Assembly: GCA_003054495.1 (NCBI GenBank)
Contig: CP028514.1
Span: 608,501-672,500, forward strand
DNA: 64,000 nucleotides
Direction: 5' to 3'
Source of the DNA: Carboxydocella thermautotrophica
GTDB lineage: Bacteria > Bacillota > GCA-003054495 > Carboxydocellales > Carboxydocellaceae
Shown here: positions 1 to 64,000 of the stretch, one piece after another
Numbering within the stretch: the stretch's first letter is position 1
How the letters are laid out: each line of letters starts with the position of its first letter
Notes under the pieces: generated by a model
The model's input: only the letters and a program-made list of their open reading frames with translations
What the model was told of the DNA's origin: nothing
Database searches by the model: none
Position numbers and translations under genes: made by a program

Positions 1-1
1 A

Positions 2-379
2 GAGCTGATGCGGGAAGTGCAGCAAAAATCCGAGCTTTATCGCCTGACCGGCGGTGTACACAGTGCGGCTCTCTGTCAGGGCCGGGAAATTTTGCTTTTC
101 CGTGAAGATGTGGGCCGGCACAATGCGGCTGACAAAATTATGGGCTATTGTTTCCGCCACCGCATTCCTATGGAGGATAAAGTCCTCCTGACCAGTGGCC
201 GCATTTCCTCGGAAATCCTGCTGAAAGCGGCCAAAATGGGAATCGGGGCCATTGTCTCCCGCTCAGCACCTACTGACCTGGCCCTGCAGCTGGCAGAAGA
301 ACTGGGTATAACGGTGATCGGATTTGTGCGCGGCAGCCGCATGAATATCTATACCAATGCAGAGCAGGTGATAGAATGA
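2..379 (+). CDS. fdhD: Formate dehydrogenase accessory sulfurtransferase FdhD, 3' part
   Basis: This is the C-terminal part of FdhD. The protein passes sulfur from a cysteine desulfurase to the molybdenum cofactor of formate dehydrogenase, which is needed for activity. The frame is open to the left edge, so the start lies outside the window. The visible part holds the family's conserved core: TGGVHSAA, the REDVGRHNAADK segment, LLTSGRISSE, and the terminal RGSRMNIYTN. These motifs are typical and the assignment is secure. The stop codon overlaps the start of mobB by 4 bp (ATGA), which indicates translational coupling. Together the two genes point to molybdenum or tungsten cofactor use. No formate dehydrogenase subunit gene lies inside the window. 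Confidence 0.95.
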   Translation, partial: ELMREVQQKSELYRLTGGVHSAALCQGREILLFREDVGRHNAADKIMGYCFRHRIPMEDKVLLTSGRISSEILLKAAKMGIGAIVSRSAPTDLALQLAEELGITVIGFVRGSRMNIYTNAEQVIE

Positions 380-870
380 AAATACCGGTTCTGGCCTTTG
401 TCGGTACTTCCAATTCCGGCAAAACTACATTGTTAACCAAGATAGTTTCCCTTCTCAGCCAGCAGGGTTACCGGGTGGCAGTGGTTAAGCATCATCACCA
501 TCGTCCCCAGCTGGACCAGCCTGGGAAAGATACTTACCGCTACGCCGAGGCCGGGGCTCAGGTGGTGGTCAGTGCTTCCCCGGAAATGACGGCTTTTCTG
601 GAATACCGGCCGGAACCGCCCCTGGCAGCCATTCTGGAGAGGATAACAGATGTGGATATTATCCTGCTGGAAGGGTTTAAATGGGAACCGGTGCCCAAGG
701 TGGAAGTTATCCGCCGGGAGATAAGACAACATCTCATCTGTCAGCCTCAGGAATTAAAAGCAGTAGTGGGAGATATCATTTTTCCTGAACTGGATATACC
801 TCAGTTTGATATCAATGATACGGAAGGAGTGGCTCGGTGGCTGGTCGCCAGTTATCTAACCGCCAGTTAA
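376..870 (+). CDS. mobB: Molybdopterin-guanine dinucleotide biosynthesis protein B
   Basis: MobB is a small P-loop GTPase that assists MobA in attaching GMP to molybdopterin, giving the bis-MGD cofactor used by formate dehydrogenases. The protein has 164 residues, the normal length. The Walker A motif GTSNSGKTTLL lies at residues 10-20, followed by the family signature VVKHHHHRPQLDQPGKDT and, further on, LLEGFKWEPVPKVEV. The ATG start overlaps the fdhD stop, so the pair is probably co-translated. The next gene starts inside mobB, which extends the operon. The function is assigned from family motifs and from the fdhD context. Confidence 0.93.
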   Translation: MKIPVLAFVGTSNSGKTTLLTKIVSLLSQQGYRVAVVKHHHHRPQLDQPGKDTYRYAEAGAQVVVSASPEMTAFLEYRPEPPLAAILERITDVDIILLEGFKWEPVPKVEVIRREIRQHLICQPQELKAVVGDIIFPELDIPQFDINDTEGVARWLVASYLTAS

Positions 871-1508
871 CAGTTTTGCTGGTCAGTGGAGTTATTTTGC
901 TTGCTGCCATCTGGCTCTGGCCCTGGTTAAAAAACTTGACGGCGGCCCGTCTGGCCGCTACCGTCCTGGGTTGGGGCTGGGCGGGCAGGGTAGTAGTTTT
1001 TTTGCTGGCTTTATTACAGGGCTCGTTGCCTGTCATCCCCTTTTTTCTGCTCGCTTCCGGAGCCGGGCTGGCTTATGGATTCTGGCAGGGAGCTTTTCTG
1101 GTATGGAGCGGGGCCGTCCTGGGTTGCCTTTTGCCCTTTTATCTGGCGCGCTTCCTGGGCTACCAGTGGGCCCAGACCTATCTTGACAAAAAGGGCTGGC
1201 ACTTTCAGGCCAGACCAGCTTTTGGCTTCATGGCTGTTCTAACCGGCCGCCTGTTTCCCGTGGTACCTTCCTCGGTTATAAACATTCTGGCCGGTCTCAG
1301 CCCTCTTTCCGTCCCGGTGTTTCTGTCAGCTACCGCCCTGGGTAAATTGCCCTGGACCTTGATGTATGCTGGTCTGGGGCGACTGCTGACTAAAGGAGAG
1401 CTGCCTCTCGGTTATATCCTGGTAGTTGTCAGCTTTTTGCTTATCGGCTTTACTCTTGTCTACCTGAAGTATCAAAAAAACCGCTTACTCCGGGAAAAAC
1501 CGGAATAA
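837..1508 (+). CDS. TVP38/TMEM64 (VTT domain) family membrane protein
   Basis: This is an integral membrane protein of 223 residues. It has an N-terminal hydrophobic helix, a reentrant region around LPVIPFFLLASGAGLAYG, and the VTT-domain signature near GRLFPVVPSSVINILAGL. The family is related to DedA and is linked to lipid scrambling or transport and envelope homeostasis; its substrate cannot be read from sequence. The chosen start is a GTG with AAGGAG 7 bases upstream. It overlaps the 3' end of mobB by 34 bp, which suggests translational coupling although no functional link to cofactor synthesis is evident. Transcription ends at the strong hairpin right behind the gene. Confidence 0.85.
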   Translation: MAGRQLSNRQLTVLLVSGVILLAAIWLWPWLKNLTAARLAATVLGWGWAGRVVVFLLALLQGSLPVIPFFLLASGAGLAYGFWQGAFLVWSGAVLGCLLPFYLARFLGYQWAQTYLDKKGWHFQARPAFGFMAVLTGRLFPVVPSSVINILAGLSPLSVPVFLSATALGKLPWTLMYAGLGRLLTKGELPLGYILVVVSFLLIGFTLVYLKYQKNRLLREKPE

Positions 1509-1519
1509 GCGGTTTTTTT
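1474..1519. terminator. Bidirectional rho-independent terminator
   Basis: A near-perfect inverted repeat has arms at 1474-1493 and 1500-1519 and a 6-base loop (GAAAAA). The GC-rich core is flanked by an A7 tract on the left and a T7 tract on the right, so it can end transcription of both the convergent VTT gene (+) and the universal stress gene (-). It overlaps the last codons of the VTT gene and reaches the stop of the stress gene. Confidence 0.93.
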
Positions 1520-1949
1520 ACTTGACGATCAGCACCGGACAGGGGGCCAGGTGGGCTACTTTACTGCTGATACTGCCCATAAACAGGCCTTTGACTGCTC
1601 CCAGCCCCCGGCTGCCCACTACAATCATATCATAGCCTTCATATTCTGCCACCTTGCAGATAACGGTAGCCGGGTGACCATATTTGCTCAGGGTTTGTAC
1701 TTCAAAGCCATCAATGCGGAAGAAATCCCGGGCCCGGGCCAGCACGGTTTCAGCATTGATGCGAGCCTGTTCCTCGAAGACAGCGGGGCTGATTTCCCCG
1801 GCCTGATGGGCCAGAACATTGTTGGGAATATCAATAACATAGAGAACTGTTATTGCCAGGCTATCATTGAGCCGCAATAAATCCTTGACGGCTTTCAGGG
1901 CTTTATCAGAGTGGCGCGACCCGTCCACTGCCACCAGGATTTTTTTCAT
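1518..1949 (-). CDS. Universal stress protein, UspA family
   Basis: This single-domain UspA protein has 143 residues, the usual length. The N-terminal KILVAVDGSRHSDKAL motif and the C-terminal nucleotide-binding signature GSRGLGAVKGLFMGSISSKV (G-2x-G-9x-G-S) both match ATP-binding Usp proteins. Such proteins help survival under stress or growth arrest. It stands alone on the minus strand, convergent to the VTT gene and sharing its terminator. A GGAGGG ribosome site precedes the ATG. The family call is firm; the specific role is unknown. Confidence 0.92.
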   Translation of the reverse strand: MKKILVAVDGSRHSDKALKAVKDLLRLNDSLAITVLYVIDIPNNVLAHQAGEISPAVFEEQARINAETVLARARDFFRIDGFEVQTLSKYGHPATVICKVAEYEGYDMIVVGSRGLGAVKGLFMGSISSKVAHLAPCPVLIVK

Positions 1950-2067
1950 AGGCTATCCCTCCGCTTCAGCTTATTAATATTATCTTAGCCGCTCAGGGAG
2001 AAAATTACAAGCGGGAAAGCAATTGTATGAATATTTGATAAATTACGGCGATTGGCCGCTATCTTTA

Positions 2068-2096
2068 TTGTAATCTTTGACAGGTTGTGGTATAAT
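2068..2096 (+). promoter_or_regulatory. Sigma-A-type promoter of secG
   Basis: TTGTAA at 2068-2073 and TATAAT at 2091-2096 are separated by 17 bp, and TGG directly before the -10 makes it an extended -10 element. Transcription would start near 2103, with the ribosome site AGGAGGTGAT about 35 bases further on. Confidence 0.7.
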
Positions 2097-2148
2097 GTTG
2101 CCAGCAATTTAACATGCTATTACTGTCCTTTGGATAGGAGGTGATTAT

Positions 2149-2379
2149 GTGCTAAAAGGTGTGCTCACAGCAGTTCACGTACTATTGTCCCTGGCTTTGA
2201 TCGCCACTGTTCTTCTCCAGTCGGGCCGCAGTGCCGGTTTATCTGGAGCTATCGCCGGTGGGGCCGAGTCCATTCTGGGGAAGAAAAAGGGATTGGATGA
2301 ACTACTGCACAAGCTAACCACCTTTGTAGCCATCGGTTTCATGGTGACTTCACTGGTTCTGGTTATCTTGTCCAAGTAG
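2149..2379 (+). CDS. secG: Preprotein translocase subunit SecG
   Basis: SecG is the small accessory subunit of the SecYEG protein-conducting channel. This protein has 76 residues and the family's two transmembrane helices, roughly residues 3-20 and 53-73. Between them is the conserved segment with LLQSGRSAGLSGAIAGGAES. The start is a GTG preceded by a very strong ribosome site (AGGAGGTGAT); a nearby ATG at 2147 is out of frame. It has its own promoter upstream, and hppA follows 35 bp downstream without an obvious terminator, so the two may be co-transcribed. Confidence 0.93.
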   Translation: MLKGVLTAVHVLLSLALIATVLLQSGRSAGLSGAIAGGAESILGKKKGLDELLHKLTTFVAIGFMVTSLVLVILSK

Positions 2380-2414
2380 AAAAATCCCAAGGAACATAGG
2401 GACGAGGAGGGCGA

Positions 2415-4463
2415 GTGCAGGTGTCTTTACTCAATTCTGTGTGGGCTATCGTAGCAGGTTTGCTCGGTTTGGCTTTTGCCGGTTATCTGGCAGCCAGTGT
2501 TCTGAAAGAACCCCAGGGAACCGAGCGCATGAAAGAACTGTCCCAGGCTATTTTTGAAGGGGCAATGGCCTATCTCAACCGGCAGTACAAAACCCTGATT
2601 CCTTTTGCGGCTGTTATCTTCCTGGCCTTATTCTTTACTCGTGGGCAATCCTATGCTGTCTCCTTCCTGGTAGGGGCAGTCTTTTCCGCTCTGGCCGGTT
2701 ATGCCGGTATGACCATTGCTACCAAATCCAATGCCCGGACTACCCAGGCCTGTATCGAAGGGCTGGACAAAGGGCTGAGCGTGGCTTTCCGCGGTGGCGC
2801 GGTGATGGGGATGTCCGTTGCCGGTCTGGGGCTGTTTGGTGTGTCCATTCTCTATTATTTTTATGGTGATCCGGAACTGATTGACCCCTTTGCCTTTGGG
2901 GCCAGTGCGATCGCTCTGTTTGCCCGGGTCGGTGGTGGTATCTACACCAAGGCAGCTGACGTGGGGGCTGACCTGGTGGGTAAAGTAGAAGCCGGGATTC
3001 CGGAGGATGACCCGCGCAACCCGGCGGTTATCGCTGACAACGTTGGTGACAACGTAGGGGACACCGCCGGTATGGGTGCAGACCTCTACGAGTCCTATGC
3101 AGCGACTACTATTGCTGCCATGTTGATCGGGGCTACTTCCATGGAAGGCGAGCTGAAAATCGCCGGCGTTATCTTCCCGCTGCTGGTGGGTGCAGCTGGT
3201 TTGATCGCTTCCATCATCGCCAGCTTCTTTGTCAAGATGGGCCCCGATGGCAACCCGCAGGCTGCCTTGAATAAAGGTTTGTGGGGTACCAATATCATCA
3301 CCGGTATTGCTACCTGGTTCCTGGCCAGCTCACCGGAATTCTTCGGCAAGTTCACCGAGAAATCCGATACCTTCCCCCTGGGAATGCCTCTGGGTATCTT
3401 CCTGGCGGTAGTAGCGGGTCTGGTGGTCAATGTTGCTATCGGTTATATCACTGAATACTACACCTCCTATCAAAAGGCTCCGGCCAGGGAAATTGCAGAA
3501 TCCTCCCAGACCGGCCCGGCTACTAATATCATCAGCGGTCTGGCTGTAGGTCTTAAGAGTACCATGTTGCCCATTTTGGTCATCGTAGCGGCGACCTTTA
3601 TTGCCCATAACCTGGCTGGCATCTATGGTATCGCTATGGCAGCTATGGGCATGCTCTGTACAGCCGGCATGGTGGTAGCCATCGACTCCTTTGGTCCGGT
3701 GGCGGACAATGCCGGTGGTATTGCGGAAATGGCGGAACTGGGTCCGGAAGTGCGGAAGAAAACCGACAAGCTGGATGCTGTTGGGAACACCACTGCTGCT
3801 GTGGCCAAGGGTTTTGCTATCGGTTCGGCGGCTCTGACCGCCCTGGCGCTGTTCAATGCCTTTGCTGAAAAGGTAATATCTGCCGGCAAGATTCAGGGCG
3901 AATTTGCACTGAACTTGCTGGAGCCCACTATCGTTATCGGTCTCTTTATCGGTGCAGCTGTACCTTTCCTCTTCTGCGCCCTGGCCATGAAGGCTGTGGG
4001 CACTGCCGCCTTTGAAATGATCGGGGAAGTGCGGCGGCAGTTCCGGGAAATTCCCGGCCTGATGGAAGGTAAAGCCAAGCCCGATTATGCTCGCTGCGTG
4101 GATATCAGTACCAAGGCTGCGATTAAGCAAATGATCGCTCCTGGCCTGCTGGCTGTGGTCAGTCCCCTGGTTGTTGGCTTTATCCTGGGAGCCAAGGCTC
4201 TGGGTGGTTTCCTGGCTGGAACGACTGTGGCCGGGGTGTTGCTGGCCATCTTTATGGCTAACTCCGGTGGCGCCTGGGACAATGCCAAGAAATACATCGA
4301 GACCGGACAGTATGGTGGTAAGGGTTCTGATGCCCATAAAGCCGCTGTTATCGGGGACACTGTCGGTGACCCCTTCAAGGACACTGCAGGTCCTTCCTTG
4401 AACGCTTTGATCAAGGTTACCGGTACTATCTCCTTGATCATTGCGCCTTTCCTGAATCTGTAA
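2415..4463 (+). CDS. hppA: Membrane-bound ion-pumping pyrophosphatase
   Basis: This integral membrane pyrophosphatase couples hydrolysis of PPi to outward pumping of H+ or Na+. The protein has 682 residues, about 16 predicted helices, and the Asp-rich substrate loops that bind Mg-PPi: [31 protein letters not shown] and, near the C-terminus, [14 protein letters not shown]. The motif GNTTAA carries Ala where K+-independent enzymes carry Lys, so a K+-dependent enzyme is expected. Ion choice (H+ or Na+) cannot be decided by eye. The start used is a GTG behind GAGGAGGG; a second GTG 6 bases later is possible. The enzyme would save energy from biosynthetic PPi in an energy-limited anaerobe. Confidence 0.95.
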
Positions 4464-4500
4464 TTCAGATTGATTTTAATACGATTTGAGTTAAGAAAAG

Positions 4501-4543
4501 GGCACTTTGTTTGCTAGTTAAGCAAGGCAAAGTGCCTTTTTTA
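4501..4543 (+). terminator. Terminator of hppA
   Basis: The arms GGCACTTTG and CAAAGTGCC pair, with an additional inner stem TTGCT/AGCAA, followed by a run of six T. It ends the secG-hppA unit 37 bp after the hppA stop. Confidence 0.88.
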
Positions 4544-4604
4544 TTTCATAACCGGTCTACTGCCAATCCGTTAAAGTCAAAAAAGTCTATTGGAGTGAGG
4601 TTAG

Positions 4605-5816
4605 GTGGGGGACAAAAATTTCTTTAATATCCAGAAACAATTGTTAACTCTCTATCTATGTATAGCAGTGGGGGGGATAGGTATGGGAGTAGTTATTCCT
4701 CTTATCCCTCTGACCCTGCGGGACCAGGGAATAAGTACAACAACTATCGGGCTAATCGCAACCACTATGTCGGTGAGCGGAGCTCTGTTTGCAGTACCCA
4801 TCGGAAAACTGGTAGATAAGTTCGGCAGCAAGGTTGTTCTGCTGACAGGTTTGGCTATCTACGGGGTTTGTATGCTGATTTTTCCCTTTGCGAAAACAAT
4901 AATTTCTTATTATATAATAAGAGCTATTGAAGGTATTGGCTGGGCTGCTATATGGGTAGGAACCGAAACTATAATTAACCTGTTGAGTAGTCCGGAAGAC
5001 CGGATTCGTAACCTTGGTTTATATGGGGTATTTACCGGTTTGGGAATCGGTGTAGGGCCTCTCCTGGGAATGACTGGAGTGGAAAGGTTCGGTAATTATT
5101 TTCCATTTATAATATCCTTTGTCATTTCCCTCCTGGCCATGTTGATGGTCCTCTTTTTTGTGGAGAACATTAAGGCGAGCTATAAGAAAGAAAAACAGGT
5201 GGATAGTTATTTAATTTTAGGGTTAATCCAACTTCCCTTACTGGCTGCTTTTCTTTATGGAGTAACCGAAACAACGGTAACCTCTTTTCTGTCCCTTTAT
5301 CTCCGTGAACTAGGTCTTAACAGTGTTGAGACGGGGACAATTATTACCATCTTTGTGCTGGGGGGAATTGCAGTACCTCCCTTAGTGGGATTCTTTGTCA
5401 AGGGTTTAAACAAGTTTATTATACTTTTGGCTGCGGGTTTAAGTTTGACGACATGTACTCTGGCCTTCCCCTGGTTTAAAACTTCTCTATTATTGAACGG
5501 GGGAACCTTGATTCTTGGTGGCAGTGCGGGGCTTTTATATGTAACGGCCTTGTCTATAATAGGTGACCGAGTTGACAGAAGCCACATGGGCACAGGCAAC
5601 GCTTTGTTTACCAGTTTGTATGGGATAGGAAGTATTGTTGGTCCGATAACGGGAGGAGTCAGTTACCAGTATTTCGGGCCCAGGTTTATATTTTATCAGA
5701 TTGCTGCCATGGCTGCAGTTGGCTTGATTCTTATATTGATAATCAGGTTAACTAGTTTGATTTACCGTAAAGTTTTAGACGAAAAAGAGGCTATTGGCAA
5801 GGGACGTGAGTCTTAG
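4605..5816 (+). CDS. MFS family transporter
   Basis: This is a major facilitator superfamily permease of 403 residues with 12 predicted helices. The loop 2-3 motif GKLVDKFGSKVV (the family A motif, G-x3-D-x2-G-x-K/R) is clear, as is the helix 5 segment GVFTGLGIGVGPLLG. The N-terminal layout (PLIPLTLRDQGIS) resembles drug or sugar efflux members, but no substrate can be assigned. The start is a GTG with GGAGTGAGG upstream. Its codon use is visibly richer in A+T (many ATA, TTA, ATT codons) than neighbouring genes, and it is isolated between terminators, so acquisition by transfer is possible. Confidence 0.88.
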   Translation: MGDKNFFNIQKQLLTLYLCIAVGGIGMGVVIPLIPLTLRDQGISTTTIGLIATTMSVSGALFAVPIGKLVDKFGSKVVLLTGLAIYGVCMLIFPFAKTIISYYIIRAIEGIGWAAIWVGTETIINLLSSPEDRIRNLGLYGVFTGLGIGVGPLLGMTGVERFGNYFPFIISFVISLLAMLMVLFFVENIKASYKKEKQVDSYLILGLIQLPLLAAFLYGVTETTVTSFLSLYLRELGLNSVETGTIITIFVLGGIAVPPLVGFFVKGLNKFIILLAAGLSLTTCTLAFPWFKTSLLLNGGTLILGGSAGLLYVTALSIIGDRVDRSHMGTGNALFTSLYGIGSIVGPITGGVSYQYFGPRFIFYQIAAMAAVGLILILIIRLTSLIYRKVLDEKEAIGKGRES

Positions 5817-5938
5817 GGGCGGTCTGACCGGTTTGAATTTTGCTCGTAATTATGGTTCTTTGAAGACCTACCACTTGTTCTATTTTCCCTCCTTGTCCCA
5901 TAAGATGTAATGGACAATCTATTGGGAGGGGAAAGACA

Positions 5939-6547
5939 ATGAAACAGAAACTGGCCTTAATAATGATGCTGGTTCTGTTGCTGACAGTAACCAGCGGCTG
6001 CAATGGCGTCAAGGGGGCTCTGGCCTACCTGCTGGGCAGCAAGCCAGTAGCAACACAGCCTCAGCAGGGGGAAGAAAAACCCCTCTGGCTGGGAAAGCCG
6101 GAAGAGGCTCAAAAAACTGTGCCGCAATTAAAAGAAGTACTGGTGTATTTCCCGGATGCCCGGGGGCAGCTAATCGCAGAACAGCGGCAGGTGGACAAAA
6201 ATCAGGGGATCGGCAAAGGAGCGCTGCTGGAATTGCTCAAAGGGCCCAAACAACATGGGTTATATCCGGCGGTACCGGCAGGGACGAAATTGCTGGGATT
6301 GAAAATACAGCAGGATGGGCTGGCGGTGGTTGATTTTTCCCGGGACCTGAAAGCTAATTTTAAAGGCGGCAGCCAGCAGGAAATTACCACCCTCTGGAGT
6401 ATTGTAAATACTTTGGGGCAGTTCCCTACTGTCAAAAAGGTACAAATTCTGGTTGAGGGTCAAATCATTGAAACTTTAGGCGGGCATGTGGAAATCAATC
6501 AGCCCTTAGAACCTGATCAGACATTAGTTCCGGCAGGAAAAAATTAG
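5939..6547 (+). CDS. GerMN-domain lipoprotein
   Basis: This secreted lipoprotein has 202 residues. A hydrophobic signal sequence ends in the lipobox VTSGC at about residues 17-21. A Pro/Gln-rich linker follows, then a GerMN domain (about residues 65-185) with the typical start LKEVLVYFPDARGQLIAEQR and the GALLELLKGP segment. GerMN proteins take part in spore formation and germination; GerM of Bacillus helps septal peptidoglycan work during engulfment. The gene is followed by a cell-wall amidase, which fits a role in spore envelope remodelling. A GGGAGGGG ribosome site precedes the ATG. Confidence 0.87.
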   Translation: MKQKLALIMMLVLLLTVTSGCNGVKGALAYLLGSKPVATQPQQGEEKPLWLGKPEEAQKTVPQLKEVLVYFPDARGQLIAEQRQVDKNQGIGKGALLELLKGPKQHGLYPAVPAGTKLLGLKIQQDGLAVVDFSRDLKANFKGGSQQEITTLWSIVNTLGQFPTVKKVQILVEGQIIETLGGHVEINQPLEPDQTLVPAGKN

Positions 6548-6565
6548 GCCGCAAGGCCTTTTTTC
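6546..6565 (+). terminator. Terminator after the GerMN lipoprotein gene
   Basis: A short GGCC-GCAA-GGCC hairpin with a GNRA-type loop is followed by six T. It overlaps the stop codon of the lipoprotein gene. Confidence 0.75.
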
Positions 6566-6645
6566 TATTTTTCTGGCAGGAAAATAGCGAAGCTTGTAGA
6601 AGTTTTAACAAAATGGCTAATCTGTGAGCGAAGAGGGGGAGGAGA

Positions 6646-8388
6646 ATGACAAAAACTCGCAAGATTTTTCATCTTCTGCTATTCATTTCCCTGTTCTGGC
6701 TGTTATTGCCAGGTTGGGCCATAGCCAGCGGTACAGCAACGGTAACGGGGACAAAGCTGAATATTCGCCAGTTTCCCTCGACAACAGCAAAAATTCTTGG
6801 GCAAGTCAAAAAGGGGGACAAGCTACCGGTTTTCAGTCAAAAAGGAGATTGGCTGCAGGTCAAATTTGGCAAACAAACAGGCTGGGTTTTTAAAAGTCTG
6901 GTTAGTTATCAGGCGGCTAATTCCCAGACCACTGCCGTTCGACCAGTACAACAGCAAACAACAACTTCTGGAACAGGCAGCAATTATGCGACAGTAACGG
7001 GGACAAAGCTGAATATTCGCCAGTTTCCCTCGACAACAGCAAAAATTCTTGGGCAAGTCAAAAAGGGGGACAAGCTACCGGTTCTCAGTCAAAAAGGAGA
7101 CTGGCTGCAGGTCAAATTTGGCAAACAAACAGGCTGGGTTTTTAAAAGTCTGGTTAGTTATAAACTAGCTCAGCCGGAGGCAAAACCGGTTAACCAGGCT
7201 CCGGCTGCCGTGCAGAAAACAGTTTATGTAATCGCTACTACCGTCAATCTGCGGACTGGCCCGGGCACTAACTACGCCAAAGTAGGGGTAGCCAGACAGG
7301 GGCAGGAATTAAAGGTGGTCGCCCAGCAAAAAGCCAGTGACGGCAAGATATGGTACAAGCTGGCTAATAACGCCTGGGTAGCAGGCTGGCTGGTGCAGGA
7401 AAAACCGCAGGTAACGCCTGTCAGCAGTCAACCTCAGGACAAACCTGAGCCGGAACCGGTGCCAAACCTGCCGCCAGCTGAGCAGGGCCTTTATATTGAC
7501 ATCAGGGCCATTAAAGAAGGGGATGGCACCAGGATTAAGGTTTATGCCAACAGCTCTGTTACCGATCAGGTAGTGCTGGAGAAACAGGATAGACAGTGGA
7601 AAGTGATACTGCCAGGGGCGAAATTGCTCAATCCTTTCGATGGGGCGGGACAAAGCTGGCCCGGGCTGGAATTACTCCAGGTCCAGCAGCTGGAAGATGA
7701 TGCTGCTGGGGTAGTGCTGACAGCAGTATATAGCAGTGTTTATGCTCCGGTGCTGATTCCCGGTCAGGATGGGCGCAGCCTGGAGATTCTGGTAGGTCTG
7801 GGCCGTCTGCAAGGACGCACGATTGTGATTGATCCAGGTCATGGTGGTACTGACCCCGGTGCCATCGGCGGGGTGCTGAAGGTTAAGGAAAAGGATGTAA
7901 ACCTGGCTATCGCCCAGCGGGTACGGCGGTATCTGGCGGAAGAAGGGGCCCAGGTCATCATGACCCGGGAAGGGGATACCTACCCAACCCTGGCGGAACG
8001 CTATACCCTGGCCAACGACCAGCAGGCCCAGCTCTTTGTGAGCATCCACGCCAATTCCAATACTAGCAGCAGTGTTTATGGTTCTGCTACCTATTACAAC
8101 AATGAAAACCGGACTTCTGAGGAAATTGCTGCCCGTCTCAAACTAGCGCAACTGATTCAGGAAGAGATTTTGAAAATCCCAGAGCGCAAGGCCTTTGGAG
8201 CCAATAATGGCGTCTGGCTGGACAGCAGGGGCCTGGCGGTTTTGCGCGGCACCAGGATGCCCAGTGTGCTGGTAGAAACGGCCTTCCTCAGCAATCCTAC
8301 CGAGGAGCAGCTCCTTAATGATCCCGGTTTTCAGGACCAGATAGCCCGGGCCATTGCCCAGGGAATAATTCGCTATTTCACGGAATAA
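6646..8388 (+). CDS. N-acetylmuramoyl-L-alanine amidase with three SH3b domains
   Basis: This secreted peptidoglycan hydrolase has 580 residues. In order it has a signal peptide (about 1-28), two almost identical SH3b domains (about 33-88 and 117-172), a third divergent SH3b domain (about 192-255), a Pro-rich linker, an AMIN-like beta domain (about 281-385) and an Amidase_3 catalytic domain (about 391-578). The zinc and catalytic residues are present: His in VIDPGHGGTDPG, Glu in VKEKDVNLAI, His in LFVSIHANS, and Glu in VLVETAFLSN. It cleaves the amide bond between MurNAc and L-Ala. The SH3b domains probably hold it on the wall. Its position after a GerMN protein suggests a sporulation or cell-separation role. 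A GGGGGAGGAG site precedes the ATG. Confidence 0.94.
   Translation: MTKTRKIFHLLLFISLFWLLLPGWAIASGTATVTGTKLNIRQFPSTTAKILGQVKKGDKLPVFSQKGDWLQVKFGKQTGWVFKSLVSYQAANSQTTAVRPVQQQTTTSGTGSNYATVTGTKLNIRQFPSTTAKILGQVKKGDKLPVLSQKGDWLQVKFGKQTGWVFKSLVSYKLAQPEAKPVNQAPAAVQKTVYVIATTVNLRTGPGTNYAKVGVARQGQELKVVAQQKASDGKIWYKLANNAWVAGWLVQEKPQVTPVSSQPQDKPEPEPVPNLPPAEQGLYIDIRAIKEGDGTRIKVYANSSVTDQVVLEKQDRQWKVILPGAKLLNPFDGAGQSWPGLELLQVQQLEDDAAGVVLTAVYSSVYAPVLIPGQDGRSLEILVGLGRLQGRTIVIDPGHGGTDPGAIGGVLKVKEKDVNLAIAQRVRRYLAEEGAQVIMTREGDTYPTLAERYTLANDQQAQLFVSIHANSNTSSSVYGSATYYNNENRTSEEIAARLKLAQLIQEEILKIPERKAFGANNGVWLDSRGLAVLRGTRMPSVLVETAFLSNPTEEQLLNDPGFQDQIARAIAQGIIRYFTE
6742..7161 (+). repeat. Recent direct duplication of an SH3b-coding segment
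   Basis: Two 168-bp copies lie at 6742-6909 and 6994-7161, in frame and 252 bp apart. I count only two base differences between them (one Phe/Leu change, one silent). The flanking linker sequence differs. Near identity at the DNA level means a very recent duplication or continuing gene conversion. Confidence 0.95.
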
Positions 8389-8399
8389 GGGTTCATCAG

Positions 8400-8428
8400 C
8401 ACCTCTGTGCAGCAGAGGTGTTTTCTTT
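8400..8428 (+). terminator. Terminator of the amidase gene
   Basis: The arms CACCTCTG (8400-8407) and CAGAGGTG (8413-8420) enclose a 5-base loop and are followed by TTTTCTTTT. Confidence 0.88.
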
Positions 8429-8461
8429 TATTTTTGGTGCATATTATATTCAGAAAAAATT

Positions 8462-8520
8462 TTGCAGTTAGCAGGAAAAAGCCATAGACTTGTCGAATTG
8501 GACTAATACATTAGTCCAAT
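8462..8520 (+). promoter_or_regulatory. Promoter and palindromic GntR operator of the glutamate mutase operon
   Basis: TTGCAG (8462-8467) and TAGACT (8485-8490) with a 17-bp spacer form a plausible promoter. Directly downstream, at the expected transcription start, lies a perfect palindrome at 8497-8520. Its arms are ATTGGACTAAT and ATTAGTCCAAT with a 2-bp centre. The first gene behind it encodes a GntR-family regulator, so autoregulated repression of the whole operon is the simplest reading. The palindrome is seen directly; the binding partner is inferred. Confidence 0.78.
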
Positions 8521-8545
8521 GCTCCATTAGAAAGGTGGTGAAGGA

Positions 8546-9514
8546 ATGAACCTGAAAATTGAAATAGATCGCAAGTCCGGAGTACCGATCTACATACAGC
8601 TCAAAGAAGGAATCAAGCGTTTGATCGAGACCGGCTACTGGGAAGCGGGTCAGAAGATTCCCACCGAGCGGGAACTGGCGGAAATGCTCAATATCAGCCG
8701 CAATACCGTCAGCATGGCCTATAAAGAGCTGGAGGGGGAAGGGATTCTGGTTTCTACCCAGGGTCGGGGGACGTTTATTACCGATTCTGATGCTGTTCTG
8801 CGCCAGGAGGGGCGGAAGGAGCGGTTATTGCGGATAATCGATGTGGCTCTGGAAGAGGCGGCGGAAATGGGCTTTTCCCTGGATGAATTTGTGGCCATTG
8901 CCCATGTGCGGGCCCGGGAGAAGAAAGAGATGCTGGCCCGCATGAAAATCGCTTTTGTGGAATGTAACCGGGAACAGCTGGACTATTTTAGCCGGGAAAT
9001 GCATCTGGGTATGGGGATTACCATCCTGCCCATCCTGCTTGAGGATTTTCGCCGCCAGCCGGCAAAAATCAATCAGGTGCTGGAAAATGTCGACCTGGTG
9101 GTCTCTACCTTTTTTCATTTGCAGGAAGTCAAGCAACTGGTGGCCGACAAGAAAAAGACGGTGCTGGGCATCGCTCTGAATCCGGAGATTGAAACGATTG
9201 TCCGCATTGCCCGCTATCCCCAGGGTAGTAAACTGGCTATTGTTTGCCTCTCCGAGACTTTTGCGGCTAAAATCAGAGCGGCCCTGAAACAGGCCGGACT
9301 CAATCATTTGCAGCTGCTAACATCAATAAGTCATGACGAGGCTGAATTGACTGCTCTCCTGCAGGACGTGGATGCAGTGATTGTTTCTCCCAACCGGAAA
9401 AAGGAGATTCAGACACTGGCTCCCCGGCTGGATGTCATTGAAATGAGGTTTTTACCTGACCCTGAAACTATCAATGTAATAAAATCGGCTTTACTGGAGC
9501 TTAAAGATAAATAG
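8546..9514 (+). CDS. GntR-family transcriptional regulator of the glm operon
   Basis: The protein has 322 residues. The N-terminal winged-helix GntR domain (about 1-75) opens with GVPIYIQLKEGIKRLIETG. It includes the recognition region ERELAEMLNISRNTVSMAYK and the wing GRGTFIT. The C-terminal 230 residues form an alpha/beta domain, not the PLP-aminotransferase fold of MocR proteins. It may bind a metabolite, but I cannot name the ligand. The gene is first in a run of closely spaced genes for glutamate conversion, 11 bp ahead of murI, and a perfect palindrome sits in its promoter. Local control of the operon, including itself, is the likely role. Confidence 0.88.
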   Translation: MNLKIEIDRKSGVPIYIQLKEGIKRLIETGYWEAGQKIPTERELAEMLNISRNTVSMAYKELEGEGILVSTQGRGTFITDSDAVLRQEGRKERLLRIIDVALEEAAEMGFSLDEFVAIAHVRAREKKEMLARMKIAFVECNREQLDYFSREMHLGMGITILPILLEDFRRQPAKINQVLENVDLVVSTFFHLQEVKQLVADKKKTVLGIALNPEIETIVRIARYPQGSKLAIVCLSETFAAKIRAALKQAGLNHLQLLTSISHDEAELTALLQDVDAVIVSPNRKKEIQTLAPRLDVIEMRFLPDPETINVIKSALLELKDK

Positions 9515-9525
9515 AGGTGATTGTT

Positions 9526-10323
9526 GTGGATAAATTTGCCCCCATAGGTGTATTTGATTCTGGAGTGGGCGGCCTGACTGTTGTCAGGGAGCTGTTGAAA
9601 CATCTGCCAGCAGAAAATGTGATTTACTATGGAGATACCGCCCATGTCCCCTATGGGTCAAAAACCAGGGAACAGTTACTGGCTTATGGCCGCGGTATTA
9701 TGGAGTATCTGACTGCTGCCGGAGTAAAACTGGTGCTGGTGGCCTGTAATACCAGCTCTTCTTTGACCCTGGAGGCTCTGGCGGCGGAATTTCCTGTCCC
9801 GATGATCGGCATGATCAAACCCGGGGCCAAAGCGGCAGCAGCAGCCAGTAAAAACGGGAAAATTGGAGTGATTGCTACAGAAGCCACCACCCGCAGCCAG
9901 GCTTATCCGGCGGCGATCAAAGCTCTGCGGCCCGAGGCGGAGGTGCTGGGGCAGGCTTGCCCCAAATTCGTTCCGCTGGTGGAGAGTGGTCGCTTTGATA
10001 CAGAGGAAACGGTTGAGGCGGTGCGCGAATATGTCCTGCCCTTACTGGCAGAGGGCATAGATACTCTGGTTTATGGTTGTACCCACTATCCTTTCCTGGA
10101 GCCGGTGATTCGCCGGCTGGCAGACAGTAACCTCACCCTGGTGGATCCGGCCCAGGCAGTGGTGAGGGAAGCGGAGCAGCTGCTGGCCAGCAGAGGACTG
10201 GCAGCAGAAGGGGGGCAGGGTCAATATCGCTTTGTGGTCAGCGGGGATCCCCTGCAATTTCAGCGTGTAGGAAAAATTCTGCTGGGAGATATTATAAAAC
10301 AGGTGGAAAAGGCAGACAGGTAA
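9526..10323 (+). CDS. murI: Glutamate racemase
   Basis: The enzyme interconverts L- and D-glutamate without a cofactor, normally to supply D-Glu for peptidoglycan. Both catalytic cysteines are present (VACNTSSS and YGCTHYPF), as is the conserved [11 protein letters not shown] segment. The start chosen is the GTG at 9526, 6 bases after AGAGGTG; a GTG 9 bases earlier overlaps that site and is less likely. Its place between the operon regulator and the glutamate mutase genes is unusual. It may convert D-glutamate to the L-form used by the mutase, although it could also be the housekeeping wall enzyme. Confidence 0.95.
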
Positions 10324-10339
10324 CGGGGAGGATTCAGTC

Positions 10340-10789
10340 ATGGCAAGAAAAAACAATACCCTGGTTCTGGGGGTAATAGGTGCTGATGTTCACGCTATTG
10401 GCAACAAAATTCTGGACCACGCTCTGACCGCTGCAGGATTTAAAGTGGTAAACATAGGGGTAATGGCCACTCAGGAGGAGTTTATCAATGCCGCCATTGA
10501 GACCGATGCCGCCGCTATACTGGTGGGTTCGCTGTATGGGCATGGTGAGCTGGACTGCCGGGGGTTAAGGGACAAGTGTATTGAAGCCGGGATTGGGGAT
10601 ATCCTGCTTTATGCTGGTGGTAACCTGGTTGTAGGTAAACAGGATTTCGCTTCGGTGGAGGCGCGCTTCAAAACGATGGGTTTTAATCGCGTTTATCCAC
10701 CGGGCACATTGCCGGAAGTGGTAATTCGAGACCTCCGGCAGGACTTGGGGGAGGGAGAATCCAATGACAGCGAGGGCCCTCTTGGTTGA
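10340..10789 (+). CDS. glmS: Glutamate mutase small (sigma) subunit
   Basis: This is the cobalamin-binding component of adenosylcobalamin-dependent glutamate mutase, which rearranges L-glutamate to (2S,3S)-3-methylaspartate. The protein has 149 residues, slightly longer than the usual 137. The base-off cobalamin motif D-x-H-x2-G is clear in [15 protein letters not shown] at about residues 10-24, followed by the conserved [17 protein letters not shown] and YAGGNLVVG. The ribosome site GGGGAGG is good. The last 26 bp overlap glmL, so translation of the two genes is probably coupled. Confidence 0.95.
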
Positions 10790-12152
10790 TTTCGGCAGCA
10801 CTTACACCAAGGTAACGGCAGTAGACCTGGAAAAACGGTGTTTACTGGGAACGGCCAGAGCCTTTACTACCGTTCAGGAGGATATTAATATCGGTTTGAC
10901 CAGGGCCTGTCGCCAGCTGGGTGAAGAGTTGGGAGAAGATCCGCTGACTTACCCCCATAAACTGGGCTGTTCCAGTGCAGCCGGGGGTTTAAAGCTGGCG
11001 GCAATCGGACTGGTACGGGAATTGACAGTGGAAGCGGCCCGCCTGGCTGCCCTGGGGGCTGGAGCGCGGCTAACCCATGTGTTTTCCCGTTTTCTTACTC
11101 CGCAGGATGTGGAACAAATGGCTGCTACACCTCCTGATATTATCCTGCTGGCCGGAGGAACCGATGGAGGAAACAGGGAGACGATCATTGCCAATGCCCA
11201 CACTCTGGCTGTCGGCTCTTTACGGGTACCGGTGGTGGTTGCTGGCAATAAAGTGGCAGCGGCTCAGGTGGCGGAGATTCTCAGCCAGGCCGGTTTTCCC
11301 GTGCGGGTGACGGAAAATGTTATGCCAGAACTGAATCAGCTCAATGTGGAACCGGCCCGGGAAACCATCCGGGAAGTCTTTCTGGAACGGATTATTGCCG
11401 CTAAAGGGCTGGATAAGGCAGAAACATTGCTGGGGATTGTAATGCCTACCCCGGCAGCAGTATTACAAGGAGCGCGGCTGCTGGCAGAGGGGACTCCAGG
11501 CCAGAGGGGCTGGGGGGAGCTGCTGCTGGTGGACATTGGCGGGGCCACTACGGATGTGCATTCCATTGCCGAAGGGGGGCCCAGCAAGCCGGGAGTTAAC
11601 TGGAAGGGTTTACCGGAGCCTAAAGCCAAGCGCACAGTTGAGGGTGACCTGGGCATGCGTTATAGTGCCGAGGCCCTCTGGGAAGCAACCCCCAGGGCCC
11701 TGTTGCTAAAGCTATTTAGAGAAAAATGGCAGGAAGGTCAGGAATATGTACGGAAAGTACACCAGCAGCCTGATTATCTGCCGGTAAATGAACAGGAATG
11801 GGAGTGGGATACGCTGCTGGGCTACCTCTGTGCCCGCCTGGCCACTGAACGGCATGTGGGGCAGCTGGAAACAGTTTACACTCCTTTTGGGGCGACCTTT
11901 GTCCAGTATGGCAAGGATTTGACCCAAATCGGGCATGTCATCGGTACCGGCGGGGTGCTGGTCCATCATCCCCGGCCCCGGCGGATTCTGGAAGGAGTAC
12001 TGTTTGAACCGGAACAGCCCATGTTGTTGAAACCCATGCAACCGCGCCTGTGGTTGGATCAGGAGTATATTCTGGCAGCGATGGGTCTGCTGGCTGAAAT
12101 AGATGAAGAGGCGGCCATGACTATCATGACGGCCGGACTTAGAGAAATCTAG
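10764..12152 (+). CDS. glmL: Glutamate mutase reactivating factor GlmL (MutL)
   Basis: The protein has 462 residues and an actin/Hsp70-like ATPase fold. The phosphate 1 motif [14 protein letters not shown] is at residues 8-21, the second phosphate loop is [14 protein letters not shown], and the adenosine motif region is [11 protein letters not shown]. GlmL-type proteins sit between the two mutase subunit genes in known clusters. They are thought to use ATP to release damaged cobalamin from the mutase. The gene overlaps glmS by 26 bp and lies 11 bp before glmE. Annotation by name only as MutL should not be confused with the DNA mismatch repair protein. Confidence 0.93.
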
Positions 12153-12163
12153 GAGGGGTAAGT

Positions 12164-13615
12164 GTGGAACTTGTGAACAAAAAGCTGGACTTAGAACAGT
12201 TTTGGGCTGAACGGCAGGAAGTATTGCAGTCCTGGCCTACCGGACGCGGAGTAGATCTGGAAGAAGCTATTGCCTATCATAAACAGTTACCGGCCAGCAA
12301 GGTGATGGCCAAAAAACTGGCTCAGGGCAAGCGGGAAGGAATTACCTTTGCCCAGCCCCGGGCCGGAGTAGCTCTCTTGCATGAACACATAGAGCTGTTG
12401 CGTTATTTACAGGACGAAGGCGGGGCGGATTTCCTGCCCACCACCATTGATTCCTATACCCGGCAAAACCGCTATAAAGAGGCGGAAACAGGAATCGAGG
12501 AGTCCCGGGCAGCAGGTCGCTCCATGCTCAATGGCTTTCCGGCAGTCAATTACGGGGTAGATGCCTGCCGTAAAGTGGTGGAAGCAGTGAATGTGCCGGT
12601 ACAGGTTCGGCACGGTACTCCTGATGCCCGCTTGCTGGCGGAAATTACGCTGGCTGGAGGTTTTACCGATTTTGAGGGTGGCGGTATCAGCTATAATATT
12701 CCTTATTCCAAAGATATGCCGCTGGAAAAGTCTATCCGTTACTGGCAATATGTTGACCGCCTGGTGGGATATTATGAAGAAAATGGGGTCAGCATCAACC
12801 GGGAGCCTTTTGGGCCTTTAACCGGTACCCTGGTGCCTCCCAGTATATCCCATGCGGTGGCTATTATTGAAGCCTTACTGGCAGCCGAACAGGGGGTTAT
12901 GAACCTGACCCTGGGCTATGGACAATGTGGTAACCTCTATCAGGATGTAGCGGCCATAAGGACCCTGGCCGAACTGGCAGAGGAATATCTGAACCGCTTT
13001 GGGTACAGTGGTCGGCAAATCACCACGGTGTTCCACCAGTGGATGGGCGGCTTCCCGCAAGATGAAAGCAAAGCCTTTGGTGTCATCTCCTGGGGCGCTG
13101 TTACTGCCGCCCTGGCCAGAGTTAATAAGGTAATTGTTAAGACTCCCCATGAGGCGATGGGAATTCCGACCAGGGAAGCCAATGCCGCCGGGCTCAAGGC
13201 CACCAAACAGGTACTGAACATGCTCAAGGATCAGAGTTTGCCCCTGACCAGTGAGCTGCAGCTGGAAATGGAGATGATTCGCAAGGAAACCCGGGCCATC
13301 CTGGACAAGACCCTGGAACTGGGAGAGGGAGACTGGGCCGTTGGGGCCGTACGGGCCTTCAAGGCCGGTGTAATCGATGTACCTTTTGCCCCCAGTCGCC
13401 ACAATCTGGGCAAGATTTTGCCGGCCCGGGACAATCAGGGGGCGGTGCGTTTCCTGGATTTCGGCCAGTTGCCTTTTGATGCGGAAATCCGGGCCTTCCA
13501 TCAGGAGAAAATTGCTGAACGGGGCCGTAAGGAAAATCGCCAGCCCAGTTTCCAGATGGTAATCGATGATATCTATGCCATTGGTAAAGGCATGCTGGTA
13601 GGCCGGCCCAGATAG
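12164..13615 (+). CDS. glmE: Glutamate mutase epsilon (catalytic) subunit
   Basis: This is the TIM-barrel subunit of glutamate mutase that binds glutamate and, with GlmS, adenosylcobalamin. The length of 483 residues equals that of clostridial GlmE. Conserved parts include [14 protein letters not shown], the substrate region [14 protein letters not shown], the segment [15 protein letters not shown], and [18 protein letters not shown]. The start is a GTG behind AGGAGGGG. It forms a complete mutase with glmS and glmL just upstream, and the next gene encodes the enzyme that consumes its product. Confidence 0.96.
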
Positions 13616-13634
13616 AAAAGCGGAGGCGATGATA

Positions 13635-14882
13635 ATGAAGATAATAGATGTTGTTTTTTCGGCAGGATTAACCGGATTCTTCTTTGATGACCAGAAAGCC
13701 ATTAAAGCCGGAGCTCAGCCTGATGGCGGTACTTACCGGGGTCAACCTCTGACCCCGGGTTTTTCCGCTGTCCGGCAGCGGGGTGAATCCATTTCCATCA
13801 TGTTAATGCTGGAAGATGGACAGATTGCTTTTGGCGATTGCGCTGCGGTACAGTATTCGGGAGCAGGGGGCCGGGATCCCCTTTTTCTGGCCAGAGATTT
13901 TATTCCTCTGCTGGAGGAAGAGGTAAAGCCCCGGTTGCTGGGTCGGGAACTGACCGCTTTTCGGCCCCTGGCCCAGGAATTTGACCATTTTATCCGTCCC
14001 AATGGGGAGAGACTGCATACTGCTCTGCGCTATGGTATTACCCAGGCCCTGCTGGATGCCGTAGCCAGAGCCCACAGGGAGACCATGGCGGAAACCATCG
14101 CCCGGGAATATGGGACTCAACTGGTTAACGCTCCTGTACCGATCTTTTGTCAGACGGGGGATGAAAGGCATAACAATGCCGATAAGGCCATTGTAAAAAG
14201 GGCTGATGTGCTCCCGCATGGACTGATCAATAACGTGGAGACCAAACTGGGCAAAAATGGAGAGCTGTTACTGGAATATGTAGAGTGGCTGCGGAAACGG
14301 GTAGAGGAATTAGGCCAACCCGGTTACCGTCCTGTTTTACATATTGATGTTTATGGCACCATTGGCCTGGCTTTTGGCCATGATACCAAACGGATGGCAG
14401 CTTACCTCAAGGAACTGGAGGCGGCAGCACGGCCCTTGCAGCTGCGCATTGAAGGGCCGATGGATATGGGCAATAAACCGGACCAGATGCGGGCCCTGAA
14501 GGACCTGAAACAGGAACTGACTGACACAGGCTGTACGGTGGAAATTGTGGCCGATGAATGGTGTAACACCCTGGAGGATATTATAGAATTCACCGATCAC
14601 CAGTCAGCCCATATGGTGCAAATCAAAACACCGGACCTGGGAGGCATCAATAATACCATCGAAGCGGTCCTTTATGCCAAAGCCAGAGGTATGGGAGCCT
14701 ATCTGGGCGGTACCTGTAATGAAACTGACCGTTCGGCTCAGGTCTGTGTGCACATCGCCCTGGCTACCAATCCCGATCAGATGCTGGCCAAACCCGGAAT
14801 GGGAGTGGATGAAGGCCTGATGGTGGTGTATAATGAAATGGCCAGAACCCTGGCTATATTGAAAATGAAAGGGAAAATTTAG
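13635..14882 (+). CDS. mal: Methylaspartate ammonia-lyase
   Basis: The enzyme removes ammonia from (2S,3S)-3-methylaspartate to give mesaconate. It belongs to the enolase superfamily, with an N-terminal cap and a C-terminal barrel. The protein has about 415 residues, as expected. The general-base lysine region KTPDLGGINNTIEAVLYAKA and the metal ligands in VLHIDVYG, IEGPMDMG and ADEWCN are visible. The start at 13635 is 8 bases behind GGAGG; an ATG 6 bases earlier is too close. It sits 19 bp after glmE and completes the conversion of glutamate to mesaconate. Confidence 0.95.
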   Translation: MKIIDVVFSAGLTGFFFDDQKAIKAGAQPDGGTYRGQPLTPGFSAVRQRGESISIMLMLEDGQIAFGDCAAVQYSGAGGRDPLFLARDFIPLLEEEVKPRLLGRELTAFRPLAQEFDHFIRPNGERLHTALRYGITQALLDAVARAHRETMAETIAREYGTQLVNAPVPIFCQTGDERHNNADKAIVKRADVLPHGLINNVETKLGKNGELLLEYVEWLRKRVEELGQPGYRPVLHIDVYGTIGLAFGHDTKRMAAYLKELEAAARPLQLRIEGPMDMGNKPDQMRALKDLKQELTDTGCTVEIVADEWCNTLEDIIEFTDHQSAHMVQIKTPDLGGINNTIEAVLYAKARGMGAYLGGTCNETDRSAQVCVHIALATNPDQMLAKPGMGVDEGLMVVYNEMARTLAILKMKGKI

Positions 14883-14913
14883 GTCAAGAATTTCGTGTAA
14901 AGGAGGAACGCCT

Positions 14914-15894
14914 GTGGGCAAGGTGGGCATAACCACCACGGTGCCGGTGGAAATAATTTACGCAGCAGGAGAGATACCAGTGGATCTCAACAATATCTTC
15001 ATTACCAGCCCTGATCCCATGCAACTGGTGGAAGAGGCAGAAGTAGCCGGTTATCCCCGCAATTTGTGTGGCTGGATCAAGGGCATCTACAGCACCGTTC
15101 TGGCCAACCGGGAAATTGACCGGGTGATTGCTGTGACCCAGGGGGATTGTTCCAATACCCACGCTCTGATGGAGACCCTGCAGGTCCAGGGGATTAAAAC
15201 CATACCTTTCGCCTTTCCCTACGATCGGGATCGGGACATGCTCAAACTGCAAATGGAAAAACTGATGGAGGCCCTGGGGGGAGTAACCTGGGACCAGGTT
15301 AATGCTACCAAACAGCGGCTGGACCGCATTCGCCGCAAGGTGGCAGAAATTGACCGTCTGACCTGGGAAGGCCAGCAGGTGAGCGGGTTTGAAAACCATC
15401 TTTTCCAGGTGTCCTGCAGTGACTTTAATGGGGATCCCGATACTTTTGAACAGCAAGTGGAAGCATTCCTGGCGGAAGTCCAGCACCACAAGGTGATTGA
15501 AGAGGATGTGCGCCTGGGCTATATCGGTGTACCCCCCATTTTCTCCGATATCTATCAATTTGTAGAGGAGCTGGGAGCCCGGGTGGTCTATAATGAGGTG
15601 CAAAGGCAGTTTGCCATGCCTTTTGCCACTGAGGATATCGTGGAGCAGTACCTGCTCTATACCTATCCCTATGATATTTTTGCAAGGCTGGAGGATATCA
15701 GTCGGGAAGTGGAACGGCGCAATCTGGATGGGATTATCCATTACACTCAGAGTTTTTGCTTCCGTCAGATTGAGGATATAATCATCCGGGAGAAGCTGGA
15801 TATCCCTGTTTTGACTCTGGAAGGAGACAAACCGGGGCGGCTGGATGCGCGCAGTAAAATGCGGCTGGAGTCCTTTATCGAGATGTTGAGGTGA
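14914..15894 (+). CDS. 2-hydroxyacyl-CoA dehydratase-like iron-sulfur protein (double-cubane type candidate)
   Basis: The protein has 326 residues and belongs to the HgdB/BcrB/DCCP family. It starts with the family pattern TTTVPVEIIYAAGEIPVDLN. Cys52 (NLCGW), Cys79 (GDCSN) and Cys282 (SFCFR) match the positions that hold the [4Fe-4S] or double-cubane cluster; Cys168 is additional. True 2-hydroxyacyl-CoA dehydratases need two different subunits of this family. Here only one is present, next to one activator gene, as in the homodimeric double-cubane cluster proteins described from Carboxydothermus. It is shorter than typical family members. The start is a GTG behind AAGGAGG. The substrate is unknown; a reductive step on a product of the upstream pathway is only a guess. 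Confidence 0.8.
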   Translation: MGKVGITTTVPVEIIYAAGEIPVDLNNIFITSPDPMQLVEEAEVAGYPRNLCGWIKGIYSTVLANREIDRVIAVTQGDCSNTHALMETLQVQGIKTIPFAFPYDRDRDMLKLQMEKLMEALGGVTWDQVNATKQRLDRIRRKVAEIDRLTWEGQQVSGFENHLFQVSCSDFNGDPDTFEQQVEAFLAEVQHHKVIEEDVRLGYIGVPPIFSDIYQFVEELGARVVYNEVQRQFAMPFATEDIVEQYLLYTYPYDIFARLEDISREVERRNLDGIIHYTQSFCFRQIEDIIIREKLDIPVLTLEGDKPGRLDARSKMRLESFIEMLR

Positions 15895-16706
15895 AATCGA
15901 TGTTACTGGGACTGGATTTAGGCAGCCGGCAGGCTAAACTGGTGCTGGGCCCGCGGCAGGCAGGCTGGCAACCGGGGGAGCCTCTGCCGGAGTTGAGTTT
16001 TCACCGCTACGATACTATCCTCTTTTATCGCCAGTACGGCCGTAAAGTGGCAGAAGACCTGGCGGTGGATTTCGCTGCTCTGGGTCTGCCGCAGTTTGAA
16101 GCCATTGTTTCCACCGGCTATGGGCGCAATACCGTAAAAATAGCTGGTGGTAAAACGATTCCGGAGCTGAAAGCCCACATGCTGGGAGCAATGGCTCAGA
16201 CCGGGTTGCAGGATTTTACCCTGCTGGATTTAGGAGGCCAGGATAGTAAAGTCATCGCTGTCAGCCGGGGGAAAATGCGGGATTTTGTCACCAATGACAA
16301 GTGTGCGGCCAGCTCCGGCCGCTATCTGGAAAACATGGCAGCGGTTCTGGGCATTAGTCTGGAGGAACTGAGTCAGTATGCCGATAACCCGGTGGAGTTG
16401 AGTTCTACCTGTGCTGTTTTCGGGGAATCGGAATTGATTGGCCGGATTGTTGAGGGCTATTCCGTTGCCGAACTGGCGGCAGGAGTGAACTATACCATTT
16501 TCCGGCGGGTCCAGCCTATGCTAAAACCTTTGTTAGGGAAAGGTCCACTGGTTTTCACCGGCGGGGTGGCCTTTAACCGGGCCCTCGTTACTATTCTGGA
16601 GCGGGAGCTGGGGGTAGAGGTGGTTATTCCGCCGGAACCGCAGATGAATGGCGCTATTGGTTGCTGGGTGGAAGCCCAATTACAGACAGAGAAGGAGGTT
16701 AACTGA
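15891..16706 (+). CDS. ATP-dependent activator/reductase of the 2-hydroxyacyl-CoA dehydratase-like protein
   Basis: The protein has 271 residues and the ASKHA ATPase fold of HgdC/BadF-type activators. The phosphate loops LGLDLGSRQAKLVL and LLDLGGQDSKVIAV are present. Two cysteines, Cys138 (NDKCAASSGRYLE) and Cys174 (SSTCAVFGESE), are the expected ligands of the [4Fe-4S] cluster shared by the homodimer. Such proteins hydrolyse ATP to push a low-potential electron into their partner. The gene overlaps the partner gene by 4 bp (GTGA), so the two are probably made in balance. An ATG 9 bases downstream is an alternative start. Confidence 0.9.
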   Translation: MKSMLLGLDLGSRQAKLVLGPRQAGWQPGEPLPELSFHRYDTILFYRQYGRKVAEDLAVDFAALGLPQFEAIVSTGYGRNTVKIAGGKTIPELKAHMLGAMAQTGLQDFTLLDLGGQDSKVIAVSRGKMRDFVTNDKCAASSGRYLENMAAVLGISLEELSQYADNPVELSSTCAVFGESELIGRIVEGYSVAELAAGVNYTIFRRVQPMLKPLLGKGPLVFTGGVAFNRALVTILERELGVEVVIPPEPQMNGAIGCWVEAQLQTEKEVN

Positions 16707-17461
16707 TGAAGTTGACAGTGCTGGGCTGCTGGGGCCCCTATCCCCGGGCTGGTGGTGCCTGTTCCGGCTATCTGGTTCGCTCCGGGGACACAGCGATTCT
16801 GCTGGATTGTGGCAATGGCGTTTTCGGCCGTTTGCGGGAACATATGGACTTCTGGCAGCTGACGGCAGTAATCATTACCCACTGGCATCCTGACCACTGG
16901 GCTGATTTGCATTGTATAAGGCATGCTATCGCAGGTGCCATTCGGGAAGGGAGGCGGCCAGGACCGCTACCAGTGTATGCACCCGTCGAACCGGCGCAGT
17001 TGTTTGAGCAGTTTGTTGCCTACCAGGAAGCCTTGCAGCTGATAGCAATTCCGGCTGCCGGAGGGCAGGCCAGGGCCGGCCAGCTGGAACTGAAATTTTT
17101 CCCGGTCAGCCACAGTTTACCTGCTTATGCCGTGCGGCTGGAAGCTGAAGGCAAAAGCCTGGTCTATACCGGGGATGCCGCATACAGCGAGGAATTGGCT
17201 GAATTCAGCCGGGAATGCGGACTGTTGCTGGCTGAAGCCAGTCTGCAGGTAGAGCATGAAAGCAAAGGTCAGGAACTGGGCCATCTTAGCTCCCGCCAGG
17301 CCGGACAGCTGGCCCGGCAGGCTGGGGCAGGCTTCCTGCTGCTTACCCATCTCTGGCCGGAATTCAATGCTGCCCTGTCACTGAAAGAGGCCAGAGAAGT
17401 CTTTAGTGGCCGTCTGGATCTGGCCCGGGAAGGGCGGAGCTGGACGGTGGAGGGGAGGTAA
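16706..17461 (+). CDS. MBL-fold metallohydrolase
   Basis: This metallo-beta-lactamase-fold hydrolase has 251 residues and resembles the RNase Z/YhfI group. The metal site motif H-x-H-x-D-H is seen in THWHPDHWADL, and further ligands are in FPVSHSLPAYAV, YTGDAAYS and LLTHLWPEF. The start codon overlaps the activator stop by one base. Position inside the glutamate operon suggests a hydrolytic step on a pathway intermediate such as a thioester or lactone, but the family is too broad to name a substrate. Confidence 0.85.
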   Translation: MKLTVLGCWGPYPRAGGACSGYLVRSGDTAILLDCGNGVFGRLREHMDFWQLTAVIITHWHPDHWADLHCIRHAIAGAIREGRRPGPLPVYAPVEPAQLFEQFVAYQEALQLIAIPAAGGQARAGQLELKFFPVSHSLPAYAVRLEAEGKSLVYTGDAAYSEELAEFSRECGLLLAEASLQVEHESKGQELGHLSSRQAGQLARQAGAGFLLLTHLWPEFNAALSLKEAREVFSGRLDLAREGRSWTVEGR

Positions 17462-17471
17462 GGTAAGGAAG

Positions 17472-18845
17472 ATGAAGGAGATGCGCATCTTGTCTCCTAC
17501 TGCTATTTTAGGCTATGGCTTTCCGGAGGAAAGTTTTCGCCGCGGGTTGGAGTATCGGCCCCACTTGATCGCTGTGGATGCCGGTTCCACTGATCCGGGA
17601 CCCTATTATCTTGGGGCAGGGGTATCCTTTACTGACCGGCGGGCGGTTAAGCGTGACCTGAAGCTGATGCTGACAGCCGGGCTGGCAGCCGGGGTTCCAG
17701 TGGTGGTGGGCACTGCGGGCGGTTCCGGAGCCACTCCCCATCTGGAGTGGACAGTGGATATCGTCCGGGAAATTGCCCGCGAAGAAGGTTTGCGTTTTCG
17801 GCTGGCAGTAATCGGTGCTGAACAGAGCCGGGAACAGGTTCAGACCTGGCTGGCAGCAGGGAAAATAACTCCTTTGCATCCGGCTCCTCCCTTAACTGCA
17901 GAAGCGGTGGCAGCCAGCAGCCATATAGTGGCACAGATGGGAACAGAGCCTTTCATTGCAGCCCTGGCAGCAGGGGCCCAGGTGATCATTGCTGGACGGG
18001 CCTATGACCCGGCGGTGTTTGCTGCTCTGGCCATCAAGGAGGGGTTTGATCCCGGCCTGGCCATCCATCTGGGTAAAATTCTGGAGTGTGCAGCCATCGC
18101 AGCTGTGCCGGGCAGTGGCAGTGACTGCATGTTCGGCTGGTTGCGGGAAGAACACTTTGAGGTAGAACCCTTGAGCCCGGAACGGCGCTGCAGCGTCACT
18201 TCTGTTGCGGCTCATACCCTGTACGAAAAAACCGATCCCTATCGCTTGCCAGGGCCAGGAGGAATACTGGATTTGACAGCTACCCGCTTCACCCAGGTCG
18301 GTGAACGGCGGGTACGGGTTACAGGGAGCAAACATAACCCGACTCCTTTGGCCTTCAAGCTGGAAGGGGCAAGGCAAATGGGCTACCGCACCGTTAGTAT
18401 TGCCGGGGCCCGGGATCCCATTTTCATTGCGCGGCTGGATGAAATCCTGGCTGGAGTGCGGCAGCGGGTAAAGGATAATTTCCGCGATATACCCGGCAGT
18501 GAGTATTTCCTGCACTTTAATATCTATGGCCGCAATGGGGTAATGGGACCACTGGAGCCCACACCTACCATCACCTCCCATGAAATCGGAATAGTTATCG
18601 AAGCTGTAGCGCCAACCCAGGAGCTGGCCAATACCATTTGCGGTTTTGCCCGTTCCACCCTGTTGCATTACGGTTATGAAGGGCGGATTTCCACTGCCGG
18701 CAATCTGGCTTTTCCGTATAGCCCTTCCGATTTCAAGGCGGGTCCGGTTTACCAGTTCTCCCTCTACCATTTGGTGCAGGATGTAAGCTGGCAGGAACTG
18801 TTTCCCATTCACTATGAGGAAATCGGGGGTGGCGGCAATGGCTAA
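17472..18845 (+). CDS. AtuA-family (DUF1446) protein
   Basis: The protein has about 457 residues. It matches the AtuA/DUF1446 family named after a protein needed for acyclic terpene use in Pseudomonas. Recognisable parts are AVDAGSTDPGPYYLG near the N-terminus, VVVGTAGGSG, IIAGRAYDPAVFAAL, and VTGSKHNPTPLAFKLEGA. The biochemical activity of the family is not established to my knowledge. The next gene encodes its usual small partner, DUF4387. The ATG used lies 10 bp after the MBL gene. The ribosome site is GGGAGGTAAGG, somewhat far away, so the start is not fully certain. Given its neighbours, it is a candidate for a step after mesaconate. Confidence 0.82.
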   Translation: MKEMRILSPTAILGYGFPEESFRRGLEYRPHLIAVDAGSTDPGPYYLGAGVSFTDRRAVKRDLKLMLTAGLAAGVPVVVGTAGGSGATPHLEWTVDIVREIAREEGLRFRLAVIGAEQSREQVQTWLAAGKITPLHPAPPLTAEAVAASSHIVAQMGTEPFIAALAAGAQVIIAGRAYDPAVFAALAIKEGFDPGLAIHLGKILECAAIAAVPGSGSDCMFGWLREEHFEVEPLSPERRCSVTSVAAHTLYEKTDPYRLPGPGGILDLTATRFTQVGERRVRVTGSKHNPTPLAFKLEGARQMGYRTVSIAGARDPIFIARLDEILAGVRQRVKDNFRDIPGSEYFLHFNIYGRNGVMGPLEPTPTITSHEIGIVIEAVAPTQELANTICGFARSTLLHYGYEGRISTAGNLAFPYSPSDFKAGPVYQFSLYHLVQDVSWQELFPIHYEEIGGGGNG

Positions 18846-19161
18846 ATACCGGTTGACGGAGCTGGCCCGGGTGATCAGGAGCAAAAACTCCGGCCCCTAT
18901 GAACTGACCCTGGATATTATGTTCAAGGATGAGGAAACCTATCAGAAAGTGAAAGCATCCCGATTTTTTACTCCGGAGCTCTTCGCTCGCCTGTACGGGG
19001 TTAAACAGGAGGATATCATCGCCTTTGTAGAATTTGACCCGGCAGCAGCCATCAAATGCACCCTCAAGCGCCCCCTGGCTTCGGGGGACCTGGGAGAAAC
19101 CGATGTCTACGGGGCCCAGCAGCATGGGCCTTTGCTGGAATTGGAACTGAATCTGGACTAG
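18838..19161 (+). CDS. DUF4387 (AtuA-related) small subunit
   Basis: This small protein of 107 residues belongs to DUF4387, which is found either as a separate gene after AtuA-type proteins or as their C-terminal domain. Typical segments are LARVIRSKNSGPYELTLD and the end LASGDLGETDVYGAQQH. The ATG at 18838 overlaps the AtuA-like gene by 8 bp, which suggests that the two products form one complex. It is the last gene of the long operon that begins with the GntR regulator. No catalytic role is known to me. Confidence 0.82.
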   Translation: MAKYRLTELARVIRSKNSGPYELTLDIMFKDEETYQKVKASRFFTPELFARLYGVKQEDIIAFVEFDPAAAIKCTLKRPLASGDLGETDVYGAQQHGPLLELELNLD

Positions 19162-19199
19162 AAAAACAAGCCCTCAGGTAGCCTGGCTAACCTGAGGGC
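19161..19199 (-). terminator. Terminator of the multiheme cytochrome gene
   Basis: The arms GCCCTCAGGT (19170-19179) and ACCTGAGGGC (19190-19199) pair. Read on the minus strand the hairpin is followed by TTGTTTTTC, so it ends the cytochrome transcript. In the plus direction the T-run is poor, yet it may also stop the glm operon. Confidence 0.8.
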
Positions 19200-19209
19200 G
19201 AATTACTAT

Positions 19210-20994
19210 TTATCTTTTACCAAAAAAGTAGATGGGTTCAGGGAGGCCGTAAACTGACATTCCCTTATCCAGTCTGTCTTGACCCTTTTTGAAAGTATGG
19301 GTGCGTACATAGAGGTTTTCAGCCGTTTTGCCAGTACCTGGCATTATCTTCTTCCAGAGGTCGGAAGGAGCACCGGTATGGCACTTGGCGCAGAGATCTT
19401 CCGGCTTGGCTCTTAAGCTGCCGGCCACTTTATCGCGCTTATGCGGGTTATGACAGGTGGTACAGGTAATATTCATCATAGTGGTTTGATAATGTTTGGA
19501 CTGAATAAAACCTTGATATTGTTGATGGTGCTTGTTCTCTTCATATACTCCGGCTGTGACGGACTTATCATCCACGATAAAGAGGTTTTGCAAATCTCCG
19601 GTGTAAGGAGCACTGGCTGGATCTTCAGGTTGAACACCGGGGATAATTACTTCTTCGGGATACCACTTTGTCCAATCATCCCAGGGTTTCCAGGAAGTAT
19701 TAAGGGTAGGAGCGGGGAAATCTTCCCTGGGTTTGCCCTGTCTGGATTTATACTTATCGTTTTCCAGTCTGATGTGGCAGTAGCCGCAGATTCTGGCCTG
19801 TTCCTGTTTTGATGCTTTGGCCGGGTTGAAAATATCAGCTTTATTTGCGGTTACGACGTGGGCGGAACCAGGTCCATGGCAGGCTTCACAGCCAACATTC
19901 AGTTCAGCCCAGGCTACTTTGGTAGCGCTGGGATTAGCCTCATCATAGCTTAAGATTTTATAACCGGTGGAATGGCAGGTGATACATTGAGTGTCCCAGT
20001 CATTTGCATTTCCATAATTTTCCCATTTCCTGGTAACGGCGTTAAATTGTTTATTCATCAGCTGGTAACCGCCGGTTTGCGGGTTTTTAACCAGATAGCG
20101 CTGTTTCCAGCGGGAGCCAATGACCATGACCACATCATCAAAAGTGAAGGGGGTTTTAGTGGCATTCCCGATAGTCGGACCCTGGTTGCCAGCGTCGTCA
20201 TAAGTCCAGCTTAACACAGCGTCGCGCAGGATACCTTGTTCTTTGGGTTGAATCATTTTGCTATGGTAGGTTTCCTGCCAGCCTTGATAATAAGCGGTAT
20301 GACACTGACCACAGCGTTTGGAACCGACGTATTGCCGGGCAGCCAGCGGAACCGGTTTAGGAGGTTGAGGCTTTACTGCAACTGTTCTTAATTTGGCAAT
20401 TTGCTGTAAAAGATTTTCAGCCTCATTCTTTTTCATGATTGACTGGAGATTGAGGGTGTTGCCCTGTACCAGCCCCTTTTTGACAAAAAGGGCAACTGTG
20501 TATTTCATTTTTGCTGGTACTTTTCCTCTATCCTTATACTTTTTTAATAAGTTATCAGCTTCTTTGCCCAGTTTTTGCGCTTCCTGGGTCCAGCCCAGAG
20601 CATTTGCCAGGTAGAGATAAGCTTCACCCCGGGTAAGAGATGAATTTGGGCTGTTTACTTTCACTTTTACTTTCAGGATTTGATTTGCGCTGGCAGCGAA
20701 ATCTTTTTCTTTATAAGCTGCTACAGTTGTTTTAGGTTGATTTGAAGTAGTTGATTTGGTTTGCGAGGTTGTTCCGGTTTTCACGTTCGTTGGCTGGCTA
20801 ACAATTTTGTACCCGTTGGCTTTAAATTTTTGGCCGAAAGCATTCAGGGCTGGCAACTTACTGAGGTCATGGCAGTCAGCGCATGTCTTGCCGGTTGTTG
20901 AGGAAAACTTGGTACTGCCTGAAGCTCCGCTGAAGGCCAGCAAGGATGAGAGAACAAGGAAGAGTCCGATTAGAGCCGCTTTTTTGTTATGCAT
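19210..20994 (-). CDS. Seven-heme c-type cytochrome with SLH-like segment
   Basis: This exported protein has 594 residues and a signal peptide (about 1-27). Seven C-x2-C-H heme sites start at Cys38, 228, 337, 369, 403, 511 and 535. The six C-terminal hemes fall in a cytochrome c554-like region with motifs CEACHGPGSAH and CTTCHNPHKRD. Residues about 115-205, between heme 1 and heme 2, resemble S-layer homology repeats (SLTRGEAYLYLANALGW, then VKKGLVQGN). This suggests attachment to the cell wall. A role in electron transfer across the envelope to external acceptors, such as metal oxides, fits. It is alone in its transcription unit, with AGGAGTGGTG upstream of the ATG. Confidence 0.88.
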   Translation of the reverse strand: MHNKKAALIGLFLVLSSLLAFSGASGSTKFSSTTGKTCADCHDLSKLPALNAFGQKFKANGYKIVSQPTNVKTGTTSQTKSTTSNQPKTTVAAYKEKDFAASANQILKVKVKVNSPNSSLTRGEAYLYLANALGWTQEAQKLGKEADNLLKKYKDRGKVPAKMKYTVALFVKKGLVQGNTLNLQSIMKKNEAENLLQQIAKLRTVAVKPQPPKPVPLAARQYVGSKRCGQCHTAYYQGWQETYHSKMIQPKEQGILRDAVLSWTYDDAGNQGPTIGNATKTPFTFDDVVMVIGSRWKQRYLVKNPQTGGYQLMNKQFNAVTRKWENYGNANDWDTQCITCHSTGYKILSYDEANPSATKVAWAELNVGCEACHGPGSAHVVTANKADIFNPAKASKQEQARICGYCHIRLENDKYKSRQGKPREDFPAPTLNTSWKPWDDWTKWYPEEVIIPGVQPEDPASAPYTGDLQNLFIVDDKSVTAGVYEENKHHQQYQGFIQSKHYQTTMMNITCTTCHNPHKRDKVAGSLRAKPEDLCAKCHTGAPSDLWKKIMPGTGKTAENLYVRTHTFKKGQDRLDKGMSVYGLPEPIYFFGKR

Positions 20995-21183
20995 AACACC
21001 ACTCCTCTCTGTTAATTTTTTGACAATTTTATTATTACAGACAATAGTAGCCAGGTCAATGCTTTTTACAGAAGTTAGAATTGAAAGAAAAAGTCGACAT
21101 AATATTCATATGCTCACATTTATTTGTTTTTGCTTCTTTAATATAATATTATTAAGAAAATGAAGAGTATGAAGGTGAAAGGA

Positions 21184-21597
21184 ATGGAAAGGGAAAAACT
21201 CGGCCGCTACCTGGCAGCAAAACCAAATATTCTATTTGCCTTTCTTTTTGGCTCCTGGGCCCGCGGGGATGCGCGGGAGGACAGTGATGTGGATATTGCT
21301 GTATATCTAAAAGATCGGGATTACGATATACTGGAATATTTGGACTGGAAAAGGGACCTGGAGGAGATTTGCGGTCGTACAGTGGATTTGGCTATCCTGA
21401 ATGAGGCCACTCCTTTACTCAAATATCAGGTCTATCTGGATGGAGTATTGTTGTTCAGCAAGGACGATATCCTGGCCAGTAATTTCCTGGTCAGAGCCTT
21501 GTTCGAATATGAGGATATACGGCCTTATCTGGAATTGACATACAAACGCATGATAGATCGGGTACGTCAGGAGGTGAAAGGAAATGGTGAGACGTGA
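21184..21597 (+). CDS. mntA: MntA-type nucleotidyltransferase antitoxin
   Basis: This minimal nucleotidyltransferase has about 137 residues. The catalytic pattern GSWARGDAREDSDVDIAV (GS-x10-D-x-D) is intact, so it should be active. In MntA-HepT systems, the MntA antitoxin transfers AMP units to a tyrosine of the HEPN toxin and so switches it off. The start chosen is the ATG after AAGGTGAAAGG; in-frame ATGs 15 and 24 bases upstream are possible. A TATAAT sits at 21142-21147. The 3' end overlaps hepT by 14 bp, typical of such pairs. Confidence 0.88.
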   Translation: MEREKLGRYLAAKPNILFAFLFGSWARGDAREDSDVDIAVYLKDRDYDILEYLDWKRDLEEICGRTVDLAILNEATPLLKYQVYLDGVLLFSKDDILASNFLVRALFEYEDIRPYLELTYKRMIDRVRQEVKGNGET

Positions 21598-22015
21598 AGT
21601 GTTAGCGAAACGGCTGGAGCAACTTAATTTGTCAATCGAAAAAATCAATAGATATCGACATCTGACAGAAGAAGAATTTTTAGCCGACGAAATTGCGCAG
21701 GATGTGGTTGAGTACAACTTGTTTATTGCCATCAATATGATTGTGGACATGGCTACGCACATAGTTGTTGATAACAATATGGGTCGCCCGCAAAAAATGG
21801 CGGACGCTTTTGATATTTTGTACCGTGAAAAACTTATTAGTAAACAGCAAAAAGATATATTTCAAAAGATGGTAGGATTTCGTAATATTCTTTCTCATGA
21901 GTATTTAAAAATAGACAAAAAAATTGTATTTGCGATAATGAAAAAGCATCTTGATGATTTCAAAAATTTTATTTTAATGGTAAATGAAAATTTTATGCCC
22001 AAACAGGAGCTCTAA
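21584..22015 (+). CDS. hepT: HepT-type HEPN toxin
   Basis: The protein has 143 residues and is an all-helical HEPN (DUF86) protein. The RNase and modification motif R-x4-H-x-Y is present as RNILSHEY at about residues 102-109. HepT toxins cleave RNA, including tRNA in studied cases; AMP addition at the motif tyrosine by MntA neutralises them. The coding sequence is clearly more A+T-rich than the surrounding genes, which fits a mobile defence-type module. It directly follows mntA with an overlap, and the next gene starts 14 bp later. Confidence 0.88.
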   Translation: MVRREVLAKRLEQLNLSIEKINRYRHLTEEEFLADEIAQDVVEYNLFIAINMIVDMATHIVVDNNMGRPQKMADAFDILYREKLISKQQKDIFQKMVGFRNILSHEYLKIDKKIVFAIMKKHLDDFKNFILMVNENFMPKQEL

Positions 22016-22029
22016 GGGAGTGACCACAA

Positions 22030-22995
22030 ATGGCTGTTCTGCCCATGTATGAATACTTGATGTATGCCGCCTATTTTGCCCCCCGGGGCAAACAGCGCCT
22101 GCTGAACCTGGGCAACAATATCGGGCAGCGGTACTTGAGCCCGGAGGACCGCATTATAGGTTTGATCGGGGATGCCGGGGCTGGCAAATCCCTCTTGATT
22201 CGCGGCATGTTTCCTGGCCTGGAACTGACCAATGATGATGATGGCATCAATGTGCGGCCTTTGCCTCTGATCAGGGACTGGGAGCAAGGGCATTTTCGCA
22301 CCCGAACCTATCATCTGGATGTTCGGTTTGAGACTGCTTTTACCCAGCTCTGGCAAATTGCTGAAGCGGTGAAAGCGGCAGTACGGGCCGGTCGGCGGGT
22401 GGTAATCGAGCATTTTGATCTGCTGTATCAGGCACTGGGGTTTAATGCGGAAATCCTCATCGGCGTGGGAGAGGAAGTAATAGTAACCCGGCCGGGGGTT
22501 TTCGGCCCCTATCCCCAGGATATAGCCAAAATCGTTTTCCGTTCACTGAAATACCGGAAGATGGCCCACAGCGCCGAGGACCTGGTGGCTATGGTGCTGG
22601 AGGAAATGGGGCTCAAAAAACCGGAAGTACATAGTGATATCAAACACGGCTTTGTCCTGGAATTTGCGGAAAAACCCAATATCGACCTGGCAGAGGTGGA
22701 AAGAAAAGTTAATGAACTGATTGCCAAAGACCTGCCAATTTGTTATCATGGTGAAGATCACATCAAGGTAGGAGAGGAAGTGCGGGAATGTACCGGGCCG
22801 CGCATTCACATGAAACGCACCGGGGAAATTCAGGGTTTCCATTTATTGAAGGAATTTAGATGGGACCCTGTGCGCAAGCTGTATGTAGTAGCAGGTCTGG
22901 TGGGACGGCGGGAAGAAAATCCCTTTGCCCGCACCTACCTGGACGAGTTTATGATCATTCCCTTAGAAGAAGCGCGGGAATGGGATAAAGGATAG
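22030..22995 (+). CDS. P-loop protein with tRNA_SAD-like C-terminal domain
   Basis: The protein has 321 residues. A Walker A motif [13 protein letters not shown] lies at about residues 47-59, and the N-terminal half looks like a small kinase or GTPase-type P-loop domain. The C-terminal part (about 195-300, from [12 protein letters not shown] to [14 protein letters not shown]) resembles the second additional domain of alanyl- and threonyl-tRNA synthetases. That domain edits mischarged tRNA in those enzymes. The combination occurs in Clostridia but has no known function that I can state. It lies 10 bp upstream of the rph start in a run with rdgB, so a nucleotide or RNA quality-control role is conceivable. 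Confidence 0.68.
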
Positions 22996-23005
22996 GAGGA
23001 TGTCC

Positions 23006-23743
23006 ATGGAACAATTGCTCTGGCAGCGGGTGGATGGCAGAAAACCCGATGATTTGCGACCACTGAAAATCACCCGCAACTATATCAAACATGCGGAAGG
23101 TTCAGTCCTGGTAGAACTGGGAGATACCAGGGTGATTTGTACCTGTACAGTAGAGGATAAAGTACCTCCCTTTCAGAAGGGAACAGGCAAAGGCTGGATT
23201 ACAGCCGAGTATGCCATGTTGCCGCGGGCTACTCATCAGCGCAGCCAGCGGGAAGCGGTCAAAGGCCGCATCGGCGGGCGGACTTATGAGATCCAGCGCC
23301 TGATCGGCCGGGCCCTGCGAGCAGTGGTGGATCTGGATTTACTGGGTGAACGGACCCTGACCCTGGATTGTGATGTGATTCAGGCCGATGGGGGAACCAG
23401 GACCGCTTCTATCACCGGTGCCTTTATCGCCCTGGCTGATGCCCTGCAGGGTCTGGTAGAGGCAGGCACTTTGCCTGGTCTGCCTTTGCGGGATTATCTG
23501 GCAGCCGTCAGTGTGGGCAAGGTGGAAGATCGGCTGCTGCTGGATTTGTGCTATGAAGAGGACAGCCGGGCCCAGGTGGATATGAATGTGGTAATGACCG
23601 GCCAGGGCTTACTGGTGGAAGTACAGGGCACAGCGGAGGATACCGCTTTTCCCCGGGAGGAATTGGACGCACTGCTGGATTTAGCCAGCAAGGGGATTGC
23701 GGAAATGGTGGCTTACCAAAAACAACTGGTGGTGTTAGGATAG
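23006..23743 (+). CDS. rph: Ribonuclease PH
   Basis: This phosphorolytic 3'-5' exoribonuclease trims the 3' end of tRNA precursors and takes part in RNA decay. It has about 245 residues. The motifs RPDDLRPL-like [24 protein letters not shown]-like [16 protein letters not shown], the [20 protein letters not shown] segment, and the phosphate-site [15 protein letters not shown] are all conserved. The ATG at 23006 is 6 bases after AGGAGG; an ATG directly adjacent to the site is unlikely to be used. The stop overlaps the rdgB start by one base, an arrangement common in Firmicutes. Confidence 0.96.
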
Positions 23744-24351
23744 TGGGTAAACTGGTGATCGCAACGGGAAACAAGGGAAAACTGGAGGAAATCAAGGCTT
23801 TGCTGGCAGGGACTGACTGGGAAATCAAAAGCCTGACCGATTTTCCCCATTTGCCGGAAGTGGTGGAAGATGAGTTGACTTTTGAGGGCAATGCTCGCAA
23901 AAAGGCCCTGGAAATAGCCAGGGCTACAGGTTGCTGGGCTCTGGCCGATGATTCCGGGCTGGAGGTGGCAGCTCTGGGGGGAGCGCCCGGCGTGCATTCG
24001 GCCCGCTATGCCGGTGAGGTTAAGGATGATGCCCGCAATAATGCCAAATTACTGGAAGAACTGGCGGGAGTGCCTTTTTCTGACCGGGAAGCCCGTTTTC
24101 GTTGTGTGATGGCTTTAGCCCATCCGGAACGCGGGGTAGTGGCAGTTACCGAGGGCAGCTGTCCTGGCATTATCCTCTGTGAAGCCAGAGGAGAAGGGGG
24201 CTTTGGTTATGATCCCCTCTTCTACCTGCCGGAAAAAGGCAAGACCATGGCTGAGCTGAGCCCGGATGAAAAAAATGCCGTCAGCCACCGGGGCCAGGCT
24301 TTGCGCAAAATGATAAGTGAACTGGAACGACTGGCCAGGGCAGGTGAGTAA
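23743..24351 (+). CDS. rdgB: XTP/dITP diphosphatase
   Basis: This Ham1/RdgB house-cleaning pyrophosphatase hydrolyses dITP, ITP and XTP so that deaminated purines are not built into nucleic acids. The protein has 202 residues. The N-terminal ATGNKGKLEEI, the ALADDSGLEVAALGGAPGVH signature and the C-terminal SHRGQAL segment match the family. The GTG start overlaps the last base of the rph stop codon. The gene is followed 3 bp later by a phosphodiesterase gene, so rph, rdgB and the latter form one operon. Confidence 0.96.
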   Translation: MGKLVIATGNKGKLEEIKALLAGTDWEIKSLTDFPHLPEVVEDELTFEGNARKKALEIARATGCWALADDSGLEVAALGGAPGVHSARYAGEVKDDARNNAKLLEELAGVPFSDREARFRCVMALAHPERGVVAVTEGSCPGIILCEARGEGGFGYDPLFYLPEKGKTMAELSPDEKNAVSHRGQALRKMISELERLARAGE

Positions 24352-24353
24352 TT

Positions 24354-24830
24354 ATGAAAATCCTGGTTTTCAGTGATACCCATGGTCGCTGGCAGTTATG
24401 CCGTGAGGTACTGGACAGGGAAGGCAGGGCTGATGCTATCCTGCATGCCGGGGATCATTATGATGATGCGATTGCCCTCAGCCAGGTAATCGAGGTGCCG
24501 GTGTACGGAGTGAAGGGAAACTGTGATTGGGCAGGGCCGGAGGAGAAAAAGCTGGTCCTTGCTGATGTACCCCTTTTGCTCCTGCATGGTCATCGTTATG
24601 GAGCCAAGTCAGGGCTGAGCTCCCTTTATTACAAGGGCCAGGAGGAAGGGGTAAGGATTGTAGTATTTGGCCACAGCCATATACCGGTTCAGGAGGATGA
24701 CGGGCAAGTTTTGCTGTTCAACCCCGGCAGCCTGGCCAGACCGCGCACGGGTTCTCCTTATGGCAGCTATGGTCGCCTCTGGCTGGAGCAGGACGGGATA
24801 CGAGTTGAAATTGTCGAATGGCGGCCCTGA
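24354..24830 (+). CDS. YfcE/MJ0936-family metallophosphoesterase
   Basis: This metal-dependent phosphoesterase has 158 residues. The metal ligands are in VFSDTHGRWQ, LHAGDHYDD, VKGNCDW, LLHGHRYG and FGHSHIP, the standard order for this family. Related enzymes cleave phosphodiesters in test assays; the natural substrate is unknown. It is the last gene of the rph-rdgB operon. An ATG start 3 bp after rdgB indicates coupling. Confidence 0.9.
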   Translation: MKILVFSDTHGRWQLCREVLDREGRADAILHAGDHYDDAIALSQVIEVPVYGVKGNCDWAGPEEKKLVLADVPLLLLHGHRYGAKSGLSSLYYKGQEEGVRIVVFGHSHIPVQEDDGQVLLFNPGSLARPRTGSPYGSYGRLWLEQDGIRVEIVEWRP

Positions 24831-24857
24831 GATTTTTCTGAAATTTATTTGCGTATC

Positions 24858-24886
24858 TTGACAGAATCATGTAAAATAAATATATG
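24858..24886 (+). promoter_or_regulatory. Promoter of tig
   Basis: A consensus TTGACA (24858-24863) is followed after 17 bp by TATATG (24881-24886). It lies 54 bp upstream of the trigger factor start and just after the phosphoesterase gene. Confidence 0.65.
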
Positions 24887-24939
24887 CCGTTTAAAGACTG
24901 GCTAAAAAACTACATAATCTTAAGGGGGAGCATTAGTTG

Positions 24940-26229
24940 ATGAAAGCCACAGCCCAAAAAATAGAAAAGAACCTGGTACAACTGGATGTGGAAGTACCGG
25001 CTGAACGCTTCAGCCTGGCGCTGGATCAGGCCTATCGGAAACTGGTGAAAAAAGTGAATATCCCCGGCTTCCGGAAAGGAAAGGCGCCGCGGTTCATTTT
25101 TGAAAGATATTTTGGCAAGGAAAGCCTCTATAATGAAGCTCTGGATACCTTGCTGGCAGATGCCTATTTCCAGGCCGTTATGGAGACTGAAATTGAGCCC
25201 ATTGACCGGCCACAGGTAGAACTGGTGCAGGCAGAAGAAGGTCAACCGCTGATCTTCAAGGCTACTGTTCAGGTAAAACCGGAAGTGGAACTGGGTCAGT
25301 ATACTGAACTGGAAGTCAATAAGCCTGAAGTCAATGTAACCGATGAAGATGTGGAAAAGGAACTGGCCCAGCTGCAACAGCGCTATGCTAAAATCCAGAC
25401 TGTGGAAGATGGCACTGTGGAAAAAGGCGATGTCGCTGTCATCGACTTTGAAGGCTTTATCGATGAGGAAGCTTTTGCTGGTGGCAAAGGGGAGGACTAT
25501 CCCCTGGAAATCGGCTCTGGTACCTTTATTCCTGGCTTTGAGGAGCAGCTGATTGGGGCCCGGGTGGGCGAGACCAGAGATGTGAAAGTAACCTTCCCGC
25601 AGGAGTATCATGCCGAAAACCTGGCCGGTAAGGATGCCGTTTTCAAAGTTACTGTCAAGACCATCCGCCGCAAGGAATTGCTGCCTCTGGATGACGAATT
25701 TGCCAAAGATGTCAGTGAATTTAATACTCTGGAGGAATTAAAAGCTGACATTCGGAATAGACTATTGGAGACCGCAGAAAAGAATGCGGAAGCCTCTGTC
25801 CGCAGTCAGGTAGTGGAAAAGGCGGTTGCCAATGCCAAAGTGGAAATTCCGGCAGTGATGATTGAAAACCGCCTGGAAAACATGGTGCAGGATATGTCTG
25901 AGCGCCTGCAGCGGCAAGGTCTGACCATGGAAGACTATCTGCGTTACACTGGTTCCACTATCGAGCAGGTAAAGGCCGATCTGCGTCCGGAAGCGGAAAA
26001 ATCTGTGCGCACCGATCTGGTTCTGGAAGCTATTGCCCGCAAGGAAGCTATTGATGCCACTGAGGAAGAAGTTACTGCTGAACTGGAAAAGCTGGCCAAA
26101 ATTTATAACCAGGGTGTGGAAGAACTGCGCACAGCCTTTGAACGTTATGGCTCCATGGATGCGTTGAAAAATAGCATAGCTTTTGAAAAAACCATCAAGT
26201 TCCTGGTGGAAAAAGCCAAAATAGCTTAG
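24940..26229 (+). CDS. tig: Trigger factor
   Basis: This ribosome-bound chaperone and peptidyl-prolyl isomerase assists folding of new proteins. It has about 429 residues in the usual three parts. The N-terminal ribosome-binding domain contains the signature GFRKGKAPRFIFERYFGKE. The FKBP-like isomerase domain (about 150-245) includes DVAVIDFEGFIDEEAFAGG. The C-terminal region is helical. The start at ATG 24940 is preceded by AAGGGGGAG; a TTG immediately before is less likely. It leads the tig-clpP-clpX-lonB series found in many Firmicutes. Confidence 0.96.
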   Translation: MKATAQKIEKNLVQLDVEVPAERFSLALDQAYRKLVKKVNIPGFRKGKAPRFIFERYFGKESLYNEALDTLLADAYFQAVMETEIEPIDRPQVELVQAEEGQPLIFKATVQVKPEVELGQYTELEVNKPEVNVTDEDVEKELAQLQQRYAKIQTVEDGTVEKGDVAVIDFEGFIDEEAFAGGKGEDYPLEIGSGTFIPGFEEQLIGARVGETRDVKVTFPQEYHAENLAGKDAVFKVTVKTIRRKELLPLDDEFAKDVSEFNTLEELKADIRNRLLETAEKNAEASVRSQVVEKAVANAKVEIPAVMIENRLENMVQDMSERLQRQGLTMEDYLRYTGSTIEQVKADLRPEAEKSVRTDLVLEAIARKEAIDATEEEVTAELEKLAKIYNQGVEELRTAFERYGSMDALKNSIAFEKTIKFLVEKAKIA

Positions 26230-26308
26230 GGTGGGAGGACAAGGCGGCTGTGTAATGCCGTCTTGTTTGCCCATTTACCCATTTAAGAGTAGAATGAGGT
26301 GATAACAA

Positions 26309-26896
26309 ATGAGTTATTTGGTACCAATTGTGGTGGAACAGACTAATCGCGGTGAGCGCTCCTATGATATTTATTCCCGCTTGCTGAAAGACCGGATTAT
26401 CTTCATTGGTGGTCCCATTGATGACCACATGGCCAACCTGGTCATTGCCCAGATGCTGTTCCTGGAAGCGGAAGATCCGGACAAGGACATTCATCTGTAT
26501 ATCAATTCCCCGGGTGGGGTTGTAACCGCTGGAATGGCAATTTATGATACCATGCAGTATATCAAACCCGATGTATCCACTATCTGCCTGGGCCAGGCAG
26601 CTTCCATGGGGGCTTTCCTGCTGGCTGCCGGGGCCAAAGGTAAGCGCTTCGCTTTGCCCCAGGCCCGGATCATGATCCATCAGCCCCTGGGCGGTGTACA
26701 GGGCCAGGCCACTGAGATTGAAATCCATGCCCGCGAGATTTTGCGCATGAAGCAGGTATTGAATGAATTGCTCTCCCATCACACCGGCCAACCACTGGAG
26801 AAAATCGCTGTCGATACCGAAAGGGATTTCTTCATGTCAGCAGACCAGGCTAAACAGTACGGGATCATCGATGAGGTGATTACCCGTAAGAAGTAA
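26309..26896 (+). CDS. clpP: ATP-dependent Clp protease proteolytic subunit
   Basis: ClpP forms the tetradecameric serine protease barrel that degrades unfolded or tagged proteins fed by ClpX or other Clp ATPases. The protein has 195 residues. The catalytic triad is visible: Ser in GQAASMGAF, His in [10 protein letters not shown], and Asp in TERDFFMSA. Upstream at 26239-26266 a weak imperfect hairpin may attenuate readthrough from tig. The start ATG follows GAGGTGAT. clpX follows 18 bp downstream, so the two are co-expressed. Confidence 0.97.
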
Positions 26897-26914
26897 ACTT
26901 TGAGGTGATATTTT

Positions 26915-28174
26915 ATGTACAAATATGATGACAAAGGCCAACTGAAGTGTTCCTTCTGCGGCAAGTTACAGGATCAGGTCAAGAAGCTGGTGGCTGGCCC
27001 CGGGGTATATATCTGTGATGAATGTATAGAACTGTGCAATGAAATCATCGAAGAGGAATTGCACGAGGAAACGGAATTCGAACTGGGTGATATCCCCAAA
27101 CCCAGAGAGATCAAGGAGATCCTGGACCAGTATGTCATCGGTCAGGAGGAAGCCAAAAAAGCCCTGGCCGTGGCAGTCTATAACCACTACAAGCGCATCA
27201 ATCTGGGAGGCAAAATTGATGATGTGGAACTGCAAAAGTCCAATATCATCATGATCGGCCCTACCGGTAGTGGTAAGACGTTGCTGGCTCAGACTCTGGC
27301 CCGGCTTCTCAATGTGCCTTTTGCCATTGCCGATGCGACCAGTTTGACGGAAGCCGGTTATGTGGGTGAGGATGTAGAGAACATTCTCCTCAAGCTGATC
27401 CAGAATGCCGATTATGATATCGAGCGGGCGGAAAAAGGGATTGTCTATATTGATGAAATCGATAAAATCGCCCGCAAGTCCGATAACCCCTCCATTACCC
27501 GGGATGTATCTGGAGAAGGGGTACAGCAGGCCCTGCTGAAAATTCTGGAGGGGACTACTGCCAGTGTGCCCCCGCAGGGAGGACGCAAACACCCCCATCA
27601 GGAATTCATTCAGCTGGACACTACCAATATCCTCTTTATCTGCGGTGGTGCCTTTGATGGTCTGGACAAAATCATTCAAAACCGGCTGGCCAAGAAAACC
27701 CTGGGCTTTGGGGCGGAAGTCAAGTCCCGGCAGGAGCGCAACATCGGTGAGCTGCTGCGGGAGATCCTGCCCGAGGATTTGCTCAAGTACGGCCTGATTC
27801 CCGAGTTTGTCGGTCGTTTGCCGGTGATTGTTACCCTGGATGCCCTGGATGAAGAGGCTCTCGTCCGCATCCTGACTGAGCCCAAGAATGCTCTGGTCAA
27901 GCAGTACCAGAAACTTTTCGAGCTGGATGGCATCGAGCTGGAGTTTCAGCCGGAAGCCCTGCGGGTAGTGGCTCAGGAGGCGCTCAAGCGCAATACCGGG
28001 GCCCGGGGGCTGAGGGCTATTATAGAAGATATCATGCTGGATGTCATGTACGAAATTCCTTCCCGGGATGACATCGAAAAAGTGGTTATCACTGCTGATT
28101 GCATTTTGAAGAAGGAACAGCCCTTGATTATTACAGCGGAAAAGAAGAAAAAGAAAAAAGGCGTTACAGCCTAA
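26915..28174 (+). CDS. clpX: ATP-dependent Clp protease ATPase subunit ClpX
   Basis: ClpX is an AAA+ unfoldase that selects substrates and threads them into ClpP. It has 419 residues. The N-terminal zinc-binding domain (CSFC and CDEC pairs at about 11-14 and 33-36) recognises substrates. The AAA+ core has Walker [13 protein letters not shown] and Walker [11 protein letters not shown], plus sensor region [14 protein letters not shown]. The Lys-rich C-terminal tail (KKKKKK-like) is normal. A strong hairpin follows that also covers the ribosome site of lonB. Confidence 0.97.
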
Positions 28175-28180
28175 AGATTA

Positions 28181-28235
28181 AAATCACCTCTGGCTGGTAA
28201 TAATATCTAAGTAGACCAACCGGAGGTGATTTTTT
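28181..28235 (+). terminator. Hairpin between clpX and lonB that overlaps the lonB ribosome site
   Basis: The arm at 28181-28193 pairs with 28220-28232, with an inner TGGT/ACCA stem and a loop at 28199-28214, followed by T residues up to 28235. It looks like a terminator of clpX. The 3' arm contains GGAGGTGAT, the ribosome site of lonB, whose ATG is at 28236. Readthrough transcripts would thus hide the site in the stem. Confidence 0.78.
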
Positions 28236-29903
28236 ATGAATTCCATTGGCATCAGTGGCATTGTCGGCTTGATTCAGCTTTTTTTTGCCATTGTGATCGG
28301 ACTCTACTTTTTGAACTTGTTCAAGGCCCAGCAGGGCACCAAAATTGCGGTCAACCGGGAAAGCCGGAAGGAAATGGAGAAACTCCAGCAGCTCAGGCGC
28401 ATATCCCTGACTGAACCCCTGGCGGAAAAAACCCGTCCAACCCGCTTCGAGGAAATCATCGGCCAGGAAGAAGGTTTAAAAGCTCTGCGGGCAGCTTTGT
28501 GCGGACCTAATCCCCAGCATGTTATCATCTATGGTCCGCCGGGGGTAGGAAAAACCGCAGCAGCGCGGCTGGTGCTGGAAGAAGCCAAACGCAATCCCCT
28601 TTCTCCCTTTGGGCCGGAAGCTACCTTCACGGAACTGGATGCCACTATTGCCCGTTTTGATGAACGGGGCATTGCCGATCCCCTGATCGGCTCTGTCCAT
28701 GACCCGATCTACCAGGGGGCTGGTCCCCTGGGTATGGCCGGTATTCCCCAGCCCAAGCCGGGGGCAGTAACCAAAGCCCACGGAGGGATTTTGTTTATTG
28801 ACGAAATCGGAGAATTGCATCCGGTACAAATGAATAAATTGTTAAAAGTCCTGGAGGACCGCAAGGTTTTTCTGGAGTCAGCCTATTACAGTGCGGAAGA
28901 TGGCAATATCCCTTCCCATATTCATGATATCTTCCAGAATGGACTGCCAGCGGATTTTCGTCTGGTGGGAGCCACTACCCGCCTGCCCCAGGAATTGCCT
29001 CCGGCTTTGCGTTCCCGCTGTATGGAGGTTTTTTTCCGGGCCCTGCTGCCTGAAGAAATAGGGGTCATAGCGGCCAACGCGGCAGAAAAAATCAAGATGC
29101 CTGTGGAAGCAGGGGCTGTGGATGTGATTAAAAAGTATGCCACCAATGGCCGGGAAGCGGTCAATATGGTGCAAATCGCTGCCGGTCTGGCTTTGACCGA
29201 AGGACGCAATCTGATTCGGGTGGCGGATGTGGAATGGGTGGTTAACAGCGGCCAGTACAGTCCCCGGCCGGAGAAAAAAATCCCCCCGGCGCCCCAGGTG
29301 GGTCTGGTCAATGGACTGGCTGTCTATGGACCGGGCATGGGTACCGTAGTGGAAGTGGAAGCCACGGTAATTCCCGTCACTCCGGGGACGGGGCGGGTGC
29401 TGATGACCGGTCTGGTGGAAGAAGAAGAACTGGGGGGCGGGGGCAAGACCCTGCGCCGCAAATCCATGGCCCGGGCTTCGGTGGATAATGTCCTAACTGT
29501 TCTTCGCCGTTACCTGGGGATTGAGGCCCTGGATTATGACATTCACCTCAATTTCCCCGGGGGCACTCCTATCGATGGACCTTCAGCCGGAATCAGTATC
29601 CTGACCGCTATTTATTCGGCAGTGCGCAATTTGCCGGTGGACAATCGGGTAGCCATGACCGGAGAAGTCTCTTTAAGAGGTCTGGTGCGGCCAGTAGGTG
29701 GAATTGTGGCCAAAGTGGAAGCTGCTCGCCAGGCCGGGGCAGAAAAAGTGCTGATTCCCCAGGATAACTATCAGCAGCTGCTGGCGGAAATCAAAGGTAT
29801 TGAAGTAATCCCGGTTAAACACATTTCCGAGGTCATCCGGCATGCTATCCTGGTGCGAGAAGAAAAAAGCCAGGGTCAAACCCTGGCGGCCATGTCATTG
29901 TAG
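28236..29903 (+). CDS. lonB: ATP-dependent protease LonB
   Basis: This is a Lon-family protease of sporulating bacteria with 555 residues. A hydrophobic N-terminal helix (about 8-30) indicates membrane anchoring, and there is no LonA-type N-domain. The AAA+ module has Walker [14 protein letters not shown] and Walker B ILFIDEIGELH. The C-terminal protease domain holds the catalytic Ser in IDGPSAGISI and the Lys further on, near GGIVAKVEAA. In Bacillus, LonB is made in the forespore under sigma-F; here the promoter is not evident. The ribosome site lies in the hairpin upstream. The 3' end overlaps the convergent PIG-L gene by 9 bp. Confidence 0.94.
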   Translation: MNSIGISGIVGLIQLFFAIVIGLYFLNLFKAQQGTKIAVNRESRKEMEKLQQLRRISLTEPLAEKTRPTRFEEIIGQEEGLKALRAALCGPNPQHVIIYGPPGVGKTAAARLVLEEAKRNPLSPFGPEATFTELDATIARFDERGIADPLIGSVHDPIYQGAGPLGMAGIPQPKPGAVTKAHGGILFIDEIGELHPVQMNKLLKVLEDRKVFLESAYYSAEDGNIPSHIHDIFQNGLPADFRLVGATTRLPQELPPALRSRCMEVFFRALLPEEIGVIAANAAEKIKMPVEAGAVDVIKKYATNGREAVNMVQIAAGLALTEGRNLIRVADVEWVVNSGQYSPRPEKKIPPAPQVGLVNGLAVYGPGMGTVVEVEATVIPVTPGTGRVLMTGLVEEEELGGGGKTLRRKSMARASVDNVLTVLRRYLGIEALDYDIHLNFPGGTPIDGPSAGISILTAIYSAVRNLPVDNRVAMTGEVSLRGLVRPVGGIVAKVEAARQAGAEKVLIPQDNYQQLLAEIKGIEVIPVKHISEVIRHAILVREEKSQGQTLAAMSL

Positions 29904-31271
29904 TTTTACCCAGTACCAGCCGGTTTTGTCCGCAATTTGCTTGCCGTTGCTGCCAGTCATGCCGGCCAGCAACACCCGGTTGGCCTGGCCTAATAGTTCG
30001 GAAGGTATTTGCCATTCCAGTCCCTTTTCCTGCCAGTGAAAGGGGACTTTTTTTGTTGCCAGGTTGTACGCAGCAGTTGCCCAGAGTACCCTTGCCTTAT
30101 CCCCCTCCAGCAGCAGATGGGCCAGAGGATGCTGATCCCGGTAAAGCCAGAGGTATAAACGATAGGAACTACTGCGTTCAGGGGTTCCATAGAGCTGTAA
30201 GTTAGCAGTCCAATCTGAGGCTGTGGGCTGGATGGCAAGGGCTTTGATATCTTCGCCTGGCTTTAGCCGTACCCGGACATGGTCCAGCTCGCCGTCTGGC
30301 ATAGTAAAGGGCAGGTTGTAATCGGACCAGGACAGGAAAATTTCCGAAGCTCGCAGAAAGCCTTTCAGATATGGTTCCATCACCGCCAGCTGGGAATGGT
30401 GGGCAGCCAGAGCCTGGTCCTTGGCAGTTTTGGCTTCATTATTTAACTTCAGTCTTTCCCAGTTAAATTCCGGTCCGACCAGGCGTGGAGGCGGTTCTGC
30501 CTCCCGGTTTGGTTCTGCTGCCCACAATGCCGGCCAGGCCACATGGTGGACCAGGTAGGTATGGCGCCTGACGGGCAGCTGTAATTCCTGCAGGGCTATT
30601 TCGGTAAAGGTGCCTACCGCCCAGTGGTCGGGATGCTCATCAGCCGGAGTCGGATAGAAGATATCCGTAGGTTGAAAAGCCCGAATTTCTGCCTGCAGGG
30701 ACTGGAGCAGATTTTCTCCTGTATAACTCAGACCGGGCTGTCTGGCCTGGGGATAGGGGACTTTATCGGTACGCACTCCGCCACTGAGCCGGGGTTTTTG
30801 CCAGGATTGTTCCCAGAGGAAACGCAGGCCTCCATCAGGAAAACCCAGGTAGACGGCTTGCTGGTCAGGTTTAAGACCCAGGCGGGTCAGTCCTTGCCTG
30901 CTTTCCTGCCACCTCTGCAGGCCGAGACGGAAAAAATCAGCTGCAGTCGGTTCTATTTTACCGCTGCTGTGTTCACAGGCCAGTTTAAAACTGTCGCCCA
31001 TAGTTACCACGATTACTTTGACGGGCAGGCCCTGGGCGTGAGCCATCGCCAGCAACCCCCCGGTGGCCAGCACCTCATCATCAGGATGAGGTGCGATCAC
31101 CAGCAGGCGCTGGTTTGGATTAAGCTGCAGGGGCGTATAACCGACCTGTTCTGATTTGAACAGAGCAGCAGCGGTGAAAATAACCTGGGGTTGCCACCAC
31201 CAGAGCAGGCTGCTGACAGCAGTAGCCAGTAGAAAAAGCAAGAGGGGATATTTCAAGCGGTAATTGACCAT
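29895..31271 (-). CDS. PIG-L family deacetylase
   Basis: The protein has 458 residues. An N-terminal transmembrane helix (about 8-25) is followed by a LmbE/PIG-L catalytic domain (about 52-270). The zinc motif is APHPDDEVLATGG and a third ligand is in PTPADEHPDHW. Such enzymes remove acetyl groups from N-acetylglucosamine-type sugars. The C-terminal 150 residues form an all-beta, possibly carbohydrate-binding region. The protein probably acts outside the membrane on wall or spore-coat sugars. It is read in the same direction as, and 30 bp after, the gerA operon; a TATAAT at 31296-31301 (minus strand) may also give it its own promoter. The 3' end overlaps lonB. Confidence 0.87.
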   Translation of the reverse strand: MVNYRLKYPLLLFLLATAVSSLLWWWQPQVIFTAAALFKSEQVGYTPLQLNPNQRLLVIAPHPDDEVLATGGLLAMAHAQGLPVKVIVVTMGDSFKLACEHSSGKIEPTAADFFRLGLQRWQESRQGLTRLGLKPDQQAVYLGFPDGGLRFLWEQSWQKPRLSGGVRTDKVPYPQARQPGLSYTGENLLQSLQAEIRAFQPTDIFYPTPADEHPDHWAVGTFTEIALQELQLPVRRHTYLVHHVAWPALWAAEPNREAEPPPRLVGPEFNWERLKLNNEAKTAKDQALAAHHSQLAVMEPYLKGFLRASEIFLSWSDYNLPFTMPDGELDHVRVRLKPGEDIKALAIQPTASDWTANLQLYGTPERSSSYRLYLWLYRDQHPLAHLLLEGDKARVLWATAAYNLATKKVPFHWQEKGLEWQIPSELLGQANRVLLAGMTGSNGKQIADKTGWYWVKLQ

Positions 31272-31301
31272 TGTTAGCCCTCCCTTACAAGGGCTATTAT
31301 A

Positions 31302-31541
31302 TCATATCAGGCCGATTTTGTGGGCAAGAGGCTGAAAGAGTCTGGTGACAAATTGATCCAGATTAGGTAACGGTAATGCCAGAGCTGCCAGCATTAATAA
31401 GCCAATTCCGCTTAACCAGAGCAGGCTGAGCAGGATTTTTGCGGTACGGGAACTTTCCTGTTGCCAGAAACGAAAAACTGCAGGTAAGCTGGCAGCCAGA
31501 ATCGCCAAAAAACTGAACCAGAGCAGTCCACCGGGGGTCAT
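31302..31541 (-). CDS. Small membrane protein of the gerA operon
   Basis: This short hydrophobic protein has 79 residues and two predicted helices (about 5-21 and 36-57) separated by a charged loop. It overlaps the gerAB-gerAC gene by 4 bp, which marks it as a true translated member of the operon. Small two-helix proteins (GerD-type or D-subunits) accompany some germinant receptors and tune their activity. No sequence motif proves this here. Function is inferred from position and topology only. Confidence 0.6.
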   Translation of the reverse strand: MTPGGLLWFSFLAILAASLPAVFRFWQQESSRTAKILLSLLWLSGIGLLMLAALALPLPNLDQFVTRLFQPLAHKIGLI

Positions 31542-33712
31542 CTCGTTTCCTCCCTTGTAAAGGATTGACTGGTAAGGCCGATATTTTCCAGATTGACATT
31601 GACCTGAATCAGGATCTGGCTGCTGGCAATCAGGTCAGGCCAGTTCTTTTCATATTGATGCCAGAGGTGGTGCTGCTGGCGATGGAAGGTTTTGCCCAGG
31701 CCCAGCGGGTCAACCTGCCAGTGTTTGAATTTGTTAATGGTGCTGTTGAGGCGGATGGTCAAATCCCGGGCCAACAATTTTTCCACTTTTTTATAAGCTT
31801 CAGGGTCAGCTAAATTGAGATAGGTTTGTTGTTCTGTTAAATTGGCTTTTAGTCTAATATAAAGTTTAAAGGTTAAGGGCCGGGATTTGACCAGTTCCTT
31901 GCTGCATTCGGCCAGGCGAATCTGTACTGTTAATTTCTTATTGTTTCTCAGGTCAATGGTGATTGCCCCGTTTTTGATTTCATTGATCAACCACATATAA
32001 GCCCGCATTTCATTGACCGATAAAAACCCTTTCAGTCGAGAATTGTCAAAAACAGCCAGTCCCCCGAAAACAGGATTCTGTCCTTTCAATTCCAGTAAAC
32101 CCAGGACCGGAGTTATTTCCGGATCGATCCATTGATTAATGAACTGATATAGTCTGAGGCTATAGCCACCGGAAGTGGTAGCCAGAAACCCGATTTGCTG
32201 GGCCATGGAAGTTTCAAATTGCGGTCTGGCAGCCAGAAATCTGGCTGCTGAACCTTTAGTAACAAAAAGCCAGACATTTTCCCGGATTTCCGGGTAACGG
32301 GTGAAAAAATCCAGCAGTTTGCCCGGATTTTCTCTGGCCAGATCTTCGTTAATCAAAACCGCAATAACATGCCCCCAGTAGAGTTCCCGGGATACCGAGA
32401 GGGATAAATTGCGGGCCGCAGCAAAAATCGTTTCCCCACTGCTGGAAACCAGGATCCGGCGCTGGGTTGGGGCTACTTCCCCGGCACTTTGTTCAGGTTT
32501 TATTACTTCTGCCGTCAGGCGCAGGGTGTTACCGGGGCCGGGGTCGATGGCCAGGCCCAGTGCTACTGCGCGGCGGTTTAATTCTTTAATACTCCAGCAG
32601 CCGCTATTAAGAAGCAGCAGAAAAATCAGGAGGGGAAAGAGCAGTTTACGGCCTGCCAGCCATAACAGCAAACAAAAGGGAATGACAAAACCAAAGGTCA
32701 GCAGGGTATAGACTGGCCAGATGCCACCCAGAAAGGCAACCAGCTGGGAAATATTATCATAGAGAAAATAATTGGATGCGACCATTAGAGGTAATAGCAG
32801 CAAACCAATAGTTACTTCCCGGCTTTTGAGATTAAAAATATCCTTGATAGCAAAACAGGTCAACCAGTACCAGATTGCCAGTTTAACGAATACTGTAAGA
32901 ATCCAGAAGGAAAGAAAAAGGGATTCCAGTCTTTCCAGGAAATTAAAAAGGGAAATTACCCTGGCTCCACTCAAAGTTGGGAAAACCAGTTTACGGACAT
33001 ATAAGGGGCCGAAAATGGAAACAATCCCGATAACATTTATGGTAAACAAAAATCCACAGATGGCTATGATTCCATAGCCAATTTTTCGCCCCCGTCTTTG
33101 GGTTTGTTGATTACCATGATAGATGAGAAAAGATAGGCAGACTATTTCCGCAAACCAGCTGGCAGGAGTAACTGCACCTTTCAGCACCGGCAAAAAGCCC
33201 CGGTCCAGAAAGGGAAGCAGGTTATCAAACTGATAATTAGGTAAAGCCAGGAGAGCTAAAATTACGAAAAATATAAAAGAAACAGGCAGAAAAATTTCTG
33301 CAGTCCGGGCCAGGGTATGAATTCCCAGGTTCAGGCAGTAGAGAATGGGAACCAGAATGGTCAGGAAAAAAATCATTTTAGGCGTTTCCGGCATAAAGAC
33401 CGCCACCAGGATGGTAGTAAATTCTTGAAAGACTTCAATGGTAACATGGAAGAACCAGAAAGCATAGCCAAGACCAATAAGCCAGCCCAGTTTGCCCCAT
33501 GTCTGGCGCAGGATGCTCAGTAAATGTTGACCGGGATAATAAGATTGGAGTCTGATCTGGATTTCGGCCAGCAAGAAGCCGGCCAGAGTAGCCAGTATAG
33601 CAGATAACCAGCTGTCATTCAGGGCATGATGGGTGGTAATAGCCGGTACGAACAGAATAGATGTGGAAAAGATAGCGGAAACGCCCAGCAGAATCGCTTG
33701 CCAGGGAGTCAT
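31538..33712 (-). CDS. Fused spore germination protein GerAB-GerAC
   Basis: This is one open frame of 724 residues. Residues about 1-352 form a GerAB-type spore germination permease with ten predicted helices (APC superfamily). Residues about 357-724 form a GerAC-type protein, starting with a hydrophobic stretch and a lipobox LNSGC (Cys372). Its first mature residues CWSIKELNRRAVALGLAID are typical of GerAC. Normally these are two genes. I see no ATG or GTG near the junction and no ribosome site there; only a TTG could restart translation. The lipobox could be cleaved after an internal signal helix, so two mature proteins might still form. The ATG start overlaps gerAA by 4 bp. Confidence 0.88.
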   Translation of the reverse strand: MTPWQAILLGVSAIFSTSILFVPAITTHHALNDSWLSAILATLAGFLLAEIQIRLQSYYPGQHLLSILRQTWGKLGWLIGLGYAFWFFHVTIEVFQEFTTILVAVFMPETPKMIFFLTILVPILYCLNLGIHTLARTAEIFLPVSFIFFVILALLALPNYQFDNLLPFLDRGFLPVLKGAVTPASWFAEIVCLSFLIYHGNQQTQRRGRKIGYGIIAICGFLFTINVIGIVSIFGPLYVRKLVFPTLSGARVISLFNFLERLESLFLSFWILTVFVKLAIWYWLTCFAIKDIFNLKSREVTIGLLLLPLMVASNYFLYDNISQLVAFLGGIWPVYTLLTFGFVIPFCLLLWLAGRKLLFPLLIFLLLLNSGCWSIKELNRRAVALGLAIDPGPGNTLRLTAEVIKPEQSAGEVAPTQRRILVSSSGETIFAAARNLSLSVSRELYWGHVIAVLINEDLARENPGKLLDFFTRYPEIRENVWLFVTKGSAARFLAARPQFETSMAQQIGFLATTSGGYSLRLYQFINQWIDPEITPVLGLLELKGQNPVFGGLAVFDNSRLKGFLSVNEMRAYMWLINEIKNGAITIDLRNNKKLTVQIRLAECSKELVKSRPLTFKLYIRLKANLTEQQTYLNLADPEAYKKVEKLLARDLTIRLNSTINKFKHWQVDPLGLGKTFHRQQHHLWHQYEKNWPDLIASSQILIQVNVNLENIGLTSQSFTREETR

Positions 33713-35121
33713 GTTTTTTGCCTCCTGTTAAACCAGATGGGTACCCGCAGAATAAAATCCTTCAGACCTTGAATATTAAGGGGGGCGATCGGTGACATAT
33801 AAGGCTGTCCGAAAGAATGCAGGCTGGTAACATGCAGCACTATCATTATTACCCCAAGCATAATGCCATAAAGGCCAAGGATAGCTGCTAAAGCTAACAT
33901 GGGGAAGCGCAAAAGCCGCATAGCGATAGCCAGGGGGTAATTGCCGGCAGCAAAGGATGCAATACCGGTAACTGCCACCATGATTACCATGGCAGGAGCT
34001 ACCAGGCCAGCCTTGACCGCTGCTTCACCGATAACCAGAGCCCCGACAATACTGACAGCCTGACCCACGGCCCGGGGTAAGCGCACCCCGGCTTCCCGCA
34101 GGGCTTCGAAAGAAACTTCCATGATCAATGCCTGGACAAAGATGGGAAAAGGGACGCCTTCCCGTTGTTGCATAAAATTCAGGAGTAAAACAGTAGGCAG
34201 CATTTCCGGATGAAAGCTGATTACCGCCACAAAAAGGGAAGGCAACAGCAAGGACAAAAGCAAGGAAGCCAGACGAATAGTACGAATCAGTGAAGCAATG
34301 GGATAGCGTTCATAATAATCCTCATTGGCCTGCCAGAACTGGTTAAAGGTAGTGGGGATAATCAGCACAAAAGGAGTGCCGTCACATAAGATGGCCACCC
34401 TGCCCTCCAGCAAATTGGCTACCACCCGGTCAGGCCGTTCAGTATGGGCGATTTGGGGAAAGACACTGTATTTGTTATCTTCAATAAACTCCTCCAGATA
34501 ACCTGACTCCAGGACGGTAGGCAATTTGATGGCCTGCAGGCGTTTTTTTACTTCCAGGACCAGATCGGTGCGGGTGGTGCTGGTCAGATAGATAACAGCG
34601 ACTTTGGTCGGTGCCAGGTCACCGATTTCCATTAATTCCACTTTCAGGTCGACAGTATTGAGCCGGCGCCGAATCAGGCTGATATTGGTCAACAGATTTT
34701 CCACAAAACCTTCCCGGGGACCACGGACTACTGTTTCCGATTCCGGTTCAGTTACCTGACGATCAGGATAGCCTTTAACTTCCAGGCCATAACAGGAACG
34801 CTGGTTTTGCAATAAAAGCAAACAGCTACCATTGAGTATGGCCGGAATGGCTTCCTGCCAGCTATCGTATTTTTCCAGAGCATGGATGGTCAGGAGGGAT
34901 TCATAATTAATCATTTCCAGTTTGGGTAGATGCAGAAGAAGGGGAGCAAGAACCTGGTCACTGACGGTCTTTTTAGTGACCAGGGACTCAAAAAACACCA
35001 GGGCCCCTTTACCATGGCGGGTATGAAAGGTTCGGATTTGCAAATCGGAGCTGGGGCTGAAAAGATTTTCAAGGAATTTGATATTTTTTTCTAATAGAGT
35101 GGAAATTGTGGGATTTGCCAT
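33709..35121 (-). CDS. gerAA: Spore germination protein GerAA
   Basis: This is the GerA-family receptor subunit with 470 residues. A soluble N-terminal region has RTDLVLEVKKRL and YLEEFIEDN. A membrane region of five to six helices contains the family motif PFPIFVQALIMEVSFEALRE and RLPRAVGQAVSIVGALVIGEAAVKAG. Germinant receptors in the spore inner membrane sense nutrients and start germination. The start is ATG 35121 behind GGAGGTGAG; the frame continues upstream but would then run through the lonA promoter. It leads the operon gerAA, fused gerAB-gerAC and a small membrane protein. Confidence 0.94.
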   Translation of the reverse strand: MANPTISTLLEKNIKFLENLFSPSSDLQIRTFHTRHGKGALVFFESLVTKKTVSDQVLAPLLLHLPKLEMINYESLLTIHALEKYDSWQEAIPAILNGSCLLLLQNQRSCYGLEVKGYPDRQVTEPESETVVRGPREGFVENLLTNISLIRRRLNTVDLKVELMEIGDLAPTKVAVIYLTSTTRTDLVLEVKKRLQAIKLPTVLESGYLEEFIEDNKYSVFPQIAHTERPDRVVANLLEGRVAILCDGTPFVLIIPTTFNQFWQANEDYYERYPIASLIRTIRLASLLLSLLLPSLFVAVISFHPEMLPTVLLLNFMQQREGVPFPIFVQALIMEVSFEALREAGVRLPRAVGQAVSIVGALVIGEAAVKAGLVAPAMVIMVAVTGIASFAAGNYPLAIAMRLLRFPMLALAAILGLYGIMLGVIMIVLHVTSLHSFGQPYMSPIAPLNIQGLKDFILRVPIWFNRRQKT

Positions 35122-35158
35122 ATCCTGCTCACCTCCCCCATTATTATGTACTGTTTGT

Positions 35159-35188
35159 TTGATGAAAAATCTTATGATAGAATATACT
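35159..35188 (+). promoter_or_regulatory. Putative promoter of lonA
   Basis: TTGATG (35159-35164) and TATACT (35183-35188) have an 18-bp spacer. The element lies in the divergent gap between gerAA and lonA, 34 bp upstream of the lonA start. I saw no CIRCE- or CtsR-type repeat. Confidence 0.5.
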
Positions 35189-35222
35189 AACGATAGTGTC
35201 ATAGGGGTTTGGAGGTGAAAAT

Positions 35223-37595
35223 ATGGCAGCTGCTGCCAGTAAAGAAAACAAGACACTACCATTGCTGCCTCTGCGCGGTATTCTGGTCTTTCCTCACATG
35301 GTCATTCATCTCGATGTGGGACGGGAAAAATCCATCAGAGCCATCGATGAGGCCATGACTCAGGAGCGCTTGATTTTCCTGACCACTCAAAAAGAAGCAC
35401 AAAATGATAATCCCGGTCCGGAAGATGTTTATGCTATTGGAACCATTGCGGAAGTCAAGCAATTGCTCAAATTACCGGGAGGTACCATTCGGGTGCTGGT
35501 GGAAGGTCTGGCCCGGGCACGGATTCGAAAGTACATAGCGGAAGAACCATTCTTCCAGGTTGAAGTCGAAGAACATATGGATGAAGAAAGAAAAACCCCG
35601 GAAACTGAAGCCCTGATGCGTACTTTGCTCAACCAGTTTGAGCAATACGTTAAGATCAGTAAAAAAATTCCTCCGGAAACTCTGGCCGGACTGATCAATC
35701 TGGACGAACCTGGGCGTCTGGCGGATATCATTGCTTCCCACCTGAGTCTGAAGGTAGAAGAAAAGCAGGCTATCCTGGAAGCATTCTCCGTGGCAGAACG
35801 GCTGGAAAAACTCTGTGAAATCGTCGGCAAGGAACTGGAAATCGTGGAGCTGGAACGGCGCATCAATATCCGCGTCCGCAAACAGATGGAAAAGTCCCAG
35901 CGGGAGTACTATTTGCGGGAGCAAATCAAGGCCATCCAGAAGGAGCTGGGAGAAAAGGACGAACGGGTAGCAGAAAGTGAGGAATACCGGGAAAAGATCA
36001 GGGCCGCCAAAATGCCGAAAGAAGTAGAGGAAAAAGCCTTGAAAGAGGTAGAGCGGCTGGAAAAAATGCCTCCCATGGTGGCAGAGACCGCTGTGATTCG
36101 TACATATCTGGACTGGCTCCTGGCTATGCCCTGGGCCAAAGAAACCAGAGATCGCATTGACATCAAACGGGCAGAACAGATTCTGGATGAGGACCATTAC
36201 GGCCTGGAAAAGGTCAAGGAGCGCATCCTTGAATATCTGGCTATTCGCAAACTGGCCAAGAAGATGAAAGGTCCTATTCTCTGTCTGGTAGGCCCGCCGG
36301 GGGTGGGCAAAACCTCCCTGGTCAAATCCATAGCCCGGGCGTTAGAGCGCAAATATATTCGCATGTCCCTGGGTGGGGTACGGGATGAAGCGGAAATCCG
36401 CGGCCATCGCCGCACCTATGTAGGCGCATTGCCTGGCCGCATCATTCAGGGTATCAAACAGGCAGGGTCCAAAAACCCAGTTTTCTGTCTGGACGAAATC
36501 GATAAAATGTCCATGGACTTTCGGGGAGACCCGTCGGCGGCTCTGCTGGAAGTGCTGGACCCGGAACAAAATGCTAATTTTGTCGATCACTACCTGGAAG
36601 TGCCGTTTGATTTATCCAAGGTGATGTTTATCACTACTGCCAACAATCTGTATAGCATTCCGCGGCCTTTGCTGGACCGGATGGAAGTAATTCATGTCAG
36701 CGGTTATACCGAGGAGGAAAAAGTACAAATCGCCCTGCGTTATCTTTTGCCCAAGCAGGTCAAGGAACATGGGCTGAAACCGGAACAATTGCAGGTTTCG
36801 GAAAATGTTATCCGCCGCATCATCCGGCAGTATACCAAGGAGAGCGGGGTTCGCAACCTGGAACGGCAAGTGGCTGCTCTCTGCCGGAAAGCGGCCCGTC
36901 AGATTGTACAGGAAGAGGCAGAAACCGTCAAGGTCACGGTGCAGAATCTGGAGCAATACCTTGGTATTCCCCGTTTCCGCTATGGTACAGCGGAAAAGGC
37001 CAATGAAGTGGGAGTAGCTACCGGTCTGGCCTGGACGGAAGTAGGGGGAGACACCCTGGCCATTGAGGTTTCCCTGATGAAAGGAAAGGGCAAGCTCACC
37101 CTGACAGGCAAGCTGGGGGATGTCATGAAAGAGTCGGCCCAGGCAGGCTTTACCTATGTGCGCTCCCGGGCCGAACAGCTGGGAATTGACCCTGAATTCC
37201 ACGAAAACACTGATATCCATATCCACGTACCGGAGGGAGCTATTCCCAAGGATGGGCCTTCGGCGGGGATTACCATGGCCACGGCCCTGGCTTCAGCTCT
37301 GCTCAACAAACCGGTGCGCTGTGATGTAGCCATGACGGGGGAAATTACCCTGCGGGGACGGGTTCTGCCCATAGGCGGGGTCAAGGAAAAAGTGCTGGCT
37401 GCCCACCGGGCCGGAATTACCACGGTAATTTTACCCAGCGAAAACAAGAAAGACCTGGAGGAAATTCCAGCGAATGTGCGCAAAAAGCTCAAGTTCGTCC
37501 TGGTTGACCATATGGACCAGGTCTTGAAAGAAGCCATAGTCTGGAATGAAACCGAAGCTCCCAGGTGTGGTGAGGAACAGCATGAAAATCATTAA
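35223..37595 (+). CDS. lon: ATP-dependent protease LonA
   Basis: This soluble AAA+ protease degrades damaged and regulatory proteins. It has 790 residues with a full-length LonA layout: N-domain starting [20 protein letters not shown], coiled-coil region (about 190-300), Walker [14 protein letters not shown], Walker [12 protein letters not shown], and the protease domain with Ser in [10 protein letters not shown] and Lys in [10 protein letters not shown]. The ATG follows GGAGGTGA. In Bacillus, lonA directly follows lonB; here a gerA/PIG-L block lies between. The end overlaps engB by 14 bp. Confidence 0.97.
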
Positions 37596-38187
37596 GGCAG
37601 AATATACTGTTAGTGCAGTCAAAGCAGAACAATATCCTCAGGACGGCCGGCCGGAAATTGCCTTCGCCGGCCGTTCCAATGTGGGCAAATCTTCTCTTAT
37701 CAATACCCTGGTGCAGAGAAAAAACCTGGCCCGTACCAGTTCCCAGCCGGGCAAAACCCAGACCATCAATTTTTATAGTGTCAATGACCTGCTTTACCTC
37801 GTGGATTTGCCCGGCTATGGTTTTGCCCGGGTTTCCAGGGCGGAACGGGAGCGCTGGGGACGTTTTATTGAAGCCTATCTCAATCAACGCCGGGAGCTGG
37901 TGGCAGTGGTGCTGCTGGTGGATATTCGCCATCCCCCTACCCGGGATGACGTGATGATGTATGACTGGCTCTGCTACTTCAACAAACCGACCCTGGTGGT
38001 AGCCACTAAGGCGGATAAAATCAGCCGGGGGCAATGGGCCAAACACCTGAAGATTATCAGGAATGAGCTGGGGTTAAAACCGGAACACCAGCTGCTGCCC
38101 TTTTCGGCAGAGACCAGGCAGGGTCGGGAAGAAGTATGGGACTGGCTGGCCCGGGCCGCAGGAATTACTGAGGAGAACGGAGGCTGA
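37582..38187 (+). CDS. engB: Ribosome biogenesis GTPase EngB/YsxC
   Basis: This essential GTPase is needed for assembly of the large ribosomal subunit. It has 201 residues. The G motifs are all present: G1 [11 protein letters not shown]2 near [14 protein letters not shown]3 VDLPGYGFA, and G4 ATKADK. The start is ATG 37582 behind GAGGAACAG, inside the last codons of lon, so translation of the two is coupled as in other Firmicutes. The cation antiporter gene follows after 3 bp. Confidence 0.96.
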
Positions 38188-38190
38188 GGC

Positions 38191-39192
38191 ATGCTGGAAA
38201 TCGGTATTCTCCTGGTCAGTTTGGGAGTAATTTTGTTAGGAGCAGAGCTGTTCACCAACGGGGTGGAATGGCTGGGGAAACGATTAGGAATGAACGAAGG
38301 GGCGGTGGGCAGTATTCTGGCAGCGGTGGGGACGGCCCTGCCGGAAACCCTGGTACCCATTATAGCCATTCTCTTCAACGCTGGCCGGGAGGCTGGTACA
38401 GAAATCGGTATTGGAGCTATTCTGGGAGCTCCGTTTATGCTGGGAACCCTGGCTTTTTGTGTGTCCGGGCTGGCAGCTCTGGCTTTTGCCTATCGGCGCC
38501 CCAGCTGCACCTGGATGACAGTGGATAAGAGGGTAGTTGGCCGGGATTTGCGTTTCTTCTTGCTGGTCTATGCTCTGGCCATTGTGGCTTCATTCCTGAC
38601 TATAAGGCAGTTGAAACTGGCAGTGGCAGTGGCCTTGCTGGGAGCCTATATTATTTATGCTTATAAAACCATTCAGGATGAGGAAGGGGTAGAATGTGAA
38701 TGCCTTTCTCCTCTCACCTTTGCCAGAAATAATCCCAACCCCGCCCTGGGCATAATCCTGTTACAGGTTGTAACTGCTTTAGGGGCCATTGTACTGGGGG
38801 CTGAGTATTTCGTCAAATCTCTGGAAGTTCTTTCGGGACACTGGGGTATTTCGCCGCTGGTCCTGTCCCTGATTATCACGCCCATTGCCACTGAGTTACC
38901 GGAAAAGTTCAATTCAGTAATCTGGATTCGGCAGGGAAGGGACACTCTGGCGCTGGGCAATATTTCCGGGGCAATGGTTTTCCAGAGTTCAGTTATTCCC
39001 GCTCTGGGGATCTTCCTGACCCCCTGGCAATTTACCTGGCCTTCTTTACCGCTTATTAGCTCCTTTTTTGCTCTGGCCTCCGCAGGTTATGTTTATCTTT
39101 TGATGAACATCAAAGGCAGGATTAGTGCCTTTACCTTGCTGGCAGGCGGTATTTTTTACGGGTTATTTTTGTTAATCGCCTTTAGCCAGTGA
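38191..39192 (+). CDS. CaCA-family cation antiporter
   Basis: This integral membrane protein has 333 residues and two homologous halves. Each half holds the alpha-repeat motif of sodium/calcium exchangers: GTALPETLVPII in the first and TPIATELPEKFNSVIW in the second. The acidic residues in these repeats bind the transported cation. The likely role is Ca2+ or other cation export against Na+ or H+; the ions cannot be told from sequence. It starts 3 bp after engB. Confidence 0.88.
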   Translation: MLEIGILLVSLGVILLGAELFTNGVEWLGKRLGMNEGAVGSILAAVGTALPETLVPIIAILFNAGREAGTEIGIGAILGAPFMLGTLAFCVSGLAALAFAYRRPSCTWMTVDKRVVGRDLRFFLLVYALAIVASFLTIRQLKLAVAVALLGAYIIYAYKTIQDEEGVECECLSPLTFARNNPNPALGIILLQVVTALGAIVLGAEYFVKSLEVLSGHWGISPLVLSLIITPIATELPEKFNSVIWIRQGRDTLALGNISGAMVFQSSVIPALGIFLTPWQFTWPSLPLISSFFALASAGYVYLLMNIKGRISAFTLLAGGIFYGLFLLIAFSQ

Positions 39193-39194
39193 TA

Positions 39195-39223
39195 TTGACA
39201 AGAAGCGGGGGAGAGGATATAAT
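39195..39223 (+). promoter_or_regulatory. Consensus promoter with no gene downstream
   Basis: A perfect TTGACA (39195-39200), a 17-bp spacer and a perfect TATAAT (39218-39223) form the best sigma-A promoter I saw in the window. Nothing on the plus strand behind it looks like a protein gene; the next gene faces the opposite way. It overlaps the antiporter stop region closely. Confidence 0.82.
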
Positions 39224-39229
39224 TAAGTT

Positions 39230-39380
39230 GCGGTAAACGATAATAACACTCATTAGCGAAAATGTAAAAAAGTTTACAAGTTTGGAGTTCATTTTTGAAC
39301 TCCAATACCATAGACCCACACCCACTCATCCATCCTCTCCCCATGTTAAAGCCCCGGTCATGACCGGGGCCCTTGTTTTT
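39230..39380 (+). ncRNA. Candidate small RNA
   Basis: Transcription from the consensus promoter would give about 150 bases. It contains a perfect 9-10 bp hairpin with arms TTGGAGTTCA and TGAACTCCAA (about 39281-39304) and an unpaired C-rich stretch with CCCACACCC and CCTCTCCCC (about 39314-39342). Those C-rich parts could pair with ribosome sites of target mRNAs. It ends at a 20-bp perfect hairpin (39351-39370) followed by CCTTGTTTTT. I found no convincing short open reading frame. The RNA is a prediction from promoter, structure and lack of coding; it is not matched to a known family. Confidence 0.5.
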
Positions 39381-40248
39381 ATTGCTGTCGATCCAGATAG
39401 CGCACTGCTGCCAGAGCCGCTACCAGCCCTTCTCCTACAGCCTTGGCCAGCTGGTAGGGGGTACCGGTACAGTCCCCGGCGGCAAAAACACCTGGGAGAT
39501 TGGTTTCCTGCTGGCGGTTGACTTTAATATGGTTATCCTCCAGCTCTAGCCCTGGAATCAGTTGACCGGGTGGTAAGGTCTCTTTTTCCAGAAAAACTCC
39601 ATCCACTGTCAGCCGGGTACCGTCGGCCAGCTCCAGGGCCTCCACCTTATCCTGACCATGGATTGCCCTGGGCCTAATGAACACAACCTCCAGATTGGCA
39701 GCTTGAAAACCTATATTCTTTTCATAAAGGGGAAGATAGTAGACTTTGCCGCAGATCTGGGTCAAGAAAGGCAGTTCTTCTTCCCCTTTGGGGTTTTCGG
39801 CTATGTAGGCTACTGTTTTACCCTGATAAAGGGGACCATCGCAAGTGGCACAATAGCCTACTCCTTTGCCCAGCAGTTCCTGTTCTCCAGGCAAAAAGCG
39901 GGCCATAGGTATGCCGGTGGCGATAATCACCGTTCTGGCCTGGTAGAATTCATTTTTGGCCAGCAGGCCAAAAACTTCTCCCTGAGGTGCGACCTGAGTA
40001 ACCTGCTGGGGCAGGATATTGAGCCCCAGACTCTGGTAATGGGCGAGAAAACGCTGGCGCATTTCATCTCCGCTCATTTCCGGCAGGCCCAGGTAATTGT
40101 CCACCCGGGGGGCTTTATGTAATTTAGGGGAACAAAAATCTGTCCCGAAGTGGATGATGGACTTACGGCGAATCTGACCATTGATGGCGGCTGAAAGGCC
40201 AGCGGGGCCGCAGCCGATGATGGCGATATCATAGATTTTATCCTCCAT
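39379..40248 (-). CDS. Thioredoxin reductase-like NAD(P)/FAD-dependent oxidoreductase
   Basis: The protein has 289 residues. The FAD-binding motif IIGCGPAGLSAAINGQ is at about residues 10-25, the redox-active CATC site is in GVGYCATCDGPLY, and the C-terminal FAD motif is GVFAAGDCTG. The central NAD(P)-binding part is shortened, with AYIAENPKGEEE instead of the normal glycine-rich loop (G-x-G-x2-G/A). A nicotinamide donor is therefore doubtful, and a ferredoxin- or other donor-dependent enzyme is possible. The start is ATG 40248. Divergent from a Crp-family regulator gene. It may share a bidirectional terminator with the predicted small RNA. Confidence 0.82.
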   Translation of the reverse strand: MEDKIYDIAIIGCGPAGLSAAINGQIRRKSIIHFGTDFCSPKLHKAPRVDNYLGLPEMSGDEMRQRFLAHYQSLGLNILPQQVTQVAPQGEVFGLLAKNEFYQARTVIIATGIPMARFLPGEQELLGKGVGYCATCDGPLYQGKTVAYIAENPKGEEELPFLTQICGKVYYLPLYEKNIGFQAANLEVVFIRPRAIHGQDKVEALELADGTRLTVDGVFLEKETLPPGQLIPGLELEDNHIKVNRQQETNLPGVFAAGDCTGTPYQLAKAVGEGLVAALAAVRYLDRQQ

Positions 40249-40371
40249 GCCAATCCCCTTTCTGTTGCTTGTGTTTCTTTCATAGTATGACCGGTAGAGG
40301 AAAAAGTTAGACCTGGCAGGGATTGGGGATTTAGTGGAGAATATAAACAAGGGATTCTGGAGGTGAGGGTT

Positions 40372-41043
40372 GTGTTGCGGGAGGAATGCGCTTTTTGTCT
40401 GCGGGATATTCCCCTTTTTGCCGGGGTACAGGAAGATCTTTTCCAGCATATTTGCCAGAATACAGGGAAAAGGCACCTGGAAAAAGGGGAGGAACTGTTT
40501 CGGCAAGGGGAACCGGCGGAAACGGTATTTCTGCTCAAAGAGGGTTCTGTCAAACTGATCCAGTTTACAGAAGAAGGCAGGGAAGTGATTGTTGATATTG
40601 CTGGCAAAGGGGATGTACTGGGGGAAGAAAACCTGTTTTCAGTGCAAAACTGGCCGGTAACTGCGATCGCTCTGGAGAACACCCGCTGCTGTACCATCAG
40701 CAGACAGCAGCTGGAAAAGGCGGTGCTGGCTCAGCCCCGCCTGACCATGCAGTTAATTAGCTATCTGGGGAGCAAGTTTTATCAGGCTCTGGAAAGCAAG
40801 GGGGAGTTATTGACCGATACCGTGCCGGTACGCCTGAGCAAGTTACTGGTCCGGCTGGCCCGGGAGCATGGTCGTTCCACTCCCCAGGGGACGGTGATCC
40901 AGGTTCAGCTGACCCAGCAGGACCTGGCCGATATGCTGGGAGTTTCCCGGGTAATTGTGGTCCAGGCCTTAAAAGAACTGAAGGAAAGCGGCAGAATTGA
41001 CAAACAGGGGAGATATTATTTGCTCAAGGACAAATGTTTTTAA
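40372..41043 (+). CDS. Crp/Fnr-family transcriptional regulator
   Basis: The protein has about 223 residues: an N-terminal cyclic-nucleotide-binding-type beta roll (about 10-125) and a C-terminal winged helix (about 150-215). The recognition helix reads SRVIVVQALKEL. It lacks the Arg-Glu-x3-Arg pattern that reads TGTGA, so its target differs from that of classical Crp. Cysteines near the N-terminus (ECAFC) could bind a cluster or sense redox, but they do not match the Fnr spacing. The GTG at 40372 follows GGAGGTGAG. Divergent from the thioredoxin reductase-like gene, which it may control. Confidence 0.85.
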   Translation: MLREECAFCLRDIPLFAGVQEDLFQHICQNTGKRHLEKGEELFRQGEPAETVFLLKEGSVKLIQFTEEGREVIVDIAGKGDVLGEENLFSVQNWPVTAIALENTRCCTISRQQLEKAVLAQPRLTMQLISYLGSKFYQALESKGELLTDTVPVRLSKLLVRLAREHGRSTPQGTVIQVQLTQQDLADMLGVSRVIVVQALKELKESGRIDKQGRYYLLKDKCF

Positions 41044-42059
41044 TGGGACAGGGCTGAGCGGGCCGGCTCTGGATTGACCAACTCCTTTTCTGGCAGAGGA
41101 GCAGCCAGCTGGCCGGTACTGACCATCATTTCCTGGAGATTATTAAAAGCAGTCGCGGCAGGGAGAGGACTTTCGGCCCAGACTCCGGCCTGATAATAGC
41201 GGGTAAGCATTTGCTCCAGTTCTGCCTGGCTGTATTCGGGGAAGAAGGGCTTGATGGCAGCGGCCGTATCGGTCGGGGTATGTTCTGCCACCCAGCGCTG
41301 GGCCCGGGCCAGGGCCCGCAGGAAGGCCAGGGTGGAGGTCTTTTTTAATTCCAGAGTGGAGGGCAAGCTCAGGTAAACCGCAAAAGGCAATTCTGGCTCA
41401 GCCTGGCCCAGAGATGCCAGTACCTTTCCCTGTCCCTGTTTTTCCAGAGTAAAGGCCAGGGGCTCAAAAGCCTGTAGATAATGGCCACTGCCGCTGATGA
41501 AGGCTCCGGCTACCCATTCTGCCGGGATATTCTGGACTAATGTTACATCCCGGTAAGGTTTGAGGCCCTGTTGCTGTAATAGCCAGTTCAAAGCCATTTC
41601 CGGCATGCTTCCCCGGCGGCTGGTGATTACCATTTTGCCTTTGAGATTGTTCCAGGTGAAATCAGGTTCAGGCTGGCGGCCAATTAAAAAGGAACCATCC
41701 CGGCGGGTTAACTGGGCGAAAACCAGGGGCAATTCCCGAAGGGGAGGGTGCTGGCGGCGAGCCTGAAGGACCAGGTCAGGCCCGGCCAGGATAAAATCAG
41801 TTTCCTGCTTGATCAGGGAAGCTAGAGATTTATCCCCGCCCCAGGCAGTTTGAAGCTGAACTTCCAGGTGTTCGGCCTGAAAAAAGCCCTGGCTGAAGGC
41901 TACATACTGGGGAGCATAATAGACACTGCGCACAGCTTCGGTCAAACGGACCGGGGTTAATTTTTTTTCAGTGATAGGGGGTTTGGCTTCTTTGCTGAGA
42001 CTGCAACCTGCCAGGAGCAAGGAAATAAGCATAACCAGTACCCATCTCAAGATGCTCAT
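41040..42059 (-). CDS. NMT1/SsuA-like substrate-binding lipoprotein
   Basis: This periplasmic-type binding lipoprotein has 339 residues. The signal sequence ends in lipobox LLAGC (Cys19). The mature part matches the SsuA/TauA/THI5-like group, with VYYAPQYVAFSQGFFQAEHLE near the N-terminus and GSMPEMALNWLLQQQGL further on. Such proteins feed ABC importers for sulfonates, nitrate, thiamine precursors or other small molecules. No permease or ATPase gene lies next to it. The 3' end overlaps the convergent Crp-family gene by 4 bp. The ligand is unknown. Confidence 0.82.
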   Translation of the reverse strand: MSILRWVLVMLISLLLAGCSLSKEAKPPITEKKLTPVRLTEAVRSVYYAPQYVAFSQGFFQAEHLEVQLQTAWGGDKSLASLIKQETDFILAGPDLVLQARRQHPPLRELPLVFAQLTRRDGSFLIGRQPEPDFTWNNLKGKMVITSRRGSMPEMALNWLLQQQGLKPYRDVTLVQNIPAEWVAGAFISGSGHYLQAFEPLAFTLEKQGQGKVLASLGQAEPELPFAVYLSLPSTLELKKTSTLAFLRALARAQRWVAEHTPTDTAAAIKPFFPEYSQAELEQMLTRYYQAGVWAESPLPAATAFNNLQEMMVSTGQLAAPLPEKELVNPEPARSALSH

Positions 42060-42098
42060 TTTCCACCCACCTCTCCTTCATCAGTATGGAGTCACTAT

Positions 42099-42127
42099 TT
42101 TCAATATATGAATTTTTAATTTATAAT
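42099..42127 (+). promoter_or_regulatory. Putative promoter of the SLC13/ArsB-like permease gene
   Basis: TATAAT at 42122-42127 has a weak TTTCAA at 42099-42104 with a 17-bp spacer. The gene starts 29 bp further down behind AAAGGAGG. Confidence 0.45.
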
Positions 42128-42156
42128 AGAAGGGTAAAAAAGAAAGGAGGCAGGAA

Positions 42157-43434
42157 ATGCTAGGGAAAATGGAACTGGCGACGGGAATTTTTCTTCTCAC
42201 GTATGCTCTGATTGTGGCGGAAAAACTGCCACGAACAGCTGTAGCCCTGGCCGGTGGCCTGGCTATGATTTTGCTGGGTTTAGAGACCCAGGAGCAGGGG
42301 TTACATCATGTGGATTTTAATACCCTTGGCTTATTGATCGGGATGATGATCATTGTGGGGATTATTCGCAAAACCGGTGTTTTTGAGTATCTGGCCCTGA
42401 CATCTGTGCGGCTGGCAAAGGGGCGGCCGTTAGCTTTGCTGGTTTACCTGAGTCTTTTAACTGCAGGGGCTTCCGCTTTTCTGGATAATGTCACCACGGT
42501 TTTGCTGGTAGCACCTGTTACCTTTACTCTCTGCCGGGAAATGGGGATTAGCCCTATACCCTTTCTCATCAGCGAGATCATCGCTTCTAACGTAGGTGGA
42601 ACGGCGACTCTCATCGGGGACCCACCCAACATTATGATTGGTAGTGCCGTCAAGGAGCTGAGTTTCCTTGATTTCATGCTGCACCTTGGCCCGGTGGCGA
42701 TTATTGTTATGGCAGTCACATTGCCGATTCTGGTTTTGATTTACCGGCGGCAGCTGGTTATCGATGAGGAGACCAGGCAACGGCTGTTACAACTGGATCC
42801 GGCGCGAGAACTGAAAAAGGGACCATTGCTTTATCAATCTTTGGGAGTACTGGCCTTGACCATTCTGGGCTTTTTCCTGCACCAGGTTTTTCATATTGAA
42901 TCAGCCACCATTGCCATGGGGGGAGCGGTACTCTTGCTGTTGCTCTCCCGGATTGATCTGGAGGAAGCTTTTCATACAGTGGAATGGGGAACCATTTTCT
43001 TCTTTGTAGGCCTGTTCGCCCTGGTAGGGGGTCTGGTGGAAACGGGAGTAATCAGCCGGCTGGCCCAGTGGACTTTGACTGTCACCAGCGGGGATACGGA
43101 GCTGGCGGCAGGATTGATTCTCTGGGTGGCGGCCATAGCTTCGGCATTTGTGGATAATATTCCCTTTGTAGCTACTATGATTCCCTTGATTAAGGAGGTA
43201 GGCCTGACCGGCGGGATTGCCAATCTGGAGCCCCTCTGGTGGTCTCTGGCTCTGGGAGCCTGCCTGGGCGGCAATGGAACACTGGTAGGTGCTTCAGCCA
43301 ACGTGATTGTAGCGGGAATGGCTGAGAGTCAGGGTAAACCCATCGGTTTCCTGCGCTTTATGCTGGTAGCCTTCCCCTTGATGTTGCTCTCGATTGTTAT
43401 AAGCCATATCTATATAACCTGGCGCTACTTCTAA
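42157..43434 (+). CDS. ArsB/NhaD (SLC13-type) ion transporter
   Basis: This membrane protein has 425 residues and 10-12 helices of the ion transporter superfamily. Two family loops are clear: FLDNVTTVLLVAPVT followed by EIIASNVGGTATLIGDPPNI in the first half, and AFVDNIPFVATMIPLI followed by GGNGTLVGASANVIVAG in the second. These loops form the substrate site in inverted repeats. Members carry arsenite, Na+/H+ or dicarboxylates. The GDPPN motif is shared by ArsB and NhaD types, so the substrate stays open. No arsenic genes are nearby. Confidence 0.88.
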   Translation: MLGKMELATGIFLLTYALIVAEKLPRTAVALAGGLAMILLGLETQEQGLHHVDFNTLGLLIGMMIIVGIIRKTGVFEYLALTSVRLAKGRPLALLVYLSLLTAGASAFLDNVTTVLLVAPVTFTLCREMGISPIPFLISEIIASNVGGTATLIGDPPNIMIGSAVKELSFLDFMLHLGPVAIIVMAVTLPILVLIYRRQLVIDEETRQRLLQLDPARELKKGPLLYQSLGVLALTILGFFLHQVFHIESATIAMGGAVLLLLLSRIDLEEAFHTVEWGTIFFFVGLFALVGGLVETGVISRLAQWTLTVTSGDTELAAGLILWVAAIASAFVDNIPFVATMIPLIKEVGLTGGIANLEPLWWSLALGACLGGNGTLVGASANVIVAGMAESQGKPIGFLRFMLVAFPLMLLSIVISHIYITWRYF

Positions 43435-43437
43435 ATC

Positions 43438-43480
43438 AAACCCCCTGACCTTACCGGCAGGTAAGGCCAGGGGGTTTTTT
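43438..43480. terminator. Bidirectional terminator
   Basis: CCCCCTGACCTTAC pairs with GTAAGGCCAGGGGG across a short loop and is flanked by AAA on the left and TTTTTT on the right. It serves both the permease gene (+) and the convergent CBS gene (-), whose stop codon it reaches. Confidence 0.9.
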
Positions 43481-44117
43481 AAGTCCAGGGACAGGCCAGC
43501 GGATCACTGGTAAGATGGATGACCTGAAAACCGGCTTCGCTGAGGGCTCGTTTTACCAGCTCTTTATCCTCCTGAGCCAGTTTGAGAACAATTTCATCGG
43601 GCAAGACCACCAGTTTTTCCACCCGGAGATTGTACCGGTCAAGGGCGGTAACCAGACTGGCCAGAAATCCTTTGCGGGGACTGATGGCAATAGTTACCCG
43701 GGTACCGGGTTCGGCAAAACCGAAGGCGGTGGCAAAAATGCGAAAAACATCGGTTTCGGTGATAATACCTACCAGGCGCTGGTTTTCCACCACAGGCAGG
43801 CAATCCAGATGGCAGCTGGCAAAGAGATGGGCTGCTGCTTCAACCGTGGCGGTTGGTTCAATAAAATGGGGATCGGTTTTCATGATTTGTCGGACCGGGG
43901 TCCGGCTCAGCAAGTTGGCTTCATACTTATTCAACTCCTTGCGCGGAAAAAGGCGCAGGATATCGGTTTCACTGAGCAGGCCTACCAGTTTGCCCTCCCT
44001 GGTGATTACCGGCAAATGGCGAACACTGTGAGTGCGCATCAATTCCAGGGCCTGTCCCACCTGGGCATCAGCACTGATGCTGACCGGCTGGGGTGTCATG
44101 ATCTCTGCAATTAGCAT
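43479..44117 (-). CDS. Twin-CBS domain protein with C-terminal ACT-like region (AcuB type)
   Basis: The protein has 212 residues. Two CBS repeats (about 1-58 and 75-130) have the usual endings LVGLLSETDILR and LVGIITETDVFR. The C-terminal 75 residues look like an ACT domain (VTIAISPRKGFLASLVTALDRYNL). This order matches AcuB-like proteins. CBS pairs bind adenine nucleotides and sense energy state; ACT domains bind amino acids or other small ligands. AcuB in Bacillus is linked to acetoin use and acetyl-CoA synthetase control, but no such genes are nearby here. Confidence 0.87.
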   Translation of the reverse strand: MLIAEIMTPQPVSISADAQVGQALELMRTHSVRHLPVITREGKLVGLLSETDILRLFPRKELNKYEANLLSRTPVRQIMKTDPHFIEPTATVEAAAHLFASCHLDCLPVVENQRLVGIITETDVFRIFATAFGFAEPGTRVTIAISPRKGFLASLVTALDRYNLRVEKLVVLPDEIVLKLAQEDKELVKRALSEAGFQVIHLTSDPLACPWT

Positions 44118-44203
44118 TTTATCCCCTCCTCCCCTATAGTTTTCGCTGAAAATGCAAAAAATCCTGTTAGCCGGGGCAAGTTATTACTGTGGAGGTGGTT
44201 ATT

Positions 44204-45193
44204 ATGCCTTTTTTCCTGGCACTGGCTTTGACCTGGGCGTCAATGCCCCTGGTTATGGAATTAGCCGAAAAAATGGGGGCGGTGGCCCAACCGGGAGGAC
44301 GTCATATTCATGCCCGGCCTATACCCCGCCTGGGGGGACTGGGAATAGCTCTGGGCCTGTTTATTGGCTGGCCCCTGGCGGTAGGGCTGGATTCCCGGCT
44401 GGCAGGGCTGATTTTAAGCAGTTTGTGGCTGGTATTACTGGGCATAATCGATGACTGGCGGGGGATGAAAGCCTGGCATAAACTGCTGGGCCAGCTGGCT
44501 GCGGCCCTGATTCTGGTGGGCTATGGTTTTTACAGTCAGTGGGCTGTGAATCCTTTTGGTGGCCTGTTCTATATTGATGGCCTGGGAGCGGTATTTTCTA
44601 TCCTCTGGATCGTCGGTCTGATCAATACTATTAACCTGACTGATGGTTTAGATGGACTGGCAGGCGGGATTACCCTTTTTGCCAGCCTTTTTCTGGCCTT
44701 GCTTTTTGCCGGGGCCGGGGAATGGCGGGCGGCCCGGCTGGCCCTGGTGCTGGCCGGGGCGGTACTGGGCTTTCTCTTTTATAACTTCCATCCAGCCCGC
44801 ATTTTTCTCGGGGATACAGGCAGTATGTTGCTAGGATTTACCCTGGCGGCCATAACTCTGGAAGGAATGGCTGGTGCCCTCTCCCTAGTACGCATTCTGG
44901 TGCCGGTGCTTATCCTGGCCTTGCCCATCAGTGATGTCCTGCTGGCGATTATCCGGCGGCGGGCCAACGGGCAGGGCGTTTTTGTCCCCGATCGGGGGCA
45001 TTTGCATCACCGTCTGCTGGATTGGGGTTTAAGCCAGCGGCAGGCGGTACTGGTCCTCTATGGCGGAACTTGCAGTCTGGGTTTACTGGCTATCGGCCTG
45101 TCAGGCATCAATCTCTATTACTCTTTTACTGCCCTCCTGGCAGGAGGCATCATCTTGCGCTGGCTCTATGGCCAGAGAAGGGAGGTAGCCTGA
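44204..45193 (+). CDS. MraY/WecA-family phosphoglycosyl transferase
   Basis: This polytopic enzyme has about 329 residues. It moves a sugar-1-phosphate (probably GlcNAc-1-P) from UDP to undecaprenyl phosphate at the membrane. Conserved cytoplasmic motifs are GIIDDWRGMKAWHKLLGQ, NLTDGLDGLAGG, the IFLGDTGSMLLGF segment and the His-rich RGHLHHRLLDWG. This set matches TagO/WecA-type enzymes that start teichoic acid or other wall polymers, not MraY of peptidoglycan. The start is ATG 44204, 6 bases behind GGAGGTGG. A LytR-CpsA-Psr gene follows 1 bp later, which supports a wall-polymer role. Confidence 0.92.
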   Translation: MPFFLALALTWASMPLVMELAEKMGAVAQPGGRHIHARPIPRLGGLGIALGLFIGWPLAVGLDSRLAGLILSSLWLVLLGIIDDWRGMKAWHKLLGQLAAALILVGYGFYSQWAVNPFGGLFYIDGLGAVFSILWIVGLINTINLTDGLDGLAGGITLFASLFLALLFAGAGEWRAARLALVLAGAVLGFLFYNFHPARIFLGDTGSMLLGFTLAAITLEGMAGALSLVRILVPVLILALPISDVLLAIIRRRANGQGVFVPDRGHLHHRLLDWGLSQRQAVLVLYGGTCSLGLLAIGLSGINLYYSFTALLAGGIILRWLYGQRREVA

Positions 45194-45194
45194 A

Positions 45195-46046
45195 ATGCGG
45201 CGTACGCTGGGGATATTGCTGATTTTCATCCTTTTTGGGGCAGGAATCTGGTGGTACCGGGAAGGGAAAATTTCTCCTCCCATTAGCGGTCAGGCAGTAC
45301 GTAAACCCCAGCTACCGGGTTTTACCGTGCTTCTGGTAGGACTGGACAAGCGCCCTCACGATCCTACCCCTCGCAGTGACTCCATTATCGCCGTGCGGGT
45401 GGATTCCGAGAAAAAGCAGATTGGCGCTCTTTCCATTCCCCGCGATACCCGGGTATTGCAGCCTGATGGTGTGATGGGGAGAATTAACCGGGTCTATTTC
45501 AAATGGAAAATCGATGGGTTGTTGCTGGCAGTTAATCACCTGCTGGGTACTGCTATTGAACGCTATATTATCACTGATATAGCAGGATTGGCTCAGGTAG
45601 TAGATGCCCTGGGAGGGGTAACTATCTATGTGGAAAAAGATATGTACTGGCGGGATGACCTGGGGGAAATCAATCTCAAAAAAGGCTGGCACAGACTCAA
45701 TGGTCAGCAGGCTGCGGGCTATGCCCGTTTTCGCCATGACCCCCAGGCAGACATCGGCCGCACCCGGCGACAGCAAAAACTGCTCCAGGCTATCTGGCAG
45801 GAAGCCAGAAAGCCGCAAAACCTGGGGCGGCTGCCTCAGGTCTGGCTGAAAATCAATCAGGCGGTGACCAGCAATCTATCCTGGCAGGAAAAAAGCCAGC
45901 TGGCTGAGGCTTTTTTGACTATCGAGGGTTACCAGGTCAAAACGGCTACTCTGCCGGGCCGGCCGACTTATATCGGTGGAGCCAGTTACTGGCTGGTGGA
46001 GAGAGCGGCAGTTGAAAAAAGTGTAAAAGAAATTTTAGGCAGATAA
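45195..46046 (+). CDS. LytR-CpsA-Psr family protein
   Basis: The protein has 283 residues and one N-terminal transmembrane helix (about 5-21) followed by an extracellular LCP domain. Signature parts are LLVGLDKRPHDPTPRSDSII, SIPRDTRV, IGRTRRQQKLL and the arginine-rich AGYARFRHDP. LCP enzymes move undecaprenyl-linked polymers onto peptidoglycan. The preceding gene makes the first lipid-linked sugar of such polymers, so the two genes probably serve one anionic wall polymer. The genes are only 1 bp apart. Confidence 0.94.
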   Translation: MRRTLGILLIFILFGAGIWWYREGKISPPISGQAVRKPQLPGFTVLLVGLDKRPHDPTPRSDSIIAVRVDSEKKQIGALSIPRDTRVLQPDGVMGRINRVYFKWKIDGLLLAVNHLLGTAIERYIITDIAGLAQVVDALGGVTIYVEKDMYWRDDLGEINLKKGWHRLNGQQAAGYARFRHDPQADIGRTRRQQKLLQAIWQEARKPQNLGRLPQVWLKINQAVTSNLSWQEKSQLAEAFLTIEGYQVKTATLPGRPTYIGGASYWLVERAAVEKSVKEILGR

Positions 46047-46124
46047 AAATAAAAGGATTTTATTCCTTTCTGTCGAAATACATTATCATTATTGATATTG
46101 CTGGAATTTAAGGAGCGATGTTAG

Positions 46125-46970
46125 TTGAAAATCCGATTTGGTGCGGCAGGCAACCCTGATTCCTTTTATGCTGCCGGTTACAGGTCTTCGCTGCAGATGC
46201 CTGCCTATCTGGCCAGTCTGGGTCTGAATGCCTATGAGTATCAGCTCAGCCGCGGGGTACGGATTTCGGAAAAGATGGCCAGGCAGCTGGGGGAAGAAGC
46301 GGTTAAGCATGATGTTCTCCTTAGTGTTCATGCTCCCTATTACATTAATTTTGCCTCACCGGATCCGCAAATTCAGGCCAGTTCCCGGGAACACCTGCTC
46401 AAGTCAGTAGAAGCAGCCCGCTGGCTGGGAGCACAACGGGTGGTATTTCATCCCGGCGGAGCGGCCCGGATGGAGCGGGAAACGGCGGTACAACTGGTAA
46501 AAGAGAGGCTACAAGAGGTTATCGCCATACTGGAAGACCGGGGCTGGACGGATGTTTATCTTTGCCCGGAAACCATGGGCAAGAAAAACCAGGTGGGCAC
46601 TCTGGCGGAAGTGATTGAATTTTGCCAGTTCAGCCCCATGCTATTGCCCTGTGTGGATTTTGGTCACCTCAATGCCCTCTTGCAGGGAGAGCTGGAGACG
46701 GAAGCGGGCATGAATCGGGTACTGGAGGACCTGGCAGCTGGTCTGGGCCCGGATGTGCTGAGCAAGTTGCATGTACATTTCAGTCCGGTGGAGTACACAA
46801 CCGGTGGAGAAAAACGGCATGCTACTGTAGCGGATGGAATTCCTCCGGATTTTCGCTGGCTGGTTCCGGGATTGAAGGCATGGAAAGCAACTCCGGTGAT
46901 TATCTGCGAATCAGCGGGGACCCAGGCGGAAGATGCCTGTCATTATCGCGACCTCTATCTTGAGGGATAA
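46125..46970 (+). CDS. Endonuclease IV-like TIM-barrel protein (AP endonuclease family 2)
   Basis: The protein has 281 residues. It matches the Nfo/xylose isomerase-like TIM barrel family: metal ligands are in LLSVHAPYYINFASPD, VVFHPGGAA, LCPETMGKKNQVGTL, CVDFGHLNA, LHVHFSPVEY and VIICESAG. The set of His, Glu and Asp ligands is complete, so a DNA repair endonuclease that cuts at abasic sites is likely. The start is a TTG, 9 bases behind AAGGAG; an ATG nearby at 46118 is out of frame. The last base overlaps a possible start of the HD-GYP gene. Confidence 0.88.
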   Translation: MKIRFGAAGNPDSFYAAGYRSSLQMPAYLASLGLNAYEYQLSRGVRISEKMARQLGEEAVKHDVLLSVHAPYYINFASPDPQIQASSREHLLKSVEAARWLGAQRVVFHPGGAARMERETAVQLVKERLQEVIAILEDRGWTDVYLCPETMGKKNQVGTLAEVIEFCQFSPMLLPCVDFGHLNALLQGELETEAGMNRVLEDLAAGLGPDVLSKLHVHFSPVEYTTGGEKRHATVADGIPPDFRWLVPGLKAWKATPVIICESAGTQAEDACHYRDLYLEG

Positions 46971-46993
46971 TGGAGCAGAGAGAGGGAAACCGG

Positions 46994-48259
46994 ATGAAAA
47001 GAAAGATGTCTCTAGTTAAGCAATTCAGTATCTCCAGTTTTATTGTCATCAGTTTGCTGGGAGTGGTGCTGGCTCTTACCTTTTCCGTTTTTTTCGAAAA
47101 ACAGGTACTGAATGTGTCGGCAGAACGGACAGCTGATCTGGTCAATATCATTGTTTCCTATTCCTTGCGGCCGGAGGATTTCAGCCAGCCTATGAGCGGC
47201 CCTCGTCTGGATGCTATCGATACTGTGATCAGGGAAAATATTACTAATGAACCGGAAATGAAACTGGTAAAAATCTGGAATACCCAGGGGCAAATTATTT
47301 ATTCCAATAAAGGGGACTTGATCGGTCAGAGTTTCCCGAAGGAAAGTGATCTAAAAGAAGCGCTGGCAGGAAAGATAGTTGCGGAAATAGCTGATATGCA
47401 GAAACCGGAAAACCAGATAGATGAGCTGGATCCATCCAGGCGCTATATAGAGGTTTATGTTCCCATCCGCGATAAAGCTTCTGGTCAGACGCTGGGCGTA
47501 TTTGAGGTTTATCGGGAAGCGGATAATATCTACGAGTATATTGCCAATGGGCAAAAATTCGGTCGTTTCTTCATTGGCATCAGCTTTCTGGTCTTATATT
47601 TATCTCTGTACCAGATTGTTAAGCGGGCAGCTAAAACCATTGAGGAACAAAATGTGGCCATTCGGCGCCTGACCAGTCGTCTGGATGAGACCATGGCGGC
47701 CCAGGAGGCCATCCATGTAGGTACCATTAAAGCTCTGATGAGTGCCCTGGATGCCAAAGATCATTATACTGCCGGGCATTGCATGCGGGTGACTGACTAT
47801 GCCCTTTTACTGGGGAGAGCTGTTAATTTGCCTCAGGAGCGTCTGGATTTGCTGGAAGAAGCCGCCCTTTTCCATGACATCGGCAAAATCGGTATTCCCG
47901 AGCAAATTCTGAACAAAAAGGATTCCCTGACCACGGAAGAATTTGAAGAAATGAAAAAACACCCGGTAATTGGTGCCGAAATCATTGCCTCTACCAGGGT
48001 ATTTGCTGAACATGCCGAACTGGTCCGCCATCACCATGAGCGTTATGACGGGCGAGGTTATCCTGATGGGCTGAAAGGAGAGGAAATCCCCATTGAGGCC
48101 AGGATTATGGCCATAGCTGATACCTATGATGCCATGACCAGTGACCGGCCTTATCGCAGCCGGATGTCAAAGGAAAAGGCGATTAATATTTTGCTGGATT
48201 GCCGGGGTACCCAGTTTGACCCGCAACTGGTAGATGTTTTTGTGGAATTGATCCGTTAA
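46994..48259 (+). CDS. Membrane HD-GYP domain protein, probable cyclic-di-GMP phosphodiesterase
   Basis: The protein has about 421 residues: a transmembrane helix (about 12-33), an extracellular sensory region of roughly 155 residues, a second helix, a short coiled coil and a C-terminal HD-GYP domain. The catalytic motifs are HYTAGHCMRVTDYA, FHDIGKIGIP, the HHHERYDGRGYPDGL GYP-loop and ADTYDAMTSDRPYR. HD-GYP enzymes hydrolyse cyclic-di-GMP. The stimulus is unknown. The start is ATG 46994 behind GAGAGGG; an ATG 24 bases earlier overlaps the preceding stop. It has a relative on the minus strand at 53881-55134, with similar order of domains, on the other side of the CO genes. Confidence 0.9.
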   Translation: MKRKMSLVKQFSISSFIVISLLGVVLALTFSVFFEKQVLNVSAERTADLVNIIVSYSLRPEDFSQPMSGPRLDAIDTVIRENITNEPEMKLVKIWNTQGQIIYSNKGDLIGQSFPKESDLKEALAGKIVAEIADMQKPENQIDELDPSRRYIEVYVPIRDKASGQTLGVFEVYREADNIYEYIANGQKFGRFFIGISFLVLYLSLYQIVKRAAKTIEEQNVAIRRLTSRLDETMAAQEAIHVGTIKALMSALDAKDHYTAGHCMRVTDYALLLGRAVNLPQERLDLLEEAALFHDIGKIGIPEQILNKKDSLTTEEFEEMKKHPVIGAEIIASTRVFAEHAELVRHHHERYDGRGYPDGLKGEEIPIEARIMAIADTYDAMTSDRPYRSRMSKEKAINILLDCRGTQFDPQLVDVFVELIR

Positions 48260-48274
48260 AAAGGGGGGAGTTGA

Positions 48275-48964
48275 GTGGAGCTGACAGGTAAACATTTGCG
48301 CCGTCTGCCGCTTTTTGCCGGTTTGCCGGAAGAGGCCCTGAACGAACTAGCCAAACTGGTGAGGGTGAGGAATTATAAAAAAGACATGCTGATTTTTCTG
48401 GAAGGGGAGCCCGGAGAGGGTTTGCATTTTGTCCAGCAGGGGAAAGTAAAAATCTACAAAATGGCCAGTGATGGCAAGGAACAGATTTTGCATTTCCGTC
48501 AGCCCGGTGATATTTTCGCCGAAGTTACCCTTTTTGATGGCGGGCCTTATCCAGCTTCGGCGGAAACGATTGAGGAAAGCCAGATTGGCATTATCCGTAA
48601 TGCTGATCTTTACCAGTGGCTGGAACATCATCCCTCCCTGACGGTGCAGTTGCTGAAGGACATGGCCAAAAAACTCAGGGAAGCCCAGCAACGGCTGGTG
48701 GAACTGGTTCAGAAAGACACCTACGGTCGGGTTGCTTCTACCTTACTAAGGCTCGCCGAAAGTTTCGGCAGTGAGTGTGCAGTTTGTAAGGAAAGCACAG
48801 TCATTAACCTCTACCTGGACCGTCAGGAACTGGCCAATTATGCTGGCACTTCCCGGGAGACGGCAACCCGGATTTTGCAGGACCTGGCCCGCAGTGGAAT
48901 CATTAAACTGGAAGGCAAAAAAATCACCATTCTCAAACAAAAGGAACTGGAACGCTGGTTGTAG
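48275..48964 (+). CDS. Crp-family regulator upstream of cooS
   Basis: The protein has 229 residues: an effector-binding beta roll (about 15-125), a dimerisation helix, and a winged helix. The recognition helix reads TSRETATRILQDLARSG. This has the Arg-Glu-x3-Arg pattern by which E. coli Crp (SRETVGRIL) reads TGTGA. A perfect TGTGA-N6-TCACA lies right behind the gene, in front of cooS. It is not a clear CooA: the heme-ligand region reads GDIFAEVTLFDGG and lacks the Cys and His ligands. The effector is unknown; cAMP, heme or another ligand are options. The GTG start follows GGGGGGAG, 15 bp after the HD-GYP gene. Confidence 0.88.
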   Translation: MELTGKHLRRLPLFAGLPEEALNELAKLVRVRNYKKDMLIFLEGEPGEGLHFVQQGKVKIYKMASDGKEQILHFRQPGDIFAEVTLFDGGPYPASAETIEESQIGIIRNADLYQWLEHHPSLTVQLLKDMAKKLREAQQRLVELVQKDTYGRVASTLLRLAESFGSECAVCKESTVINLYLDRQELANYAGTSRETATRILQDLARSGIIKLEGKKITILKQKELERWL

Positions 48965-48991
48965 AGTGTGAGCAATCTCACACTCTTTTTT
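48964..48991 (+). terminator. Terminator of the Crp-family gene that also forms a Crp-type box
   Basis: GAGTGTGAG (48964-48972) and CTCACACTC (48977-48985) form a 9-bp stem with a 4-base loop, followed by TTTTTTG, a good terminator. The DNA at 48967-48982 is TGTGA-GCAATC-TCACA, an exact match to the Crp consensus. Its centre is about 64 bp upstream of the predicted cooS transcription start. Confidence 0.88.
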
Positions 48992-49026
48992 GTTTTTGCT
49001 TACAGTAACCTGCTGTCTGCCTCCGG

Positions 49027-49032
49027 TATAAT
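49027..49032 (+). promoter_or_regulatory. -10 element of the cooS promoter
   Basis: TATAAT at 49027-49032 has no recognisable -35 hexamer 16-18 bp upstream (AGTAAC). This is typical of activator-dependent promoters. With a start near 49039, the Crp-type box at 48967-48982 would be near position -64, similar to class I Crp promoters. The ribosome site AAGGAGG and the ATG at 49065 follow. Confidence 0.62.
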
Positions 49033-49064
49033 TAGCCCTGAACAAAACTAAAGGAGGCCTGGTC

Positions 49065-51014
49065 ATGGGTATTTTCGATTTTTTGCTGGGTGGCAATAAA
49101 CAAAATCATAAGGAAAGTCATGGTTGTGCCAGCTGTGCTGCAGCGGATAGCTGTTATTCAGCCCACGAATCAGTGAACCAGCTGCAGGAAAGGATGAGCC
49201 AGCTGGGTTTACCCAGTGTATTTGATCGTTATCAGGCTCAACAGCCTCAGTGCGATTTCGGGAAAAAGGGAATCTGCTGCCAGCTGTGCAGTCATGGTCC
49301 CTGTCGGATTACTCCCAAAGCTCCTTACGGGATCTGCGGAGCTACTGCTGATACTATTGTTGCCCGAAATCTGGCCCGTTTAACAGTGCACGGAGTGTCA
49401 GCCTATACCCATCACCTGGAAGAATTGTGTAAAACTCTGAAAGCCACTGCGGAAGGGAAAACTCCCTTCACCATTGGCGATCCTGATAAACTGAAAGCTC
49501 TGGCTCAGGTACTGGGGCTGGAGCCGGAACAGCCGGTGAATGAACTGGCCAAAGCGGTAGCGGATATTGTGCTGGTGGAATTGCGCAAAGGAGCCGATGA
49601 ACCTCTGGCTCTGGTCAAGTTGTTTGCTCCTCCTACCAGGATTCAGGCCTGGGAGAAGCTGGGGATTGTTCCCGGCGGTCCTCTGTCCGAGGTGCGGGAT
49701 GCTTTGACCAAAACCATGTCCAACATCACCAGTGACCCGGTAGATCTGTTACTCACTACTTTGCGGCTTGGCATTGCTGCCGGTTACATGGGTCTGGTAG
49801 CAACCATCACCCTGCAGGACATCCTGCTGGGCTCTCCGAAATTGGTGAAGAGCGCGGCAGACCTGGGCATTCTGGATCCTGATACGGTCAATATTGTAGC
49901 TCACGGACACGTGCCTTTGATGGCCACTGCCGTGATTGAGGCCGTCAATGATCCGGAACTGATTAAGCTGGCGGAAGCCGCTGGCGCCAAAGGCATCAAG
50001 GTCTATGGTTCCATGTGTACCGGTCAGGAGCTGATGCAGAGAAATGCCCACAATCGTTCCGGCTATGCCGGCCAGCTGGGTAACTGGATAACCCAGGAAT
50101 TTATGATTGCTACCGGTGCGGTGGATCTGGTAATGATGGATATGAACTGCTCGATTCCGGCCTTGAAATATGTGGCTGACCGCTTCCACACTAAACTGAT
50201 CTCCGTATCCCACATTCTGCGCATGGCCGGGGTGGAAACCAATATCGATTACAAGCCGGAAAAAGTGGCAGAACAGGCCCGGGAAATCGTGAAAATGGCT
50301 ATTGCTGCTTACAAGAACCGGGGCAAGGATGTGGTGATTCCGGTCAACCAGAAGCCGGTGGTAGCAGGCTTTGGCCTGGAAAGCATAGCTTCTGCTCTGG
50401 GCGGTAGCCTGAATCCCCTGCTGGATGCTATTAAATCTGGTGCTATTAAAGGGGTAGTCGCGGTAGTAGGTTGCACCAACAACCGCAATGGGCATGATTC
50501 CATGGGCATCGCCCTCACTAAAGAGCTGATTAAGCGGGATATTCTGGTGATCAATTCCGGTTGTATGTCCAGCGCTACCGAAAATGCCGGTCTGATGGAC
50601 CCTGCAGCTGCGGAACTGGCCGGTTCCGGTCTGAAGGCGGTTTGCCAGTCCCTGGGCATTCCTCCTGCTTTGAACTTCGGTTCCTGTGTGGATATCGGCC
50701 GTATCGGGGTAGTGGTAACTGAATTGGCCAATGCCCTGGGTGTAGATCCTTCCCAGCTGCCGGTAGCAGCTTCTGCGCCTGAGTATCTGGAACAAAAAGC
50801 AGTTGCCGATGGGGCTTTTGCCGTAGCCTTTGGTTTACTAACCCATTTGGCACCTGCGCCACCGGTACTGGGCTCTGAACTGGTAACCAGGATTCTTACC
50901 AAAGATGTGGAAGACCTGACCGGCGGTCGCTTCCTGGTGGAACTGGATCCCGTTAAAGCTGCCGATGCCATTGAAGCCCATATTCTGAAAAAGCGCCAGG
51001 CCCTGGGCATTTAA
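49065..51014 (+). CDS. cooS: Anaerobic Ni-Fe carbon monoxide dehydrogenase catalytic subunit
   Basis: This homodimeric enzyme oxidises CO with water to CO2, two protons and two electrons. The protein has 649 residues. Ligands for all clusters are present: D-cluster Cys63 and Cys71; B-cluster Cys72, 75, 80 and 91; C-cluster His in HGH at 280-282, Cys318, Cys362, Cys470, Cys500 and Cys541. The catalytic Lys578 (EYLEQKAVADG) and a His around residue 109 or 116 are also kept. An extra Cys-rich N-terminus (CASCAAADSC at 21-30) is notable. No cooF, cooC, hydrogenase or acetyl-CoA synthase genes lie next to it, so the electron partner is not clear. It is transcribed alone, with a terminator behind it. 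Confidence 0.96.
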   Translation: MGIFDFLLGGNKQNHKESHGCASCAAADSCYSAHESVNQLQERMSQLGLPSVFDRYQAQQPQCDFGKKGICCQLCSHGPCRITPKAPYGICGATADTIVARNLARLTVHGVSAYTHHLEELCKTLKATAEGKTPFTIGDPDKLKALAQVLGLEPEQPVNELAKAVADIVLVELRKGADEPLALVKLFAPPTRIQAWEKLGIVPGGPLSEVRDALTKTMSNITSDPVDLLLTTLRLGIAAGYMGLVATITLQDILLGSPKLVKSAADLGILDPDTVNIVAHGHVPLMATAVIEAVNDPELIKLAEAAGAKGIKVYGSMCTGQELMQRNAHNRSGYAGQLGNWITQEFMIATGAVDLVMMDMNCSIPALKYVADRFHTKLISVSHILRMAGVETNIDYKPEKVAEQAREIVKMAIAAYKNRGKDVVIPVNQKPVVAGFGLESIASALGGSLNPLLDAIKSGAIKGVVAVVGCTNNRNGHDSMGIALTKELIKRDILVINSGCMSSATENAGLMDPAAAELAGSGLKAVCQSLGIPPALNFGSCVDIGRIGVVVTELANALGVDPSQLPVAASAPEYLEQKAVADGAFAVAFGLLTHLAPAPPVLGSELVTRILTKDVEDLTGGRFLVELDPVKAADAIEAHILKKRQALGI

Positions 51015-51029
51015 CCGGGGAGGGAGATA

Positions 51030-51056
51030 GGCGGCAGTCGCTGACTGCTGCCTTTC
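51030..51056 (+). terminator. Terminator of cooS
   Basis: GGCGGCAGTC (51030-51039) pairs with GACTGCTGCC (51043-51052) with one G-U pair and a 3-base loop, followed by TTTCTG. The T-run is short, so some readthrough into the MoxR gene is possible. A TATAAT at 51062-51067 may give the next genes their own start. Confidence 0.65.
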
Positions 51057-51102
51057 TGTGTTATAATAACGCTAAGAGAGAATGGGAAGGATGGGAGAAA
51101 AG

Positions 51103-51996
51103 ATGTTTAACAGTGTTGCGGAACTGAAAGAAGCTTTTCGCCAGCAGGGTTATATCGGGGAAGAGGAGATCATAACCACTGTTTATCTGGCCTTGAAACT
51201 GGGCAAGCCCCTGTTGATTGAAGGAGCACCTGGAGTAGGGAAAACGGAAATTGCCAAGGTATTAGCCCGGATTTTTAACACCGAACTGGTGCGCCTGCAG
51301 TGCTATGAGGGTCTGGATGAAGCTAAAGCCCTGTACGAATGGAACTATCAAAAACAATTGATTGCTATCCAGATGGCCAAGGAGATGGGCTGTGTAGCTC
51401 CGGGGGCAGATAATCTCTTTTCCGGGGAATATCTGCTGGAAAGGCCTCTGCTCAAGGCCATTCGTGCTGAAAAACCGGTAGTATTGCTGATCGATGAAGT
51501 GGATAAGACGGAAACGGAGTTTGAGGCTTTCCTCTTCGAAGTACTGAGTGATTTTACTGTTTCCATTCCTGAGCTGGGGACCATGGTGGCCCGAACCCGG
51601 CCGATTGTGATTCTGACCTCCAATGCGGAACGGGAGCTGTCTGATGGTTTAAAGCGCCGTTGTGCCTATCTCTACATTGAATACCCCTCCTATGACAAGG
51701 AACTGGCAATTATCCGCACCAGAGTGCCGGAAGCTGAGGAACAGTTGGCCCGACAGGCTGCGGCGGTGGTTCAGACCTTGCGGCAAATGGACCTCAGCAA
51801 GAAGCCTTCCATTGCCGAGACGCTGGACTGGGTCCGGGGACTGCTGGCCCTGGGCGCAGCAGAAGTAAATGCCCGGAACCTGGAGCAGACAATGAATTTA
51901 CTGCTGAAGCACCGGGAAGACCGGGAAATGGTCAAGGAAGCCGGTGGTTGTGCTGGTTTATGCCAGCGGGCAGGATGTGGAAGAAGGGATAAATAA
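51103..51996 (+). CDS. MoxR-type AAA+ ATPase
   Basis: The protein has about 297 residues. Walker A is GAPGVGKTEIAKVLA, Walker B is VVLLIDEVDKTE, sensor 1 is ILTSNAERELSDGLKRRC. It matches MoxR/CoxD/NorQ-type ATPases, which work with VWA-domain partners to insert metals into or remodel enzymes. The partner gene overlaps its stop by one base. Three ATG codons are possible (51082, 51091, 51103); the last has GGGAG at good spacing. The C-terminus contains extra cysteines (CAGLCQRAGC). The pair directly follows cooS, which suggests a role in maturation or activity of the CO dehydrogenase. Confidence 0.88.
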   Translation: MFNSVAELKEAFRQQGYIGEEEIITTVYLALKLGKPLLIEGAPGVGKTEIAKVLARIFNTELVRLQCYEGLDEAKALYEWNYQKQLIAIQMAKEMGCVAPGADNLFSGEYLLERPLLKAIRAEKPVVLLIDEVDKTETEFEAFLFEVLSDFTVSIPELGTMVARTRPIVILTSNAERELSDGLKRRCAYLYIEYPSYDKELAIIRTRVPEAEEQLARQAAAVVQTLRQMDLSKKPSIAETLDWVRGLLALGAAEVNARNLEQTMNLLLKHREDREMVKEAGGCAGLCQRAGCGRRDK

Positions 51997-53360
51997 TGGA
52001 TATGCTGGCCCGTTACTTGCGCTTTATTATCGCCCTGCGCAGCCTCAATTTGCGTATCAGCACTGCTGAAGTGATGGATGGGCTGGAGGCCTTACTTGCT
52101 GTAGACTGGACCAGCCGCTCCCAGGTAGAGACTGCTCTCATCACTACCCTGGCTAAAGACGCCCGCAGCCGGCGGCTGGTGCGCCAGGCCTTTGCCAGTT
52201 ATTTTCGGCCTCCGGAGCAGGTAGCGGAAATGCTAGCCCAGTATGCGGCTCAGCAGCAGGAACAGGCCCAGCAGCTGGCTGAAGCGGAGGCGGAGCTGGT
52301 TTTCACCGGTCCGGAGGAAGAGTGGACTCAGGAACTGCAATTATCCCAGGAAGATAAAGAAACCTATGCCCGCCTGCCGGAAGAGGAAAAGCAAAAACTG
52401 CGGGATTTTTTACAGCAGTACGCAGCTGGAAACCAGATTGTGGACCCGCGCGGCCTGATGGAAAGGGTGGTGCAAAGTCAGCTCAATTACTGGAAACGCA
52501 AACTGCTGGCTGAAGAGGAAGAACGGGAAAGCAGGCAGGTGCAGTTGAAACCCCTGGAGACAGGGGATGCGGAGCTGGATGCCCTGCTGAGCCAGCTGGT
52601 AGTGAATGTGCCGGAAGAGGATAGCTTGCTCTATCAGGATATGAAGAACATCGAAGATGAGGACTTGCCCCGGGTAACCCGCCTGATTCAGCAGCTGACC
52701 CGGCGGCTGGCGGTGAAAATTTCCCGCCGTTACCGGCAAAGCCAGCGCCGTCGTTTACTGGATCTGCGCCGTACTATTCGCCACAATATCCAGTACGGGG
52801 GAGTAATGTTTCGGCTCAAATATCGACATCATCGCCTGGATAAACCCCGGGTAGTGCTGATCTGTGATGTTTCCGGTTCCATGGCCCGTTATGCCCGGTT
52901 TGTCCTGCAGTTCGTCTATGGTCTGGCCGGAGCGGTCCGGGATGTGGAAGCCTTCGTTTTCGCCGAGGACCTGGAACGCATTACACCGGTATTGAAACAA
53001 AGGCAGGGTTTTGCCGAAACCATGAGTGAGATCATGGCCCGCAGCAAGGTCTGGGGGCAGGGTACTAACCTGGCTCAGGCCCTGGCCCAGCTGGAACGGG
53101 ATTATCAGCGGGTGCTGACTCCTTCCACGCTGGTGATTTTGCTCAGTGACGGCAAGACCACCGGGCTGGAACAGGCAGCAGCCCGGCTTAAGAAGGTGCG
53201 GGGACGGGTCAAGCATATCCTCTGGCTCAATACCCTGCCCCGCAAGGAGTGGCCTCTGACCCGGGCCCCCAGGTTACTGGGGCAACATGCCCGCTTACTG
53301 GAGTGCAACACTATCAGTCATCTGGAACAAATTTTGTCCCGCCATCTCTCATTTGCTTGA
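51996..53360 (+). CDS. VWA-domain CoxE-like protein
   Basis: The protein has 454 residues. The N-terminal two thirds are helical, Gln- and Glu-rich (QQQEQAQQLAEAEAEL) and probably contain coiled coil. The C-terminal part (about 275-450) is a von Willebrand A domain with MIDAS residues in VLICDVSGSMARYARF, a Thr in GQGTNLAQAL and an Asp in ILLSDGKTTG. This matches CoxE/YeiM-type partners of MoxR ATPases. The start overlaps the ATPase stop by one base. The promoter of perR overlaps the last codons. Confidence 0.88.
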   Translation: MDMLARYLRFIIALRSLNLRISTAEVMDGLEALLAVDWTSRSQVETALITTLAKDARSRRLVRQAFASYFRPPEQVAEMLAQYAAQQQEQAQQLAEAEAELVFTGPEEEWTQELQLSQEDKETYARLPEEEKQKLRDFLQQYAAGNQIVDPRGLMERVVQSQLNYWKRKLLAEEEERESRQVQLKPLETGDAELDALLSQLVVNVPEEDSLLYQDMKNIEDEDLPRVTRLIQQLTRRLAVKISRRYRQSQRRRLLDLRRTIRHNIQYGGVMFRLKYRHHRLDKPRVVLICDVSGSMARYARFVLQFVYGLAGAVRDVEAFVFAEDLERITPVLKQRQGFAETMSEIMARSKVWGQGTNLAQALAQLERDYQRVLTPSTLVILLSDGKTTGLEQAAARLKKVRGRVKHILWLNTLPRKEWPLTRAPRLLGQHARLLECNTISHLEQILSRHLSFA

Positions 53361-53410
53361 CGATAGCTGGTACAGGTTTTATAATGTAATTAGAAATGAT
53401 TATCGTTATG
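53357..53410 (+). promoter_or_regulatory. perR promoter with Fur/PerR-type operator
   Basis: TTGACG (53357-53362), a 17-bp spacer and TATAAT (53380-53385) form a strong promoter. The sequence at 53392-53410 matches the 19-bp Fur box at 14 positions (core AATGATTATC and TTAT). It covers the predicted transcription start, so bound regulator would repress. Autoregulation by the gene product is the simplest reading. Confidence 0.7.
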
Positions 53411-53425
53411 AGAGGGGACGGGGCC

Positions 53426-53824
53426 ATGAAACAGACCCGGATGACCAGACAAAAAAAGATAATCCTTGAGGTTCTGCGTTCCACCAGGTCTCATCCTACT
53501 GCCGACTGGATCTACATGGAGGCACGCAAGCAGATTCCTAACCTGTCCCTGGGGACTGTGTACCGCAACCTCAACCAGCTGGCGGAAATGGGCGAGATTC
53601 TGGAATTGAATTATGGCAGCAGTTTCAGCCGTTTTGATGGCAATCCGGTACCCCACTATCATCTGGTCTGTGAAAACTGTGGCCGGGTTTATGACCTGGA
53701 ACTGCCGGTAATGCACCAGCTGGAAACTTCCGCAGCTGCGGTGAGTGGGGCGGAAATTCGGGGACATCGCCTGGAATTTTACGGGATTTGCAACCACTGT
53801 AAAAGGGAACAATATCAACAGTAG
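53426..53824 (+). CDS. perR: Fur-family regulator, PerR-like
   Basis: The protein has about 132 residues. It has a winged helix (LSLGTVYRNLNQLAEMGE) and a dimerisation domain with structural zinc pairs CENC and CNHC. The segment SRFDGNPVPHYHLVCENCG closely follows Bacillus PerR, including the Asp and His residues of the peroxide-sensing metal site, and HPTAD supplies the further His. A PerR role (peroxide sensing by metal-catalysed oxidation) is therefore more likely than iron uptake control. The start used is ATG 53426 behind GAGGGGACGGGG. An upstream in-frame ATG lies inside the operator and is rejected. Confidence 0.87.
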   Translation: MKQTRMTRQKKIILEVLRSTRSHPTADWIYMEARKQIPNLSLGTVYRNLNQLAEMGEILELNYGSSFSRFDGNPVPHYHLVCENCGRVYDLELPVMHQLETSAAAVSGAEIRGHRLEFYGICNHCKREQYQQ

Positions 53825-53842
53825 AGGTAAACTGTATAAAAA

Positions 53843-53880
53843 CAACCCCCTGACAGTAGCTTGTGCCAGTCAGGGGGAAT
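53843..53880. terminator. Bidirectional terminator
   Basis: CCCCCTGAC (53846-53854) pairs with GTCAGGGGG (53869-53877) across a 14-base loop. On the minus strand it is followed by TTGTTTTT, serving the HD-GYP gene. On the plus strand it is followed by AATTTATTTTTT, serving perR. Confidence 0.87.
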
Positions 53881-55134
53881 TTATTTTTTCTGGATGATAG
53901 CTATAAACAGTTCGGTCAGCTCCGGGTCAAACTGGGTGCCGCTGGCCGCTGCCAGCCGCAGCAGGGCTTCATCCCGGGACAGGCCCTTGCGGTAAGGGCG
54001 GTCAGTGGTGAGAGCATCATAGGTGTCAGCTATGGCCAGGATGCGGCTTTCCAGGGGGATGGCCTTTCCTGCCAGACCGACAGGATAACCGGATCCATCC
54101 CAGTGTTCGTGGTGGTGGAGAATGATGCGGGCCTGTTGACTGAAACCGTCCATCACACCAATAATCTGGCTGCTAATGCGGACATGAGTTTGCATGGCGG
54201 CATATTCCTCTTTAGTAAGGTCTGTCGGCTTACCCAGCAGGTGTTCGGGAATACCGATTTTGCCGATATCATGGAACAGGGCAGCTTCCTCCAGAATTCG
54301 TAGTCTCTCGGCGGGTAAACCGATTTTTTTACCCAGCAGGAGGGCATAGTCTGCCACTCGCAGGCTGTGACCGGCGGTATAATGGTCCTTGGCATCCAGG
54401 GCGGCCAGCAGGGACTGGATGGTACCCCGGTAGATTTGTTGTTGTTCACTGAGAGAACGGATCAAGCGTTTTTCAATGCGATCCAGTTCATTTTTCTGGT
54501 GGGAAATGGTGTTGGCCGCGCCAAAGACAATGCGATACTGGACAATAAAGAGGATGAAAAAACTGGCTCCAATCAGGCCCCAGACGCTAAGGGCCACCTG
54601 TTTAAGTTTGGCAAAAAGTTCTTCAGTATTCCAGTAGGCTTCATATATGCCGGTAATCTTGCCATTGATTTCGATGGGCAGATAGACTTCAATTAATTCC
54701 TGATAGTTTTTGGTCAGGCCGGCTGCTTCGGCATGGGCGGTAGCAGAGTAGTCATCGGTAAATTCTGCTATGATCTGTCCGCTTAATGCGGTTTTGATAT
54801 CCGGGTTATTGGGTTCCTGCTTTCCGATATATTTGTGATCAGTGGAATAGACGATCATTCCCTGCGAGTTCCAGAGCTTGATGAGCAAGACCTGGTTGCT
54901 GGCCAGATAGGCATTGAAGAAATTATCCAGCTCAGCCAATCGCCTGGGAGCAGGAATGGCAGCAAAGTCCGTCGAATTTATATGATCACGCATTAAAGGC
55001 AGTTGCTGAGCCTTGATTTGCTGCTTGAACAGCCAGATGGCCGTTTCTTTAATGGTATTATTCAAATCAAAACCCAGGATTGCACCTAAGATTATCATTG
55101 TTGCAATACTGTAGATGGCAAACTTTCTAACCAC
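53881..55134 (-). CDS. Membrane HD-GYP domain protein (second copy)
   Basis: The protein has 417 residues. It has an N-terminal helix (about 5-22), an extracellular sensor of about 150 residues, a second helix (about 186-207), then an HD-GYP domain. Motifs are HYTAGHSLRVADYALLLG, FHDIGKIGIPEHLLG, HHEHWDGSGYPVGL and ADTYDALTTDRPYR. These are the metal and substrate residues of cyclic-di-GMP phosphodiesterases. The sensor domain shares the layout of the copy at 46994-48259 (KLWNSQG-type segment, Y-I-G-K-type repeats), which points to an old duplication. It is read alone toward perR. Confidence 0.9.
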   Translation of the reverse strand: MVRKFAIYSIATMIILGAILGFDLNNTIKETAIWLFKQQIKAQQLPLMRDHINSTDFAAIPAPRRLAELDNFFNAYLASNQVLLIKLWNSQGMIVYSTDHKYIGKQEPNNPDIKTALSGQIIAEFTDDYSATAHAEAAGLTKNYQELIEVYLPIEINGKITGIYEAYWNTEELFAKLKQVALSVWGLIGASFFILFIVQYRIVFGAANTISHQKNELDRIEKRLIRSLSEQQQIYRGTIQSLLAALDAKDHYTAGHSLRVADYALLLGKKIGLPAERLRILEEAALFHDIGKIGIPEHLLGKPTDLTKEEYAAMQTHVRISSQIIGVMDGFSQQARIILHHHEHWDGSGYPVGLAGKAIPLESRILAIADTYDALTTDRPYRKGLSRDEALLRLAAASGTQFDPELTELFIAIIQKK

Positions 55135-55232
55135 TGCTCTGGTGCCTCCTTAGACACGTTCAACACAAAATCGTTATAATTGTAGAATAAATTCGCTACA
55201 ATTTCAATAGCCATTTTGCGCTATGAATTTAT

Positions 55233-55271
55233 TTGCAGACTACTGAAAAAAATTGCAGATAGTTTCTGCAA
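55233..55271. promoter_or_regulatory. Candidate upstream activator site
   Basis: TTGCAGA and TCTGCAA form a 19-bp palindrome with a 5-bp centre at 55253-55271. A further TTGCAGA lies exactly 20 bp upstream at 55233-55239, two helical turns away. The sites are centred about 120 bp upstream of the predicted sigma-54 transcription start, the usual distance for enhancer-binding activators. Confidence 0.6.
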
Positions 55272-55355
55272 ATGATTGCGGAGTCGGGAGGTTGTCTGGC
55301 AAAATATTGCCATCTACTTATTTTTATCACTTGAATTTACTGAAAAATCTTAATT

Positions 55356-55372
55356 TTGGCCTGTTTTTTGCA
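55356..55372 (+). promoter_or_regulatory. Sigma-54-type -24/-12 promoter of the methylmalonyl-CoA operon
   Basis: TTGGC at 55356-55360 and TTGCA at 55368-55372 match the -24 and -12 elements, with the required 10 bp between GG and GC. Transcription would start near 55383, 80 bp before sucC. It predicts SigL-dependent, activator-controlled expression of all eight genes downstream. Confidence 0.62.
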
Positions 55373-55463
55373 TAACTTATAGTCACGGCAAAGACAAGCT
55401 ACAAATATGGGCATTTGTCTTTGAGTGATAGACAACAAAAGGGAGTAAAGGAGGAGATAGGGG

Positions 55464-56579
55464 ATGAAGTTGTTCGAGTACATGGCCAAGGAAATCTTTC
55501 GCCAGGAAGGCATTGCTGTGCCGGCTGGACGAGTGGCGAACACCCCTGAGGAAGCAGCCCGGGCGGTGGCGGAACTCGGGCCGGCGGCTTTGAAATCCCA
55601 GGTGCTGGTAGGGGGCCGGGGCAAAGCGGGAGGCATCAAGTTTGCCAGCACTCCGGAAGAAGCTCTCCAGGTGGCAGAGCAATTGCTGAACATGGAAATC
55701 AAGGGCTATCGGGTGGAAACCTTGCTGGTGGAACAAAAGATAGGGATCGAAAAGGAGATCTATGTAGCGATTACAGTGGATGGCAGCGCCCGCAGACCCC
55801 TGTTAATCGCATCGGCCCAGGGGGGCATGGATATCGAGGAAGTGCCGGAAGAATACCTGGTCAAGCTGCATCTGGATATCAACCGGGGGATTATGCCCTA
55901 TCTGGCCCGGGAAATCAGCCGGCGGCTGGGTTTGGCTGGAGATATATACAAGCAGATGACTGTGCTCCTGCAGAAATTGTGGCAGATCTTCCGCCGCTAT
56001 GATTGTGAACTGGTGGAAATCAATCCTCTGGTGATAAGTGAGGGCAAATTGCTGGCTGCTGATGGCAAAATTAACATTGATGATGAAGCGGCTTTCCGCT
56101 ATCCGGCAGGATTGCCCAGGGTGGAGGAACGGACAGAACGGGAGAGGCTGGCCCATGAACTGGGGATTTCTTACGTAGAGCTGGACGGGGATATCGCTGT
56201 TATGGCCAATGGAGCCGGGATTACCATGGCCACCCTGGATATTTTGCAATATTATGGCGGGCGAGCCCGCAATTTCATGGATGCTGGCGGCGGTGCCAGT
56301 GAAGAGGCCACTGCCAGGGCCCTGGAAATTCTTCTTTCCACTCAGCCCAAAGCCATACTGATCAACATCTTTGGCGGGATTACCCGTTGTGATGATGTGG
56401 CCCGGGCTTTCGTCAGGGTCAAGGAAAAACTGGGCATCACTGTGCCGGTTGTGATTCGCCTGGTGGGAACCAACCAGGAAGAAGGGGTGGCTATCCTGAA
56501 GGAAATCGGGGTAGAAGCCTATGAATCCATGGCAGAAGCAGCGGCCAAAGTGGTAGAACTGGCCAAACAAGCAGGTTAA
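55464..56579 (+). CDS. sucC: Succinate-CoA ligase subunit beta
   Basis: This is the nucleotide-binding and dimerisation subunit of succinyl-CoA synthetase, with 371 residues. The ATP-grasp N-terminal part (KLFEYMAKEIFRQEGIAVP; VLVGGRGKAGGIK) and the C-terminal CoA-ligase part (GAGITMATLDILQYYGG; FGGITRCDDVARAF) are complete. It makes succinyl-CoA from succinate and NTP, or NTP in the reverse direction. It is the first gene of the methylmalonyl-CoA operon; an excellent AAAGGAGGAG site precedes the ATG. sucD follows after 14 bp. Confidence 0.95.
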   Translation: MKLFEYMAKEIFRQEGIAVPAGRVANTPEEAARAVAELGPAALKSQVLVGGRGKAGGIKFASTPEEALQVAEQLLNMEIKGYRVETLLVEQKIGIEKEIYVAITVDGSARRPLLIASAQGGMDIEEVPEEYLVKLHLDINRGIMPYLAREISRRLGLAGDIYKQMTVLLQKLWQIFRRYDCELVEINPLVISEGKLLAADGKINIDDEAAFRYPAGLPRVEERTERERLAHELGISYVELDGDIAVMANGAGITMATLDILQYYGGRARNFMDAGGGASEEATARALEILLSTQPKAILINIFGGITRCDDVARAFVRVKEKLGITVPVVIRLVGTNQEEGVAILKEIGVEAYESMAEAAAKVVELAKQAG

Positions 56580-56593
56580 GGGGGAGCAGGGAG

Positions 56594-57463
56594 ATGGCGA
56601 TTATTATTAACAAAGATACAAGGGTACTGGTGCAGGGGATTACCGGTAATCAGGGCAGTTTTCATACCCGCCAGATGCTGGCTTATGGTTCCAATATCGT
56701 AGCCGGGGTTTCCCCGGGCAAGGCCGGACAGGAAGTGCATGGGGTACCGGTATTTGATACGGTAGCTCAGGCGGTGGAAGCGGTTCAGCCCACAGCTTCC
56801 ATTATCTTCATACCGGCGCCACTGGTAAAGGATGCAGCTTTTGAAGCCATAGATGCCGGTCTAAAAACGGTGGTTATCATTACCGAGCATGTGCCCTTAC
56901 ATGATGAAATGGAAATCATGGCTTTTGCCCGGGAACGGGGGACAACTGTAGTCGGGCCTAACACCTTCGGGATCATTTCTCCGGGTCAGTGCAAAATGGG
57001 GATTATGCCCAACCAGATTTTCCTGCCCGGTAAAGTAGGGGTAGTAGCCCGCAGTGGCACCCTGTCCTATGAGATCGTCTACAACCTGACCCGACAGGGG
57101 CTGGGGCAATCTACCGTAGTAGGCTTGGGCGGTGACCGGGTAGTGGGGCTGTCCTTTGTCGATGTGTTACAACAGCTGGAGGCTGACCCGGACACGGAAG
57201 CGGTGATCCTGGTCGGGGAAATCGGCGGTAATGCTGAAGAGGTGGCGGCGGAATATATCAAGACCATGACCAAACCGGTGGTGGCCTTCCTGGCCGGCAA
57301 GAGCGCGCCTCCTGGCAAGCGTATGGGCCATGCTGGGGCCATTGTGGAACGGGGCAAAGGCACTTTTGCCAGCAAGGTGGAGGCTCTGACGGCAGCAGGA
57401 GCCCGGGTAGCGGAATTGCCCTGGCAGGTACCGGAATTGCTTAAGCAGGCGCTCAAGAAATAA
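56594..57463 (+). CDS. sucD: Succinate-CoA ligase subunit alpha
   Basis: This is the CoA-binding subunit with the phospho-histidine site; it has 289 residues. Its Rossmann domain begins TRVLVQGITGNQGSFHTRQM. The active His lies in KRMGHAGAIVERGKGTF. With SucC it links succinate and succinyl-CoA, the substrate or product of the mutase encoded next. The spacing to the mutase gene is 15 bp, with AAGGAGGGGG in front of the latter. Confidence 0.96.
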   Translation: MAIIINKDTRVLVQGITGNQGSFHTRQMLAYGSNIVAGVSPGKAGQEVHGVPVFDTVAQAVEAVQPTASIIFIPAPLVKDAAFEAIDAGLKTVVIITEHVPLHDEMEIMAFARERGTTVVGPNTFGIISPGQCKMGIMPNQIFLPGKVGVVARSGTLSYEIVYNLTRQGLGQSTVVGLGGDRVVGLSFVDVLQQLEADPDTEAVILVGEIGGNAEEVAAEYIKTMTKPVVAFLAGKSAPPGKRMGHAGAIVERGKGTFASKVEALTAAGARVAELPWQVPELLKQALKK

Positions 57464-57478
57464 GGAGGGGGCGAGGTA

Positions 57479-59131
57479 ATGAGGGAGAAACTGGCAGCCT
57501 GGGAAAAGAAAGTGGAAGAAAAGATATTGCCCAGGACACCGGAGCGACAGGCAAAGTTTGCTACCACTTCAGAGATTGAGATCAAAAGACTTTACACTCC
57601 GGAAGATACAAAAGACCTGGATTATCTGGAACAGCTGGGTTTCCCGGGGGAATATCCCTTTACCCGTGGGGTTCAGCCCACCATGTACCGGGGCCGATTC
57701 TGGACCATGCGCCAGTATGCCGGGTACGGCACAGCTGCGGAAACCAACCGCCGCTTCCATTACCTGCTGGAACAGGGTCAAACAGGGCTTTCGGTGGCTT
57801 TTGACCTGCCTACCCAGATTGGCTATGATTCCGATCATCCCATGGCCCGGGGGGAGGTAGGCAAAGTGGGGGTGGCTATCGATTCCCTGCAGGACATGGA
57901 AATTCTTTTGCAAGGCATACCCCTGGATAAAGTCTCCACCTCGATGACTATCAATGCCCCGGCAGCAGTGTTGCTGGCTATGTACATCGTGGTAGGGGAA
58001 AAACAGGGGGTCAGGCCAGAACAGCTCAATGGCACGATCCAGAATGATATTCTCAAGGAATATATCGCTAGGGGAACCTATATTTTCCCGCCGGAACCCT
58101 CCATGCGCCTGATTACCGATATTTTTGCCTTCTGTTCCCGGCATGTACCCAACTGGAATACCATCAGTATCAGTGGTTATCATATCAGGGAGGCGGGTTC
58201 GACGGCGGTTCAGGAAGTAGCTTTTACCCTGGCCAATGGCATCGCCTATGTGGAAGCAGCCATCAAAGCCGGGCTGAAGGTGGATGATTTTGCACCCCGT
58301 TTATCTTTCTTCTTTAATGCCCATTCCAATTTCTTTGAGGAAATCGCCAAGTTCCGGGCAGCGCGCCGGATCTGGGCCAAAATCATGCGGGAACGTTTTA
58401 AGGCGGAAAATCCCCGCTCCTGGATGTTGCGCTTCCATACCCAGACGGCAGGGTGTACCCTGACAGCCCAGCAACCTGATACCAATATAATGCGGGTGGC
58501 TTTCCAGGCTTTGAGTGCAGTTCTGGGGGGAACCCAATCCCTGCATACCAATTCCCGGGATGAGGCCCTGGCTTTGCCGACCGAGGAATCAGCTCTGATT
58601 GCCCTGCGGACCCAGCAGGTGATCGCCTATGAAACCGGGGTAACGGATACCATTGATCCCCTGGCTGGTTCTTACTTCATTGAGTCCTTGACTTCTGAGA
58701 TTGAGAACAGGGTCTGGCAGTACCTGAACAAAATTGAGGAAATGGGCGGGGCAGTCCGGGCTATTGAGCTGGGATACCAGCAGAAGGAGATTCAGGAAGC
58801 AGCCTTCCGCTACCAGATGGAAATCGAATCCGGAGAGCGGATTGTCGTAGGAGTCAACAAGTTCGTGCTGCCGGAGGAAAAACAGCCGCAAATCCTGCGG
58901 GTGGATCCGGCGGTAGGAAAGGAACAGGTGGCCCGGTTACAGGCTTTGAAACAGGAGAGAGACAACCTGGCAGTTGCTAATGCCTTGCAAAACCTGAAGG
59001 AGACGGCCTGTAGCACGGATAACTTGCTGCCTGCCATCCTGCAGGCGGTCAGAGTATATGCTACTCTGGGAGAGATTTGCGATACTTTGCGGCGGGTGTT
59101 CGGAGAACATCAGCAGCATTTGACAATATAG
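57479..59131 (+). CDS. Methylmalonyl-CoA mutase large subunit (catalytic domain)
   Basis: The protein has 550 residues and is the TIM-barrel half of adenosylcobalamin-dependent methylmalonyl-CoA mutase. It exchanges succinyl-CoA and (R)-methylmalonyl-CoA. The N-terminal [20 protein letters not shown] and [18 protein letters not shown] segments line the CoA and substrate pocket. Tyr and Arg in these motifs mark a true methylmalonyl-CoA mutase over the isobutyryl-CoA or 2-hydroxyisobutyryl-CoA types, though I judge this by eye. The cobalamin-binding half is encoded by the next gene, so this is a split mutase as in other anaerobes. Confidence 0.93.
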
Positions 59132-59159
59132 AGTTATGGGAGAAAGAGGGGGGTAGCAG

Positions 59160-59576
59160 GTGGAGAAAAAAATCAGGGTATTGGTGGCCAAACCCGGTCT
59201 GGACGGTCATGACCGGGGGGCAAAAATCGTAGCCCAGGCGCTCAGAAATGCCGGCATGGAAGTGGTCTATACCGGGCTCAGGCAAACTCCGGAACAGATT
59301 GTGGCCACGGCCATTCAGGAGGATGTGCAGGTAATCGGGCTCAGTTGCCTGTCCGGAGCCCATAATGAGCTTTTTCCCCGGGTAATGGAACTGCTGCGGG
59401 CCCAGGGGATTGAGGACATACTGGTGATTGGCGGGGGGATTATACCACAGGAAGATATCCCGGGCCTGAAAGCGGCCGGTCTGGCGGAAATATTCACTCC
59501 TGGTACGCCCACTTCCGCTATTGTGGAGTTTATTCAAGAGCGGCTGGGAGGTGATGGTCATGCTGAAGAAAATTGA
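59160..59576 (+). CDS. Methylmalonyl-CoA mutase small subunit (cobalamin-binding domain)
   Basis: The protein has 138 residues and is a stand-alone B12-binding domain. The lower-ligand motif D-x-H-x2-G is seen in [16 protein letters not shown], and [12 protein letters not shown] and [11 protein letters not shown] complete the fold. It completes the split mutase with the preceding gene. The GTG start follows GGGGGGTAGCAGG. The 3' end overlaps the epimerase gene by 17 bp, so translation is coupled. Confidence 0.94.
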
Positions 59577-59970
59577 CCATCTGGGCATTGCCGTCCGCTC
59601 CTTAGAAGAGGGGCTGGCTCTCTACCGGGATATTCTGGGCCTGGAAGTGAAGGGAATTGAGGAGGTACCGGCCCAGAAAGTCCGGGTGGCCTTCCTGCCT
59701 GTCGGGGAAACCAAGGTGGAGTTGCTGGAATCAACTGACCCCGATGGCCCCATTGCCAAATTCATTGCCAGCAAAGGGCCGGGGTTGCAGCATGTGGCCT
59801 TCCGGGTGGAAAACCTGGAACAGACACTGGCGGAACTGAAAGCGCAAGGGGTTCCGCTGATCGATGAGACCCCACGCCAGGGGGCAGGAGGAGCCAGAAT
59901 TGCTTTTCTCCATCCCAAAGGCACCCAGGGCCTCTTGATTGAACTTTGTGAACGGCAGGAGGGGAAATAA
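59560..59970 (+). CDS. mce: Methylmalonyl-CoA epimerase
   Basis: The enzyme interconverts (R)- and (S)-methylmalonyl-CoA, joining the mutase to the carboxylase or decarboxylase. The protein has about 136 residues and the vicinal oxygen chelate fold. Metal ligands lie in [21 protein letters not shown] and GLLIELCE. The start chosen is ATG 59560, about 8 bases after GGGAGG; ATG 59554 and GTG 59551 are alternatives. Its stop overlaps the start of the carboxyltransferase gene by one base. Confidence 0.94.
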
Positions 59971-61517
59971 TGGCGACCATTGAAGAAAAACTGCAAGAAC
60001 TGGCCGCCCGCCGGGAAAAGTTCAAGCTAGGGGGCGGAATCAAGCGCATCCAGCGCCAGCATATGGCCGGTAAAATGACAGCCCGGGAGCGGATTGAGCT
60101 GCTCCTGGACCCAGGCTCCTTTGTGGAAACCGATATGTTTGTCCAGGGGGAAGCGCCGGAATTTGGCAAGAGTGATGAACAGCTGGGTGAAGGGGTTGTC
60201 ACCGGTTATGGTACCATCAATGGCCGGCTGGTCTACGTTTTTTCTCAGGATTTTACCGTCTATGGCGGGGCCCTGGGGGAAATGCATTCTCTCAAAATTT
60301 GCAAAATCATGGACCTGGCCATGAAATCGGGGGCCCCGGTGATCGGGCTCAATGATTCGGGGGGTGCCCGTATCCAGGAAGGGGTGATGGCCCTTTCCGC
60401 TTATGGCAATATCTTTTACCGCAACACCCTGGCCTCAGGGGTGATACCCCAGATATCGGCCATTATGGGGCCCTGTGCCGGTGGAGCCGTCTATTCCCCG
60501 GCTATCACCGATTTTATCTTTATGGTGCAGGAGACTTCCAAGATGTTTATCACCGGTCCGCAGGTGATTAAGGCTGTTACCGGGGAGGATGTTTCCACTG
60601 AACAACTGGGAGGTGCCATGACCCATAACCATGTTTCCGGGGTGGCCCAGTTCCTGGCTCATAATGAAGAGGACTGTTTGCGGCAGATACGCACCCTCCT
60701 TTCCTATATACCTCAGAACAATATGGAGGAACCGCCCCGGGTGGAGCCACGGGAGCCCTTCGGCCGGGCGGAAGACATCCTGAAAATCGTGCCCACAGAA
60801 CCTAACAAACAGTATGATGTCCGGGATGTCATCCAGGCAGTAGTGGATGGGGGCGAATTCTTCGAAGTTCATCGCTACTGGGCGGAAAACTGTGTGGTGG
60901 GCTTCGCCCGTTTGGATGGCTACAGTGTGGGCATTGTGGCCAACCAGCCCAAAGTGCTGGCCGGTTGTCTGGATATCAACAGCGGGGACAAAATCGCCCG
61001 GTTTGTCCGTTTCTGTGATTGCTTCAATATCCCCATCATCACTTTTGTGGATGTACCTGGCTTTTTGCCGGGCACGGCCCAGGAATACGGGGGTATTATT
61101 CGTCACGGAGCTAAAATCCTTTACGCTTACTCAGAGGCGACAGTGCCGTTGATGACGGTGATTTTACGCAAGGCTTACGGAGGAGCTTATGTGGCCATGT
61201 GCAGCCGCTCGCTGGGGGCTGATGTGGCCCTGGCCTGGCCGACAGCGGAAATCGCCGTTATGGGTCCCGATGGTGCAGCCAATATCATCTTCAAGGATGA
61301 AATCAACAGTGCCGATAATCCAGAGGAAGTGCGGGCGCGCCGGACGGCGGAATACCGCGAAAGGTTTGCCAACCCCTATGTGGCCTGTGCCAAGGGGCTG
61401 GTGGATGACGTTATCGATCCCCGGCAGACCAGGGCCCGCTTGATTCAGTCCCTGCACATGCTGCGCAATAAACGGGAAAGCCGGCCGCCGAAGAAACACG
61501 GCAATATTCCGTTCTAA
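59970..61517 (+). CDS. Propionyl-CoA carboxylase / methylmalonyl-CoA decarboxylase carboxyltransferase subunit
   Basis: The protein has 515 residues and is the crotonase-fold carboxyltransferase of the PccB/MmdA family. The N-half contains [20 protein letters not shown] and the oxyanion site [16 protein letters not shown]; the C-half contains [20 protein letters not shown] and [10 protein letters not shown]. It moves carboxyl between biotin and propionyl-CoA. With a biotin carboxylase and carrier in the same operon, an ATP-dependent propionyl-CoA carboxylase is most likely. A Na+-pump decarboxylase would need a MmdB-type membrane subunit, which is absent. Confidence 0.92.
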
Positions 61518-61530
61518 AGGAGGGAGAGCC

Positions 61531-63162
61531 GTGTTTAAAAAAATCCTGATTGCCAATCGGGGAGAAATTGCGGTTCGGATTATCCGGGCCTGTCATGAAC
61601 TGGATATCGCCACTGTGGCCGTTTATTCCGAAGCGGATGCCCATAGTTTGCATGTGCAGCTGGCCGATGAGGCCTATTGTCTCGGGGGCCCCCGCAGCTA
61701 CCTGGAGGCGGAAAAAATCATCGAGGTGGCTGTCAAAGCTGGTGCCCAGGCGGTGCATCCCGGCTATGGCTTCCTGGCGGAAAACGCTGATTTCGCCCGG
61801 CGCTGTGCTGAAAACGGTCTGGTCTTTATCGGCCCCTCCCCGGAGGCCATCGAAGCCATGGGGGATAAAGCGGTGGCCCGGGAAACCATGATCAAGGCCG
61901 GAGTGCCGGTAGTACCAGGCAGTGAAGCTATTATTGAGTCGGAGGCAGAAGCGTTGAAACTGGCTACCAGAATGGGCTTTCCTGTGCTGTTAAAAGCAGC
62001 TGCCGGCGGGGGCGGCCGTGGGATGCGGATTGTCCGGCAGAAGTCGGAGTTTGCCGAGGCCTGGCGGGCAGCCCGTTCTGAAGCCCAAACCTGGTTTAAT
62101 AATCCTGATGTCTATCTGGAAAAATATCTGGAGAACTGCCGTCACATCGAGTTTCAAATTCTGGCTGATAACCACGGCAACGTAGTTTATCTGGGAGAAC
62201 GGGACTGTTCGGTACAGCGCCGGAATCAGAAATTGATTGAAGAAGCGCCGTCTCCTGCCCTCAGCAGCCGCTTGCGCGAAATCATGGGGGGAGTGGCGGT
62301 CCGGGCAGCTCAGGCCGTTAACTATTCCGGTGCTGGCACGGTGGAATTTCTCCTGACCCGGGATGGCGACTTTTATTTCATGGAAATGAACACCCGGATT
62401 CAGGTAGAGCATCCCGTGACTGAAATGATTACCGGAATCGATTTGATCAAGGAGCAAATTCGCATTGCGGCCGGAGAGCCTCTGGGTTATGAGCAAAAGG
62501 ATATCCAGATCCGCGGCCATGCCATTGAATGCCGGATCAATGCCGAAGACCCCTTTAACAATTTCCTGCCCAATCCAGGTACTATCACCTTTTACCGTCC
62601 GCCGGGCGGTTTCGGGGTGCGGCTGGACAGTGCAGCTTACCAGGGGTATACTATTACTCCCTTCTACGATTCCATGATCGGCAAACTGATTGTTTGGGGG
62701 CATGACCGGCAGGAAGCCATTCAGCGCATGCGCCGCTGTCTCAAGGAATTTCTCATTGAAGGAGTAACTACCACCATCCCCTTTCATCTACAGGTGCTGG
62801 ATAATTTCTATTTTCAGAAAGGGGAGGTCTATACCAATTTCCTCACTACCCGCATGGGACCCCTGGCACCCAAGGAAAAAGCAGCGGTGCGCTCGCCGGT
62901 GGCTGAGGCTGTACCTCGACCTGGACCTGAAGCGGTAAAGGCGGTTACCGGCAGTGACAATCAGAGGGTGGCCGGGACCGGAGGGGAACTGACCCCGGAA
63001 TTGCTGGCAGTGATTGCTGCAGCCGTGGATGCAGTCAGTGATGGCAAGCCGTTACAGATAAGAGAAATCAGGAGAGCAGACAGGGACGGCGGTTTGGCTG
63101 GCGGCAGTCCCTGGCGAGTGCTGGGATTGTATCAGCAGATGCAAAGCAGACTGCTGAGGTAG
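61531..63162 (+). CDS. Biotin carboxylase with C-terminal extension
   Basis: The protein has 543 residues, about 95 more than ordinary biotin carboxylases. Residues 1-450 are a complete ATP-grasp biotin carboxylase (IANRGEIAVRIIRACHEL; AAAGGGGRGMRIV; FMEMNTRIQVEHPVTEM). A Pro/Ala-rich linker follows. The last 55 residues form a short module with a helix (ELTPELLAVIAAAVDAV) and the end SPWRVLGLYQQMQSRLLR. This resembles the small epsilon/delta-type subunits of methylmalonyl-CoA and related decarboxylases that dock carboxylase parts together. It carboxylates the biotin of the next gene's product at the cost of ATP. Confidence 0.9.
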   Translation: MFKKILIANRGEIAVRIIRACHELDIATVAVYSEADAHSLHVQLADEAYCLGGPRSYLEAEKIIEVAVKAGAQAVHPGYGFLAENADFARRCAENGLVFIGPSPEAIEAMGDKAVARETMIKAGVPVVPGSEAIIESEAEALKLATRMGFPVLLKAAAGGGGRGMRIVRQKSEFAEAWRAARSEAQTWFNNPDVYLEKYLENCRHIEFQILADNHGNVVYLGERDCSVQRRNQKLIEEAPSPALSSRLREIMGGVAVRAAQAVNYSGAGTVEFLLTRDGDFYFMEMNTRIQVEHPVTEMITGIDLIKEQIRIAAGEPLGYEQKDIQIRGHAIECRINAEDPFNNFLPNPGTITFYRPPGGFGVRLDSAAYQGYTITPFYDSMIGKLIVWGHDRQEAIQRMRRCLKEFLIEGVTTTIPFHLQVLDNFYFQKGEVYTNFLTTRMGPLAPKEKAAVRSPVAEAVPRPGPEAVKAVTGSDNQRVAGTGGELTPELLAVIAAAVDAVSDGKPLQIREIRRADRDGGLAGGSPWRVLGLYQQMQSRLLR

Positions 63163-63177
63163 GAAGGGGAGAGATGC

Positions 63178-63558
63178 ATGAAAAAGTTGCGAATAACCAT
63201 TAATGGCATAGCTTATGAAGTTTTGGTGGAGGAACTGCCCACTGAAGCCGGGGCCCAGACGCCGGCCACCATTCAGCGTCCGGCGCAACCGGCGGCGACA
63301 CCGCCGCCTCCTGCGATGGCTGCCCCGGCACCGGCTGCCGGTGGCAACGGCCAGGTTACTGCTCCCATGCCGGGGGTAATCAAAGGTGTAAAGGTCAAGC
63401 CGGGGGATAAGGTAGATGTCGGGCAGGTGCTGGTGATACTGGAAGCGATGAAAATGGAAAATGAAATTGCTGCCAAACAGGCTGGTACCGTTAAGGAAGT
63501 GCTGGTCAGTGAAGGCCAGAACGTGGGTATGAATGAAGTGCTGGTAGTAATAGAATAA
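63178..63558 (+). CDS. Biotin carboxyl carrier protein
   Basis: The protein has 126 residues. A short N-terminal beta segment (KKLRITINGIAYEVLVEEL) is followed by a Pro/Ala-rich flexible linker (about 30-58) and the biotinyl domain (about 58-126). The biotinylated Lys lies in EAMKMENE at about residues 96-103. This architecture is that of MmdC and of carriers of anaerobic acyl-CoA carboxylases. It shuttles carboxyl between the two preceding gene products. It ends the operon; a terminator follows. Confidence 0.94.
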   Translation: MKKLRITINGIAYEVLVEELPTEAGAQTPATIQRPAQPAATPPPPAMAAPAPAAGGNGQVTAPMPGVIKGVKVKPGDKVDVGQVLVILEAMKMENEIAAKQAGTVKEVLVSEGQNVGMNEVLVVIE

Positions 63559-63560
63559 AA

Positions 63561-63583
63561 AGAGGGCTAAGAGCCCTCTTTTA
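63561..63583. terminator. Terminator after the methylmalonyl-CoA operon
   Basis: AGAGGGCT (63561-63568) and AGCCCTCT (63572-63579) with a 3-base loop are followed by TTTT, and preceded by AAAAA. It can end the operon on the plus strand and the convergent SLH gene on the minus strand. Confidence 0.87.
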
Positions 63584-64000
63584 CATTTTATGCCCGGTGG
63601 GATGGGGCTGGCCAGTTTGTCCCATCATACCGGATTCAGCCATCATCATTTTCATTTCTGCCATCATGGCTTTCATGTCTTTGATTAATTGCATCATTTT
63701 TTCTTTCTGTTCACCATTCATCGTAGACAGCATTTTTTCCATTTGCATAATTCTGGTCTGTTGTTCAGCCATCATTTTAGCCATTTTTTCCTTCATCATG
63801 CCCTGTTTCATATTCATGCTGGTTTGTTTTGCATCCATCATTTTATCAGCCAGTTCGGGACTGTTGTTTGAGGTTATTAAATTTTTCTGGGCCAGTTTGG
63901 CCAGCAGTGTTACTGCTTCGGCGCGGGTAATTTCCTGATGGGGGCGCAACTGGTTGTTTTCCTCTGCAGGCACCAGTACACCTTGCTGTACGAGATAAGC
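63581..64000 (-). CDS. SLH-domain, methionine-rich protein, C-terminal part
   Basis: The frame is open to the right window edge, so the start is missing; 139 residues are visible. The first 40 residues look like an S-layer homology repeat (YLVQQGVLVPAEENN, then EITRAEAVTLLAKLAQ). The rest is a helical, probably coiled-coil region extremely rich in Met and Lys (KQGMMKEKMAKMMAEQQ; MMAEMKMMMAESGMM), ending in a His-containing tail PHPTGHKM. Met- and His-rich stretches can bind copper or other soft metals, but this is speculation. It probably sits at the cell surface. Confidence 0.72.
   Translation of the reverse strand, partial: AYLVQQGVLVPAEENNQLRPHQEITRAEAVTLLAKLAQKNLITSNNSPELADKMMDAKQTSMNMKQGMMKEKMAKMMAEQQTRIMQMEKMLSTMNGEQKEKMMQLIKDMKAMMAEMKMMMAESGMMGQTGQPHPTGHKM

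Follow-up and report, generated by a model that had tools for sequence, protein, structure and literature searches.

A single-subunit HGD-D protein and its ATPase activator as a predicted preQ0 reductase of anaerobic bacteria

Introduction

In queuosine synthesis, the nitrile group of preQ0 (7-cyano-7-deazaguanine) is reduced to the aminomethyl group of preQ1. According to the account in PMC5372742, this step is catalysed by QueF, a T-fold enzyme that uses NADPH and activates the nitrile as a covalent cysteine thioimide. QueG and QueH are also reductive enzymes of queuosine synthesis, but they act at a later step, on tRNA, and are unrelated to the proteins considered here. As described in PMC5372724, QueH provides a precedent of non-orthologous replacement in this pathway.

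Among the proteins with the closest folds to the one analysed here are those of the 2-hydroxyacyl-CoA dehydratases (HadBC; 3o3m/3o3n), of the class I benzoyl-CoA reductase BzdNO and of the double-cubane cluster proteins (DCCP and DCCP-R; 6eno, 7yyl). In the description given by PMC11971306, the [8Fe-9S] double cubane of BzdN is held by Cys36/73/100/263/293/327, and the [4Fe-4S] cluster of BzdO by Cys95/128/380 together with a water. The latter cluster is thought to derive from the loss of one sub-cluster, the space of which is taken by Trp46 and the ring of the substrate. The same source describes DCCP as a protein of 421-422 residues with a double cubane per monomer and an unclear physiological role, and activators of this kind as carrying one [4Fe-4S] cluster between two subunits and transferring electrons with ATP hydrolysis.

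Here we describe a gene pair from Carboxydocella thermautotrophica that encodes a short HGD-D subunit and an activator, and we analyse its distribution, genome neighbourhood and conserved residues. The window is the whole stretch of DNA analysed, with a length of 64,000 nucleotides.

Results and Discussion

The gene pair and its place in the window

The HGD-D gene (Table 1) starts with GTG behind an AAGGAGG-like ribosome site. The only family matched by its product is PF06050, and this match covers the full length of the profile (E 7.9e-42, 144.5 bits with a cut-off of 28.4; residues 8-325 on profile positions 2-342 of 342). The GTG start codon of the activator gene overlaps the TGA stop codon of the HGD-D gene, with an ATG at 15900 as an alternative start, and the activator passes the cut-off of the TIGR00241 model CoA_E_activ (185.5 versus 125.4 bits). 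A 2-hydroxyacyl-CoA dehydratase has two different HGD-D subunits, while no gene for a partner subunit is found beside the HGD-D gene at the window locus. No CoA-transferase occurs among the identified neighbours of the pair.

The gene order upstream of the pair comprises a GntR regulator, murI, mutS, mutL, mutE and the gene for methylaspartate ammonia-lyase (MAL). Downstream, there are the gene for a metallo-beta-lactamase-fold protein, AtuA and DUF4387. The metallo-beta-lactamase-fold gene recurs beside the pair in other genomes and may be functionally linked to it.

Table 1 Features of the gene pair and its neighbour in the window. Positions are those of the whole stretch.
Feature	Position	Strand	Remarks
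HGD-D subunit gene, proposed catalytic preQ0 reductase subunit, 326 aa	14914..15894	+	PF06050 match
Thr7 codon, at distal-cubane cysteine position (DCCP C77)	14932..14934	+	T in 13/13 DCCP-aligned family rows, 110/111 rows
Cys52 codon, proposed [4Fe-4S] ligand	15067..15069	+	Cys in 111/111 rows; aligns with DCCP C115
Cys79 codon, proposed [4Fe-4S] ligand	15148..15150	+	Cys in 111/111 rows; aligns with DCCP C145
Cys282 codon, proposed [4Fe-4S] ligand	15757..15759	+	Cys in 111/111 rows; aligns with DCCP C375
Activator, BadF/HgdC-type ATPase, proposed ATP-driven electron donor	15891..16706	+	TIGR00241
Metallo-beta-lactamase-fold hydrolase, recurrent neighbour, not counted as enzyme part	16706..17461	+	fold named from sequence; 41/68 loci

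Distribution of the family and variation of its loci

The orthologous family is sharply bounded. A sample of 398 genomes of the phylum contains 68 with a member, counting matches with an E-value below 1e-80, which have at least 48% identity; in G235 the match is cut by the contig end. Another 17 genomes (for a tally of 85) have only remote matches and were excluded from the count. All further matches in the 398 genomes are either remote, with at most 41% identity, or fragments from genomes that had been counted. Because relatives of this identity occur in so many genomes, and because the AlphaFold2 model of the HGD-D protein reaches a pLDDT of 92.1 and a pTM of 0.90, the observation is far beyond chance. 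Desulfotomaculum relatives, Desulfosporosinus, Sporomusa, Pelotomaculum and Thermincola are among the taxa that carry the family. At least 567 relatives are among the matches listed. Viral or phage copies of the family were not found, and Ilyobacter was the sole match in a scan of plasmids.

An activator gene is adjacent in 61 of the 68 loci. Other frequent neighbours are rph (49 loci), murI (41) and the metallo-beta-lactamase-fold gene, followed by mutE (24), MAL (18) and class I fumarase-like genes (14). The usual site of the pair is a chromosomal murI-rph-rdgB locus, which glutamate-mutase genes enter in a minority of cases. Seven loci lie outside murI/rph/mut surroundings (G034, G035, G044, G320, G117, G298 and G358).

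Among the seven loci without an adjacent activator, two are at contig ends and one is split by an insertion (G302; L152 and L153), where about 13 kb of inserted DNA separates the HGD-D gene from the activator and two more HGD-D fragments are found near the latter. In G045, G299, G363 and G321, the HGD-D gene has no adjacent activator, and another activator of the genome may be shared. There are also loci (L035, L115, L112) where both genes are retained with other genes between them: serine-dehydratase-like and nitroreductase-like genes and a GntR-ABC set in L035, two other genes in L112. In the Sporomusa/Pelosinus group (L056, L064, L065, L073 and relatives), the pair is surrounded by genes which, named from their sequences, are a CofE-like gene (F420-0:gamma-glutamyl ligase) and hydantoinase/oxoprolinase-like and histone-deacetylase-like genes.

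Co-occurrence with the queuosine pathway

QueC makes preQ0, and a preQ0 reductase other than QueF is expected in genomes that make preQ0 and have no QueF. The HGD-D family shows this pattern. Of these 398 genomes, 111 have QueF (PF14489) and 68 have the HGD-D family, but none has both, where 19 would be expected (one-sided Fisher test, 1.7e-11, uncorrected for kinship). The signal is milder when genomes are collapsed to taxonomic families, 30 of which hold the HGD-D family and 44 QueF; five hold both, in different genomes, with 9.4 expected (P 0.037).

Among the 68 family-positive genomes, 61 have QueC. It is also present in 8 of 12 QueF-positive controls hand-picked from the 111, but in only one of 80 genomes with neither (a partial match of 61 bits), these 80 having been hand-picked, mostly from a random 150 of 219. 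When only matches above 100 bits are considered, the numbers are 60 of 68 and 0 of 80. Seven family-positive genomes gave no QueC match and an eighth (G048) gave a weak partial one. QueA is present in 66 of the 68. In the window genome, QueC, QueA and Tgt are present; QueF and QueH were not found.

We consider it very likely that the pair is an oxygen-sensitive, ATP-driven preQ0 reductase which replaces QueF in queuosine synthesis. The later reductive step is occupied in most of the family-positive genomes by one of the known enzymes. QueH is present in 34 of the 68, without association (p 0.89). Of the 34 QueH-negative genomes, to which the window genome belongs, 27 have a QueG match over the cut-off and four gave no QueG match. 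Since this step is filled in most genomes, the conversion of preQ0 to preQ1 stands out as the systematic gap.

Queuosine operons

In four of the seven loci outside the usual surroundings, the pair heads a run of queuosine genes, the names of which were confirmed by profile. Downstream of the HGD-D and activator genes, the order is queC-queD-queE in G320, G117 and G298 and queD-queE-folE-queC in G358. In two further cases, the pair lies next to a transporter gene: the one in G034 is for a queuosine-precursor transporter (TIGR00697, 190 bits), and the one in G035 is for QueT. No queuosine gene was seen beside the pair in G044, the seventh stand-alone locus. An equivalent arrangement exists in another phylum: in the fusobacterium Ilyobacter polytropus, the RefSeq annotation gives, all in the same direction, a 2-hydroxyacyl-CoA dehydratase, an acyl-CoA dehydratase activase, QueD, QueE, FolE and QueC. 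The first two have the accessions WP_013388700.1 and WP_013388699.1. As annotated, the run is a preQ1 operon in which the pair stands where queF would be.

Among the eight QueC-positive QueF controls, queF lies less than 1 kb from queC in four (G168, G056, G023 and G194). This is the place that the HGD-D and activator genes take in the family operons. The pair thus resembles QueF in the proposed step, in its place in the pathway and, where the genes are clustered, in its place beside queC-D-E. Sequence and fold are unrelated, however: QueF is a T-fold protein, whereas the pair consists of an Fe-S protein of the HGD-D type and its ATPase activator, and PF14489 is not matched. It must be added that only 6 of the 68 loci have queuosine genes next to the pair, that these six belong to two lineages of the tree, and that most loci are situated between murI and rph. 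A preQ1 riboswitch was found neither in positions 6000-25000 of the window nor in eight loci nor upstream of the Ilyobacter operon.

A different role within queuosine metabolism is improbable. The pair might act in salvage of queuine or queuosine, or might reduce preQ0 that is already bound to tRNA. In favour of such a role, G034 and G035 have a transporter next to the pair and gave no QueC match. However, the frequency of QueC in family-positive genomes makes their own synthesis of preQ0 probable, and the association is with queC/D/E, which act upstream of Tgt. The absence of a QueC match in G034 and G035 is also expected for a preQ0 reductase if preQ0 is imported and then reduced.

Even less probable is a third epoxyqueuosine reductase which would replace QueG and QueH and open the epoxide by low-potential electrons. 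The queuosine operons and the transporters beside the pair would fit such a role as well, as would the four family-positive genomes with neither QueG nor QueH and the QueG-like ORF of the window genome, which stays below the cut-off (161 versus 200 bits). However, QueH is no rarer in genomes with the family, QueG accounts for most of the others, and the zero overlap with QueF would be left unexplained. We have rejected this role on the QueH and QueG counts.

Fold, cysteines and cluster type

The AlphaFold2 model has the BCR/HAD fold with two alpha/beta domains. Alignment with VIA-align gave BzdN as a match with Z 32.4 (313 residues, rmsd 2.4), DCCP with Z 32.3 and 24% identity, and HadC with Z 31.4. 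HadBC and BzdNO share with the pair not only the fold but also the ATP-driven activator, and HadB and BzdO the three-cysteine [4Fe-4S] pattern; they are heterodimers acting on CoA esters, whereas there is one gene here. DCCP shares the fold, the single catalytic subunit and the one activator, but is longer, carries a double cubane per monomer and belongs to a separate clade.

The HGD-D protein has four cysteines, three of which (C52, C79 and C282) are invariant in the family. In the activator, Cys138 and Cys174 are present in 98 of 98 rows. In the sets of 111 HGD-D rows and 98 activator rows, some genomes are represented by two rows, and sequences beyond a set length range were not included. 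When aligned to the DCCP of the same genome, the three invariant cysteines of the HGD-D protein correspond to those of the proximal cubane. Each of the 13 family rows that were aligned to DCCP has T7 at one of the three distal-cubane positions and a gap at the other two. The invariance of the two activator cysteines fits one [4Fe-4S] cluster shared between two activator subunits.

A previous sequence-only reading of this DNA had described a single dehydratase-like subunit with three cluster cysteines, unusually short, with an overlapping activator gene. All of this is borne out, including membership in the BCR/HAD (HGD-D) family, a probably homodimeric protein with its own ATP-driven activator and a suitability for low-potential reduction of small molecules. 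The same reading had proposed a double-cubane cluster, and here the data point the other way. The three invariant cysteines compare with six needed for a double cubane, and the protein scores 55.5 bits with the NCBIfam double-cubane model NF040772, far below the cut-off of 350. In a tree of 33 rows, the family forms a single clade (support 100/100) with a long stem (2.69), and the DCCPs are in a separate group.

In addition, the same genome encodes a true DCCP elsewhere (L025 7733-9007, minus strand; G000:C1 at about 2.396 Mb). It has 424 residues and an adjacent activator, and reaches 581 bits to the solved DCCP chains 7yyl/6eno. The genome's remaining HGD-D proteins form an HGD-D-like pair of 336 and 371 residues, followed by its own activator in a different arrangement (L026 5860-8939).

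We have thus rejected the double cubane on cysteine count, profile score, tree and the separate DCCP. There is hardly any probability left for a DCCP that would act on a substrate from the glutamate/methylaspartate pathway, such as mesaconate. Its case is made by DCCP being among the closest folds, by the activator, and by the glutamate mutase and MAL genes that adjoin in the window and at a part of the other loci; against it, in addition to the points just given, 37 of the 68 genomes with the family have no mutE.

The preQ0 reductase would probably represent a third architecture within the HGD-D fold, a homodimer in which each subunit has one [4Fe-4S] cluster on three cysteines. Further invariant polar residues of the family are E13, D24, N26, N27, E43, N227, E228, Q230, R231, H276 and Q279, which perhaps line the substrate space. 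One of these, Asn26, is aligned with Glu in 7 of 20 other HGD-D rows and is found approximately at the place of BzdO Glu65, as judged by alignment and counting from Trp46 only.

Proposed mechanism and significance

It is probable, although with somewhat less confidence than for the preQ0 reductase function as such, that the pair represents a second, chemically unrelated nitrile reductase. This would be a homodimeric [4Fe-4S] enzyme of the dehydratase/benzoyl-CoA reductase family with an ATP-hydrolysing activator, which acts on the preQ0 nitrile at an open iron in four nitrogenase-like single-electron steps and supplies queuosine in many anaerobes. The activator homodimer, with one [4Fe-4S] cluster on Cys138 and Cys174 of each subunit, would accept electrons from ferredoxin and, with hydrolysis of ATP, pass them one at a time to the HGD-D homodimer. 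In the latter, each subunit would carry one [4Fe-4S] cluster on its three invariant cysteines, with the fourth iron site free.

A BzdO-like architecture would leave room for the 7-deazaguanine ring, and preQ0 is predicted to occupy the space of the second cubane of DCCP, with the nitrile at or near the open iron. Since the three proposed cluster ligands are its only invariant cysteines, the family, unlike QueF, has no invariant one to spare for a thioimide, and we therefore propose binding of the nitrile at the open iron. Successive transfers of four electrons and four protons would then convert the nitrile to the aminomethyl group of preQ1, Tgt would put preQ1 into tRNA, and QueA followed by QueG or QueH would complete queuosine.

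In the open-licence literature, with few subscription journals and preprints covered, we found no link of queuosine to this dehydratase family, to its activators or to double cubanes. Within the literature searched, we treat the proposal as new: a known enzyme family would include a new functional variant, which replaces QueF without being orthologous to it. If it is correct, there would be a second biological nitrile reductase with a chemistry that differs from QueF. A branch of the activator-driven dehydratase family would have a physiological role, which its DCCP relatives still do not have. It would also close the queuosine gap in many anaerobes, the taxa named above and others, and would correct the label "2-hydroxyacyl-CoA dehydratase", as used in Ilyobacter, for maybe hundreds of proteins.

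Glutamate mutase genes and other neighbours

The sequence-only reading had taken the glutamate operon as a guide to the substrate. The operon is real in the window, but mutE is not found beside 44 of the 68 loci, and we have rejected mesaconate or methylaspartate as a guide, the neighbours being optional. The distribution of the family and its stand-alone operons point to queuosine instead. An enzyme of the methylaspartate pathway or otherwise linked to glutamate (acting for example on mesaconate or citramalate), without any role in queuosine synthesis, is the least probable reading: Desulfosporosinus operons do hold mutS-L-E, MAL and, named from sequence, class I fumarase/mesaconase-like or citrate-lyase-like genes around the pair, but such genes are missing from most family loci, mutE is present in 55 genomes without the family, and neither the exclusivity with QueF nor the co-occurrence with QueC would be predicted.

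The adjacency itself does not look like chance. Where a genome has both the family and mutE, the two are neighbours in 24 of 31 cases (in the window at 10340-14882), and this is not explained by the queuosine reading. Glutamate mutase genes occur beside the family without MAL in G049, G088 and G122, and mutE alone is beside it in G039, G076, G081 and G116.

Two further features were noticed in the window. A 594-residue protein encoded at 19210-20994 on the minus strand has seven CxxCH motifs and is likely to be a multihaem cytochrome c. At 21160-22015 on the plus strand, there are two genes that overlap and look like those for an MNT nucleotidyltransferase and a HEPN protein, a putative toxin-antitoxin-like pair.

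Follow-up and report, generated by a model that had tools for sequence, protein, structure and literature searches.

A MoxR-type AAA+/VWA gene pair next to a nickel CO dehydrogenase gene in Carboxydocella thermautotrophica may encode an accessory factor of CODH/ACS nickel enzymes

Just downstream of a gene for a nickel CO dehydrogenase (CODH), the 64,000-nucleotide stretch of Carboxydocella thermautotrophica DNA that we analyzed (the window) carries genes for a MoxR-type AAA+ ATPase and a CoxE-like VWA protein, which raises the question of whether these two proteins serve the neighboring enzyme, other nickel enzymes or another type of target. The original prediction was that the pair could be an alternative maturation machine for the C-cluster of the adjacent CooS. 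The genes themselves are those that had been predicted, since profile searches identified cooS (positions 49065-51014; TIGR01702), moxR (51082-51996; PF07728/PF00004) and vwa (51996-53360; PF05762) next to one another. All three are on the forward strand, together with an upstream gene encoding a Crp/Fnr-family regulator (crp, 48275-48964; PF00027 and PF13545) and a downstream gene encoding a PerR/Fur-family regulator (perR, 53396-53824; PF01475). The distance between the cooS stop codon and moxR is 67 bp if moxR starts at its first ATG (51082) and 88 bp if it starts at the ATG at 51103, which fits homologues better, so that the proposed spacing of about 90 bp was correct; moxR and vwa have 1 bp in common. 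The weak terminator proposed behind cooS was found as well: a terminator-like hairpin (51029-51053, forward strand), made of an 11-bp GC-rich stem followed by TTTCTGTG, has a poor U-tract, and read-through from cooS into moxR appears possible from the sequence.

The CooS protein scored 802 bits against TIGR01702 (cut-off 478). In an alignment using the host's own canonical CODH as the reference (with the numbering of C. hydrogenoformans CODH-II), it keeps all the C-cluster ligands (His261, Cys295, Cys333, Cys446, Cys476 and Cys526) and, since these five cysteines and the histidine are present, nickel should be needed. It also keeps Lys563, whereas its acid-base His is replaced by a Tyr, and it carries a three-Cys motif (C-x2-C-x5-C) at its N-terminus. 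These three N-terminal cysteines, the complete set of C-cluster Cys/His residues, the Tyr and the Lys identify it as a monofunctional Ni-CODH of structural group D-3, as defined in a study that had already reported a D-3 enzyme from Carboxydocella (PMC6344411). The nearest solved structure is that of CooS-V from C. hydrogenoformans (7b7q), which has a Glu at the Cys295 position (PMC9311411); considering that the window CooS keeps this Cys, a normal C-cluster is expected from the alignment. D-3 CODHs are usually partnered by cooF/FNOR, but the window cooS is without these genes. The 2.69-Mb host chromosome has six cooS genes, as does each of the two published C. thermautotrophica genomes, and the paper describing these left the function of three of the six CODHs unassigned (PMC6085454).

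The MoxR protein (304 aa from the first ATG) matches PF07728 with an E value of 2e-12 and has a GAPGVGKT Walker A motif and a LLIDEVD Walker B motif, both kept in at least 97% of 65 homologues. These motifs and the VWA gene alongside place it among the MoxR AAA+ ATPases, and moxR adjoins vwa in 67 of the 69 pair loci. The VWA protein (454 aa) consists of an N-terminal helical part and a VWA domain; its match to VWA_CoxE (PF05762; E 6e-43) and its intact MIDAS (DxSxS-T-D: D291, S293, S295, T357 and D385, without variation among 16 homologues) place it among the CoxE-like VWA proteins. An AlphaFold2 model of this protein (mean pLDDT 82) shows the same two parts, and a fold search with the model matched VWA domains in general, including the midasin MIDAS domain and NorD of NorQD (9qhe), which supports the fold and not a target. 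A phmmer search of the PDB gave no real match for the VWA protein and none detectable to NorD. The nearest named NCBIfam families are MadB for MoxR (283.5 bits for a curated cut-off of 475) and MadC for the VWA protein (74.3 bits for a curated cut-off of 600); with scores so far under the cut-offs, these equivalogs were rejected, and we found no paper describing MadB/MadC. A defence system was also rejected, as PADLOC gave weak AAA matches alone and none for the VWA protein, and so was a metal site in the Cys-rich MoxR tail (CAGLCQRAGC), which is unconserved among homologues.

An assembly factor of CODH/ACS nickel enzymes would be expected in genomes encoding these enzymes, in linkage with their genes in independent lineages and wherever the enzymes are made. 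We looked at a sample of 398 genomes, with 80 encoding an orthologue of the VWA protein (VWA+) and 318 lacking one (VWA-). Ni-CODH was found in 78 of the 80 VWA+ genomes compared to 85 of the 318 VWA- genomes, and acetyl-CoA synthase (ACS) in 68/80 compared to 43/318. Both CODH-negative VWA+ genomes are drafts, one of them 82% complete, and two VWA+ genomes of high completeness that were scored ACS-negative (G342 and G251, with loci L216 and L217) have an acs operon cut by a contig end inside acsB. Fisher's test gave P values of ~1e-34, but these ignore the non-independence of the genomes, so that the count by family is the safer figure: CODH was found in 31 of the 32 families having the pair. 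Part of the co-occurrence may be due to a shared lifestyle and ancestry. As a control, CODH was found in two of nine relatives that have other MoxR-VWA families without this one. The 43 ACS-positive genomes without the pair show that it is not found wherever CODH/ACS is made and is not needed for CODH/ACS in general; its role would thus be accessory at best, as is that of CooC with regard to some CODHs.

The pair also co-occurs with a particular ATPase. We use "AcsF type" for the CooC-family ATPase encoded inside the acs operon, as distinct from the CooC encoded beside cooS, the name AcsF having been used for different CooC-like genes by different authors (PMC8671834). In relatives, this operon reads cooC-acsA-acsB-acsC-orf7-X-acsD-acsE (L210 and L211, and partially L216 and L217), where X is the AcsF-type gene. 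Among 101 relatives, an AcsF-type ATPase was found in 25 of 28 VWA+ genomes compared to 6 of 73 VWA- genomes, and the three VWA+ relatives without it are all less than 86% complete. In a set of 50 genomes that all encode a CODH, and that partly overlap the earlier sets, the corresponding figures were 15/17 and 14/33 (P 0.002). Sporomusa ovata, a genetically tractable acetogen, is among the organisms encoding both the pair and an AcsF-type ATPase. The genomes encoding an AcsF-type ATPase without the pair include archaea, Chloroflexi and Deltaproteobacteria. The AcsF-type neighbors of the pair contain a CXC motif (GCYC), and this motif binds Ni/Zn in CooC (PMC6006190). In the host genome, the AcsF-type gene is located outside the acs operon (L212), at position 1476452 (L204), and away from the pair.

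Linkage between the pair and acs genes was found in several lineages. A moxR-vwa-acsF order on one strand was seen at ten loci (L063, L200, L203, L213, L214, L194; L177, L183, L215, L219), and these loci form two separate and well-supported clades on the VWA tree. Where starts are clear, vwa and acsF are at most 143 bp apart and at the other extreme overlap by 4 bp. In two other genomes, the pair is part of the acs operon: the order is moxR-vwa-cooC-acsA-acsB-acsC in L190, while acsB-acsC-orf7-acsF-acsD-acsE-cooC-moxR-vwa are found on one strand in L218, with gaps of ~20 bp around moxR and a long branch whose placement on the tree is unsure; in L189, an AcsF-type ATPase is encoded close to the pair but divergently. 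Counting the window cooS, linkage to a CODH/ACS gene accounts for five changes on the VWA tree. A rough calculation, using a handful of CODH/ACS sites for ~2,700 genes and ~30 families, gives well under one linked family by chance; for five or six linked families, the Poisson probability varies with the assumed rate and is ~1e-3 to 1e-6. Two of the features expected from an assembly factor, its presence in CODH/ACS genomes and its linkage with acs/cooC genes in independent lineages, were thus found. Altogether, the co-occurrence and the linkage to acsF and the acs operon point to CODH/ACS assembly or upkeep rather than to a role for this CooS alone, and since, across many anaerobes, the pair is found almost only in genomes that make the nickel enzymes of the acetyl-CoA pathway, and sometimes in the same operon, it may be an unrecognised helper in building or repairing these enzymes.

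In MoxR-AAA+/VWA machines, the VWA part binds the target and ATP is used to move this target. The explanation that we favor, with a probability of roughly 60%, is that the pair is such a chaperone serving CODH/ACS nickel enzymes, most likely by opening the apo- or damaged enzyme for nickel placement by a CooC-family ATPase, and it is based on the conserved catalytic motifs, on the genome-level co-occurrence and on the way the genes are linked in several lineages. In the mechanism that we infer, the AAA+ ring (presumably a hexamer) would, by analogy with NorQ/NorD, grip the VWA protein, whose MIDAS would bind an acidic residue of the target; ATP turnover would then move the target, and nickel would be inserted or replaced by a CooC-family ATPase, above all the AcsF type of the acs operon. 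CooC is thought both to carry nickel and to induce a conformational change at the active site (PMC6006190), and the pair could supply part of this conformation-changing function for ACS or CODH. In a more specific version, which we only propose tentatively and consider slightly less probable than its opposite, the pair would be, in many anaerobes, a further component of CODH/ACS assembly or repair that opens up ACS (or CODH) to nickel together with the AcsF-type ATPase, making these enzymes a new class of client for a NorQD-like machine. The D-3 CODH of Carboxydocella may have been recruited to the pair. We count against the chaperone explanation that some CODHs produced in E. coli are active although no dedicated maturase is supplied (PMC6006190).

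Several known systems resemble the pair. NorQ/NorD is also made of a MoxR-type AAA+ protein and a VWA/MIDAS protein encoded by adjacent genes, and it acts on a metalloenzyme by promoting iron insertion into cNOR (PMC13036017, PMC9976466), with NorQD proposed to twist and stretch its linker so that cNOR is opened for iron (PMC13036017). It differs from the pair by the size of its VWA protein (69 kDa for NorD versus 454 aa here) and by its genetic context, as the neighbors of the pair are acs, cooC, crp and perR, and no nor genes were seen among the recurrent neighbors at 69 loci. CoxD/CoxE share with the pair an AAA+ protein and a VWA_CoxE domain (PF05762) encoded beside a CO dehydrogenase, but they assist the Mo-Cu CODH (PMC4240915), which is unrelated to the Ni-Fe enzyme of the window. 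A CoxD/CoxE system was thus rejected, considering that the neighboring CODH is of the TIGR01702 Ni type and that Mo-Cu CODH is absent from C. thermautotrophica (PMC6085454). The rubisco activase CbbQ/CbbO and RavA/ViaA have the same MoxR-AAA+/VWA architecture and remodel target enzymes (PMC4660213, PMC10585395); their targets are different, and their likeness to the pair is one of architecture and of presumed remodelling. Finally, CooC/AcsF-type proteins, whose genes co-occur and are linked with the pair, contribute to the ATP-dependent maturation of nickel sites in CODH/ACS (PMC6006190), but CooC belongs to the MinD-type ATPases and has a CXC metal site; MoxR-VWA is another kind of ATPase and would be an additional component.

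How, then, did a D-3 cooS come to lie next to this pair? A conserved cooS-moxR-VWA order in relatives had been suggested as a check of the original prediction. We examined 80 cooS loci from GTDB genomes, encoding CooS relatives 43-74% identical, over flanks of up to 10 kb; none had a moxR or vwa gene nearby, and this adjacency was found in one species only. Among the ~40 closer loci (53-74% identical), 20 had cooF and FNOR genes close downstream of cooS. Similarly, the 80 of 398 genomes with a VWA orthologue showed vwa beside this kind of cooS solely in the host (G000) and in a conspecific genome (G101). In relatives without cooS at this place, the order is crp-moxR-vwa or moxR-vwa-perR, and crp orthologues are located just upstream of moxR (56-77 bp ahead of it in L040, L041 and L042). 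Since crp adjoins moxR in relatives, the window cooS looks inserted between the two, and a D-3 cooS was apparently inserted into an older crp/moxR-vwa/perR block.

Such an insertion could be the chance landing of a mobile CODH gene, in which case the position of cooS beside the pair would be functionally meaningless at this locus. Its location exactly between two genes that adjoin in relatives (L040, L041, L042 and also L058), its restriction to one species and the missing cooF-FNOR partners all speak for this possibility, while the same gene order in two genomes of the species speaks against it. In addition, the pair family is tied to CODH/ACS genes, so that a chance landing there is less likely than at a random site. 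For this locus only, we give a chance insertion a little less than an even chance. A chance insertion of cooS is compatible with the pair being a CODH/ACS chaperone.

It also speaks against a CODH/ACS chaperone that most pair loci are located away from CODH/ACS genes, and that the pair more often has perR, crp or bacillithiol genes as neighbors. The most frequent conserved neighbor is perR, found on the same strand as vwa at 32 of 69 loci, and same-strand neighbors also include members of the crp cluster at 21 loci (up to four genes from vwa), bshA-like genes at 19 and bshB-like genes at 17. These neighbors, and the ACS-positive genomes without the pair, would be explained if the pair was a redox-stress chaperone of another protein, the link with CODH/ACS then reflecting only a shared anaerobic lifestyle. 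We find this unlikely, as it leaves unexplained the repeated operon-like linkage with acsF/acs genes in at least four lineages and the failure of other MoxR-VWA families to track CODH. A chaperone of CODH/ACS involved in the repair of the oxidised enzyme would fit both sets of neighbors, the acs genes and the perR/crp/bacillithiol genes.

Several observations favor the proposal that the pair stands in for CooC in the maturation of the C-cluster of the neighboring CooS: the genes are adjacent and in the same orientation in the two genomes of the species, the C-cluster residues imply a need for nickel, and this cooS has no cooC of its own nearby. The proposal is very improbable, however, given that orthologous cooS genes (53-74% identical) were never found with the pair in the stretch examined and are accompanied by cooF-FNOR in about half of the cases, that in all other genomes tested the orthologues of the pair lie apart from cooS genes of this kind, and that the genome encodes CooC-family proteins elsewhere. 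The absence of cooC noted for the window does not extend to the genome, where four CooC-family genes were found (G000:C1:164629, 175938, 1476452 and 1654901), three of which are next to other cooS/acs genes. On the basis of the neighborhoods of the 80 cooS loci and of ~70 pair loci, the pair was also rejected as a cooS-specific module. As far as a maturase specific to this cooS is concerned, these observations are those that the original prediction had named as its refutation, while its wider form, a link to Ni-CODH genomes and to CODH/ACS, gained support.

The route of nickel into the A- and C-clusters is named as an open question in the field, as is the reason why only some CODHs need helpers (PMC6006190). 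Neither MoxR nor VWA proteins are mentioned in two surveys of CODH neighborhoods (PMC13056359, PMC6344411), and our search of papers available without subscription found none joining a MoxR/VWA pair to CODH/ACS, acetyl-CoA synthase or the Wood-Ljungdahl pathway. If the pair is indeed a CODH/ACS chaperone, a conserved helper was missed by these surveys and corresponds to a directly testable gene pair, which could help explain the poor CODH/ACS activity obtained from foreign hosts.

Other candidate regulatory elements were found around these genes. A terminator-like hairpin followed by TTTTTG (48963-48986, forward strand) is located between crp and cooS and is stronger than the one between cooS and moxR. 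It includes a perfect TGTGA-N6-TCACA palindrome of the CRP type (48967-48982), a putative site ~80 nt upstream of cooS that is the sole exact match in the 64 kb. Finally, a promoter-like TTGACG-17-TATAAT sequence (53357-53385, forward strand), recognized only by its match to 11 of 12 consensus positions, precedes perR.

The genes most commonly found next to the moxR-vwa pair at the loci carrying it (L038-L066 and L164-L203) were perR, a Crp/Fnr regulator gene and the bacillithiol genes bshA, bshB and bshC, and these recurrent neighbours suggest that the pair belongs to a redox-stress context. A metallo-beta-lactamase-fold protein of about 225 aa (neighbour cluster c8) was also encoded near the pair in 12 loci (for example L165:10362-11045 and L203:11110-11799), in most cases on the opposite strand.

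Orthologues of the D-3 CooS encoded in the window are followed by cooF and FNOR in 20 of about 40 loci (L085-L118). The window cooS (49065-51014) lacks both of these usual neighbours, which were either lost or never present there. Between crp and cooS, we found a perfect TGTGA-N6-TCACA palindrome (48967-48982) lying within a terminator-like hairpin. Several relatives carry TGTGA-N6-TCATT between crp and moxR. The recognition helix of the crp product (TSRETATRIL) resembles that of E. coli CRP, and the palindrome is a possible operator for cooS or for autoregulation.

The window MoxR ends with a Cys-rich C-terminal tail (GGCAGLCQRAGCGRRDK; 51940-51996) that is absent from most homologues. Otherwise full-length vwa orthologues from three genomes contain a single in-frame TAG (G014:C1:750761-752062, G236:C1:959421-960725 and G177:C2:259897-261228), and these may be genes of pyrrolysine-decoding hosts or broken genes.

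The host genome also encodes a second, distant MoxR-VWA pair (L067, G000:C1:1391648-1392388), with 21-26% identity for its vwa and belonging to a family that does not track CODH. In the acs operon of the host (L212), orf7 and acsD are not separated by an AcsF-type gene. The AcsF-type gene of this genome (L204, G000:C1:1476452-1477189) stands alone, adjoining a ddl-like gene about 175 kb from that operon.
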